Positions 1 to 42,612 of a DNA stretch of 42,612 nt are shown piece by piece. Numbering within the stretch: position 1 is the first letter of the stretch; each line of letters opens with the position of its first letter. Both the position numbers and the translations under genes were made by a program. The DNA comes from Hyphomonadaceae bacterium (GTDB lineage: Bacteria > Pseudomonadota > Alphaproteobacteria > Caulobacterales > Aquidulcibacteraceae). The notes below the pieces were generated by a model. That model searched no databases. It saw nothing but the letters and a program-made list of their open reading frames with translations, and was not told the origin of the DNA. The stretch covers positions 1 through 42,612 of the forward strand of contig JADLHI010000175.1 in assembly GCA_020848895.1 (NCBI GenBank), read 5' to 3'.

Positions 1-59
1 ACTTCAACTTGCCGTAATTTCGCAACGATCTCCTCCGGCGTGTAACGCTTCCGGGGCAT
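1..59 (-). CDS. IS3-family transposase OrfA, N-terminal fragment
   Basis: Minus-strand codons from the ATG at 59 give MPRKRYTPEEIVAKLRQVE and then leave the window. This start is typical of OrfA (helix-turn-helix DNA-binding subunit) of IS3 elements of the IS407/IS1400 kind, which together with OrfB forms the DDE transposase by ribosomal frameshifting. A good ribosome-binding site (GGAGGG, about 6 bases upstream) supports the start. Only about 19 residues are visible, so activity cannot be judged. Confidence 0.75.
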   Translation of the reverse strand, partial: MPRKRYTPEEIVAKLRQVE

Positions 60-125
60 GTTTTCCCTCCAAATCTCTGGTCCATCCTAGCTTCAAGGTC
101 GGACGCATTTGAAGGGGCTGGGTCA
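1..125 (-). mobile_element. End of an IS3-family insertion sequence, cut by the window edge
   Basis: The segment carries the first codons of an IS3-type orfA on the minus strand. Upstream of it, the outer end reads on the minus strand TGACCCAGCCCC starting at base 125, which fits the TG...CA ends of IS3-family elements. The reading frame of a host gene runs into this end from the right, so base 125 is taken as the insertion boundary. The other end, the rest of the transposase and the target-site duplication lie outside the window. The family call rests on the short protein fragment and the end sequence only. Confidence 0.7.
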
Positions 126-460
126 GTCGTGACTATGTAGCCCTCCAATGTCTCAACGACTTCGGCGTAATCCCAATCCAAACATTCGTATTCGTCTTCG
201 ATACCGTACCGATAGAGGCCTCTGGCTAGTTCCTGCATGACCAGTCGGGCGGCAATGAGTGTCGGCGTATTTGGCTCAGACTCTTCTAATGCGAACCCGC
301 AAACGGCGACGAGGCGTCCTGAACTTGCGGCCGTCGCCTCTGCAAACTTCTGAGCGCCGTGCGCTTCAACGTATTCGAGTGCTTGTAGCAGTGCTTTTTC
401 AATAGCCGTTTTTTTGGCGGCGGGAGTGAAGAATTGCGCGGGATGGTCGTAATGAGACAT
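126..460 (-). pseudogene. Small hypothetical protein gene interrupted by the IS element
   Basis: An open minus-strand frame starts with ATG at 460 (MSHYDHPAQFFTPAAKKTAI) and stays open for about 112 codons until the IS end at 125. It then runs on through the IS without a stop to the window edge. The protein is acidic and appears alpha/beta, with cysteine- and tyrosine-rich segments near its end (YRYGIEDEYECLDWDYAE). I do not recognise the family. The native C-terminus was either lost to the IS or displaced beyond it. No stop occurs within the visible frame, which suggests the product would now be a fusion with out-of-frame IS sequence. Confidence 0.55.
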
Positions 461-578
461 CGTATGATCCTGGTGTTTCGAGTTTCGAATGCAGGATAAC
501 AGTGACCCCAAAGATGCCGGTTTGCGGCTGACCCACATCACTCACGATCACGCTCTCACCGATCCAATCCTGCAAAAC

Positions 579-611
579 ACGCAGGGCCTTCTTTTTCGCT
601 AGGCCCTGCGT
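579..611 (-). terminator. Probable intrinsic terminator after the polysaccharide operon
   Basis: Perfect 11-bp arms (ACGCAGGGCCT and its complement) enclose an 11-base loop. On the minus strand the stem is followed by TGTTTTGC, a short T-run. It sits 62 bases after the stop codon of the last glycosyltransferase gene, where the long minus-strand operon would be expected to end. The T-run is weak, so the hairpin could also act in RNA stability. Confidence 0.55.
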
Positions 612-672
612 TCGGATGATCGTGCGCGGGAGTGCGTCCGCTCCGTTCGCGCAAGTGTGCTGGTGAGTGTTT

Positions 673-1929
673 TTACTGTGGTGCTGGGATTGGTTCTGCA
701 GCCGGCTTCGCAACATGTTCGAGCACGTCCAGCATCGAGGCAGCGAGATTGGAGCGGTCGTACCGCGGTGCTGCGGCCACGCCGGCGGCACGATAGCGCG
801 CACAGGCGTCTGCGTCCTTCGCAAGGCGAAGGAGGGCATCTGCGAGCTGGCGCGGGTTTTCTGGTTCGAAAACTTCGCCGACCTTTTCCTTGGTGACGAT
901 GGCCGCAGACTCGCCTTCCACGCCGTGGAGAACAGGCAGACCCATGGCCATGCACTCGAAGAGTTTCGAGGGAATGACGGTGGTGAATAGGGAATCCCTC
1001 TTCAAGTGGATCACCGATACATCGAGCAGCGCCCAATAATCCGCGACTTCGCTCTTGGGTACGCTGTCGATGAAGATGACATTGTTGAGCGCCATCTCCT
1101 GCGCTTTTGCTACGAGCGCTTCCTTGCGCGCCCCATGACCCAGTAAGAGCATTCTTATGTTTGCGGGTTCCGGTTCCGCCATGAGCAGTTGAGCTGCATC
1201 CAACAGCGTGTCGAGGCCGTGGGCAAGTCCGTGGGTGCCGACATAGCCAGCAACAAAGCAATCAGTGAGGCCGAGTTGGTCAGCTAAGGCCTTCGGGCGC
1301 GGACGGGGCGCGAAGCGTGTGAGGTCGACGCCGTTTGTGACTACGTCGATCTTCTCACGGGAGACGCCGCGTGATTCCAATACGGTTTTGAACGAATGCG
1401 TCACCGTGACGATGCGGTTGGCTCGGCGATAGAGAAACATCTCGATGCCCTCGAGCATCGACAAGACCGGGCCGATCTTCAGCGCGCCGACGGCTTTAAT
1501 GGATTCTGGCCAGATGTCGCGAACTTCGAAAACCCAAGGCTTCCACTTTAGAAGGCCGGCCGCAAATGCAGCGCACGCGGTGAAAAATTGCGGCGATGTG
1601 CCGACGATCACGTCGACTTTGCGAACCCCCAAAGACGCGAACGTCGCAGAGATCATGAAGCTCACGTAGTCGAGCGTGCGTTTGTAGAAACCCTCATTGG
1701 CGGTGATGAAGGTCCAAACCCGGATCACATCGATGCCGTCGAGTTCCTCACGTTGATAAAGTTTGTTGCGATAGCCTTCGAAAACGCGGCCCTTCGGAAA
1801 ATTGGGCGCGCAGGTGATGACCGTAACCTTGTGGCCCGTCTTTACCCATTCGCGAGCGTGTTCATATGTTCGGCTCGCGGGCGCGTTAACTTCCGGCGGG
1901 AAGTTGTCGGTCAAGAAGAGAATGTGCAT
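673..1929 (-). CDS. Glycosyltransferase family 4 (WbuB/WcaI-like)
   Basis: Product of 418 aa starting MHILFLTDNFPPEVNAPASR. It is a GT-B fold retaining glycosyltransferase that would add a sugar from a nucleotide donor to a lipid-linked glycan in the cytoplasm. The N-terminal half has the acceptor-side motif after the first beta strand (DNFPPEVNAPASRTYEHA) and a DIWPES motif near residue 145. The C-terminal half has the GT4 donor-binding EX7E-type region (SKLFECMAMGLPVLHGVEGE). The longer open frame upstream overlaps the heparinase gene and is not used; the ATG at 1929 lies 13 bases after that gene's stop. Resemblance to WbuB-type (N-acetylfucosamine) transferases is a guess from overall sequence; the sugar is unknown. 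Confidence 0.85.
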   Translation of the reverse strand: MHILFLTDNFPPEVNAPASRTYEHAREWVKTGHKVTVITCAPNFPKGRVFEGYRNKLYQREELDGIDVIRVWTFITANEGFYKRTLDYVSFMISATFASLGVRKVDVIVGTSPQFFTACAAFAAGLLKWKPWVFEVRDIWPESIKAVGALKIGPVLSMLEGIEMFLYRRANRIVTVTHSFKTVLESRGVSREKIDVVTNGVDLTRFAPRPRPKALADQLGLTDCFVAGYVGTHGLAHGLDTLLDAAQLLMAEPEPANIRMLLLGHGARKEALVAKAQEMALNNVIFIDSVPKSEVADYWALLDVSVIHLKRDSLFTTVIPSKLFECMAMGLPVLHGVEGESAAIVTKEKVGEVFEPENPRQLADALLRLAKDADACARYRAAGVAAAPRYDRSNLAASMLDVLEHVAKPAAEPIPAPQ

Positions 1930-1942
1930 TGGTGAAGTGCGA

Positions 1943-3604
1943 CTAGGCCGACGTTGCGCCCCAGTTGAGCGTGATGGTAGAGCGCCCGTCGCGCAACGGC
2001 AGGACGAGGCAAGTACTCGGGAGGTGCTTGCCAAACTCGGGATGCCAAGTCGTCGCTTCGAGGCGCGCCGGCCCGGCCTCGCTTTGCCATGAGATGGTCT
2101 CGCCGTCTGGCATTCGAAGAGAGCCACGGCCGGGGTCGTTGGCATCGACTTCGATCGATACGTCCGGATGAAGATGGAAGCGCGCTTCGGCGGCATGCGC
2201 CGCGTCGAACGTATCCGTGACACACAACGCGCTTTGGGACAGCGTCCAGCTTCGCCGATGTAGGGGTTGGCCTCTTAGATGCCGATATCCATCGTGGGCG
2301 GCGCACGCGCTCAAGCTTGTGCCGTCGCGGGCAACGCGCTTTTCGAGAGGCAGCGCGCGGCGGCCGACGCGAAAACCGCTCCAGACATCTGAGGAATTTT
2401 GATTGCTAACGATAACTGTGTTGTGGGCTGCGGTGCCGCGTTGGCGTAGCCGCTCGGTGCTTGTGCCGTAGCAAGAGACGCCGGAATTGACGAAGAGGCG
2501 GTGGCCAAAGAGAGAGAATTCAAAGCTCAATGTGTCGGCGTGAGCGTGGCCGGGCAGATAGTCAGGACCGACTCTGGCGATATCAGCGATGAGGACGGCG
2601 TCGCCCTGGCTCAGGCGGACGTAGCCGCTTTCTTTCAGCCAAGTGATATCCTCTAATCCCGGGCCAGCATCGACGCGTAGGCGCCTGACATAAGCTTCGA
2701 GTTCGCTGTTGTGCGGCGCAATGCCAAAGGCCGCATCATTGAAGAAAGCGATTTGACCGTCTGGATGAGAAAGAGCTTGGAGCCAGCGGTTCATGGCTGG
2801 CGCAAGCTCGCACCAATCTGCGACCTGACGCGTTTGGTCACTCGAGAGGGCGCCTGCATAGCGCCGCGAGACATTGATGAGGTCGAGCACGTCTTCGAGC
2901 GCCAGCGCGTGATACATTGGGCTCAGTTCGAACTGGCAACCGTCAGGCAATATCTGTTCGGCGACTTCCTGCGCCAGGATCCGAAACCCGGTCTTCAACC
3001 ACGCCGTCGCTTCGTCACCTCCAAACCAGAGGCCCGCGAAGATGAGTGCCTTGGCGTTGGCGAAGAGATGATTGCCGAGTAAATGCCATTCGAGGCGCTG
3101 AACGAGCCAGCGCGTTTGAACCGCAAGGCTCTCGCGGCAGTTATCGCTGAGGTCACCGCCGCCCAGAACAAACTTGATCCAATTCACCACCCGAAGCGAG
3201 ACGGGATAGGGCTCCCACCCAGTTCCGACGCCCGGAGGATTGTGTTCAAGCCAATTGTCGAGCAGGCTCGATTGCCAGTCTCGACGCGCTTCGGCGCCGA
3301 TGGCGTTCAAATCATCGAAGTAGTGTTGGTTGTAGCGCCAGAGCTTTTCACGTTGTGGATCGTCCCACCCGCATTCGGGAAGCGCGCCGTATTCGTTGAG
3401 AAGAAAGAAAACGCTAGGCCCGGTGAGACTTTGCGCGCGGCGGGCGGGTGTCACCCACACGCCAGATGGTGCGCGCAGGGGCGGCGAGGGCCGCAGATCG
3501 ATGCTTGGGCGAGCAAGTCGGAAGCCAATTCGACCATAGAGTTGAACAGGGCGCAGCCATCGTATTGTCTGCCAATATCTCTCGATCGTGGCGAGTTCGT
3601 CCAT
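1943..3604 (-). CDS. Heparinase II/III-like (alginate lyase family) protein
   Basis: Product of 553 aa starting MDELATIERYWQTIRWLRP. The N-terminal part is an all-helical toroid typical of alginate lyase/heparinase II/III proteins (YNQHYFDDLNA near residue 90, LLGNHLFANAKAL, FELSPMYHALALED). The C-terminal part is the heparinase II/III beta-sandwich, beginning at the conserved GHAHADTLSFEFSLFG and RGTAAHNTV segments. Such proteins lie in many polysaccharide loci and may trim or turn over the uronic-acid-containing polymer. The ATG overlaps the wecB stop as TGATG, so translation is probably coupled. No signal peptide is visible, which is common for the locus-associated members. The substrate is not predictable, although the uronate-forming dehydrogenase upstream fits. 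Confidence 0.85.
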   Translation of the reverse strand: MDELATIERYWQTIRWLRPVQLYGRIGFRLARPSIDLRPSPPLRAPSGVWVTPARRAQSLTGPSVFFLLNEYGALPECGWDDPQREKLWRYNQHYFDDLNAIGAEARRDWQSSLLDNWLEHNPPGVGTGWEPYPVSLRVVNWIKFVLGGGDLSDNCRESLAVQTRWLVQRLEWHLLGNHLFANAKALIFAGLWFGGDEATAWLKTGFRILAQEVAEQILPDGCQFELSPMYHALALEDVLDLINVSRRYAGALSSDQTRQVADWCELAPAMNRWLQALSHPDGQIAFFNDAAFGIAPHNSELEAYVRRLRVDAGPGLEDITWLKESGYVRLSQGDAVLIADIARVGPDYLPGHAHADTLSFEFSLFGHRLFVNSGVSCYGTSTERLRQRGTAAHNTVIVSNQNSSDVWSGFRVGRRALPLEKRVARDGTSLSACAAHDGYRHLRGQPLHRRSWTLSQSALCVTDTFDAAHAAEARFHLHPDVSIEVDANDPGRGSLRMPDGETISWQSEAGPARLEATTWHPEFGKHLPSTCLVLPLRDGRSTITLNWGATSA

Positions 3605-4719
3605 CACGCGCGTGTTGGTCTCTCGCTCAAGAGTTGTTCGAGCGCCGCGACAATGCGAGGGGCGGTCTTGCCGTCCCATTTTTCGGGAATGGCGCCTTTC
3701 TTCCAGTCGCCGGCGAAAAGGCGGTCAAGTACTGGGGCAAGAGCTGCCGGATCTGTGCCAATGAGTTCGTTGGTGCCGATGGTGACGGTCTCGGGTCTTT
3801 CGGTGGAATCGCGAAGCGTGATGCACGGCACGCCCATGACGGTCGTCTCTTCGGTGATGCCGCCGGAGTCGGTGATCACGGCCTTCGCGTTTTCGACGAG
3901 GTAATTGAACTCAAGATAGGGTTGGGGATCTACGAGCTTGATGTTCGCGGGTATGTCGTCAACCTCGCGCAAAGTCTTGGCGGTTCGCGGATGCACCGGA
4001 AACACAACAGGCAGCTCGCGAGCGCCAGCGCCGATCGCTTGCAGCAGGCGAATGAAGCCGTCACCTCGATCGACATTGGCGGGCCGATGCAGAGTAACAA
4101 CGAGATACTCGCCTTGTCCGAGTTCGAGCTCGTTGAAGAAATCCGGTTTGCGGAACTCGGATCGATGATGGAGCAACGTATCGATCATCGTGTTGCCGAC
4201 AAAGAATATTCGGCTGTCATCAACGCCAGTGCGGCGTAGATTCGCGTTAGCGATCTCACTTGTCGTGAAGAACCAGTTGGTGATGGCGTCGGTCACCATG
4301 CGATTGATTTCTTCGGGCATGGTCCAATCGCCCGAGCGGATGCCGGCTTCAACGTGCGCAACTGGCACGTTCAGTTTTTGCGCGGCTATCGCGCACGCCA
4401 TTGTCGAGGTGACGTCGCCGACGACGAGGCAGACGTGGCTCCTGGCATCAAGGAGTAGCTTCTCGTAGCGGACCATGATTGCCGCTGTTTGTTCAGCTTG
4501 ACTGGCGGAGCCAACCTCAAGGTTCACATGCGGCTCGGGGATGCCGAGTTGCTTAAAGAAATCCCCCGACATAGCCGCGTCGTAGTGCTGGCCGGTGTGG
4601 ACCAGGCGATAGCGCAGTGGACCGCCTTTGGCTTCGCGCGCGTCAAGGGCGCGAATGATGGGCGCGACCTTCATGAAGTTCGGGCGCGCGCCAGCAATAA
4701 TGTCAACCAGAAAGGCCAT
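3604..4719 (-). CDS. wecB: UDP-N-acetylglucosamine 2-epimerase (non-hydrolysing)
   Basis: Product of 371 aa, the usual family length. It interconverts UDP-GlcNAc and UDP-ManNAc in the cytoplasm. Visible motifs are the N-terminal GARPNFMKVAPIIRAL, HTGQHYD, the HVEAGIRSGD/MPEEINR segment with the family's catalytic carboxylates, TLHRPANVD with the conserved histidine, and the nucleotide-binding DSGGITEE and RDSTERPET near the C-terminus. With the nucleotide-sugar dehydrogenase at 12780-14126 it could supply UDP-ManNAcA for the repeat unit. It begins 3 bases after an oxidoreductase remnant, and a second, truncated copy of its 5' end lies directly upstream. Confidence 0.95.
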   Translation of the reverse strand: MAFLVDIIAGARPNFMKVAPIIRALDAREAKGGPLRYRLVHTGQHYDAAMSGDFFKQLGIPEPHVNLEVGSASQAEQTAAIMVRYEKLLLDARSHVCLVVGDVTSTMACAIAAQKLNVPVAHVEAGIRSGDWTMPEEINRMVTDAITNWFFTTSEIANANLRRTGVDDSRIFFVGNTMIDTLLHHRSEFRKPDFFNELELGQGEYLVVTLHRPANVDRGDGFIRLLQAIGAGARELPVVFPVHPRTAKTLREVDDIPANIKLVDPQPYLEFNYLVENAKAVITDSGGITEETTVMGVPCITLRDSTERPETVTIGTNELIGTDPAALAPVLDRLFAGDWKKGAIPEKWDGKTAPRIVAALEQLLSERPTRA

Positions 4720-4721
4720 CG

Positions 4722-4883
4722 TTAGATGGAGTTCGCCACCTCAATGGTGATGCGGCTGACCTCCAGAATTTCGCGCAAAGGAATTGGCGCCGCTTTGCCT
4801 TGGCGTACCGCCTCAACGAATGCGGCGGCACACGCCGCTTGTCCTTTGTCCTGTCGCCAAGTGTTCATTGCGGCGAAGCCGTT
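4722..4883 (-). pseudogene. C-terminal remnant of a Gfo/Idh/MocA oxidoreductase
   Basis: The minus-strand frame reads MNTWRQDKGQAACAAAFVEA and ends ...REILEVSRITIEVANSI before a TAA. This is the characteristic C-terminal tail of NAD(P)-dependent sugar oxidoreductases found in polysaccharide loci, often bi-domain enzymes. Only about 50 codons remain; the Rossmann part is missing. It abuts the truncated wecB copy on its 5' side and the intact wecB on its 3' side, so it is a scar of a deletion rather than a gene. Confidence 0.7.
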
Positions 4884-5012
4884 TCAGCCCCAACCTGTGT
4901 GGACCAGGCGATAGCGGAGCGGACCGCCTTCGTCAGCACGCGCCTTTAGGGTGCGAGTGATTGGCGCGATCTTTATGAAGTTGGAACGCGCGCCAGCAAT
5001 GACGTCAGTCAT
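4884..5012 (-). pseudogene. 5' fragment of a second wecB copy
   Basis: From the ATG at 5012 the frame reads MTDVIAGARSNFIKIAPI and later GGPLRYRLVHTGWG before a TGA. It matches the first 41 codons of the intact wecB (GARPNFMKVAPI..., GGPLRYRLVHTGQHYD), with about a dozen substitutions, and homology stops exactly at HTG. The next sequence is the oxidoreductase tail. The divergence suggests an older paralogue or an allele from another polysaccharide locus, brought in and then truncated by recombination. Confidence 0.8.
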
Positions 5013-5028
5013 TAGGTTTGTTTCCGGC

Positions 5029-5275
5029 CTAGTCATTGACGCTATTCAGCGACACGACAATCGCGTGACGGTTCTGCGCAACGCCAGTCCGTTGCAATGC
5101 GTGCATGGCGCTAAGCTCGACGCTGAGTGCCATCAATGGATCATCGAAAGAGACGGTCGTCAAAGCAGCACGTCTGATGAGGTAGGGCGCGGGCCGGCGG
5201 ACTAGTATCCGGTTCGCCCCTTGTGCCCGGTCCTGCCATGCGTCGCCGTCAGGCAGTCTGCTGATCTCAATTGCG
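5029..5275 (-). other. Gap with an unrecognised open frame
   Basis: Between the wecB fragment and the glycosyltransferase stop there is an open minus-strand frame (start possible at 5307, inside the preceding gene; end 5029) of 92 codons. Its C-terminal part includes DPLMALSVELSAMHALQRTG. The pattern is faintly like a stretch of zinc-type alcohol dehydrogenases ahead of their Rossmann domain, which would fit a decayed bi-domain oxidoreductase. The likeness is weak and I do not assign it. Confidence 0.25.
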
Positions 5276-6301
5276 TCACCGCGCGCTTCTGACGCGCGGT
5301 TGACCAACGTAGATCTCGACGATTGAGCAAAAGAAATCTCTCACAAGCGGGATTGTTTCTTGGACATCACTCATGAGTGCCGAACGGAGGCTGTCTGCAT
5401 CGCGAGTCCTGAAGAGCACCACTCCTTGCGGTCTTATGCAGCAGTCCGAAGCGATTACCGTTTTCCCTTCAGCGAGTCCTTCTCGAACAGTGAGGGAGTC
5501 CCCATCGGTATTCGTTGCTCGAACAATAATGTCACTATGTCGAATGAGACGTGCAAATTGGACGTCACAGTGAACGACATGAAGCACGTCAGTTAGTCCC
5601 GCATCGCATATGCGGCGGTGCCACTGGGGAACATATTCCGGGTGACCAGCGAGGTCACCCACAATATAGATGCAAATGAAGCGTTTCTGCACGTCTGGGT
5701 GTCGAAACGCCTCAAACACTAGGTCCAGTCCATAAAGATCCCGACCGTCGTGCGTCGCTGGTCTGGAGGCGTTGCTGACAACGAGCCTTTTGTTGGAGTT
5801 CCTCGCGAGTGCAACAAGACTTTCGATGGACGGTGGCAGAGATTGAGCGTCTATTAGTGGCCGAAGAAACGCCGGGATTATTGATCCTGTTCGATCAAAT
5901 GTTTCCGCGATCTCCTCGCTCACATAGACAAGATGGTGAGGGATGATCGTAGCCATTCGCTGAAACAAGCGTCGTACGCCTGTGCTTCTTGCCGAGTGAA
6001 TGGTTAGGATGGTGTAGCAACCGAGCAGGCGGGCGGCGACAAGATGGAATATCGCTCCCAAGGGCGAACCGGTATGAATGTGGACTACATCGGCCCATAG
6101 CAGGCAGCGGACATAGTGAACCCATGCTCCGTGGCGTAAGTTTGGAACCCCGGGCTTCCGGATTTTGCCTTCGTCAACAACTCGAGCGGGGTACCCAGCC
6201 CGCGACAAGGCACCGAAGAGGCGTTCTACATGTATGCTCACGCCTCCCTTGGGATCGGGAAGTGTTCCAATCAGCGTTATCCTGGGAAGCGGATTGGTCA
6301 T
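5276..6301 (-). CDS. Glycosyltransferase, GT4-like
   Basis: Product of 341 aa starting MTNPLPRITLIGTLPDPKGG. A GT-B fold transferase: N-terminal LIGTLPDPKGGVSIHVERL loop, DVVHIHTGSPLG near residue 90, and a C-terminal donor-site segment (RATNTDGDSLTVREGLAEGK) where the Glu and Gly positions of GT4 enzymes are recognisable. It should act in repeat-unit assembly on the inner face of the membrane. Its ATG overlaps the stop of the preceding gene by 4 bases (ATGA), so the two glycosyltransferases are probably co-translated. Donor and acceptor are unknown. Confidence 0.8.
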   Translation of the reverse strand: MTNPLPRITLIGTLPDPKGGVSIHVERLFGALSRAGYPARVVDEGKIRKPGVPNLRHGAWVHYVRCLLWADVVHIHTGSPLGAIFHLVAARLLGCYTILTIHSARSTGVRRLFQRMATIIPHHLVYVSEEIAETFDRTGSIIPAFLRPLIDAQSLPPSIESLVALARNSNKRLVVSNASRPATHDGRDLYGLDLVFEAFRHPDVQKRFICIYIVGDLAGHPEYVPQWHRRICDAGLTDVLHVVHCDVQFARLIRHSDIIVRATNTDGDSLTVREGLAEGKTVIASDCCIRPQGVVLFRTRDADSLRSALMSDVQETIPLVRDFFCSIVEIYVGQPRVRSAR

Positions 6302-7395
6302 CGCACCGCGAATAGTTCTTCATAAGCGGACACCATGGTGTCCGGATTCAGATGTGTCTCGGAGAAGAGACGCGCGGATCGTTGAATTGCTGCGTAATCT
6401 TTCGCTTCAAGTTGCAAAAGCGAGCTAATGGCATGCGCGATATCCGTGGGCTCGCTTGGCTCAAAAACCCTACCATTTTGGCCCTGCTGCATGAGACGAG
6501 CCGCGTCACCCACGTTTGAGATGGCGCATGGCAAGCCAGATGCAAGTGCCTCGGTTACGACATTGGGAAGTCCCTCGTGGAAGGATGGATGAACGAAGAA
6601 TTGCGCAGTGGTGTACGCTTCTTCAATCTGAGATGTTTCCGGCAGCCAAGTCCAACGCTCCTGGAGCGAGAGTGACTTAAGGCTCTCCTGACACCGGCGA
6701 AAATATTCGTGGTCGTAGACTTTGCCCGCCCAGACTACATGAACGTGTTGTTGTTGAGTTCGCAGAAAATCTATCGCCGCAATTAGGCCGTGCACGTTCT
6801 TGTCGGGTACTATTCGCCCGACTGAGAGTAATGTGGTTGTGGATGGAGATTTCGGTCGAAGGATGAAACGGAATCGCGCGAGATCCACACAGTTCCAGAC
6901 AGTTCGCAGTTTCCCATCAACGGCAGGAAAGTGATTTCTGATCGCTGTTTGCTGAGCGTAGCTATTGGTGACAATCCAAGTAGCGCGCCGCAGCGCCAGT
7001 CGCTGCAGGGATTGCAGTCTCGTAGGCGCGCCTTTCGGGAAGGAAGTCCTTTCCCCAAGAACAAGCGTCCCTCGAAATTGGCTAATCGTTGAGGCAATGG
7101 CTGCATAGAAGTTCGGAGTAGCCAAGAAGGAAATGAGGGCGATCGGATTCAATTGAGTTATTATTTGCGCGAGCCGGATTGCAACCGACGGGTCCCATCT
7201 GCCGCGCTTCCTCAATTCAACGAGTCTTGCTCCACTGATGTATTCTGAATGTCTCGAGAGATCACTCGGATAGTAGGTGACCAGCGCGACCTCATATCCC
7301 CGTTGGACTAGACCCTGACACAAGAGGCTCATTTGAGTCTGTGCGCCGCCCGAGCCGAATCGATCAATGAAGAGAATTATGCTTTTCGAGTTCAC
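6298..7395 (-). CDS. Glycosyltransferase family 4
   Basis: Product of 365 aa, from a GTG start at 7395. The N-terminus (FIDRFGSGGAQTQMSLLCQ) is the standard GT4 glycine-rich loop; a VPDKNVHGLIAAI linker and the C-terminal FVHPSFHEGLPNVVTEALAS motif (E-x7-E) mark the donor-binding domain. It probably transfers one residue of the polysaccharide repeat. The 379 bases upstream hold no clear gene, so this may be the first gene of a sub-operon, but no promoter stands out. Confidence 0.88.
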   Translation of the reverse strand: MNSKSIILFIDRFGSGGAQTQMSLLCQGLVQRGYEVALVTYYPSDLSRHSEYISGARLVELRKRGRWDPSVAIRLAQIITQLNPIALISFLATPNFYAAIASTISQFRGTLVLGERTSFPKGAPTRLQSLQRLALRRATWIVTNSYAQQTAIRNHFPAVDGKLRTVWNCVDLARFRFILRPKSPSTTTLLSVGRIVPDKNVHGLIAAIDFLRTQQQHVHVVWAGKVYDHEYFRRCQESLKSLSLQERWTWLPETSQIEEAYTTAQFFVHPSFHEGLPNVVTEALASGLPCAISNVGDAARLMQQGQNGRVFEPSEPTDIAHAISSLLQLEAKDYAAIQRSARLFSETHLNPDTMVSAYEELFAVR

Positions 7396-7774
7396 TTTGC
7401 TTCAATCTCGCCGCAACGCCAACCATGGTCGCACCAAGGGATGCTGGATGTTGCTGCCGCGTTCGCGCCGTTGCGCCGTCCCAACACCGCGTCGATGAGT
7501 TTGGCCCGTTCCGCTCTTCACGTCATAGCCAGCAGTGGCATGGCCGAGTTCACACCATCGCCGCCGATCACAACACCGATGCCAGCGATAGTCCGGCAAC
7601 CAATCACAGCATCCTTGTTCATCGCATTTCCTGGACCACGCAGCTAAGCCGAGAAACTCGGCCGATGCGCAGAGCGCCCGGGAGGTAGCAGTTGAACCGC
7701 CAGTGAATGAGCAGGTCTAGGAAACTTTCCGCGACCTTCTATCCCGCGACGCATGCACTGCTTGGCGGTTTGTT
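7396..7774 (-). other. Gap in the operon, possibly decayed coding sequence
   Basis: About 380 bases without a convincing gene inside an otherwise closely packed operon. One short minus-strand frame (7525-7626) encodes about 33 residues, including NKDAVIGCRTIAGIGVVIGG. Its I-G-x-x periodicity is reminiscent of hexapeptide-repeat acyltransferases, but it stops on both sides. It may be the remnant of a sugar acetyltransferase. No promoter or terminator is obvious. Confidence 0.25.
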
Positions 7775-9106
7775 TCAAGCGGGTCGACGAGATGCCGCGT
7801 GAGGCGCATTTCCCAATCCGAAAAGCACTCCGCACACCATCATATACATGATTCCACTCGTGATCAGGCTCTCATTGTGAACGAGTGATTTGACGAGATA
7901 GGCAAGCATTGCAGCAAATGCTGCCACAGCTAAGCCTCTTTGTTCCGGCCGGACCCGCGCAATTGCGCGGACACCCGACCGTAGTGACGTCCATAAGAAC
8001 CATGACATCGCGCTCAGACCAACGATGCCGGTGGTTACAAGAGCATTGAGAAAGACATTATGCGCGCCGATTCCAACGCCAGCCATCTCTCTGTCGTATT
8101 CGTTGGTTCCGAACACCGGGTGGTCACCGAAGAGCCGAAAGGCAGTTTCGATTAGCTGCGCGCGTCGGGGATCATCGAAATTGGCTATACGGCTTATTCC
8201 GGGCATCCAGTTTGACGCGTCCGTGGCAGCTTGCTGCAGAGGCGCGAGTTGAGTGGCGAAAACAATCGCAAGCAAAGCCAAATAAACTATCCGAACTGCA
8301 CTGCGATGGTTGCGCCACAGTAGTGCGCCGCCGATCACTGCGCCCACGAGCAGGGTCGATCTAGAGTAAATAAGGGCGCCGCCCACGAGAATGATCAAAA
8401 TCGCAGACATCGATCCGGCAAGTCGTGTTACCGGCGATCTAGCGAGTGTTGCTAATCCAAATCCTAGTATGCCGAATACCGAGAATACGTAGCCAGTAAC
8501 GATCGAGTAGCTACTGAGGCCGGGCAGATAACCGAAGGACGAGTTTAGTCCTTCTGAGATCATCAATTCTTCACGGACCTGCGTGGCCGGGAACAGCTGA
8601 CTCTGGATCACGTCAGCCCAGCGTATACCGGCTGCCTGGGAGACAACGAAAGCGAAATTGGCGAGCGCTAGGCTGAAGAGACAAACAAACAGAGTCGTTG
8701 GACTTCGTCGTGCAGCGGAACCGATAACGGCGAACGACACGAACGAATAGCCAAAGCGGCTGACAAAATCCTGATAATCAGCGATTTCCCGTAGTGAGCC
8801 GTTGGCCGCGAGACACATCAACACGACAACCGAGAAGAGAAGCCAGCTCCAGGCTATAGCAGCGCCGTCGGGAGATCGAAGAATAGAAGGGCGCCCTGCG
8901 AGATACGCGTGAGCGAGATAGGCGGAAGCAGCGACAAAGATGCCTACGCGGATTGGGAAATTCGCAACGGACTGTTCCACCAACAAAAATTGACCGGCGA
9001 CCAGCAGAATAGCGAGGAAAAGCTCCAGTCGGTGGCCGACGCTGTTCCGGTCTGAAACCGCATACAGAGCAACTATTGCGAGGACGACACCCGCGATGAC
9101 GGTCAC
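7775..9106 (-). CDS. O-antigen ligase/polymerase-like membrane protein (Wzy-type)
   Basis: Product of 443 aa with about 11-12 hydrophobic segments spread over its length and a large periplasmic loop around residues 280-350. That loop contains the FRLFGDHPVFGTNEYDREMAG and GAHNVFLNALVTTGIVGL segments typical of the Wzy_C/WaaL superfamily (conserved RxxL/F and HN). It would polymerise lipid-linked repeats in the periplasm, or ligate them to a carrier. Beside a Wzx-type flippase, the polymerase role is more likely. It overlaps the upstream glycosyltransferase by 4 bases. Confidence 0.8.
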   Translation of the reverse strand: MTVIAGVVLAIVALYAVSDRNSVGHRLELFLAILLVAGQFLLVEQSVANFPIRVGIFVAASAYLAHAYLAGRPSILRSPDGAAIAWSWLLFSVVVLMCLAANGSLREIADYQDFVSRFGYSFVSFAVIGSAARRSPTTLFVCLFSLALANFAFVVSQAAGIRWADVIQSQLFPATQVREELMISEGLNSSFGYLPGLSSYSIVTGYVFSVFGILGFGLATLARSPVTRLAGSMSAILIILVGGALIYSRSTLLVGAVIGGALLWRNHRSAVRIVYLALLAIVFATQLAPLQQAATDASNWMPGISRIANFDDPRRAQLIETAFRLFGDHPVFGTNEYDREMAGVGIGAHNVFLNALVTTGIVGLSAMSWFLWTSLRSGVRAIARVRPEQRGLAVAAFAAMLAYLVKSLVHNESLITSGIMYMMVCGVLFGLGNAPHAASRRPA

Positions 9107-10200
9107 CGGGAAAAAATCTCCAAGAGCGCGGCGGCAGTCGTCGCAGGAGCGTGTCTTCGCGATGCTAGTTCAACGCTTGCACGGCCAAACTGCTCGAACA
9201 ACGCGGGCTTTCCGAGCAACAGTGAAATCTTCTCGGTCAAGTGTGCGATAGATCCGTCGCCCACATACCCGTTCACACCATCCTGAACGTAGGACGCAGT
9301 GCCGTTATCGCGCTTGATAATGATCGGCAACCCGTGCGCCATCGCCTCCAATTGCGATATGGATGCTGGTTCATCACTCGCAGGCGACAAGAAGAGATCG
9401 TGCGTGAGGAATTCATGGGACATTGAATCATGTGCTGTGTTGGTCCGAAACGTTACTCGATCCGTCACGCCCAGCTCTCTCGCGAGACGCTGTAGCCTAG
9501 TGTATTCGCGTGAGTGAGTTTCGGTCGCCAATTCTCCAGCAATCGTGAGAGTTACGCAGGGCGGAAGTTCCGCGAGACACCGAATCGCAACCTCGTGGTT
9601 CTTTCGCGGCTCGAATTTGCCGATCGCAAGCAGTCGCGGGGAGGAGGCATTCCAGGTACGATCTTTCGCAGTGATGGTTTCTGGAATTGCAAAGGGTACG
9701 TGTGATATTCGTGAGTCAGTCCATACCTCCGCGGTCCCATCGTCCCTGCGCCAAACCGGACTGAACCAGCGCCCTGAGCAAATGAAAAGAAGTCCGCTGT
9801 TGATGAATGGGCGAAGTCGTGAGGGCCTTGGTCGCGCGATGGGTCCTTGGGTGTACAACACGAGTCTGGAACGCAATAGAATAAATGGTAAAGCGATCAT
9901 TATATAGATCGGCGTTAGTCCGCGTGCGACGACTACGTCGGGCCGCAAGCTCGTGAGGATGCGATAGTAAGCCTGAATGTCCGGGAGGCATCGGTTTGCG
10001 AAGAGTGCAAAATCGCCCGAGGGCTTGACCAATGGTTGATGCTTTAGGAGGGGCAGCGTGAGGACGCGTCCGTAGGTGTGGTTCTCTGTTCGTCCTTTGC
10101 CGACAACAAGTAGAGTAATGTCAGCGCCTGCAGCCGCTAAGCCCTTGCACCAGCCCATCAGGTTCGTGTGGTACCGCGGGGCGAGGAAAACAACTCTCAT
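9103..10200 (-). CDS. Glycosyltransferase family 4
   Basis: Product of 365 aa starting MRVVFLAPRYHTNLMGWCKG. It has an N-terminal GT-B domain with VVVARGLTP near residue 90, an AIGKFEPRKNHEVAIR linker at the start of the donor domain, and the segment LSPASDEPASISQLEAMAHG, a GT4 donor motif. It overlaps both neighbours by 4 bases (flippase upstream, polymerase downstream), which argues for tight co-expression with the assembly machinery. Sugar specificity is unknown. Confidence 0.85.
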   Translation of the reverse strand: MRVVFLAPRYHTNLMGWCKGLAAAGADITLLVVGKGRTENHTYGRVLTLPLLKHQPLVKPSGDFALFANRCLPDIQAYYRILTSLRPDVVVARGLTPIYIMIALPFILLRSRLVLYTQGPIARPRPSRLRPFINSGLLFICSGRWFSPVWRRDDGTAEVWTDSRISHVPFAIPETITAKDRTWNASSPRLLAIGKFEPRKNHEVAIRCLAELPPCVTLTIAGELATETHSREYTRLQRLARELGVTDRVTFRTNTAHDSMSHEFLTHDLFLSPASDEPASISQLEAMAHGLPIIIKRDNGTASYVQDGVNGYVGDGSIAHLTEKISLLLGKPALFEQFGRASVELASRRHAPATTAAALLEIFSR

Positions 10201-11696
10201 GACCGTTGAGCTTCGCTCAGCGTGCGGATACTCCGAGAGAGCCTAGCGTAGGTCAATTGAACCGAGCGTCTCACGTCGCCGTCGAGAGAAAGGATCAAAC
10301 CAACCACTAGTGTCATTGCCAACGCTAGCCCGACGGCTACGACAGGATCCTCACTCGAATTCGTTTTCGCAACCAAGGCGACCAAGGGCACGCTAACTGG
10401 AAAATACGTCGGGAAAAGTTGAGGAGCGCGGCCCGGGAACCTGAGCAACGCCTCACGGGATACCGAGAAGTGATAAGCCGCTGCGAAGAGCGGCAAACCC
10501 CAATACCATTGAGCCTCATCTGCCGGGTTTAGCAGTGTCAGGAGGCAGGTTGTCGGAATCGCTACGACAGCGAGCGCTGAAAGCACCTTGCGGTAGAAGT
10601 GTCGCGCTTGGTCCAGGACCAGGCCATCGAATTGCGACAGTACCCTAAAATAAGAGAGAATTAGAACTGCTGTGACAACTGAGGGATTCAACTGCGATGC
10701 CGTTGGGATCCATGACTGGATCAACATTGGTCCGAGCATCACCACACCAGGAGACGCCAATGCGTAGATGAGACAAGCGTGAGCGTAGCCCTCGCGACGC
10801 ATCGACGACAATCGATCATGATCATGCGCGGCTATCTGCTGCGCGAGCATCGGAGTGGCGGCATTCATGAAAAGTCGCGCGGCGATCTCGATTGCCTGAA
10901 CAAGCGCACATGTAATGATCAACCGACCAAGGATGACGGGTCCTAGGAACATTCCGAATGCAAGCGCCTCTAGTTGCTGGAGGCCGAGGTAGGTGAGGGA
11001 TACTAGCGACGAGGCGATGCTGCCGCTCATCGAGCGAATCGCGCTTCTGACGCTGGCCACGCGAATGCTCCACCACCCCAGTAATCTTGAGGCAACGCTA
11101 TTAAGGTAGAGACCAGTGACGACCGTAGTCGCTAGTAGAACAATCGCGATCCCGACGATGTCGCCCCCAACTTTGGCAACGATGGCGGCGATGCCGTAGC
11201 CGCAAAATGTAATTGAGGTGGTGACGAACGTACCACGATATCCCAGGCCCGCTGAAAAGAGAGCCACCTGCGGTATCGTCAACAGCTGAGCGAGCGGTGT
11301 AATCGCGATAAGTGCGATTGCTCCAACAGTCTCTGAGGGGGTTAGGTTATTTCGACCTCCGATGAGCGCGACGGCTGCAACACACCAAGCCAGTAGAAGC
11401 GGGCTGAGCAGGAACCATTGCACTATGCACTCGCCCACGGCCTGACGCATCGGCTCCGGCGACTCGTTGTCGTAGAATGAGTTCAGCCTAATTTTGAGAT
11501 AACTCGTCGCTCCTAAATTGCTGACCCCACCAAACGCGGAAAGGCGCTGAGCAAACTGGAAAATGCCAAATGACCGCTCGCCGAGGCCCGCAAAGAATAG
11601 GGGTGTTAGTATGATGAATGTCAGGAGTCCGCTCGCGCGCGACAAAAGTCCTGCGAGAGCGGTGAAAACGAGTCGCGAGAAGTTTGCTCCGGCCAT
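10197..11696 (-). CDS. Polysaccharide flippase (Wzx/MATE-like oligosaccharide transporter)
   Basis: Product of 499 aa from the ATG at 11696 (MAGANFSRLVFTALAGLLSR); a TTG 21 bases upstream is an alternative. About 12-14 hydrophobic segments and an amphipathic start resemble the polysaccharide biosynthesis protein/MVF superfamily. GERSFGIFQFAQRLSAFGG between segments 1 and 2 is typical. It would move undecaprenyl-linked repeats from the cytoplasmic to the periplasmic face for the Wzy polymerase. It sits between galE and a glycosyltransferase in the minus-strand operon. Confidence 0.85.
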   Translation of the reverse strand: MAGANFSRLVFTALAGLLSRASGLLTFIILTPLFFAGLGERSFGIFQFAQRLSAFGGVSNLGATSYLKIRLNSFYDNESPEPMRQAVGECIVQWFLLSPLLLAWCVAAVALIGGRNNLTPSETVGAIALIAITPLAQLLTIPQVALFSAGLGYRGTFVTTSITFCGYGIAAIVAKVGGDIVGIAIVLLATTVVTGLYLNSVASRLLGWWSIRVASVRSAIRSMSGSIASSLVSLTYLGLQQLEALAFGMFLGPVILGRLIITCALVQAIEIAARLFMNAATPMLAQQIAAHDHDRLSSMRREGYAHACLIYALASPGVVMLGPMLIQSWIPTASQLNPSVVTAVLILSYFRVLSQFDGLVLDQARHFYRKVLSALAVVAIPTTCLLTLLNPADEAQWYWGLPLFAAAYHFSVSREALLRFPGRAPQLFPTYFPVSVPLVALVAKTNSSEDPVVAVGLALAMTLVVGLILSLDGDVRRSVQLTYARLSRSIRTLSEAQRS

Positions 11697-11746
11697 CGGT
11701 TCGCGCACTGGATGCAACTATGGGCGTATCGCGAAGAGGCGCGACT

Positions 11747-12754
11747 TCAGCATTCGAGGTTTTGGAGTTGCACCCCAATCCCTGCCGAATGCACCTCCCA
11801 GGATAGCGCGCTTCGAATGATTTCTTCCAATGAATCGTGGCTGGGGCGCCAGGCAGTCACTCGTCGCAGTTCGCTTGCGTCGGCAATCAGCGCTGGCGGA
11901 TCCCCAGGCCTCCGAGGTGCGTCTTCCGTCGGAATCCGACGCCCTATAACGGTGCTCACCGCGTCGACTACCTCCAATACCGACGCACCTCGCCCGTAGC
12001 CGCAATTCAGTACCTTGTACCCCTCTTGCCCTATTAATGCGGCAAGGGCAGCGACGTGTGCGCTAGCAAGGTCCGAGACGTGAATGAAGTCTCTGACGCA
12101 AGTGCCATCGGCGGTTGGGTAGTCATTGCCAAATATGCGTAACGTCGCCTGACGAGACATGGCGACATCGATTGCGGCGCGTATGAGGTGCCCGGGATTT
12201 GCACCAAGGGGGCCCGAACGGCGGCTTGGGTCTGCACCTGCCACATTGAAGTAGCGCAGAACAGTGGCCTGTAAGTTATGCGCAACGCTGGCAGAGGCGA
12301 GGACGAGTTCGACGCTGAGCTTTGACTGTCCATAAGGGGATATTGGTTTTGTTGGACTGGCCTCAGTGACGAGAGCTTCTTGAGACGAGCCATACACGGC
12401 GGCGGTCGAAGAGAAGATAATTCGATGAACGTTGTGCCTCAGCATGCTGCTGATCAAAGCAACGCTCTTACACAGGTTCTCGCGGTAGTATAACAGCGGA
12501 TTGGCGATCGATTCCTGAGGGAGAATCTTGCCGGCTAAATGGATGACCGCTTCAACATTGTCTTTGGTGAATAACTGGTCCAGCAAGTGCGACTCACCGA
12601 CATCGCCGACAACAATGCGAGCCTTCTCCGGCACCAACGAGCGGTGTCCTGTCGAGAGGTCATCCAATATGATGACATCGTAACCGGCCTCCACGAGGGC
12701 CCACACTACGTGGGAGCCGATATACCCACATCCGCCGGTGACAAGAATTTTCAT
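11747..12754 (-). CDS. galE: UDP-glucose 4-epimerase
   Basis: Product of 335 aa, the normal GalE length. The ATG at 12754 begins MKILVTGGCGYIGSHVVWAL, whose GGxGYIGSH is the NAD-binding loop. The short-chain dehydrogenase catalytic set is visible: FSSTAAVYG (Ser/Thr 115-117) and YGQSK (Tyr141, Lys145). LRYFNVAGADP is the substrate-side motif. It interconverts UDP-Glc and UDP-Gal (or the N-acetyl forms), supplying the neighbouring glycosyltransferases. The start lies 25 bases after the dehydrogenase stop. Specificity for Gal versus GalNAc cannot be read from sequence by eye. Confidence 0.93.
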   Translation of the reverse strand: MKILVTGGCGYIGSHVVWALVEAGYDVIILDDLSTGHRSLVPEKARIVVGDVGESHLLDQLFTKDNVEAVIHLAGKILPQESIANPLLYYRENLCKSVALISSMLRHNVHRIIFSSTAAVYGSSQEALVTEASPTKPISPYGQSKLSVELVLASASVAHNLQATVLRYFNVAGADPSRRSGPLGANPGHLIRAAIDVAMSRQATLRIFGNDYPTADGTCVRDFIHVSDLASAHVAALAALIGQEGYKVLNCGYGRGASVLEVVDAVSTVIGRRIPTEDAPRRPGDPPALIADASELRRVTAWRPSHDSLEEIIRSALSWEVHSAGIGVQLQNLEC

Positions 12755-12779
12755 GAACGAGGTTGTTGCGATTGCTAGT

Positions 12780-14126
12780 TCAGCCTCGAATGACATTCCT
12801 CATGGGCGCATCTGCGCGCGCGCATGAGTTGCGAGTGTCAATGACGAGCCGTGAATTGTTTGCGACCTCCACATAGTCGATGTCGTCGTGATCCGTCGCG
12901 ATCAGCACGGCATCATAGCCACTCAATTCTTCAATGTGCCATGGAATGCGTTTCCGATTGTTGAGAGTCGGATGATCGCGCGTCTCATTGATTTGGCGCA
13001 CAAATGGATCGTAATAGTCAACCGCGGCGCCACGCGTTTCGATTAGTTCCATCAAGCGCAGCGCCGGACTTTCGCGAATATCGTCGATGTTCTTCTTGTA
13101 GGCCACGCCCAACACGAGGATCCGCGCGCCGTTTAGACCGCGGCCTTGTTGTCGGTCGAGTGCCTCGGCAAGGACACGTACAACGTGCTCTGGCATCGCT
13201 TCGTTGATTTGCCCCGCGAGTTCGATGAAGCGCGTGTGCTGGTTATACTCTCGCGCCTTCCAAGTGAGATAGAATGGGTCGATCGGGATACAGTGGCCGC
13301 CGAGCCCCGGTCCCGGGTAGAACGGCATATAGCCGAACGGCTTCGTCTTCGCGGCTTCGATCACTTCCCAAATGTCGATACCCATGGCGCCGTAGACGAC
13401 CTTAAGTTCATTCACGAGCGCGATGTTGACGGCGCGAAAGATGTTCTCGGTGAGCTTGACGGCTTCGGCAGTCGCCGCCGACGACACTGGCACGGTCTTC
13501 GGCACGAACGCGCCGTAGAGGGCGTTGGCGATGTCGCGTGATTGTGGATCGTCGGCGCCCACCACTTTTGGAATGCGCGACGTCGAGAAATCGAGGTTGC
13601 CCGGGTCTTCGCGCTCCGGCGAGTACGCGAGGAAGAAATCTTTGCCGGCCTTCAGTCCGCCGCGCTCCAGGATTGGCTGCATCACTTCTCTGGTGGTGCC
13701 TGGGTAGGTGGTAGATTCCAGAATGACGATCTGGCCGCGCCGCAGGTAGCGGGCGATCTTTTCGGTTGTATCGACGACGTAGCTCAGATCCGGCTCGTGG
13801 TGTTTCGTAAGCGGCGTGGGCACGCAGATGAGCAGCGCGTCGGGCTCGCTGAGCCGCGACATGTCGGCGGTAGCTTCAAGCAGCTGCTGTTGTCGGAGCG
13901 CCGTCACCCGCTCGCTGGTGATGTGTTTGATGTAGCTCTCGCCGGCATTGAGCTTCTGGGCTTTCTCGGCGTCGAGGTCGAAGCCCAGCACCTTGATACC
14001 GGCGCCGCCGAAGGCGACGGCGAGCGGCAAACCGACGTAGCCCATGCCGATAATGCCGACGACGATGTCTTTGCTCGCGATGCGGGTCAGGAAGGTTTCG
14101 CGAGCGTGTGTCTCGGTGTCAGCCAT
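12780..14126 (-). CDS. wbpA: Nucleotide-sugar 6-dehydrogenase (UDP-GlcNAc/ManNAc type)
   Basis: Product of 448 aa from the ATG at 14126; a GTG 9 bases upstream is possible. Domains in order: N-terminal Rossmann domain with GIIGMGYVGLPLAVAF, the ESTTYPGTTREV and AYSPEREDPGN motifs, the active-site GLGGHCIPIDPF with the nucleophilic cysteine near residue 279, and a C-terminal UDP-binding domain (VLGVAYKKNIDDIRESPAL). The family oxidises C6 of UDP-GlcNAc or UDP-ManNAc to the uronic acid with two NAD+. The sequence resembles WbpA (UDP-GlcNAc 6-dehydrogenase), but coupling with wecB downstream would also allow UDP-ManNAcA. It is the first gene of the polysaccharide operon. Confidence 0.85.
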   Translation of the reverse strand: MADTETHARETFLTRIASKDIVVGIIGMGYVGLPLAVAFGGAGIKVLGFDLDAEKAQKLNAGESYIKHITSERVTALRQQQLLEATADMSRLSEPDALLICVPTPLTKHHEPDLSYVVDTTEKIARYLRRGQIVILESTTYPGTTREVMQPILERGGLKAGKDFFLAYSPEREDPGNLDFSTSRIPKVVGADDPQSRDIANALYGAFVPKTVPVSSAATAEAVKLTENIFRAVNIALVNELKVVYGAMGIDIWEVIEAAKTKPFGYMPFYPGPGLGGHCIPIDPFYLTWKAREYNQHTRFIELAGQINEAMPEHVVRVLAEALDRQQGRGLNGARILVLGVAYKKNIDDIRESPALRLMELIETRGAAVDYYDPFVRQINETRDHPTLNNRKRIPWHIEELSGYDAVLIATDHDDIDYVEVANNSRLVIDTRNSCARADAPMRNVIRG

Positions 14127-14395
14127 CGTGGTCACTCATGAATGTCCGGCGCGCGTTGAAGTGAGCGTTGTTTGAAGGGGCGCTCTGTATGGGTGCAGGG
14201 CGCGTTGTTTCGGGCGCGCGTGGGGCGTCGGGCCGCTGCTCGATGATTATCGCGCGCGCCCGATAACGCCGACTATCGCGCAAGCCTGCGTCAACCGAAC
14301 GCTGCGTCGAGATATTGAGGACGCTTTTTTCCATGCTACCGCACGGCGGGTGAAACGCGTTCACTCGCCGAAGCTCTTGATGAAGCGGCGGCGCT
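14127..14395. promoter_or_regulatory. Presumed promoter region of the polysaccharide operon
   Basis: This is the 269 bases upstream of the dehydrogenase start. A minus-strand TTGACG near 14290 could be a -35 element, but no clear -10 follows at the right distance. A short open frame here (ATG at 14334) has unusual composition and no recognisable product, so I treat the stretch as non-coding. Confidence 0.3.
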
Positions 14396-15142
14396 CTAGG
14401 CGCGCGCGTCCGCGTTGGCGTGGCCCGCTGAATGCGACAGCTCAAGGAGAGGCGCGCTTCGCGGGTGCTTTACGATCTGCATGCCGTCAAGATCGGTCAG
14501 CACGATCTGTCGCGGCGTCAAAATGGCGACATCGTCAGCCTGCAACGGCGTAAGTTCGGCGCCATGCGGACGAAGGCGGGCATCGCTGAGGGCGCACGCT
14601 GCGCCGTCAACGAAACCGACTGCTACGCCCGGATGTTTGCTGGCGATAAAGAGGCTCACTGGGGATTCTGGAACGATGACAGCGATGGTGAACGCGCCCT
14701 GCAGTTTGCGAAGCGCGGCACGCACAGCGTCGAGCGGTTGCTTCGCCTTTCGAAGATAGAAATCAACCAGCGCCGCAACCACAGCGCTCTCATCGACGTC
14801 ATGGTCAAGCCAGCCGCTTGCGATCATGTGTTTACGTAGTGGCCGCAGGTTCGCGATGGCGCCGCAGGCGGCGGCGGCGGCGTGGCGCGGGGGCGAGGCG
14901 TTGCGCGGCACGCCAAAGTTGTGTGCGGCCGGCAGACTCGAAACCAGCGCCGCGCAGGCGCGGATTGGCGTTTGATCAAGCTGCGCCGCAAGCGCGTCAG
15001 CGGACGGCGCGCGCCAGTCGTGCAGGGCGTGGTCTTGGAAGCAAAGCAGACGCGCGCGTTCATGCTCCGTGGGAGCCAGCAGAGCACACGCGCGCTGCGC
15101 AGCAGCGCCATCGAGTGAGGCAATGGCGGCGATTGCAGTCAT
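14396..15142 (-). CDS. Stand-alone GlmS-type glutaminase domain without catalytic cysteine
   Basis: Product of 248 aa from the ATG at 15142. The C-terminal two thirds follow the glutaminase half of glucosamine-6-phosphate synthase. LRPLRKHMIASGW aligns with the ENxxxLRxxLxxxG region. LDAVRAALRKLQGAFTIAVI aligns with the LRGAY strand, ALSDARLRPHGAELTPL with the SDxxAL region, and DDVAILTPRQIVLTDLDG with its final hairpin. The invariant N-terminal Met-Cys-Gly is replaced by MTAIAAIASLDG, and the RWATHG and HNG motifs are absent, so it should not hydrolyse glutamine. No isomerase (SIS) half is present. It could bind a sugar phosphate or partner GlmS as a regulator of amino-sugar supply; this is inference. 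Confidence 0.65.
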   Translation of the reverse strand: MTAIAAIASLDGAAAQRACALLAPTEHERARLLCFQDHALHDWRAPSADALAAQLDQTPIRACAALVSSLPAAHNFGVPRNASPPRHAAAAACGAIANLRPLRKHMIASGWLDHDVDESAVVAALVDFYLRKAKQPLDAVRAALRKLQGAFTIAVIVPESPVSLFIASKHPGVAVGFVDGAACALSDARLRPHGAELTPLQADDVAILTPRQIVLTDLDGMQIVKHPRSAPLLELSHSAGHANADARA

Positions 15143-15430
15143 ACGCAGCCTTTTTGCGTTAGGCCAAGTCGCGCTGCGCCGCCGCCCGCGGCAGGGGCGC
15201 ATGGCAGTTCATTAGCGATCCGTGTGTGGTGCGCCACCGTTATTGGTCCCCTAACCCGGTCCGGACGCTAATATTATCGAGCGTCGGCGACAAGATTGTT
15301 GTGCACTAACAGGGCGCTGGCGGGCATGAGTGCGCCAATTGAGGGTAGGGTGCGTTCCGGAGGGCACACACGAGACGGCGCCTTCAACCGCCAATGTGAT
15401 TTTGCGCACACTCGCGGTGCGGCGGGTTCG
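15143..15430. other. Intergenic stretch without a recognised gene
   Basis: Contains an AT-rich core TAATATTA near 15270 that may belong to the promoter of the minus-strand glutaminase-like gene. I see no coding signal on either strand. Confidence 0.3.
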
Positions 15431-15767
15431 TCATTCGTCCGATGGGCGAGCGCAAACGGCGCCCGAGAACGCGAGTGTCGATCGCGCGAAGCGCGCGCAT
15501 GCTGACGATTGTGATGCGGTGGCGGGCAATTCGATAAGGCCCTCGTCGGCGAGGCATCGTAAATGGCAGCTGACTGCCTCGCGGGTGACGCCAATCTGGT
15601 TCGCGAGGGTTGCACGCGCGAGGGGGTATGAGCGTGCGCCGGTCGTTCTTACCGGCGGGACGTTTGCCGCGACGCATAAGTTCTGAAATGACCCGCGCGT
15701 GGACGCGAGCTACAGCGCGTTCATAGAGAAAAAATCGACCGCGACGAGTCAGGGTGGTTTGAATTAG
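15431..15767 (-). pseudogene. Frameshifted Crp/Fnr-type regulator remnant (C-terminal part)
   Basis: Two minus-strand frames together give the C-terminal half of a Crp/Fnr protein. The first reads RFFLYERAVARVHARVISEL, the dimer-helix end. The second reads LARATLANQIGVTREAVSCH followed by LRCLADEGLIEL, a canonical winged-helix DNA-binding domain with TREAVS in the recognition helix. They lie in different frames, the shift falling near 15630, and no start or cyclic-nucleotide domain is present upstream of the TAG at 15768. The gene is therefore dead. It differs from the intact Crp/Fnr gene at 19362-20087. Confidence 0.6.
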
Positions 15768-16237
15768 CTAAGATTGCGCGGGGCGATAATCTTTTCGCGC
15801 GAGGGTCGTGTTGTGACGATCGGGTCAAAGCATTCGGGGCGATATTTCGGGGTATGGCCAGAGTAATGCGCCAGCGGTTCAAGCTGCTGGCGCGTGCTAG
15901 CGGCGGCTCGGATGTGGGGCCTTTCGCTACTCACCGGGCGTCTCGCGGCGCCGGGTCTGCCGGGCCCCGAGCAGGATCGTCGCTCGTACAGTCAGAGCGT
16001 TGGCGACGGGGTTCGCCGAGGTTACGGCGAGGCGCCGTGTTAGGGATCAAATAAGTCGCCGAAGCCGAGGGTTTGTCGGGTGATATCGCCGCCAGTTTCC
16101 CTGATAAGGCGTCCCTGTCATTCCCTGTTCGTGAAACCCGCGATCACCCGCGTGGAGCCATTTAGATACGTAGTTTCAAAGGCTTTGCGTCGGGAGCTGG
16201 CCGTCCCGCCAGGGCGACCAGCAGATGCAAGTGGCTC
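15768..16237. other. 470-base intergenic stretch with one hairpin
   Basis: No gene is evident on either strand. An inverted repeat at 15868-15893 (GCGCCAGC, 10-base loop, GCTGGCGC) could form a hairpin but has no T-run. Nothing else stands out. Confidence 0.3.
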
Positions 16238-16275
16238 CCAAAAAGAAGCCGCGGGCTGTTGGGGCAGCCCGCGGC
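16238..16275 (-). terminator. Intrinsic terminator of the TPR/membrane-protein operon
   Basis: Perfect 11-bp GC-rich arms (16248-16258 and 16265-16275, GCCGCGGGCTG and complement) enclose a 6-base loop. On the minus strand the stem is followed directly by TTCTTTTT. It lies 25 bases past the stop of the minus-strand gene ending at 16300, the expected position for Rho-independent termination. Confidence 0.85.
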
Positions 16276-16299
16276 AGGGGAAGGGATTTTTCGGGGCAG

Positions 16300-17235
16300 T
16301 TAGGGCGTGCCAGTGCCTGTCGCCGGCGTTGGCGCAGGCGGCGTGGAGAGCGAACTGAGTGTGCCGGTATCGGGCAAGGTGCGCGTCGGTTGATCGGACC
16401 GCATGGATGGCTGGCCACGGCGGGAGGCGAGTCGCTGGACGGTTTCGTGCAAGCGGCCGTTCTCGCCGCGGAGCGAACGGATCTGCTGATCCCGCAGGCG
16501 GATTTCGCTCGCATGGTCTTGGGCCACGACTTCACGATCCTCATAGAGACCGCCAATTCTATCGGTGAGCGGACCGACAATGAGCCCGATCATGATGGCG
16601 ACGCCAATGGCCGCGAGCGCGCCGAGCAAGCCTGCGACCGCGGCTGAGTTCTGCTTCACCGGCGGATAGGGCAGCAGTGGCTCGCCTGGAAGGCCGATCG
16701 TGGGTAGGCCAGGCGCGGGCACAGTGACGATCACGGGCGCAATCGCGTTGCTGCCGCCGCCGGGTTGCCAGACGTTGATGTCATCGGCGCTGCCGGAGCG
16801 TGGGTGGGCGCGGCGTCCGCGACGGACTTCTTGGGCGGGGTTGGGATCGATTTTGACTGACACGGCTGCTTGCTCCCATCCAAAGAGAGATTGAAGGTTG
16901 GCTTCCACTGCGCGCTCCAGCGCGCCGAGATCGCGTTCGACAATGTCGTCGAGCTCTTCCGATTCACGCGCGGTGATGACCATGTGAACGGCCATGCCGT
17001 GATGATTGAAATCGTTGTGGCGTACGTGTTCGACGCGCCCGCCGATTTCTTCGGCAAACATCGAGCCGCAGCGCTCGACGATGACGCGAATGGCGTCATC
17101 TCGCTTGGCGCCGCGGACCAGGTCGACGTGACCAGGGGCGGCGATAATCGAAACATCCACGTCCAGAACCGGAACGGCGACGAAGATCCAGTTCTTTTCC
17201 TGAGCTGGGAAGGCGTGTTGAAATGGCTTTGCCAT
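16300..17235 (-). CDS. Single-span membrane protein with proline-rich linker, unknown function
   Basis: Product of 311 aa from the ATG at 17235, chosen because GGAGG lies 7 bases upstream and overlaps the end of the TPR gene. Residues 1-135 look like a soluble alpha/beta domain (NWIFVAVPVLDVDVSIIAAP, then a helix with REVEELxx-like charge). Residues 160-200 are proline- and glycine-rich. Residues about 198-221 form one transmembrane helix (LLGALAAIGVAIMIGLIVG), followed by a probable coiled coil to residue 275 and a Pro/Thr-rich tail. I do not recognise the family. The operon partner upstream is a secreted TPR protein, so a role in an envelope assembly is plausible but not shown. Confidence 0.7.
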   Translation of the reverse strand: MAKPFQHAFPAQEKNWIFVAVPVLDVDVSIIAAPGHVDLVRGAKRDDAIRVIVERCGSMFAEEIGGRVEHVRHNDFNHHGMAVHMVITARESEELDDIVERDLGALERAVEANLQSLFGWEQAAVSVKIDPNPAQEVRRGRRAHPRSGSADDINVWQPGGGSNAIAPVIVTVPAPGLPTIGLPGEPLLPYPPVKQNSAAVAGLLGALAAIGVAIMIGLIVGPLTDRIGGLYEDREVVAQDHASEIRLRDQQIRSLRGENGRLHETVQRLASRRGQPSMRSDQPTRTLPDTGTLSSLSTPPAPTPATGTGTP

Positions 17236-17247
17236 GACGTCCTCCAC

Positions 17248-19071
17248 TTAGGCTTGGCAATGACGGATGCGGTGCGCGAGAAAGCGCGCTTCGACAGAGC
17301 GGTCGGCTTGGAGCGCTTGTTGCATGAGCCGACCGCCTTCGATCTGACGGCCAAGACACTGGAGAGCGACCGCTTGGCCATAGCGATACAAGGCGGCGCC
17401 TGATGCGTTTTGAGCGGCAGCGTCATCAAAGGCGTCGACGGCGTACTGCAGGTGCGTCGCTTCGATGGCGCCGTTGGGCGCGCCGGCCAGGGCCCAGCGT
17501 AGCTGCAGCATGCCCATGGCGCCGTAGGCGTCGCTCAGCTGATTGGCGTCGTTGGTTTCCCGCGCAAGCCGGATGGCCTCGCGGCACGCGACTTCAGCGA
17601 CACCCCAGTCGCCGCCGGCGACAAGACGCGTGAGGCAGCGGCCGGCTTCGTAGCGAGCCTGGTGGGGGCGATGCGCGGCCGCTTCGTCTGCAAGGTTGCG
17701 GGCATTCAGCGCAACGTCCTGGGCGAGGAGACCGGGACTGTCGATGAGGTTCCATTGCGCGCGGCTGCGCATGAAGAGCGCTTCCGCCAGTGCTGTGTCC
17801 GGATCGAGGTCCGGGGGCAAGGGGCCGTGGCGGGCGAGCGCCGCCGCTTGCGCAAAGCTTTGATCGGCGCGGACGAAATCGTTGACGCCTATATAGATCA
17901 TGCCGCGCTGGAAGTAGGCGCGATACGATTGGACGCCGCCGCGCTGCAGTGCCTCGTCATAGTCGCGCATGGCGCGTTCTTGATCGCCGATGAGTGCATA
18001 GAGATCGCCGCGGGCGCGGTAGATTTCGCCGTTCTCCGGCGCGATGCGGATGGCGCGATCGAGATCGGCTACGGCACGCATGCGTGTCGCGGGGGCCTGT
18101 TCATAAACTTTGGCGCGGCCGACCAATCCATCGACGTTCTGGACGTCTGCCTCGACAGCGTGCTGGAAGTCGTAGTTGGCTGTCTCGAGGTCTTGGTCGC
18201 GACGCGTGTCACCTGCGCGCGCGCGCAGGTAGCGCTGAATGTAGAGGTCGCCGCGACCCGCATAGGCGCGCGCCAGCAGGCGGCGGGGGGCGACGCCCGT
18301 GGATTCCGGGCCGATTTTTGCGAGTGCGTCGGTATAGTAGGCGTCGGCGTATTCGAATGCGTGGCGGTTGGTGGTGACGAGCGAACTCTGCACATCGCCC
18401 AACGCCAGCAACGCGTCGATAGAGTCAGCGTTGAGCCGAACCGCGTCTTCGTAGTTGTCGATCGCTTGGCGCGTATCGCCGGCGCCGAGATAAGCGTGGC
18501 CGAGCCCGACGAGCGCGCGCGACTTGCGGACATCGTTGGAAGTGATCTCGAATGCGCGAGTATAGGTCGCGATGGCTTGTGTCCATTGGCGCCGCTCAAG
18601 CTGGATGGCGCCGGTCGCCATTTGGGCTTCGAAATTGGCAACCGTGTCCTGGGCGCCGGCCGCGTTGGCGGAGGCTTCGTGGAAGGCGTCGAGCGCGCCA
18701 TCGGGATCGTTGAGACGCGCACGGACGCGGCCGAGCGCGACCAAGGTGGCCGAATCGTCGGCGCCCATGCGCTGCGCTTGTTCGAGATCGGCTGCTGCAG
18801 CGGTCAGGTCGTTGCGGCCGATCAGCATGTTGGCGCGTGCGATCAGCGCGCCCTGAACTTGGGCCACGGTCGCGCGGTCATTCTCGATGACGGCGCCGCA
18901 CGCAGCGATGGCGCGTTGTAGGTGACGAGCGTCTTGGCGCTGGCAGGTGCGGAAATCACCGCCGACGCCACGCGCTTCGGCAGGCATGGCCGCCGCCAAC
19001 AAGAGGGCAGGCGCTACGCCCAGCAGCAGTTTCGAAAGCCGTGAACAGCAAGATTGAGAACGGGGCGTCAT
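17248..19071 (-). CDS. Exported tetratricopeptide-repeat protein
   Basis: Product of 607 aa from the ATG at 19071 (MTPRSQSCCSRLSKLLLGVA), with AGGAG about 8 bases upstream. Residues 1-33 form a signal peptide (basic start, LLLGVAPALLLAAAMPAEA) with probable cleavage after Ala33. The rest is a run of about ten TPR-like helical pairs, for example ARANMLIGRNDLTAAAADLE, ALVGLGHAYLGAGDTRQAID and YRARGDLYALIGDQERAMRD. Such proteins act as periplasmic or outer-membrane scaffolds. The downstream gene overlaps its ribosome-binding site, so they form a two-gene operon. The precise role is unknown. Confidence 0.8.
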   Translation of the reverse strand: MTPRSQSCCSRLSKLLLGVAPALLLAAAMPAEARGVGGDFRTCQRQDARHLQRAIAACGAVIENDRATVAQVQGALIARANMLIGRNDLTAAAADLEQAQRMGADDSATLVALGRVRARLNDPDGALDAFHEASANAAGAQDTVANFEAQMATGAIQLERRQWTQAIATYTRAFEITSNDVRKSRALVGLGHAYLGAGDTRQAIDNYEDAVRLNADSIDALLALGDVQSSLVTTNRHAFEYADAYYTDALAKIGPESTGVAPRRLLARAYAGRGDLYIQRYLRARAGDTRRDQDLETANYDFQHAVEADVQNVDGLVGRAKVYEQAPATRMRAVADLDRAIRIAPENGEIYRARGDLYALIGDQERAMRDYDEALQRGGVQSYRAYFQRGMIYIGVNDFVRADQSFAQAAALARHGPLPPDLDPDTALAEALFMRSRAQWNLIDSPGLLAQDVALNARNLADEAAAHRPHQARYEAGRCLTRLVAGGDWGVAEVACREAIRLARETNDANQLSDAYGAMGMLQLRWALAGAPNGAIEATHLQYAVDAFDDAAAQNASGAALYRYGQAVALQCLGRQIEGGRLMQQALQADRSVEARFLAHRIRHCQA

Positions 19072-19162
19072 TTCCACTCTCCTCTGTGGCGTCATTTGCG
19101 TTGCCGAATGAAGATGCCACTTGACGCCCGCGAATGCATGACCCGTTAGGGTTATCCTCAGG

Positions 19163-19178
19163 CGTGTGATTTCACACG
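19163..19178. promoter_or_regulatory. Perfect 16-bp palindrome, candidate operator
   Basis: CGTGTGA-TT-TCACACG lies 92 bases upstream of the TPR gene start. The half-site TGTGA/TCACA is that of Crp-type regulators, but the spacer is 2 instead of the usual 6 bases, so a Crp dimer would not fit in the normal way. A Crp/Fnr-family gene lies next door at 19362-20087. Operator function is inference. Confidence 0.4.
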
Positions 19179-19257
19179 TGCACGGCGCGGCGCTGTTGGG
19201 ATGAAGTGGAGCTGCGGGATGGGAGGTGCGTCCGGGGGAGGACGCTGGCGGTTTATT

Positions 19258-19290
19258 GTGCGGCGACGCCACCACGTCGCGCCGCCGCAC
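19258..19290 (-). terminator. Hairpin downstream of the Crp/Fnr gene
   Basis: Arms GTGCGGCG and CGCCGCAC (8 bp) can pair, with an alternative inner stem GCGACG/CGTCGC. It lies 71 bases after the stop of the minus-strand regulator. There is no T-run, so it is a weak terminator candidate or only an RNA structure. Confidence 0.3.
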
Positions 19291-19361
19291 TTCCCGCAGC
19301 CCCAATTCAATCTGTCACTGGCTTAGCTTCGGCGCTTCCCACTTTTGGGTGAGGTCCACGA

Positions 19362-20087
19362 TTAAACACGCCAATCGATGGCCTCTGAAGTTGTGGCGCC
19401 AGCACGGGTGTGAAGTTGGTCGCGCAAGCGTTCGCTGTCCAAGATCAGAAGCTCACGCTTGTTCTGGCGAAGGACGCCAGCGCCGGCCAAGAACCGCATT
19501 TCCCGAGTGACTGCTTCACGTTGTGTGCCAGTCGTAGCGGCGATCACATCATGGGTGGGGGCATTTTTTACGAAGATGCCCTCAACTGTTTGTTCGCCTT
19601 GCGCTGCGAGCCGCAACAATTCTGCGTAGATGCGGAAACGCACTTCCAGGGCGGCCAACTCAAAAACGCGGTCGGTAAGCGAAATGACGGTGAGCGCCAG
19701 GTGTGTCGCGACGGTTGTGGCGAAGGCGCCGTTGGAACGCATGAGTTCGGTCAGCGCGTGAGCAGGGCACTCGGCCAACAATCCATCTGTCTCTGCCGTG
19801 ATGGTGAGAGATCGAGGCGTGTCGCTCAACGCCGCGATCTCGCCGAAGTGGCTGCCGGCCGCCAACTGCCGGATCGCTACCTTGCGCCCCACGGCGGATT
19901 CCAGCTTGGCGCTGAACATGCCCTCAATAGTAAAATACATGTGGCTGCCGGCATCGAGGTGCGAGACCACCTCTTCGCGCGGCGCCACCCGGCGCCAAAT
20001 CAGCTTCGCCGCCAAACTATCGAGGTCAGCGTCGCTCAAGCCATCGAGGATATGCACTTTGCGTAGTTTAGCGCGAGCGTCTTCCAT
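19362..20087 (-). CDS. Crp/Fnr-family transcriptional regulator
   Basis: Product of 241 aa from the ATG at 20087 (MEDARAKLRKVHILDGLSDA), with GGAG about 8 bases upstream. Residues about 15-120 are a cyclic-nucleotide-binding beta-roll: GSHMYFTIEGMFSAKL, and the phosphate-cassette-like GSHFGEIAALSDTPRSLTIT with the conserved Gly-Glu and Arg-Ser. A dimer helix follows. Residues about 165-220 are a winged helix (HDVIAATTGTQREAVTREMR). There is no N-terminal cysteine cluster of the Fnr type, so it probably binds a nucleotide. Since a cyclase-like protein is encoded at 24616-27432, it could respond to its product; that link is inference. It diverges from the LuxR-type gene at 20219. Confidence 0.88.
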   Translation of the reverse strand: MEDARAKLRKVHILDGLSDADLDSLAAKLIWRRVAPREEVVSHLDAGSHMYFTIEGMFSAKLESAVGRKVAIRQLAAGSHFGEIAALSDTPRSLTITAETDGLLAECPAHALTELMRSNGAFATTVATHLALTVISLTDRVFELAALEVRFRIYAELLRLAAQGEQTVEGIFVKNAPTHDVIAATTGTQREAVTREMRFLAGAGVLRQNKRELLILDSERLRDQLHTRAGATTSEAIDWRV

Positions 20088-20218
20088 GGGCAGCTCCACC
20101 AGCACCGCCAGTTTTGTCCGTTTTTTCCCGCAGCGCCACCTGAAACCGAGCGTCCCAGTGCGATATTTCACATGGCGGAACGACGACGCATTTGCTGAGA
20201 CAATTGCAGGAGGGTCTC
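20088..20218. promoter_or_regulatory. Divergent promoter region (Crp/Fnr versus LuxR-type gene)
   Basis: The 131 bases between two divergent regulator genes must hold both promoters. A strong ribosome-binding site AGGAGGG at 20208-20214 serves the plus-strand gene. I could not pick out confident -35/-10 pairs or operators by eye. Confidence 0.45.
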
Positions 20219-21226
20219 ATGCAACACGAACTCATCTCGCCAACCGAGACTTGGCTGCAATCGGCAATAGACGCGGCAAACTGGCGCGAGCCGCTCGAAA
20301 CGACCGCGCGATTCTTGAACGCGCGTGCGACGTTGTTGGCTTGGTCGCTCCCAGGGGATGGGTTGGCGTTTGAATCGTCAGCCTCGTCGCCATCGGATTT
20401 CGTTCAGCTCTGTCGCAAGCTTGCTGGCGTTTGCGGGGATACGGGAGAGCAACACGAGCCAGGGTTAGGCTGGCTCACCTGGGCTGGAGCCCATCGCGGG
20501 GCGCCGCAGCAGCGTGTGACATTGTTCGCGCTCTCCGACGAGCCGATTGCTCACCAATCCTTGCAGGCGATGGCTGCGTCGGCTGCGGGCGGGTTGACCA
20601 TAAGAGTCAGTCTTGACGCCACGCGGACGTCATTGTCGCTCATGACCCGTGCATGCGACCAGCTGTGCGCCGGAGTTGTCATCGTTAATGCGGAACTGAA
20701 GGTCGTCGCGCATAATGAAACATGGCGTGGGCTCCTCAGCCGCCAGGATGGCCTTAGCAGCCCAGCCGGAAAACTTGTTTGTCGTAATCGCGCTGATCAA
20801 GAGGCCCTGGCTACGGCGGTCACGAGCGTGCTTACTGAACATCTAGACGAAGCCACGGTGAAGGTGCGTCGCGCGGGCGGCATGGAGCCCTACGTCTTGC
20901 GTGCGAGCACCGCCGGCCGGCAGAGCAACATCCCCGGTCTTTGCTTGCTGATGGTCGTGGACCCCGACCTGGCGCCGACTGCGAACGGTGAAATCTGGCG
21001 GGCGATGTTCGAACTTACCGACTGCGAACTTATTATCGCCGAGGCATTGCTGTCGGGTCGCCGGATTAGCGAAGTCGCCACACGCCGCGGTGTCTCGCGA
21101 GAAACCGTGCGCACTCAGACAAAGCGGATGTTCGCGCGCCTAGGCGTGTCGAGCCAAGTGGAGGCAGCTGTTCGTCTCAGCCGGACAACGCCGTTTCGCT
21201 CGGCGACGGCGCGACGGGAAGCTTGA
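20219..21226 (+). CDS. LuxR-type regulator with a sensor domain shared with the last gene of the borosin cluster
   Basis: Product of 335 aa; the ATG at 20219 is fixed by AGGAGGG 5 bases upstream. Residues about 20-130 form a domain with PSDFVQLCRKL and QQRVTLFALSDEP. Residues about 145-215 look PAS-like (CAGVVIVNAELKVVAHNETW), and residues about 263-325 are a LuxR/GerE helix-turn-helix (FELTDCELIIAEALLSGRRI, then SEVATRRGVSRETVRTQTKR). The N-terminal domain aligns with nearly the whole protein encoded at 28201-28701. That, and the position at the head of the plus-strand genes, makes it the likely pathway regulator of the borosin cluster. The ligand is unknown. Confidence 0.8.
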   Translation: MQHELISPTETWLQSAIDAANWREPLETTARFLNARATLLAWSLPGDGLAFESSASSPSDFVQLCRKLAGVCGDTGEQHEPGLGWLTWAGAHRGAPQQRVTLFALSDEPIAHQSLQAMAASAAGGLTIRVSLDATRTSLSLMTRACDQLCAGVVIVNAELKVVAHNETWRGLLSRQDGLSSPAGKLVCRNRADQEALATAVTSVLTEHLDEATVKVRRAGGMEPYVLRASTAGRQSNIPGLCLLMVVDPDLAPTANGEIWRAMFELTDCELIIAEALLSGRRISEVATRRGVSRETVRTQTKRMFARLGVSSQVEAAVRLSRTTPFRSATARREA

Positions 21227-21397
21227 CGCGGTGAGTGTGCGACGACCTGCGATCAGCGGGATGCGTGGCCAAGCGGTCGCTTGCCGAGCCGCAGTGAGTG
21301 CACCTACGACTCCGTACCCAGCAGTTCCTGCCGTATCGCGCTACTGTCTTTCGATTATGCGGGGATTGGGCGATTGATCGTCTGTAGGAGCTGAGGC

Positions 21398-22738
21398 ATG
21401 TCAAACGGTGAGGGCAGTGTGAGCGATGCAGACGCCCATAGCTTTGGCGCGCGTCTCGACCGCATGCCGATCACATCGTTTCACCACGTATTGGCGCTGA
21501 TTATCTCCGCCGGCTTGCTGGTGGACGGCTTTGACATTTTCCTGACCGCCGGAGTCGCCGCCGCGCTCGTGCGGGAGGGTTTGGCGACGTTGGGTGATGT
21601 CGCTCGCCTTTCGATGATCACCTCGATCGCACTTGGGATTGGGGGCGTGCTGACCGGCTTCCTGGCGGACCGCTTCGGCAGGGCGCCGGTCATGCGCGCC
21701 AGCATTCTGATATTGATCGCGGCCGCCATCGGCATGGCTACGTCGCCGAGTTTTGAGCATTTGTTGATTTGGCGGTTCATCGCCGCGCTTGGGCTCGGTG
21801 GCGAGACCGTGCTGGCCTACGGAATGCTCACCGAGTTCATGCCGTCACGAACGAGAGGTCGATGGCTCGCATGGTGCGGACTTCTCGCAAGCGCGGCCCT
21901 GCCCGTGACACTAGGGGTCGGCTATTTCGTGCTTCCCTCCCCAGACGGTTGGAGGTGGATGTTGGCGATCCCAGCGTTTGCGGGCGTTGCGATCTTCCTC
22001 TTGAGATTGAACCTTCCAGAATCGCCGCGCTGGCTCGCGGTGCGGGGCCGGCACGAAGAAGCCGAGGCCGTCCTCGCACGTGTCGAGGCGTCAACGCGCC
22101 ATGCGTTGCCGCCGCTGGCGATTGCACCGGTAGCTCAAGGTGCGGTCGCGATGGATGCGAGGCCGATTTGGCCGAGGCTTATTGCGGCGATAGCTATCAA
22201 CGTCGCCGCGATGGGCGCGGTATACGGCTTTGTATCGTGGTTGCCGACTTTTTTTGTGAAGGAAGGACACGATATCGCGTCATCGACACTTTTTTCGGCG
22301 GTGATGGTGTCGGGAGCGCCATTTGGTGCGTTGATTGCGTTGCTGATTGGCGACCACGTCGAGCGAAAATGGGCGGCCGTTCTGAGCGCTCTGATCGCGG
22401 TAGGGTGTGGCGTGGCGTACGCCAACGCGACGACGGACGGGCAGATATTGGCTGCGGGCTTTGCGGTTGTGCTTTCAATCTATGTGTTCGGGACCTTGGC
22501 GCTCTTCACATACGTCCCCGAATTATTTCCGACCGCTTCGCGTTTGCGGGCCATAGGATTCGCTTCGGCGTTCGGACGCGCCGCGGCGATCGCTATGCCG
22601 CTTCTGGTTGTTCCCATATTCTCGACGTGGGGCCAAAGCGGGGTCGTCGCCCTCGTCGCCTTCCTCCTCATCGCGCAAGCATTCTTGGTCTCGATATTCG
22701 GCATCTCCACGAGCGGTAAACCGCTGGAGCAGGTTTAA
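21398..22738 (+). CDS. MFS transporter, sugar-porter/AAHS-like
   Basis: Product of 446 aa with 12 predicted membrane segments; AGGAG lies about 7 bases before the ATG. Segment 1 contains LLVDGFDIFLTAGVAAAL, the loop between segments 2 and 3 has the MFS signature LADRFGRAPVM, and after segment 6 there is the NLPESPRWLAVRGR motif of sugar-porter and aromatic-acid-symporter families. It should move a small organic solute using the proton gradient. In this setting it may import a precursor or export the finished peptide, but the closest motifs are those of importers. It is 171 bases after the LuxR-type gene and 90 before the amine oxidase gene. Confidence 0.85.
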   Translation: MSNGEGSVSDADAHSFGARLDRMPITSFHHVLALIISAGLLVDGFDIFLTAGVAAALVREGLATLGDVARLSMITSIALGIGGVLTGFLADRFGRAPVMRASILILIAAAIGMATSPSFEHLLIWRFIAALGLGGETVLAYGMLTEFMPSRTRGRWLAWCGLLASAALPVTLGVGYFVLPSPDGWRWMLAIPAFAGVAIFLLRLNLPESPRWLAVRGRHEEAEAVLARVEASTRHALPPLAIAPVAQGAVAMDARPIWPRLIAAIAINVAAMGAVYGFVSWLPTFFVKEGHDIASSTLFSAVMVSGAPFGALIALLIGDHVERKWAAVLSALIAVGCGVAYANATTDGQILAAGFAVVLSIYVFGTLALFTYVPELFPTASRLRAIGFASAFGRAAAIAMPLLVVPIFSTWGQSGVVALVAFLLIAQAFLVSIFGISTSGKPLEQV

Positions 22739-22828
22739 AGCGAAGCCGTAAGCTTCCATCCCGCATTTGCGCGCGACTGGCGCAAGCGAATGAGCTATGA
22801 TTGAGGTGGTCGGGCCTGGGGTCTGCTC

Positions 22829-24403
22829 TTGATAAATGTTGCGATTGTCGGTGGCGGTGTGTCCGGCTGCTATTGCGCGTATCGATTGGCGCGGGTTCGT
22901 CCGGACCAAACAGTTCATGTCTTTGAGATGGGCAAGAGGATCGGCGGGCGTCTCTTTTCCGCCGAAGTAGAAGGTATGCCCGAGTATCCCATCGAATTCG
23001 GCGGGATGTTTTTCACGAATGAGCAGAAGAACGTCTGGGGTCTTATCGGCGAGCTTGCGAAAGATCAGAAGTGGGCGTCACGGTTGGGTAAGCGCTGGGT
23101 CGACTGGAAGCCGCGCTATCACTATTTGCGCGGCAAGCGACTGGTGAATGCTGATTTCAGCGATCCAACAAAAACGATCCCCTACGACTTGCGGTCCGAT
23201 GAGACGTGTCTCGATCCTACCGAATTGCTTGTATCCAAGATCAATTGTCAGTTTCCTGGGCTTAAAAAGGCGCTCTGGCCCTACCACCCGAAGCCGCGCC
23301 AAGAAACGGCGCTATACCTGCGCAAACCTTGGAAGGGCCGTCCGCTTCACGAGTGGGGCTTTTGGAATTTTCTCAACGAGATATCGAGCAATGAGGCCTA
23401 CGAGCTCATGCTTATTGCGATTGGGTGTTCGTCGGGGCTGCGCAATTCCAACGCGTTCGACGCGATTTGGAGTCTTCTGCACGACGCACAAAGCCAATAC
23501 TATTACCAACTCAACAGCGGCTATCAGCAACTGCCGGAGTGCCTGTTGGAAGCAGCCGAGGAGAATCCGAACGTCAAACGGCAAACCGAGCACGAGGTGA
23601 GTAGGATCGAGGCCCGCGGCCAATCGATGCTCGTTCATTTCGAAGGGCGACGAGAACCCGTCGAGGCGGAACAAGTCATACTTGCGTTGCCGCGCCGGGC
23701 GCTGGAGCGTGTCGAGTTCTCAGGCGTGTTTCCGAAGAGCTTCAAGGACGAAGATTTAGCCGCGGTCATCTCCGTGCCGGCGAGCAAATTGTTCTTGGGT
23801 TACAAGCAGGCATGGTGGAGAGAGGACATCGCGAAAGAAAACGTCCTCCCGAAGGCGGATGTCGCGGCCTCCTACACGGATCTCCCAATTCGACAAATCT
23901 ACTATTACGGCAAGGCCGAAGCGGGCGAGCCCGGCTTGTTGCTGGCGTCCTACGCCGACGACGCAGCGGAATCGTTCTGGAAAGGACTACGGCCGCCGGT
24001 CGACAATGGCGAGGCGCGCTTCCCTGACTTGAGCAGCGCCGCGGGTCCAGACGCCTTTGCGTCTGAAGCGATGGTGCAAACGGCGATCCGCCAGCTGGGC
24101 CTGATGCACCCGGAATTCGTCGTCACTAACCCCGCGGGCGCAAACTTTGTTGACTGGGGTGACGAACCCTACGGCGCGGCCTGGCACGCTTGGAAGGCTT
24201 ATCGCGAAAGTTGGAAGGATTCGAAGCGTATGCGCCGTCCGAATTCAAAGCTGCCAGTCTTCATGTGTGGCGAGGCCTATGCAACGCTTCAGGGCTGGGT
24301 TGAAGGGGCGATCAACACCGCTGAACTTGTGCTTCAGGAAGGATTTGGGCTGCCGCGCGCCGATTGGTTGCCGGCGACGTATGAACTTACAATAGAGGAG
24401 TGA
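22829..24403 (+). CDS. FAD-dependent amine oxidase, probable borosin tailoring enzyme
   Basis: Product of 524 aa from a TTG start; no ATG or GTG lies in frame after the upstream stop. The N-terminus has the FAD-binding Rossmann motif GGGVSG (residues 8-13), an acidic residue ending strand 2 (Glu33) and KRIGGRL, the standard flavin amine oxidase signature. Near residues 478-500, MCGEAYATLQGWVEGAINTA is the C-terminal FAD-binding segment. The family oxidises amines with O2 to imines. The stop is only 3 bases before the precursor gene, so the enzyme could act on a lysine side chain, an N-methyl group or the N-terminus of the peptide. That role is inference from position. Confidence 0.8.
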   Translation: MINVAIVGGGVSGCYCAYRLARVRPDQTVHVFEMGKRIGGRLFSAEVEGMPEYPIEFGGMFFTNEQKNVWGLIGELAKDQKWASRLGKRWVDWKPRYHYLRGKRLVNADFSDPTKTIPYDLRSDETCLDPTELLVSKINCQFPGLKKALWPYHPKPRQETALYLRKPWKGRPLHEWGFWNFLNEISSNEAYELMLIAIGCSSGLRNSNAFDAIWSLLHDAQSQYYYQLNSGYQQLPECLLEAAEENPNVKRQTEHEVSRIEARGQSMLVHFEGRREPVEAEQVILALPRRALERVEFSGVFPKSFKDEDLAAVISVPASKLFLGYKQAWWREDIAKENVLPKADVAASYTDLPIRQIYYYGKAEAGEPGLLLASYADDAAESFWKGLRPPVDNGEARFPDLSSAAGPDAFASEAMVQTAIRQLGLMHPEFVVTNPAGANFVDWGDEPYGAAWHAWKAYRESWKDSKRMRRPNSKLPVFMCGEAYATLQGWVEGAINTAELVLQEGFGLPRADWLPATYELTIEE

Positions 24404-24406
24404 GCA

Positions 24407-24649
24407 GTGTCGAAATTGTATGACCTGATGGCGGCTCTCGCCACCGACATCAAATTGCAGCGCGACTTTGCGCTGGATTCTATGGGAGTGGCGAAGAAGT
24501 ATGGTCTGACGCCGTCCGAGCAAGCCGCGTTGTTCTCAGGCAATCTGGATGAGATATACAGTATGGCGGGTTCGAACGGCTTGGTGATCTGCAAGCAAAT
24601 CACGGCCATCGATCCATGCAAACCGCCGCCGGAGCGAACCAAGAAGTAG
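24407..24649 (+). CDS. Split borosin precursor peptide (LigA-like leader plus core)
   Basis: An 80-aa protein from GTG 24407, with GAGGAG 6 bases upstream and overlapping the amine oxidase end. Residues about 4-54 are a small helical domain: LYDLMAALATDIKLQRDF, AKKYGLTPSEQAALFSGN, LDEIYSMAG. This is the pattern of the LigA-like clasp/leader domain of borosin precursors (compare the OphMA segment with LTPQERAALELGD, recalled from memory). The C-terminal 24 residues, NGLVICKQITAIDPCKPPPE plus RTKK, are a candidate core with hydrophobic beta-branched stretches (LVI, ITAI), two cysteines (62, 71) and a basic proline-rich end. A borosin-type methyltransferase is encoded 2.8 kb downstream in the same operon. 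The precursor identity is inferred, not tested. Confidence 0.8.
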   Translation: MSKLYDLMAALATDIKLQRDFALDSMGVAKKYGLTPSEQAALFSGNLDEIYSMAGSNGLVICKQITAIDPCKPPPERTKK

Positions 24650-27432
24650 GCAACCGTTGCGTGTATGATGGAAACAGTGGTGAAGAGCGGCTTGTCGGCT
24701 ATCTCTTCACCGATATCGACGGCAGCACTGAGAAGTGGGAACGCACGCCTGGCGAGATGCGGGCCGCCCTAGCGCGCCATGATGCGCTGATTGACGAGAT
24801 CGTCGCACGCAACGGTGGTGCAATCCGAGATCATGCCGGAGATGGCGTCTTCGCGGTATTTCCTGCGGGCAATCCGCTGCAATGCGCAATCGACATTCAA
24901 TTGTCTCTGCAGGCACAGGACTGGCGGGAAATCGGCGGCCTGACCGTTCGAGTCGGCATTCATTGCAGCGCTGTCCCGGTTGCGGACGATATTGATCGCG
25001 CTCAAGTGAACCGTGCGGCGCGGATCATGGCGAGTGCCTGGGGTGGCCAGATCGTTCTCTCTTCAGTCGCGGTTGGCGCGTATCCAACGCCCATTGGGTG
25101 CCAGCTCACCGAACTGGGACTATGTCGGTTCAAAGGCATAGACGAGCCGTTGCGATTGCTCGGCCTGCTGCATCCGACATTCCAGCAGGTGGAATTTCCA
25201 CCGCTTCGCGCCCTCGCTGGCGACAGCCATACAGCGTTCGTTCAGGTCAACCCAATTTATGGCCGCGACCAAGAATTGGCGGACGTGATTGAGAAGCTGT
25301 CGACCGACGTGCGCTTGCTCACCGTTGTTGGACCGGGTGGAAACGGAAAGACGCGATTAGCCTACGAAGTGGCGGCCGGCCTTTCGGGCCGCAAGGTGGT
25401 TTACTTCGTGTCGTTGGACGACGCGTCGACAAGCTCTGAGGCGGTGGTGGCGCTTGCCGCAGCGCTTCGTTTTCCTCTTCACCGCCGTGCGTCTCAAGAG
25501 GAACAAATCCTTGAGTATCTGCGCGGCAAGGACTGTCTTATCATCTTTGATCAGATTGACCGTTTGGTGGGAGATGCGAGCTTTTTCGCGCGCGTGCTCG
25601 CGGCATGCCCACGCGTTCGAGTTCTTACTACGAGTCGCGAACCGCTATTGCTGCCCGGCGAAACCGTGTTTCGTCTGTTCGGATTGCCGCTGCCCGGAGT
25701 GGATCGGGAAGCGTTAGACTCGGCGCCGGCCGTTCTTCTCTTTGCGCAAACTGCGCGTGCGGTAGATCCCGGTTTTCGCCTGCACGAGGGTGAACTCGAG
25801 GCGTTTCGCGAAATCTGCAAAACGGTGAGCGGCTCGCCGCTGGCGCTTCACCTCCTGGCGCAATGGTCAAATCTGTACTCCATCCCGGAAATTCTAGAGC
25901 GGCTGAGCGAAGGCCTAGACTTCTTGTCCGAATTGGAGAGCGAATCCCGAAACTTGCGAAAGGTGTTTGAAGGGTCTTGGGAGATCCTTACGCGAGAACA
26001 ACGCGAGGCGCTATCAAGCCTCTCGGTGTTTCGCTCCGGGTTCGACGCGCGCGCAGCGCAAACCGTCGCTGCAACGGGCCCTGCAATCTTGAGTGTCCTT
26101 GAACGCAAGTGCCTGCTCGAACGAAGGGATCGGCGTCGGTTCGTCATGCATCCTTTGATTCATGACTATGCCTTGGCGCGATTGCCGGAGCTTCGGGATG
26201 CTACGGGCGTCGAGCAGACCTTTCGGCGCCATTGTGAATACTACCTCACTCTCATGAGGGAACGTTACGCCGCGGCGCGCGGCACGCAGCAGGGAGCGGT
26301 GTTGGACGAACTCCAAGGGGAGATCGCGAACATCGGAGCGGCATGGCGGAGCGCAATCGAGCGTGAAGATTGGGGCCGAGTGCGCGAATGCGTCGAGCCA
26401 TTGTTCTACTTCTTCGTGTTGAGATCAATGTTTCGCGAGTGCGCCGCGCTTTTTGAACCGGCGGTGGCGGAGCCCGAGCTTCAGCGGTATTTCTTGGCAA
26501 TTCGAGCGAACTGCACCATCCACCAGGGCGACTACACGACAAGCGAAGATCTGGCGCGACGCGCGTTAGACGGCGGTGCGGCAAATCCCATCACCGTTGC
26601 GCATTGTTACCAAGCCCTCGGCAATATCGCCCACGCGCGCGGAGAACTGGCAATTGCGCGACTGCACTACGAACGCGCGTTATCGGAGCGCGTCGGCGCC
26701 GGTGATCAGATGGGCAGCTACTGGTCCGTCATGTCGCTCGCCTGGCTTAATATGCTGCTGCCGGACGTGGCCCAAGCGCGGCATTGGGTGAAGGAAGCGT
26801 ATCGGTTGTGCCAGAAGATTGGGCATCTCGGCGGAGCATTAGCGGTGCATATGTGTGCGGGGGACATTGCAGTGAGCGAAGGACGAGACGATGACGCCCA
26901 CGCAAACTACCGGAAAGCCCTGTCCGTTGAAGAGAGCGTCAATCACCCTCAGTACCGCGTGGCTACGTTGATGCGGGTAGGGGCGCTATATCTCAAGCAA
27001 GGGCGATGCGAAGCATCGATCGGTGCATATGAAGAGGCGTTGGTGATCGCGGAAGTAATTGGAGACCACAGGCAAGTGGTCAATGTTCTGATTGGAGTGG
27101 CTCAGAATAGGCGTCTGGTAGGCGACGCCGAGGCGGCAGCTATTGCTGCGCACCGTGCGCTCTCAGTCGGCCAGGACCTAGGCTCGAAACCCGTCATCGC
27201 TGCGGCGCTGTTGGAATTTGCACGCGCGCAGCGTGATATTGGCGAGGCAAACGCTGCAGCGCGCGCCGTTGGCTTGGCACGGTTACTTGGTGATGAGGCG
27301 GTGCAAGTGGAGGCCGATGCTCTATCTGCAGCCTTGCCGTCAGTGCAAATGGATCACGCCTCGGAGCAGCAAGTGGAGGACGCCGTAATCGAACTCATCA
27401 ATCAACGCGAGTTCGGGGAATTGACGCTCTGA
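24616..27432 (+). CDS. Class III cyclase-like / NTPase / TPR regulatory protein
   Basis: Product of up to 938 aa. The ATG at 24616 overlaps the precursor gene by 34 bases; a GTG at 24661, 12 bases after the precursor stop, is the alternative. Residues 25-185 are a class III nucleotide cyclase domain: FTDIDGST (metal-binding Asp33), AGDGVFAVF (Asp76) and VNRAARI (Asn132, Arg136). The lysine usually found before GDG (VKTTGDG in many relatives) is replaced (IRDHAGDG), so purine specificity or activity is doubtful. Residues 215-480 form an NB-ARC/SWACOS-type NTPase with P-loop GPGGNGKT (239-246), LIIFDQID and TTSREPLL. The remainder, from about 560, is TPR-like. This architecture is a signalling or transcription-linked switch. 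It lies between precursor and methyltransferase. Confidence 0.82.
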   Translation: MQTAAGANQEVGNRCVYDGNSGEERLVGYLFTDIDGSTEKWERTPGEMRAALARHDALIDEIVARNGGAIRDHAGDGVFAVFPAGNPLQCAIDIQLSLQAQDWREIGGLTVRVGIHCSAVPVADDIDRAQVNRAARIMASAWGGQIVLSSVAVGAYPTPIGCQLTELGLCRFKGIDEPLRLLGLLHPTFQQVEFPPLRALAGDSHTAFVQVNPIYGRDQELADVIEKLSTDVRLLTVVGPGGNGKTRLAYEVAAGLSGRKVVYFVSLDDASTSSEAVVALAAALRFPLHRRASQEEQILEYLRGKDCLIIFDQIDRLVGDASFFARVLAACPRVRVLTTSREPLLLPGETVFRLFGLPLPGVDREALDSAPAVLLFAQTARAVDPGFRLHEGELEAFREICKTVSGSPLALHLLAQWSNLYSIPEILERLSEGLDFLSELESESRNLRKVFEGSWEILTREQREALSSLSVFRSGFDARAAQTVAATGPAILSVLERKCLLERRDRRRFVMHPLIHDYALARLPELRDATGVEQTFRRHCEYYLTLMRERYAAARGTQQGAVLDELQGEIANIGAAWRSAIEREDWGRVRECVEPLFYFFVLRSMFRECAALFEPAVAEPELQRYFLAIRANCTIHQGDYTTSEDLARRALDGGAANPITVAHCYQALGNIAHARGELAIARLHYERALSERVGAGDQMGSYWSVMSLAWLNMLLPDVAQARHWVKEAYRLCQKIGHLGGALAVHMCAGDIAVSEGRDDDAHANYRKALSVEESVNHPQYRVATLMRVGALYLKQGRCEASIGAYEEALVIAEVIGDHRQVVNVLIGVAQNRRLVGDAEAAAIAAHRALSVGQDLGSKPVIAAALLEFARAQRDIGEANAAARAVGLARLLGDEAVQVEADALSAALPSVQMDHASEQQVEDAVIELINQREFGELTL

Positions 27433-28214
27433 TGACGCCGGTGCACGGATCCCTTGTCGTTGTAGGAACCGGCATAAAGCTGATTGCTCATTGTACATTT
27501 GAGGCGCAACGAGTCATCGCCGATGCGGAGGTGGTATTCGCCGCCGTGGACCCAGTCGCGTTGCGCTGGATCGAGGGATTGAACGCCGAGGTGATCAACC
27601 TGCAGACCTACTACGGCAACGGGCGTTCAAGACTCGAAACCTATGAGGAGATGGTAGAGGCGATCCTTAGTGCGGTTCGTGCGGGGCGAAAGACCTGTGC
27701 GGCGTTCTATGGCCATCCTGGTGTGTTCGTTTCGCCTTCGCATGAGGCAATCGCGCGCGCGCGCGAGGAGGGCTTCGAAGCCATCATGCTCCCGGGCGTT
27801 TCGGCGGAAGCGTGCCTTTGCGTCGATCTCGGTGTCGATCCGGGTTCGGGTTGGCAGAGCTACGAGGCTCAGGATTTTTATCTCCGGCAACGCCGCTTTG
27901 ATACTTCAACTGCGCTGGTTCTGTGGCAGCTTGGCGTATTCGGCGATTTGAGTTTCAAACAACTCAGTCCTGACGCGCGGCGCCTTCATCTGTTGGCCAA
28001 GGCCCTCATGGAACACTATCCGCCCGATCATGAGGTGACAATTTACGAAGCTGCGACTTTGCCGATTGGTGCAAGTCGCGTGGAGCGGATGCCTCTGAAC
28101 TCCCTCCACTCTGCGAAAGTTTCACAAGAATCGACGCTCTTTGTTCCGCCTGTAGCAAACGGAATCACTCCGTTAGAAAGTCGGCTGGCGACGTTGCGGG
28201 ATGCGCAAGGTTAG
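27432..28214 (+). CDS. Split borosin peptide-backbone alpha-N-methyltransferase
   Basis: Product of 260 aa, start overlapping the previous stop as TGATG. It is a tetrapyrrole-methylase-fold SAM enzyme: GSLVVVGTGI (6-15), YYGNGRSRLETYEEM (60-74), AAFYGHPGVFVSPSHEAI, MLPGVSAEACLCVDLGVDPG, YEAQDFYLRQR and LVLWQLGVFGDLSF. These segments follow, in order and spacing, the methyltransferase half of the fungal omphalotin enzyme OphMA and bacterial SonM. The conserved Arg67 and Tyr71 correspond to OphMA Arg72 and Tyr76. No clasp or core is fused, so this is a split borosin system acting on the separate precursor. It would methylate backbone amides in trans. Comparison with OphMA is from memory. Confidence 0.88.
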   Translation: MTPVHGSLVVVGTGIKLIAHCTFEAQRVIADAEVVFAAVDPVALRWIEGLNAEVINLQTYYGNGRSRLETYEEMVEAILSAVRAGRKTCAAFYGHPGVFVSPSHEAIARAREEGFEAIMLPGVSAEACLCVDLGVDPGSGWQSYEAQDFYLRQRRFDTSTALVLWQLGVFGDLSFKQLSPDARRLHLLAKALMEHYPPDHEVTIYEAATLPIGASRVERMPLNSLHSAKVSQESTLFVPPVANGITPLESRLATLRDAQG

Positions 28215-28701
28215 TGCGCCGAACGTTGTGCAATATATCACGTGGCGGGGAGTGCTCCGAGCCGGCACTATCAATGTCGGAGTCGATGCGTTGCGCGAGA
28301 CGGATATCCTATCTGCTCTGCAAGTCTGGATGGGCGCCGGTCTTGGTCAGACTGAATGGTCAAACCCGTTGACCTGGAGTTTGTCTGCGACCGGCGCCAA
28401 GGCGATTGCACTTGTGCAGAAGAAGCCAGGCGGCATTGACGTCCTTGGCGCTAGCGTTGGCGCTTCCGCGGATTTTCTGCAATTATGCCGGGATATGGTG
28501 GTCGCTTCGTGCGCACCGGGCATACACGAGCGTCATGTCGTGGGCGTCGGCCAGTTAGCTTGGTCGGTCGTGATCGGACAGCGCCTTACGTTGGTGACTT
28601 TTGCGCTTTATGAGAATCGCGCCGATCTTCGGCTTCTAGGCGAGGTGAGCCGCATGGCGGAACGATGCGTCATTTCATCGTTGAGCCACCGGGTATGCTG
28701 A
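28201..28701 (+). CDS. Stand-alone homologue of the LuxR regulator's N-terminal domain
   Basis: Product of 166 aa; the ATG at 28201 lies inside the end of the methyltransferase gene (14-base overlap). Residues about 53-160 align with residues about 22-130 of the LuxR-type protein. Shared positions include W..PL, SADFLQLCRDM versus SPSDFVQLCRKL, and a central GxGxLxW/GLGWLTW strand. RLTLVTFALYENRADLR aligns with RVTLFALSDEPIAHQ. The DNA-binding and PAS-like parts are absent. It could be a ligand-binding partner, an antagonist of the regulator, or a self-resistance or sensing protein for the peptide. No database family is recognised by eye. Confidence 0.7.
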   Translation: MRKVSAPNVVQYITWRGVLRAGTINVGVDALRETDILSALQVWMGAGLGQTEWSNPLTWSLSATGAKAIALVQKKPGGIDVLGASVGASADFLQLCRDMVVASCAPGIHERHVVGVGQLAWSVVIGQRLTLVTFALYENRADLRLLGEVSRMAERCVISSLSHRVC

Positions 28702-28912
28702 GTCAGATTGTCGTCGCCTAACGAGGCGCTTGAAGCGGCCTAATCGCCAAGATGGGATAACGGGAATCGCGGGATCGGCCGTGTTCGCTCTAGGCATGCC
28801 CTGCATGTCGCATCTCGAACTGGTCTTCCGTGTTCGGGCGAGCGGCATGGCAGCATTGCGCCGGCGCGGGGACGCAACACCTTCATATTGAAGCTGAATC
28901 GCTGTTGACGGG

Positions 28913-28933
28913 GCGGTCTGGCGGAACGACCGC
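28913..28933. promoter_or_regulatory. Inverted repeat overlapping the lrp-like gene start region
   Basis: GCGGTC-N9-GACCGC ends 15 bases before the chosen GTG start of the Lrp/AsnC gene. The same hexamers, in reverse order, flank the first palindrome of the array at 29484-29550, so a single regulator might bind both. The rest of 28702-28912 shows no gene. Confidence 0.35.
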
Positions 28934-28948
28934 GTGGGGAGCATTATC

Positions 28949-29434
28949 GTGAGATTGGATGCGGTCGATCATCTGATCCTGGACGAGTTGCAGCGGGACG
29001 GCAGGATCACCAACAAATTGCTTGCCGCGCGCGTGGGCTTGTCGCCATCGGCATGTCTGACACGCGTGCGCCGCCTGGAAAAGAAGGGCGCTGTGCTCGG
29101 CTATCGCGCCATTATCGATCCGCTTGCCATCGGCGCGTCTTTTGAGGGCTGGGCGGAAATTGTGCTGACTGAGAACACGCCAGCGGCCTCGGCGCGGCTT
29201 ATGGACTTGCTGGATGCAACGCCGTCTGTCCGTTCCGCGTACCACGTCGCGGGGACATGCGATTTCCTACTGCACTTCGTCTCGCCGTCGCTGCGAGCCT
29301 GGGCTGACTTTCGGCTGCGCATGGACGATAGCGGCGTGGTCTCTTCGTCGCGGCTGTTTGTTGTTCTCGACCGGCCGAAGTTGGACGCTCCGATCACGAT
29401 CGCGCGGACGGCGCGGCGCGGACACCTTACCTGA
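28949..29434 (+). CDS. Lrp/AsnC-family transcriptional regulator
   Basis: Product of 161 aa from GTG 28949, chosen because GGGGAGC lies about 7 bases upstream; a GTG 15 bases earlier is also in frame. Residues about 1-60 are the AsnC winged helix (RLDAVDHLILDELQRDGRIT, then LLAARVGLSPSACLTRVRRL). Residues about 65-145 are the RAM ligand-binding/oligomerisation domain (GWAEIVLTENT, VRSAYHVAGTCDFLLHF). Lrp proteins assemble into octamers and bind arrays of about 15-bp palindromes in helical phase. Exactly such an array begins 49 bases after this stop codon and precedes the transfer operon, so this protein is the prime candidate to bind it. Its effector is unknown. Confidence 0.88.
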   Translation: MRLDAVDHLILDELQRDGRITNKLLAARVGLSPSACLTRVRRLEKKGAVLGYRAIIDPLAIGASFEGWAEIVLTENTPAASARLMDLLDATPSVRSAYHVAGTCDFLLHFVSPSLRAWADFRLRMDDSGVVSSSRLFVVLDRPKLDAPITIARTARRGHLT

Positions 29435-29483
29435 ACCAAATTGGCGCACGTTCTTTCGAGCGTCCGCTCCCATGAGACAATGA

Positions 29484-29550
29484 CCGCACATTGTGCGGTC
29501 TGAGCCGCATTTGATGCGGGCACGATCGGGCGGCGCCGCACATCATGCGG
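29484..29550. promoter_or_regulatory. Array of three CCGCA-N5-TGCGG palindromes in helical phase
   Basis: Three 15-bp palindromes with identical 5-bp arms occur at 29484-29498, 29505-29519 and 29536-29550. Centre-to-centre distances are 21 and 31 bases, close to two and three helical turns, so all three face the same side of the DNA. The first extends to 9-bp arms. They lie between the Lrp/AsnC gene and virD4, about 60-125 bases before the virD4 start. This is the expected layout for cooperative binding by an Lrp-type octamer controlling the transfer operon. The remaining bases of 29435-29608 show no gene. Confidence 0.75.
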
Positions 29551-29608
29551 CGTCCAACGGGCGCCCGCCTTGCTGCTGGACATCTAGGAACGGCTGGCGA
29601 GTGCTGCG

Positions 29609-31591
29609 GTGTCACATCGGACAATATTGCGAATTGCCGCCGTTGCGTTCGGCGTCATTGCCGGCGCCGCCGCCGCAACTCAATTCCTCGCAAGCGCGTT
29701 CGATCGCCAGCCGGCGCTCGGGGCGCCGCTGATCGGCGAAGGCGCGCACGCGATCTACGCGCCTTGGGCGTTGTTCGATTGGTCGGCGCGTTGGAGCGAA
29801 ACGTATCCCAAGCCGTTCGCCACCGCGCAGCTCATCGTGCTGTGCGGCATCCTGGCTGGCGTGTTTGTCGCCGCGCTCGCTACGCGGCGCAGTCTTGACG
29901 TCAAGCCGTTCGGCAAGGGCGCCTGGGCCTCGTTCGAGGATTTGAAGGCGGCGGAGCTGTTCGCGCCAGCCGGCTCGGTGCTCGGCAAGTTCGAGGGCGA
30001 GATCATAGCGTTCGACGGCGCCGAACATCAAATCCTGATCGGCGCGTCGCGCAGTGGCAAAGGCCGCGGCCATGTCGTGCCGACGCTCTTGGCGACGCCG
30101 CATTCGATGCTGGTCCTCGATGTGAAGGGCGAACTCGCCGACGGCGATCCACGCCACGGCTTTCCCGGCACGGCGGGTTTCCGCGAAACGCTTGGGCCGG
30201 TGCTGCGCTTTGCGCCCACGCACGCCGACTCCATCCGCTTCAATCCGCTGTTCGAGATTCCGCGCGGGCCCGACGAAGTGCGCTGGGCGCAGAATCTGAC
30301 GGACGTTCTGTTCGGCGCCAACGAAGACCGAGCCGCAAAAGATTTCTGGCTCCGCAGCGCCTCAAATCTCGTCGCACCGGTCATTCTGCACGTCCTCTAC
30401 GCGGAGCCGTTGGAGCGCAAGACGCTCGCGGTTGTGCGCGAACGGCTGCGTGACATGACGAAGACCGCCGAAGAGATGCGGCGCACGCTGCACCGGAAGA
30501 ATCCGACGACCGGCCAGCCTGAAGTGCATCCCGAAGTGCTGCACGCGGCCGAAAGCTTCCTCTCGGCCGAAGAGCGGATGCGCTCGGGCGTGCAAGCGAC
30601 GGCGGAAAGCATGTTCGGCCTGTTTGCCGATCCGCTGATTGCGGCCAACACCGCCACATCGGATTTCCGCATCGCCGATCTCATGTGCGGCGACAAGCCC
30701 GTCACGCTCTATCTGCAACCGCCGTCATCGGACGTGCAGCGCCTCATGCCGCTCTTGCGCAGCATCATCGATATGACCGGGCGCGGCCTGATGGAGAGCC
30801 AGACAGAGGCCGACGGCAAGCTCAAGCGGCATCGCCTAGTCATGGTGCTCGACGAATTCCCGATGCTTGGACGCATGGAGTTCTTTGAGACGATGATGGG
30901 TGCGATGGCGGGGTACGGAATCCGCGCGTATCCGGTTTGCCAGTCGCTCAATCACATCACGCGAACATACGGGCGCGATAACGTCATTCTCGACAATTGC
31001 GCGATCGTCGTTTCGTTCTCCGCATCCGACGGCGACACCGCCAAACGCATCGCCGACATGGCCGGCGAAGTGTGGGAGGTGCGTGAAAGCGAAACGCAGA
31101 AGAAGCCGAAACCGATCATCGGCTGGGCGCACGGCTCGACGACGCAGCGCGAGGAACGGCGGCCGCTGCTTCTGCCCGCTGACGTGCGTTCGCTGCCGCG
31201 CGACGAGCAATTGATCTTCGTCGCGGGTCTGAAGCCGATCCGCGCCAAGAAACTCAAGTTCGATGAAGAACGCATCTTCCGCGAGCGCTTGCGGCCGGCG
31301 ACGGGCGCGCGCGTCACGCTGACGACGACGCACGACTGGATCGATGTTCGACCGCTCGGCTATCTCGAAGCGCCGGCGCAGCGCGCGCAGGGAATGCGTC
31401 GGCGGCCGGCCATGTCGAGCCAAGGCGATCTCTTCTCGCCGCCAGGACAGAAACTCTCGGACCTCGCGCTTGCCGGCTTCCGCAATCGCGACGGTTCGCG
31501 CCAGGCGCAGCCGCCGAATCCGCCGCCGTCCACGCCTGTGCCAGCCGAAACCGTGCGCGCTGGCCGCGCCGCCAAATCGAAGGGGATTTGA
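29609..31591 (+). CDS. traG: Type IV secretion coupling protein VirD4/TraG
   Basis: Product of 660 aa from GTG 29609. Two N-terminal membrane segments (about 8-28 and 72-92) anchor a cytosolic hexameric ATPase. Walker A is GASRSGKG (about 145-152) and Walker B is LVMVLDEFPMLG (about 410-420), followed by IRAYPVCQSLNHITRTYG, a signature of the RP4 TraG family. The protein delivers the relaxase-DNA complex to the secretion channel. The C-terminal tail is proline-rich and includes QGDLF. It is the first gene of the transfer operon. In related elements relaxase and TraF-like genes lie upstream, but here the upstream gene is the Lrp regulator. Confidence 0.93.
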   Translation: MSHRTILRIAAVAFGVIAGAAAATQFLASAFDRQPALGAPLIGEGAHAIYAPWALFDWSARWSETYPKPFATAQLIVLCGILAGVFVAALATRRSLDVKPFGKGAWASFEDLKAAELFAPAGSVLGKFEGEIIAFDGAEHQILIGASRSGKGRGHVVPTLLATPHSMLVLDVKGELADGDPRHGFPGTAGFRETLGPVLRFAPTHADSIRFNPLFEIPRGPDEVRWAQNLTDVLFGANEDRAAKDFWLRSASNLVAPVILHVLYAEPLERKTLAVVRERLRDMTKTAEEMRRTLHRKNPTTGQPEVHPEVLHAAESFLSAEERMRSGVQATAESMFGLFADPLIAANTATSDFRIADLMCGDKPVTLYLQPPSSDVQRLMPLLRSIIDMTGRGLMESQTEADGKLKRHRLVMVLDEFPMLGRMEFFETMMGAMAGYGIRAYPVCQSLNHITRTYGRDNVILDNCAIVVSFSASDGDTAKRIADMAGEVWEVRESETQKKPKPIIGWAHGSTTQREERRPLLLPADVRSLPRDEQLIFVAGLKPIRAKKLKFDEERIFRERLRPATGARVTLTTTHDWIDVRPLGYLEAPAQRAQGMRRRPAMSSQGDLFSPPGQKLSDLALAGFRNRDGSRQAQPPNPPPSTPVPAETVRAGRAAKSKGI

Positions 31592-31594
31592 CCG

Positions 31595-32026
31595 ATGGCG
31601 CGTAAGGGCATCACCGTCTATTTGCCGCGCGAGCTGGAAGAGGAAGTCCAGAAGCTCGCCAAGGCCGAGCATCGCTCCGATTCCTCGATCATCGCCGAAG
31701 CCGTGCGGATGCGTTTCACGCGTGGGCCTGACGCGCACGCAGAAGCGCAGGCCCGCGAGTCCGCACGGATCGCGGGACGCTTGGACAAGGTTGTCGGTGA
31801 GTCTCTGATCCTTAAGGAGACGCTGCTGCTCTTCGTCCGGGTGTGGTTGGAGCACAACCCGCCAGTGGATGAAGCGATCGAGGAAAGCGCGGCGGCCAGC
31901 GCCGAAGCGCGGTTTGAACGCTTCCTCGACATGGTTGCGCATGGGCTGCAACCGGGCGGCTCAGTCGCCAATGGCGAACTCTCCGCCGCGCCGATCGGCG
32001 CCGATGGCACGGAGGCGCGCCCATGA
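31595..32026 (+). CDS. CopG-family ribbon-helix-helix protein
   Basis: Product of 143 aa. Residues 1-45 are a ribbon-helix-helix DNA-binding domain (MARKGITVYLPRELEEEVQK, then SDSSIIAEAVRMRF). The rest is helical, with a hydrophobic segment LLLFVRVWLEHNPP around residue 85. A CopG gene between traG and trbB is a standard feature of alphaproteobacterial trb operons. It may autoregulate the operon or act at oriT. It starts 3 bases after traG and overlaps trbB by 4 bases. Confidence 0.88.
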   Translation: MARKGITVYLPRELEEEVQKLAKAEHRSDSSIIAEAVRMRFTRGPDAHAEAQARESARIAGRLDKVVGESLILKETLLLFVRVWLEHNPPVDEAIEESAAASAEARFERFLDMVAHGLQPGGSVANGELSAAPIGADGTEARP

Positions 32027-32958
32027 CCGCCGCCCACATCATCGGTTCGTCGCGGCGGCGCTCGGCTTTGGCGCGGGCGCTCGGCGCGAACATCGCCGAA
32101 GCGCTCGCTGCGCCCGACGTGGTGGAAGTGCTCATCAACGCCGACGGCCGCGTCTGGATTGATCGCGCCGGCGCCGGGCTTTTGCTGACCGAGCATCGCC
32201 TAGTCGCCAACGACCGCGAAACGGCGATCCGCCTGCTGGCGCATGAAGCTGGCGAGACAGTTGGCGAAGATCGACCGACGCTGGCAACCATCCTTCCGGA
32301 TTCGGCCGCGCGGGTGCAGGCGGTGTTGCCGCCGCTGGTGGAAGCGCCGGTTCTAGCAATCCGCAAGCGCCCTTCGATCATCTTCACGCTTGATGATTAC
32401 GCGCGCGACGGCATCGCCACGCCCGGCCAAGCCGCGCTGCTGCGTGAGGCGGTTGCGTCCAGGCAGAACATTGTCGTCGCCGGCGGCACAGGCAGCGGCA
32501 AGACTACCTTGCTCAATGCGCTGCTGGCAGAGCCGGCGTTTGCGGACTCGCGGGTCGTGATCCTCGAAGACACCGCCGAACTGCAAATCTCCAGCGCCAA
32601 TGCGGTGCAGCTCCTCACCAAGCGTAGCGATCCGCCAGTGACGATGCGCGATCTTGTGCAGATGACGCTTCGCCTGCGTCCCGATCGGGTCGTCGTCGGC
32701 GAGGTGCGCGACAGCGCAGCGCTCGAAGTCTGCAAGTGCTGGAACACCGGCCATCCAGGCGGACTCCTGACCGTCCACGCCAATTCCGCGGCCGATGCGC
32801 TCACGCGGCTGGAAGACCTCTGCATGGAAGCTGTCAGCGCGCCGCCTAAGCGGCTGATCGCGTCCGCCGTCGATCTCGTTGTCTTCATCGCGCGTGTCGG
32901 GGGCAAGCGCGCGATCCAGCACATCGTCCGCCCCAAAGAAAAAGGAGAGCACTTATGA
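32023..32958 (+). CDS. trbB: Conjugal transfer ATPase TrbB (VirB11)
   Basis: Product of 311 aa. A hexameric inner-membrane-associated ATPase that powers pilus assembly and substrate transfer. The N-terminal domain has DVVEVLINADGRVWIDRAG. Walker A is GGTGSGKT (about 153-160), the Asp box is VVILEDTAELQ, and Walker B/His box follow in LRLRPDRVVVGEVRD and GGLLTVHANSAADALTRLED. Length and order match TrbB of RP4-like systems. It overlaps both neighbours by 4 bases. Confidence 0.94.
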   Translation: MTAAHIIGSSRRRSALARALGANIAEALAAPDVVEVLINADGRVWIDRAGAGLLLTEHRLVANDRETAIRLLAHEAGETVGEDRPTLATILPDSAARVQAVLPPLVEAPVLAIRKRPSIIFTLDDYARDGIATPGQAALLREAVASRQNIVVAGGTGSGKTTLLNALLAEPAFADSRVVILEDTAELQISSANAVQLLTKRSDPPVTMRDLVQMTLRLRPDRVVVGEVRDSAALEVCKCWNTGHPGGLLTVHANSAADALTRLEDLCMEAVSAPPKRLIASAVDLVVFIARVGGKRAIQHIVRPKEKGEHL

Positions 32959-33269
32959 GGAAGACCAATTTGGCGAAGCTCGCCGGGCTGACGCTCGCCG
33001 CACTCGCCTTCGCCGCGCCGGCCTATGCGTCCGGTTCGGGGATGCCCTGGGAAGGTCCGCTCCAACAGGTGCTCGATTCGCTGACCGGCCCGGTGGCGCG
33101 CGCCGCAGCGGTGGCCTCGCTCACAGTCACGTTCTGCGCCTTCATGTTCGGTGAAGGCGGCAGCGCCGTAAAGCGGTTTGCGCTCGTCGGCTTCTGCATT
33201 GCCGGTCTGTTCGCGCTCACCACTTGGGGTCTCGAATTGTTCGGCTTCGCCGGCGGCGCCGTGTTCTGA
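32955..33269 (+). CDS. trbC: Conjugal pilin TrbC (VirB2)
   Basis: Product of 104 aa with a signal-like N-terminus (LAKLAGLTLAALAFAAPAYA, predicted cleavage after Ala) followed by two hydrophobic helices separated by a short basic loop. This is the VirB2/TrbC pilin layout. PWEGPLQQVLDSLTGPVARA is a typical start of the mature protein. TrbC forms the conjugative pilus, in some relatives after cyclisation by a TraF protease, which is not visible in this window. Confidence 0.88.
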   Translation: MRKTNLAKLAGLTLAALAFAAPAYASGSGMPWEGPLQQVLDSLTGPVARAAAVASLTVTFCAFMFGEGGSAVKRFALVGFCIAGLFALTTWGLELFGFAGGAVF

Positions 33270-33279
33270 GGCGCATGAC

Positions 33280-33543
33280 ATGCTCGAAGAACCGGAAGGT
33301 TATCGCATCCCGCTACGCACGTCGTTGACGCGCCCGATCCTGATGGGCGGCGCGCCGCGCACGGCGACGATTTTGAACGCTGGCGTCGGCGTCATCATCA
33401 GCCTCGGGTTGCAACAGCCGCATATCGGCATTCCGCTCTGGCTCGTGCTGCAGGCGGTCTCGGTGTGGGCCACGGCGCGCGATCCCTGGTTCATCGACGT
33501 ATGGCCCCGCCATCTGTGGAAGCCTGTCTATTTCGCGGCGTGA
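33280..33543 (+). CDS. trbD: TrbD (VirB3) inner-membrane protein
   Basis: Product of 87 aa from the ATG at 33280 (MLEEPEGYRIPLRTSLTRPI). A longer upstream open frame would overlap trbC by 92 bases and is unlikely. The conserved start YRIPLRTSLTRPILMGGAPR and two short membrane segments mark VirB3/TrbD, which works with the VirB4 ATPase in pilus biogenesis. It lies 10 bases after trbC and 10 before trbE. Confidence 0.92.
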   Translation: MLEEPEGYRIPLRTSLTRPILMGGAPRTATILNAGVGVIISLGLQQPHIGIPLWLVLQAVSVWATARDPWFIDVWPRHLWKPVYFAA

Positions 33544-33553
33544 GAGAGAAACG

Positions 33554-36019
33554 ATGTTCGACCTTCGACCTTACAAGCAGAGCGGCGCCAAGCTCTCGGA
33601 CTATCTGCTATGGGCCGGGATCGTTGCACCCGGCGTCGTCGTCAATAAGGACGGCGCCTTCCAGCGCACGCTTCAATTCCGTGGACCCGATCTCGATTCC
33701 GCTACGCCGTCCGAACTTATGGGCGCCAGCGCACGGCTCAACAACGCGCTTCGCCGCTTCGGCTCCGGTTGGTGTTTCCACGTCGAAGCGCGGCGTGCGC
33801 CGGCGCCGGGCTATCCCGACAGCACATGGCCTGACGCCGTATCGTGGCTCATCGATGAAGAGCGCCGTCAGGTGTTCGAGACGGCAGGAACGCGGTTCGA
33901 GAGCCGCTATTTCTTGACGCTCGCATGGCTGCCGCCGGCCGAACGGCAAAGCAAGCTGGAGGACGCGCTGTTCGAGGGCGGCGACGAGCCCAAAGCCAAG
34001 AGCGGCGTCGATTATCGCCGCCACCTGGAAAGCTTCATCGAGCGCACCGATCAGCTCATGGCGCTGTTCGAGGCGACGATGGCCGAAGCGGGCTGGCTCG
34101 ATGACGAAGAGACGCTGACCTATCTGCATGATTGCATTTCCGACCGTCGCCATCGCGTCGCGGCGCCGGCGACGCCGTTCCATCTCGATGCGCTGCTGAG
34201 CGACACGCCACTGGTTGGCGGCTTGGCGCCCAAGCTCGGCGCCAAGCATCTGCGTATCATTTCCGTGCGCAGCTTCGTGACCGAGACCGAGCCCGGCTTA
34301 TTGGACGCGCTCAATAGGTTGCCGCTCTCGTATCGGTGGGTGACGCGCTTCCTGCCGCTCGACCGCGAAGACGCGAAGAAGGAGCTGGAGAAGATCAGGA
34401 AGCGCTGGTTCTCGATGCGCAAGAACCTGATGGTCGTCATGCGCGAGGCGATGAGTCAGGAGGAGTCCGTCCTCCATGACAATGACGCCACCAACCAGGC
34501 CGCCGATTCAGATATGGCGCTGCAAGAACTGGGCGCCGACATGGTGGCGGCGGGTTATGCGACGCTAACCATTACCGTCGCCGACGAGAACCCGGACGCC
34601 GCCGACGAAGCCGTGCGGCAAATCCAGCAAGTGACGGACGGCATGGGCTTCGTGACGCAAGTGGAGAGCGTCAACGCCGTTGAAGCGTGGCTCGGGTCGC
34701 TTCCGGGCGGGGCTTACGCCGATATGCGCCGACCGATCGTGCTGACGCCGAATCTGGCGCATCTTCTGCCGACAAGCGCGGTGTGGGCCGGGCCGGAGCG
34801 TAACGCACACTTGAATGGTCCGCCGCTCATGCTGACGGCGACCGATGGCGCGACGCCGTTCCGGTTCGACCTTTACGCCGGCGATGTCGGCCACACCATG
34901 ATCGTCGGGCCGACCGGCACTGGCAAATCCGTGTTGTTATCGACGCTGGTCGCGCAATGGCGGCGCTACGCCAACGCGCAAATCTATCTCTTCGATAAGG
35001 GGCGATCGGCGCGCGCAATAATCCTTGGCATGGGCGGCGATTTCTTCGACCTCGGCGAAGATGGCGCATTAGGATTGCAGCCGCTCGAACGCATCCATGA
35101 TGCCGGTGAATGCGCCTGGGCGCTCGAGTGGATTGTGGGGTTGGTTTCCTCGGCGGGCGTCGCGGTGGCGCCTGAGCTGCGCGCCGAACTCTGGCGCGCC
35201 CTCGAAATCCTGGGACTTCGCCCGCAAGAGGATCGCACGCTCACCTTATATAGCGCGCTGGTGCAGGACGCTTCCGTCCGCGCCGCGCTCCAGCCCTTCA
35301 CCCATGCAGGGCCTTATGGGCGGCTCATCGACCATGAGCGCACGTCGCTTGGTTATGGCGCGGTGCAAGCGTTCGAGATGGATGACCTTATGCGCCGGCC
35401 GCAGGCGGCGGGCGCGGTGTTGGCCGCGCTCTTTCATGTGCTCGAACGCCGCTTCACCGGCGCGCCGACCTTGCTGGTGCTGGATGAAGCCTGGCTCTTC
35501 CTCAAGGACGCCTTCTTCGCGGCTGCCGTGCAGGATTGGTTGAAGACGCTGCGCAAGAAGAACGTCGCTGTCGTCTTCGCCAGCCAGGAACTGGCCGATG
35601 TCGAGGCGAGCCCGATCGCATCCACGATCATCGAGGCGTGCCTGACGCGGGTATTCTTGCCGAACGACCGCGCGCGCGAACCGCGTTCGCGCAGCTTCTA
35701 TGAACAGCTCGGCCTCAATGCGCGCCAGATCGGCTTGATCGGCGGCGCCACGCCCAAGCGCGACTATTATCTCGTGGCGCGAGACGGCTGCCGTCTTTTC
35801 GAGTTGGGCCTTGGGGCCGCGACGCTCGCCTTTGTCGGCGCCTCTCGGCCCGAAGATCATACGCTGATGGACCGCGTGTTGGCGGAAGCGGGTCAAGACG
35901 GCTTTGCCGCCGCCTGGCTCGAAGCGCGCGGTCTCAAGGACGCAGCGGCCGCCGTGCGCCGCTTCAACACGCAATCGCAAATTGTCACCGCGCCGGCCGT
36001 GATGGCCGCAGCTGAATAA
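33554..36019 (+). CDS. trbE: TrbE (VirB4) ATPase
   Basis: Product of 821 aa, full length for the family. The N-terminal domain (FDLRPYKQSGAKLSDYLLWA) precedes a C-terminal RecA-like ATPase with Walker A GPTGTGKS (about 455-462), LYLFDKGRS-like segment and Walker B LLVLDEAWLFLKDA (about 638-651), then VVFASQELADVEAS. It is the largest ATPase of the channel and drives pilus subunit extraction and assembly at the inner membrane. No truncation or frameshift is visible. Confidence 0.95.
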   Translation: MFDLRPYKQSGAKLSDYLLWAGIVAPGVVVNKDGAFQRTLQFRGPDLDSATPSELMGASARLNNALRRFGSGWCFHVEARRAPAPGYPDSTWPDAVSWLIDEERRQVFETAGTRFESRYFLTLAWLPPAERQSKLEDALFEGGDEPKAKSGVDYRRHLESFIERTDQLMALFEATMAEAGWLDDEETLTYLHDCISDRRHRVAAPATPFHLDALLSDTPLVGGLAPKLGAKHLRIISVRSFVTETEPGLLDALNRLPLSYRWVTRFLPLDREDAKKELEKIRKRWFSMRKNLMVVMREAMSQEESVLHDNDATNQAADSDMALQELGADMVAAGYATLTITVADENPDAADEAVRQIQQVTDGMGFVTQVESVNAVEAWLGSLPGGAYADMRRPIVLTPNLAHLLPTSAVWAGPERNAHLNGPPLMLTATDGATPFRFDLYAGDVGHTMIVGPTGTGKSVLLSTLVAQWRRYANAQIYLFDKGRSARAIILGMGGDFFDLGEDGALGLQPLERIHDAGECAWALEWIVGLVSSAGVAVAPELRAELWRALEILGLRPQEDRTLTLYSALVQDASVRAALQPFTHAGPYGRLIDHERTSLGYGAVQAFEMDDLMRRPQAAGAVLAALFHVLERRFTGAPTLLVLDEAWLFLKDAFFAAAVQDWLKTLRKKNVAVVFASQELADVEASPIASTIIEACLTRVFLPNDRAREPRSRSFYEQLGLNARQIGLIGGATPKRDYYLVARDGCRLFELGLGAATLAFVGASRPEDHTLMDRVLAEAGQDGFAAAWLEARGLKDAAAAVRRFNTQSQIVTAPAVMAAAE

Positions 36020-36031
36020 GGGGACGCCAAG

Positions 36032-36748
36032 ATGAAGCATAGATTCTCCAAACTCATGGCGACGGTGGCGCTCGCGGCCGTGCTCGTGGCGTCTCCCGCC
36101 AGCGCGCAGATGCACGTCATCGATCCATCGGTTCTTGCCCAATCGATCAGGCAAGTGGCGCACATGGTCGAGCAAATCCGCAATCAGGTGCGCCAGGTCG
36201 AACAAGCCGCCGCCATGCTGCGACAAAACCCGCTCCAGCTCTCGCCGGAATTGTCGCAATCGATCACGGAGGCCCGCGCTCTATTCGAGACGGCGCAAGG
36301 CTTGGCGTTCGAGGCCAATCGCATCGGCGAAGACATCCGCACGCTCTACCCAGAGACCTGGGAAGATTTCGATCTTGATCAGGTCTTAGGTCAATCGGAC
36401 CAATGGCTGGCGCAGAGTCGCGCCAGCGTCCAGCGTGCGATGGAGGCGGAGGCCCGCGCCGTACAATCGATCGAACGCACGCAAGGACGCATCGACCGGG
36501 CGCTCACTTCTTCTTCCGATGCCGAGGGGCAGACGGGCGCGATCCAGGCGGGCAACCAATTGCTTGGCATCCAGGCGTCACAGCTCGCGGAGATCGAAGC
36601 GCTGCTGATCGCGCAAGGCCGTGCGCTGCAAACCGAACGCATGGAGCGGATCGCGCGCGAAGAGCGCGCCCGCGAAGTGCAGCGCCGTGCTTTCCCGACT
36701 GAGCGGACGACGGCGGCGCAACCAGCACAATCGGCGTTCGAGAACTGA
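36032..36748 (+). CDS. trbJ: TrbJ (VirB5) periplasmic protein
   Basis: Product of 238 aa with a signal peptide (KLMATVALAAVLVASPASAQ, cleavage after Ala25). The mature part is helical, with MHVIDPSVLAQSIRQVAHMV and the QVEQAAAMLRQNP segment typical of TrbJ, and a C-terminal basic coiled-coil region. VirB5-type proteins sit at the pilus tip. In RP4-like operons a small lipoprotein TrbK (entry exclusion) usually follows; here only 14 bases separate trbJ from trbL, so trbK is absent. Confidence 0.9.
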   Translation: MKHRFSKLMATVALAAVLVASPASAQMHVIDPSVLAQSIRQVAHMVEQIRNQVRQVEQAAAMLRQNPLQLSPELSQSITEARALFETAQGLAFEANRIGEDIRTLYPETWEDFDLDQVLGQSDQWLAQSRASVQRAMEAEARAVQSIERTQGRIDRALTSSSDAEGQTGAIQAGNQLLGIQASQLAEIEALLIAQGRALQTERMERIAREERAREVQRRAFPTERTTAAQPAQSAFEN

Positions 36749-36762
36749 GGCCGCGTTGAATC

Positions 36763-37809
36763 ATGGACCCGTCCAGCGTCAATACCTTCCTCAGCCAGTT
36801 TATCGCCGCCGCCGACTCGGGCTTCGGGCTGATCGCGGGCGACATACATTATGTGCTGAACGCGCTTATCCTGATCTCGCTGACGCTTGCCTTCATGCAA
36901 TGGGCGCTGGCGGGCGAAGCGCCGCTGGCGCCGTTCTTCCGTAAAATCCTCTATGTCGGTTTCATGGCCTGGCTCGTGAACAACTGGGCCTCGCTTTCGA
37001 CCATTATTCATCGCTCAGGAGCGATGTTGGGGATTCAAGCTGGCGGCGGCGGGCTGACGCTTGCCGACCTTCACGATCCCGCGCGCATCGGCGGCATTGG
37101 CATCGAACTGTTCGGGCGCACCGTCGCTTTGTCCGAAGGCATGAACCTTCTGTTCGATTTCGTGCCGCTGATGACGATCTTTCTGGCGGCCGTGTTCGTG
37201 ATGCTCGGCTTCTTCGTTCTGGCGCTTCAAATCTTCGTCGCGCTGCTCGCGTTCAAGCTCGGCAGCCTCGCGGCATTCGTGTGCCTGCCGTGGGGCGTTT
37301 TCAGCGGCACTGCCTGGATCGCGAAAGGCCCGCTCGGTTGGGTTGTCGGCTCGTGCATCCGTCTTTTCATGCTGGCCTTGATTGCCTCTGTCTCCATTCT
37401 GTTCGTGAACACGCTGCCGGCGACGCTGACGCTCGATGCGGGCGGTGCGCTTCAGGTGTTGTTCGTTGGCTTGTTCGTGCTGGGCGCAGCCTGGTTCGGG
37501 CCGGCGTTGGCATCCGAAGTTGTGCAAGGCACGCCGCATCTCTCAGGCGCCGACGCCTGGCGCAGTGCAGTTGGCGCGGGCTTCAACACGGTCGGCGCCG
37601 GCTTCATCGCCTATCAGGGCGGAAAGGCGGCGGTGGGCGGTGCGCGTGCGCTCATCGGCGGCGCCGCGCGCTTTGCCGCCGGCAGTCCGCCCAAACCACG
37701 CGGCGGCGAAAGCGGCGGCCAAGGCGCCGCCGCGCCGCGCCCGATCAATTACGCGGCGATGCAGCCGCGTCCCGCTCAAACCAATCCAAGCAATGGGGGC
37801 AAGCCATGA
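36763..37809 (+). CDS. trbL: TrbL (VirB6) polytopic channel protein
   Basis: Product of 348 aa with about six membrane segments between residues 20 and 270, including LTLAFMQWALAGEAPLAPFF and AVFVMLGFFVLALQIFVALL, and a Gly/Ala-rich cytoplasmic tail with GGESGGQGAAAPRP. VirB6/TrbL proteins form part of the inner-membrane channel contacting the DNA substrate. It overlaps trbF by 4 bases. Confidence 0.92.
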   Translation: MDPSSVNTFLSQFIAAADSGFGLIAGDIHYVLNALILISLTLAFMQWALAGEAPLAPFFRKILYVGFMAWLVNNWASLSTIIHRSGAMLGIQAGGGGLTLADLHDPARIGGIGIELFGRTVALSEGMNLLFDFVPLMTIFLAAVFVMLGFFVLALQIFVALLAFKLGSLAAFVCLPWGVFSGTAWIAKGPLGWVVGSCIRLFMLALIASVSILFVNTLPATLTLDAGGALQVLFVGLFVLGAAWFGPALASEVVQGTPHLSGADAWRSAVGAGFNTVGAGFIAYQGGKAAVGGARALIGGAARFAAGSPPKPRGGESGGQGAAAPRPINYAAMQPRPAQTNPSNGGKP

Positions 37810-38489
37810 GTTTTCCATTCCTCACGCCGGCGCGATCGTTCGCGCCCGAACCGCCCAGTACGCCTTACGCCCGCGCGCGGCAGGAATGGGATGCGCGCAT
37901 GGGCACGGCCGTGTTGTCGGCGCGCGCCTGGCGCATGACCGCGTTCGCCAGTCTTGGGCTCGCCGCGGCACTGGGCGCGGGGCTTACCTTCGTTGCCCTC
38001 GACCAGCGCACGCTCGTCCATGTGGTTGAAGTCTCGCCCGAGGGCCAGGTGATGAACGTGCGCGCTCTCGATGGCCGCTGGACTCCCACGAACGCGCAAA
38101 TCGCGCATCACCTTGGTCGCTTCATCCGCCTCGTGCGTTCGCTGCCGACCGATGGCGTCGTGCTGCGCGACAACTGGTTGGAAGCCTATCGCTTCCTGAC
38201 GCCGCAAGCGGCGGCGCAGCTTTCCGAGATCGCACGCCAGGACGATCCTTTCCTGTCGCTCGGTCGTGTTGGGCGCACCGTCCATGTCCGCTCGATCATC
38301 GCCCGCTCGGGCGACACCTGGGAAGTGACGTGGGTAGAGCGCGCCACCAACGCCACCGGCACAAACGACGGCGAAGTCTATTCCGGCGTCTTTACGGTGA
38401 CGACACATCCGCCGCGCAATGCCGATGAAGTCGCAGCCAATCCGCTCGGTTTGCTCATCTCCGAATTTTCGTGGAGCCGTGAACGATGA
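37806..38489 (+). CDS. trbF: TrbF (VirB8) inner-membrane assembly protein
   Basis: Product of 227 aa from the ATG at 37806; the longer upstream open frame is a shadow of trbL. The start MSFPFLTPARSFAPEPPSTP and YARARQEWDARMGTAVLSAR is typical of TrbF. One membrane helix (about 40-62) is followed by the periplasmic VirB8 fold with LRDNWLEAYRFLTPQAAAQL. It bridges inner-membrane and core complex. It is coupled by ATGA overlaps to trbL and trbG. Confidence 0.93.
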   Translation: MSFPFLTPARSFAPEPPSTPYARARQEWDARMGTAVLSARAWRMTAFASLGLAAALGAGLTFVALDQRTLVHVVEVSPEGQVMNVRALDGRWTPTNAQIAHHLGRFIRLVRSLPTDGVVLRDNWLEAYRFLTPQAAAQLSEIARQDDPFLSLGRVGRTVHVRSIIARSGDTWEVTWVERATNATGTNDGEVYSGVFTVTTHPPRNADEVAANPLGLLISEFSWSRER

Positions 38490-39391
38490 AACGCCTGACT
38501 GCATCATTGCTCGCTTCGTGTGTGCTTGCTGCCTGCGCTACAACCGACATTGCGCCGGTCGCCGAAGGCGATGGCGTCGAAACCGCCGCGAGCGAAGACT
38601 TGCGCGGTATGCTCGAAGCTGAAGCCGCGCCGGCGCCGGTCACGCCGCCACCGCGCCAACGGCGCGGGCGCGAGCCGGCGCCGCTGCAAGTGCTGGCCAA
38701 CGCCAATACGGCCGCTCGCCAGCGGCCGACACCCGACGCCTTCAACCAGGCGCGGCACGTCTTCACCTATCAGTCGGGCGCGCTCTACGAGCTTCACACC
38801 AACCCCAACTATGTCTCGACCGTTCTGCTTGAACCCGGAGAGACGCTGTCCGACATCGCCGCCGGCGACACCGCCCGCTGGATGGTGACGGAAGCGACGG
38901 GCGAAGCTGACACCGAAGCGCGCACGATCGTCTTGGTAAAGCCACAGGCGGTTGGCCTCAGAACAAACATCGTGCTCATCACCGATCGGCGCACGTATCT
39001 CATCGAAGCGGTGTCGCAAGCTGGTTCGGCTTACGCCGCGCAAGTGGCCTGGTCGTATCCGCAGAACGTAAGCGCTAGCGCGAATGTGCCGAGCATCGAC
39101 CGCCTGAATTTCGCGTATCGTGTGCGTACCGTGCGCGGTCGCGCGCCGGTCTGGACGCCGGCCCGCGTCTTCGATGACGGGCGTCGCACATGGGTTGAGT
39201 TTCCAGCGGGTGTCGCGGCCGCCGACATGCCGCCGCTCTTCATCATCACCGGTGAAGGCGCTGAAATCACGAATTACCGCGTCCAGGGTCGGCGCATGAT
39301 CGTCGATCGCATCTTTGACCGCGCCGAACTCAGGCTCGGTGTGCGCGCGCCTGTCATCGTCCGCATAGACCGCGAGGGAGCACGGCGATGA
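38486..39391 (+). CDS. trbG: TrbG (VirB9) outer-membrane core lipoprotein
   Basis: Product of 301 aa. The N-terminus (MKRLTASLLASCVLAACATT) has a lipobox LAAC, so it is probably lipidated at Cys17. A Pro-rich linker follows, then the VirB9/CagX domain: VSTVLLEPGETLSDIAAGDT, TNIVLITDRRTYLIEAVS and VFDDGRRTWVEFPAG. With VirB10-type TrbI it forms the outer core ring. A separate VirB7-like lipoprotein gene (trbH) is not seen. It overlaps trbI by 4 bases. Confidence 0.93.
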   Translation: MKRLTASLLASCVLAACATTDIAPVAEGDGVETAASEDLRGMLEAEAAPAPVTPPPRQRRGREPAPLQVLANANTAARQRPTPDAFNQARHVFTYQSGALYELHTNPNYVSTVLLEPGETLSDIAAGDTARWMVTEATGEADTEARTIVLVKPQAVGLRTNIVLITDRRTYLIEAVSQAGSAYAAQVAWSYPQNVSASANVPSIDRLNFAYRVRTVRGRAPVWTPARVFDDGRRTWVEFPAGVAAADMPPLFIITGEGAEITNYRVQGRRMIVDRIFDRAELRLGVRAPVIVRIDREGARR

Positions 39392-40458
39392 ACACGACCA
39401 CGACGGAGGCGCCGCCTAATCTGGCGCTGCGCGCCCATCCGCCTTCGCCGAAGCGGCTTTCGCGCAAAGTGATGTTCGCCGGCGTCATTCTTGCCGGCAT
39501 CGCCATCACGTTTGCGCTCGTCAGCGGTCTTTCGGAGCGGCCCGACCGGCGCGGCGAGGCCACTGAGGCCGCAGTCGTTGCCGCGACGGGCGGGCCGCCG
39601 GAGTCCATTCAACAGGCGTCCGCCGACTATGATGCGGGCCAGCTCTCCGGCTACGATCTAATCGAGCCGGCGCAAGCAGACGCGAGCGGTGCGGAACTCA
39701 CGCCGCCAAGCGATCCGATGTGGTCGAACGCAAGCGCGCCGGCGAATGCGGCGGGCGCGCGTGAGGCGCCGCCCGATCCTCAGGAAGCGGCGCGGGCTTC
39801 CGCGATATTATTTGCGGGACGCGAGGAGCGCGCGCCTGCGGAGCAAGACGTCGATCGGCTCGATGCGCGGCTCTCACCGCCACGCTCGCGCTATGAACTG
39901 CAGGCGGGACACGTCATTCCTGCGGCGCTCGTCACCGCGCTAAACTCAGACTTGCCCGGCCGCGTCATCGCGCAAGTGACCGCGCCTGTCTATGACAGCG
40001 TGACCGGCGATCATTTGTTGATCCCGCAAGGCACGCGCCTCATCGGCACGTATCAGAGCGGCGCCCGCTACGGCGACAATCGCATCCTCTTGGCTTGGAA
40101 CAGGCTCATCCTGCCGAATGGCTGGAGCATCAATCTGCAAGGCATGGAGGCGAGCGATCCGGCGGGCGCCTCGGGACTGACGGATCGCACTGATAACCAC
40201 CTCGATCGGCTGGCAGCGGCGATCGCGCTTTCGTCCATTATCAGCGTGGCGGCCAACGAGGTCGAGAACAATGAGTCCAGGGGGATCGTCCCAAGCCTGG
40301 GCGATGCGGCGGCGCAGCAAGCTGCAGAGACCGGATCGCGCATCGTCGATCGGGAGCTGACGGTGCGCCCGACGCTGCGCGTGCGCGCCGGCGCTCCGGT
40401 GCGTGTGATTGTTGCGCGGGACATCGGCTTGCGTCCTTACACGGAGCGGCGGCCATGA
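39388..40458 (+). CDS. trbI: TrbI (VirB10) core-complex protein
   Basis: Product of 356 aa. A cytoplasmic start is followed by one membrane helix (about 30-52, VMFAGVILAGIAITFALVSG), a Pro/Ala-rich periplasmic linker and the VirB10 C-terminal domain (LQAGHVIPAALVTALNSDLP, YDSVTGDHLLIPQGTRLIGT). It spans the envelope and gates the channel. Length matches the family. It overlaps the following helix-turn-helix gene by 4 bases. Confidence 0.94.
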   Translation: MNTTTTEAPPNLALRAHPPSPKRLSRKVMFAGVILAGIAITFALVSGLSERPDRRGEATEAAVVAATGGPPESIQQASADYDAGQLSGYDLIEPAQADASGAELTPPSDPMWSNASAPANAAGAREAPPDPQEAARASAILFAGREERAPAEQDVDRLDARLSPPRSRYELQAGHVIPAALVTALNSDLPGRVIAQVTAPVYDSVTGDHLLIPQGTRLIGTYQSGARYGDNRILLAWNRLILPNGWSINLQGMEASDPAGASGLTDRTDNHLDRLAAAIALSSIISVAANEVENNESRGIVPSLGDAAAQQAAETGSRIVDRELTVRPTLRVRAGAPVRVIVARDIGLRPYTERRP

Positions 40459-40961
40459 GCGTAGACGCCGACTCCCGAGCGCGAACGCAAAAGCGGAAGA
40501 AGTCAAGGAAGGCTGATCCTGGCCAGCTGGGTCTTTTCGATGAAGCGGAGGTTCGCCCGGTAGAGTCGGCTCCGCCTCCGCTTCCACCGCCGCCCAAGAT
40601 TGCGCAGCCCCAAGTCGCGCGGCCCACCATAAACATCCGGCCTCGGCCGACAGCCGCAGTCAAACCGGCGCGGATTGTAAGGGTGGATGATCTGCCGGAG
40701 TATCCGGTTGAGCTTGTCGCAATCGTTGATCGGTCGATTGCAGAACTGCCGGCGGACGTGGCTTGGCTTACATACCGCGATGTCGGCAAGCGATTCGGCG
40801 TTTCCCGCGCCACCATTGCACGACGGTTGAAGGACGGCCTGGTGCCAGGCGTGCGTATCCATGACGGATGCGTGTTGGGCGATGGATCGGTGCGGCGCTT
40901 CGACCGCACGCAATTGCGCTGGCTGTTGCTCGCAGTAAGGTTTTCCGGTTGGCGTGGTTAG
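40455..40961 (+). CDS. Operon-terminal helix-turn-helix protein with a clamp-binding-like motif
   Basis: Product of 168 aa. The N-terminus is very basic (RTQKRKKSRKADPG) and carries QLGLF at residues 24-28, which matches the QL(S/D)LF consensus of beta-sliding-clamp-binding peptides. A proline-rich linker follows. Residues about 95-135 are a helix-turn-helix (LTYRDVGKRFGVSRATIARR, then a GVRI wing). In related trb operons a small DUF2274-type protein often follows trbI; I do not see that family here. It may control the operon or contact replication proteins, both inference. It ends 8 bases from the convergent integrase gene. Confidence 0.7.
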   Translation: MSVDADSRARTQKRKKSRKADPGQLGLFDEAEVRPVESAPPPLPPPPKIAQPQVARPTINIRPRPTAAVKPARIVRVDDLPEYPVELVAIVDRSIAELPADVAWLTYRDVGKRFGVSRATIARRLKDGLVPGVRIHDGCVLGDGSVRRFDRTQLRWLLLAVRFSGWRG

Positions 40962-40968
40962 CGGGGCG

Positions 40969-42246
40969 CTAGTGCCGATAGCGTCGCTCCGGTAGCTCTT
41001 CACCCTCAAACAGTAGCTCTTGCAGCACTGGCTCTGACTTCTCCGTCGTCTCTGCCGCCGGCGGGCGCTTCAACTTGTCCAGATAGTCCGCCCACCACTG
41101 CATCATCCGCTCGCGTTCGGCCCAATAGTCCGCGCGGTTGTAGGCACGCCGGATTTTGTCGGGCTCGCCGTGCGCCAGCGCGCGCTCGATCACGTCAGGG
41201 GCGTAGGTGGAGTGTTCGTTCAGCATGGACGATGCAGAGCTGCGGAAGCCGTGTGCAACGTGGGTGTTCCCATCAATGCCCATCGTTCGCAGCGCCGCAT
41301 TGAGCGCGTTGTCGCTGAGGGGCTTGTCCCCCGATCGGGGCGAGGGAAAGCAAAGCGTGCGCTTGCCGCTGATCTCATGCAGCTCTTTGAACTTGCTGGC
41401 CGCCTGTCCTGACAGAGGAATTCTGTGTTCACGGCGCATCTTGGCGCGCGTGGCCGGGATGGTCCAAAGCCGGCCCTCGATGTCCACCTCGCTCCATTCG
41501 GCCAGGCGAAGCTCGCCGGGCCGCGGGAATGTGAGGGTAAGAATCTGAAGCGCCAGCTTGACAGTTTGCAGCCCCTCGTAGCCATCGATGGCGCGCAGCA
41601 GGCCCCCAAAGGCCTTTGGTTCGGTGATCGCCGGACGGTGGCGCGTCTGAGCTGGCAGAAGCGCGCCCTTTAGTGCGACCGTCGGATCGCCTTCGGCGGC
41701 GCCCTCGATGACGGCGAGCCGGAAGACGGCCGATAGCACACCGCGCATGCGGTTGGCGGTTTCACGGTTTCCTTTCGCCTCGACGGCGCGCAGCACCTGC
41801 AACACGTCGCGGGGTGTAATGTCGCCAGCCTGCTGATCTTTCAGGTTCATCGCGAGGTCTTTGACGATCCACCTGGCTTTCGTGATGGTCGCTTCGGATC
41901 GGCCCGCCAGCGTCAGCCGTTTCAGGTAGAGGTCCGCGAAAGCGCCGAACGTCGATTCTTGGCGCGCTTCTTCGGCCGCAGCGACGGCCCGGCGCTCGGC
42001 CGTGGGGTCCTTGCCCTCACGCAGCAAGTCCTTCACGACCTCGCGTTCCTTGCGCGCTTTGAGAAGCGTGATGTGCGGATAAGGACCGAAGTTGATCGTG
42101 CGTTGTTTGCCGCCGTAGCGATACGCAAGCCGCCAGAACTTCCGCCCGTTTGGATAGACGTGAAGGTAGAGTCCAGCGCCGTCGGTGAGCTTGATCGGGG
42201 CGTTGTTGGCAACGGCCTTGCGGCACTTAAGATCGGAAAGCTTCAT
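40969..42246 (-). CDS. P4-type tyrosine integrase (DUF4102 family)
   Basis: Product of 425 aa from the ATG at 42246 (MKLSDLKCRKAVANNAPIKL); the longer upstream frame runs through the presumed regulatory repeats. The N-terminal DUF4102 arm-binding domain has DGAGLYLHVYPNGRKFWRLA. A SAM-like core-binding domain follows, then the catalytic domain: first Arg in LTFPRPGELRLAEW, HGFRSS (HxxR, near residue 331) and the Tyr of AYNRADYW near residue 367. All catalytic positions are present, so it should be active. Such integrases insert elements at the 3' end of tRNA genes; tRNA-Phe lies 241 bases upstream on the same strand. Confidence 0.93.
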   Translation of the reverse strand: MKLSDLKCRKAVANNAPIKLTDGAGLYLHVYPNGRKFWRLAYRYGGKQRTINFGPYPHITLLKARKEREVVKDLLREGKDPTAERRAVAAAEEARQESTFGAFADLYLKRLTLAGRSEATITKARWIVKDLAMNLKDQQAGDITPRDVLQVLRAVEAKGNRETANRMRGVLSAVFRLAVIEGAAEGDPTVALKGALLPAQTRHRPAITEPKAFGGLLRAIDGYEGLQTVKLALQILTLTFPRPGELRLAEWSEVDIEGRLWTIPATRAKMRREHRIPLSGQAASKFKELHEISGKRTLCFPSPRSGDKPLSDNALNAALRTMGIDGNTHVAHGFRSSASSMLNEHSTYAPDVIERALAHGEPDKIRRAYNRADYWAERERMMQWWADYLDKLKRPPAAETTEKSEPVLQELLFEGEELPERRYRH

Positions 42247-42291
42247 GGCGGCGGTTCGACTCCGGATACCGGCTCCAAGTTTGTCGGGTTT

Positions 42292-42337
42292 GTTGGCAAA
42301 AGTTTTTGGGGCCTGGATTTGCCAACTATTTGCCAAC
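42292..42337. repeat. Three copies of TTTGCCAAC upstream of the integrase
   Basis: The 9-base motif occurs inverted at 42292-42300 and directly at 42318-42326 and 42329-42337; the last two are 11 bases apart, one helical turn. They lie 46-91 bases upstream of the integrase start and between it and the tRNA attachment site. They are candidate arm-type integrase sites or an operator for the integrase promoter. Confidence 0.6.
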
Positions 42338-42405
42338 ACAACGCTGAAAATCAACGAGACGCGCCCGGTCGGATTGCGACGGCGCGAAGGCGCGTCTAAC
42401 GCACG

Positions 42406-42428
42406 AAAACTCCTGTCAAATCAGGAGT
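42406..42428 (-). terminator. Probable intrinsic terminator after tRNA-Phe
   Basis: Arms ACTCCTG and CAGGAGT enclose a 6-base loop. On the minus strand the stem is followed by TTTCG, with the T-run continuing from the stem. It lies 59 bases past the tRNA 3' end in transcription order. The stem is short, so confidence is moderate. Confidence 0.5.
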
Positions 42429-42486
42429 CTTGAGACGATTTGCGATGGCGTGAGACGGGGTGGCTTGGAGGCCCCAAAAGGGGCGA

Positions 42487-42562
42487 TGGTGCCTGGGGCC
42501 GGAATCGAACCAGCGACACGCGGATTTTCAATCCGCTGCTCTACCAACTGAGCTACCCAGGC
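42487..42562 (-). tRNA. tRNA-Phe (GAA), integration site
   Basis: The minus strand folds as a standard 76-base tRNA: acceptor GCCTGGG/CCCAGGC, D-stem GCTC/GAGC, anticodon stem GCGGA/TCCGC with loop TTGAAAA (anticodon GAA), T-arm GCTGG/CCGGC with TTCGATT loop, and an encoded CCA end. The gene is intact. Its 3' end faces the integrase, so it is the probable attachment site, and the element would extend to the left from about 42487. No second copy of its 3' end was found by eye in the window. Confidence 0.95.
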
Positions 42563-42612
42563 GGCCGGAGAAACGGGCCCTCAGGAACTGGGGGCCGCTT
42601 TCGGAGCGTGGC

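What the first reader, a model, noticed from the sequence alone, without database searches (positions are those of the whole stretch)
22829..28701. Split borosin RiPP cluster with an unusual set of partners
A borosin-type backbone N-methyltransferase (27432-28214) and a separate 80-residue precursor with a LigA-like clasp domain (24407-24649) lie in one tightly packed plus-strand run. Fungal borosins fuse the two, and bacterial split forms such as SonM/SonA are few. Here the genes between and around them are an FAD amine oxidase, a cyclase/NTPase/TPR switch protein and a homologue of the regulator's sensor domain. I know of no described borosin cluster with this composition, so both product and regulation may be new.
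Basis: partly seen in the sequence, partly recalled or inferred. Interest (0 to 1): 0.95.

Follow-up and report, generated by a model that had tools for sequence, protein, structure and literature searches.

The report
Borosin precursor tied to amine oxidase
This environmental bacterium carries a peptide-making gene cluster in which a predicted backbone N-methylating enzyme and a flavin enzyme of the amino-acid-oxidase fold likely both modify the same small peptide, and in relatives the flavin enzyme and the peptide are encoded as one fused protein, an arrangement that would add oxidation to a peptide class known for methylation.

Summary
27432-28214 is a SonM-type borosin N-methyltransferase (E 7e-67; all seven SonM active-site and lock residues checked are kept). 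24407-24649 is a SonA-type precursor (family profile E 1e-14; predicted fold 0.9-1.3 A from SonA in 9 of 11 SonA rows). The rarity claim is wrong: 3784 methyltransferase homologues were found. What is unusual is the partner. The "FAD amine oxidase" 22829-24403 has the L-amino-acid-oxidase fold, lies beside all 12 methyltransferase places found in 30 genomes of the genus, and in 20 of the 120 listed homologues is fused to the binding domain and core in one chain. In the window the two share a frame, split by one TGA, with the precursor's GTG three bases on. The fused/split state changes at least 7 times on the oxidase tree. Linked oxidases lack an arginine that 6 of 7 unlinked relatives keep, which fits but does not prove a peptidyl substrate. 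A cyclase/NTPase/TPR protein, a LuxR regulator and often a CRP-type regulator complete the cluster. Methylation sites, oxidation chemistry and product are untested. The main split-borosin mining papers could not be read here, so novelty of the oxidase link is not certain.

The parts
19362..20171 (-). CRP/FNR-type regulator (cyclic-nucleotide-binding domain plus HTH)
   Evidence: PF00027 5e-14 and HTH_Crp_2 4e-10; a family linked to it by similarity occurs in 7 of the 12 methyltransferase loci of the genus
20192..21226 (+). LuxR-type regulator with a PAS-like middle part
   Evidence: GerE 1.4e-5, PAS_4 0.065 only; homologue in 10 of 12 loci, two of them short
21398..22738 (+). MFS transporter, possible exporter; not a constant member
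   Evidence: Sugar_tr 2e-37; homologue seen in one further locus, L004
22829..24403 (+). FAD enzyme of the L-amino-acid-oxidase fold, fused to the precursor in relatives
   Evidence: PF01593 2e-33; arginine oxidase 4e-71; beside 12 of 12 methyltransferase places
24395..24409 (+). junction: GAGGAG (Shine-Dalgarno-like, inside the last oxidase codons), in-frame stop TGA 24401-24403, GCA, start GTG 24407
   Evidence: read from sequence; fused P0139 aligns over 22835-24622 with one TGA inside
24407..24649 (+). borosin precursor: binding domain residues 1-57, tail GLVICKQITAIDPCKPPPERTKK
24616..27432 (+). class III nucleotide cyclase domain, STAND-type NTPase and TPR repeats (start codon uncertain)
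   Evidence: Guanylate_cyc, NB-ARC, TPR; Ma1120 cyclase 1.2e-12; in 11 of 12 loci
27432..28214 (+). SonM-type peptide backbone N-methyltransferase
   Evidence: SonM 7e-67; seven SonM residues conserved
28201..28701 (+). stand-alone relative of the LuxR regulator's N-terminal part, no Pfam family
   Evidence: BLASTP E 5e-11; 0 Pfam families

Best explanation
This is a predicted split borosin pathway in which a SonM-type methyltransferase likely N-methylates the backbone of the precursor's core while an L-amino-acid-oxidase-fold flavoenzyme, encoded in frame with the precursor here and fused to it in relatives, likely oxidises an amine of that same peptide. Shown: gene content and homology, conserved methyltransferase residues, the oxidase-TGA-precursor arrangement in one frame, fusion in 20 listed homologues, adjacency at every methyltransferase place found in the genus. 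Predicted: the fold of the binding domain. Inferred: the binding domain clasps the methyltransferase and feeds the core (about residues 59-68) into its active site, as SonA does with SonM; the oxidase, which keeps the family's lysine but lacks an arginine usual in its unlinked relatives, attacks an amine in the peptide, most simply a lysine side chain, giving an aldehyde or imine; the precursor is translated by reinitiation after the oxidase stop. The cyclase/NTPase/TPR protein would signal to the LuxR and CRP-type regulators. Release of the core would need a protease not seen in the cluster.
For: MT = SonM, residues kept. Precursor = SonA by profile and by predicted fold. Oxidase strong hits (E < 1e-20) at 13 places in the 30 genomes of the genus: 12 beside the 12 methyltransferases, the 13th on a short contig (C136 of the own genome) beside a precursor. 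Fusion in 20 of 120 listed proteins, Amino_oxidase plus LigA in 5 of 8 tested; 9 of the 20 share an exact longest-contig length with a listed methyltransferase. Fused/split state: at least 8 changes, 7 forced. One continuous match of fused P0139 to window 22835-24622 with a single TGA. Arginine of GGMR absent in 14 of 14 cluster oxidases (window and 13 loci, one of them L121) and 20 of 20 fused (one of these a gap), present in 3 of 3 solved and 6 of 7 unlinked relatives; lysine column K in 133 of 137. Lysine in the last 20 residues of 19 of 20 fused proteins.
Confidence: 0.6

Rival explanations
1. Plain split borosin plus an accessory oxidase: the oxidase acts on free amino acids or a small amine (making peroxide or a building block), and fusion or coupling to the precursor serves co-expression only.
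For: Closest solved relatives are arginine, lysine and general L-amino-acid oxidases; in the window the two are separate proteins; loss of the GGMR arginine is not specific to borosin-linked oxidases.
Against: Repeated fusion to the peptide itself; adjacency at 12 of 12 places in the genus; the GGMR arginine is missing in all cluster and fused oxidases.
Confidence: 0.25
2. Non-catalytic partner: the oxidase domain is mainly a carrier, stabiliser or redox sensor for the precursor, and the borosin product is only methylated.
For: Fused and split states interchange; three fused cores have no lysine within or after the hydrophobic stretch.
Against: FAD-binding and lysine positions conserved.
Confidence: 0.12
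3. Ordinary cobalamin/porphyrin methylase beside an unrelated LigA-like protein.
For: Pfam names are TP_methylase and, weakly, LigA.
Against: SonM and OphMA far outscore the best porphyrin methylase (7e-67 and 2e-48 against 0.0057); precursor profile and fold are SonA's.
Confidence: 0.01

Closest known systems
SonM/SonA, type IV split borosin of Shewanella oneidensis (PMC8429565, passages read; PDB 7ltc and others)
   Same: Methyltransferase and precursor homologous over their binding and catalytic parts; separate proteins; LVI-containing core
   Different: Here an oxidase, a cyclase/NTPase/TPR protein and regulators lie in the operon; the core is longer and starts four residues nearer the shared glycine 55
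OphMA and other fused fungal borosins (PDB 5n4i, 6mjf, 7twk)
   Same: Methyltransferase domain and clasp domain recognisably related
   Different: There the methyltransferase is fused to the core; here the oxidase is (in relatives), and the methyltransferase is separate
Class 3 borosins of PMC11395268 (binding domain and core in one protein, methyltransferase separate; figure legend read)
   Same: Same division of labour
   Different: No oxidase is named in the parts that I read; that legend names a GGDEF domain as a fused partner
L-arginine oxidase and ancestral L-lysine/L-amino-acid oxidases (PDB 8t8a, 7eii, 8jhe)
   Same: Fold and 30-35% identity for the fused homologue's oxidase part (8jhe, 8t8a; 28% for 7eii)
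   Different: GGMR arginine replaced; C-terminal binding domain and core in fused forms
HaaT, TPR protein of cyclophane RiPP clusters (NCBIfam NF041717)
   Same: Best NCBIfam match of 24616-27432, over the TPR part (E 9e-23, 80 bits against a cut-off of 1125)
   Different: Far below the cut-off; here with a cyclase domain

Membership tests
Split borosin | Methyltransferase homologous to SonM/OphMA rather than to porphyrin methylases | tested here: met
Split borosin | SonM active-site and lock residues Y58, R67, Y71, Y93, F99, W166, Q167 | tested here: met
   roles from PMC8429565 passages
Split borosin | Separate precursor with borosin-binding domain | tested here: met
   profile 1.4e-14 to SonA; predicted fold
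Split borosin | Alpha-N-methylation of the core | not testable with these tools
   needs co-expression and mass spectrometry
L-amino-acid oxidase | FAD amine oxidase fold with conserved flavin-proximal lysine (role recalled) | tested here: met
   for homologue P0139; lysine column
L-amino-acid oxidase | Arginine of the GGMR motif, recalled to bind the substrate carboxylate | tested here: not met
   F in the window; so it is filed as LAAO-fold, not as an amino-acid oxidase
Class III nucleotide cyclase (N-terminus of 24616-27432) | Metal-binding aspartates and the Asn/Arg motif (roles recalled) | tested here: inconclusive
   both aspartates and VNRAAR present; the position of Ma1120's lysine before the GDG motif reads R

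The most novel reading that the evidence does not exclude
A borosin architecture built on an oxidase: an amine oxidase and its own substrate peptide as one chain (or, as here, an in-frame pair parted by a single stop), clasped by a separate backbone N-methyltransferase, so that two enzymes work on one tethered core and make N-methylated, oxidised (for example allysine-bearing) peptides under a local cyclic-nucleotide circuit. A PRMT-like methyltransferase with the same binding domain at its C-terminus, next to a borosin methyltransferase in L062, suggests that adding the binding domain to other enzymes is a general way to bring them to borosin methyltransferases.
Probability: 0.4. Interest if true: 0.85.

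Novelty: new variant of a known kind. Interest (0 to 1): 0.7.

Why it matters
In the borosin texts that I could read in part, no oxidative enzyme fused to the precursor is mentioned. If the oxidase works on the tethered core, this is a natural enzyme-substrate fusion for making N-methylated peptides with a reactive aldehyde or imine, of use for peptide engineering, and it gives a rule for finding further borosin partners: look for the binding domain at the end of other enzymes. The natural fused and split versions make the role of tethering directly testable.

Tried and rejected
Ordinary porphyrin methylase: rejected. Precursor as a true LigA subunit: LigAB only at E 0.28 in the profile search and 2.3 A against 0.9-1.3 A for most SonA rows. 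Oxidase as a general neighbour of any borosin: rejected; 7 of the 80 kept loci carry it, five alphaproteobacterial (the same stretches as G163, G117, G107, G112 and G157 of the genus) and two Wenzhouxiangella. Oxidase homologues in general: in a class-wide sample of 385 genomes 6 others have one at E 1e-25 and 3 others a methyltransferase at E 1e-25; in the two with both, they are about 2 Mb apart (G341) or on other contigs (G436). Fusion as an artefact of one assembly: rejected, 20 listed proteins. Window stop as a sequencing error: unlikely; P0121, a precursor differing at three residues, is also listed as an 80-residue protein; P0203, 99% identical to the oxidase, ends at the same residue but may be the window's own cluster. 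Precursor homologue search alone found one protein. PHROGs gave no match for three proteins. The structure search with the whole fused model did not list SonA, its list being filled by the oxidase domain; the window's precursor was therefore folded and searched alone. Not done: complex prediction, FAD docking, DNA of the other 19 fused genes, a Wenzhouxiangella-wide search.

Full report
Source. The window is a whole contig (C181) of a draft genome of 3.57 Mb in 510 contigs, 83% complete. One genome of its genus has a 3,732,719-base contig (L126), the length given for proteins named Candidatus Viadribacter manganicus, so the source is probably a relative of that alphaproteobacterium (inference from contig length).

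Methyltransferase. 27432-28214 matches SonM at 7e-67, dbOphM at 4e-52 and OphMA at 2e-48; the best porphyrin methylase is at 0.0057. SonM Y58, R67, Y71, Y93 and F99 correspond to window Y61, R67, Y71, Y93 and F99, W166-Q167 to W165-Q166 (alignment). In SonM, changes at Y58, R67 and Y71 lower catalysis 14- to about 98-fold, Y93F mainly raises the KM for SAM, and F99, W166 and Q167 belong to the 'locks' (PMC8429565, passages). 3784 proteins reached E 0.001; the best 120 are listed.

Oxidase and genus. 22829-24403 is an FAD amine oxidase whose best solved relatives are arginine oxidase (4e-71) and ancestral amino-acid oxidases. In 30 genomes of the genus the methyltransferase is found in 11 (12 places). 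The oxidase gives strong hits (E below 1e-20) at 13 places: 12 beside these methyltransferases, the 13th on the 6.3-kb contig C136 of the window's own genome, where LuxR, oxidase, precursor and cyclase/TPR genes run off the contig end (L121). Four more genomes gave only weak oxidase hits (2e-5 to 7e-4). Of the 12 places, 11 have the cyclase/NTPase/TPR protein (not L131), 10 a LuxR relative (two of them short), 10 a binding-domain precursor (not L129 or L130) and 7 a CRP-type relative (only the window's CRP-type protein was tested by Pfam). Two Wenzhouxiangella loci (L005, L056) also have oxidase, binding-domain precursor and methyltransferase together.

Fusion. In L002 (the same stretch as L122) oxidase and precursor share one 602-residue frame. 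A search with it scored 7999 candidates and lists the best 120 of 2128 proteins; in 20 the oxidase runs on into a binding domain and core (P0145 is a fragment). Of 8 fused proteins tested, Pfam sees LigA in 5 (P0122, P0125, P0127, P0133, P0148; only P0127 above the cut-off) and not in P0130, P0139 and P0144 at E 0.1; P0139's tail MSKLYDFLIKMSK...GLVICKDVW is nevertheless plainly like the window's precursor. Nine of the 20 fused and 14 of the other 100 share an exact longest-contig length with one of the 120 listed methyltransferases, most simply because they lie on the same contig. In the window the order is GAGGAG, TGA, GCA, GTG in one frame. The 19 fused tails printed all keep a methionine at the head of the binding domain, and in L122 GGAGGA stands before it, so a free precursor may also be made by internal initiation (inference). 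In the other split loci the precursor overlaps or follows the oxidase in another frame.

Tree. On 93 oxidases (79 of the 120 listed, window, 13 loci) the fused/split state needs at least 8 changes, 7 of them forced by starred branches (quick tree without bootstrap). The window, split P0180, split P0187 and fused P0139, P0142 and P0148 form one supported group of six. The tree is unrooted for this purpose, so the window's state may be a fission or an ancestral split.

Active site. The arginine of GGMR, recalled as the carboxylate-binding residue of such oxidases, is F or S in 14 of 14 rows (window and 13 loci, L121 included), and F, H, Y, S, V or (one) a gap in 20 of 20 fused proteins; it is R in 3 of 3 solved sequences. 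Of 7 oxidases from places with no methyltransferase or binding domain in the stretch read, 6 have R (L138-L143) and one H (L148) (L139 by the alignment, since the motif search hit another place). Among the 120 listed proteins R occurs in 6, P0223 and beyond. Cyanobacterial rows such as P0205, P0219 and P0241 also lack it, and their surroundings are unknown. The loss therefore fits a peptidyl substrate but is not specific to borosin-linked enzymes. The lysine column is K in 133 of 137 rows, R in 4. A lysine stands in the last 20 residues of 19 of 20 fused proteins, in P0127 and P0132 before the hydrophobic stretch; P0130 has none.

Mechanism. The methylation step rests on close homology. The oxidation step is inferred from fusion, in-frame coupling and adjacency, plus the active site; which amine is attacked is a guess, lysine being the simplest for an uncleaved core. 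The regulatory reading rests on domains: the cyclase part keeps the metal aspartates but has R in place of a lysine of Ma1120, and CRP- and LuxR-type proteins flank it.

Known or new. Split borosins are well known. I read part 1 of 5 and passages of PMC11395268 and passages of PMC8429565; no oxidase occurs there (term counts 0). Searches for borosin with amine oxidase, oxidoreductase, flavin, GGDEF or RODEO, and for borosin papers since 2025, showed in their listings nothing on this link; PMC13097080, of which I saw passages, names a copper amine oxidase beside graspetides. The main mining papers are not held. Hence a new variant of a known kind, with that reservation.

Noticed in passing
window 29609-42562: Conjugation genes (coupling protein, TrbB-, TrbE- and TrbG-like) follow the cluster, then a tyrosine integrase 40969-42354 (-) and tRNA-Phe 42487-42562: the end of an integrative conjugative element. 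Whether the borosin cluster is its cargo was not tested.
   Followed up: partly
window 1-15200: Minus-strand genes that look like a polysaccharide cluster; only the UDP-sugar dehydrogenase 12780-14135 was confirmed by Pfam.
   Followed up: no
L121 (own genome, contig C136): A second oxidase-precursor-cyclase/TPR cluster in the same genome, with a different core (CFMLGLTRSSKSE), cut by the contig end.
   Followed up: partly
L062 8778-10001: A PRMT-like class I methyltransferase (PRMT_C 9e-7) with the borosin-binding domain at its C-terminus (profile E 9e-10), directly before a borosin methyltransferase: a second enzyme type carrying the domain.
   Followed up: partly
L036 9952-11445: Precursor whose binding domain is followed by about ten repeats of DAAIIKGYA-like units: a possible multi-core borosin.
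   Followed up: no
L130 9224-9391 and L129 8758-8913: Between oxidase and methyltransferase lie short frames without binding domain; L130 repeats PKIVHA twice and L129 ends in KIVHAMIEQR.
   Followed up: no
L127 3334-7683: A 1450-residue CHAT-domain protein upstream of the oxidase, a candidate protease in that cluster.
   Followed up: no
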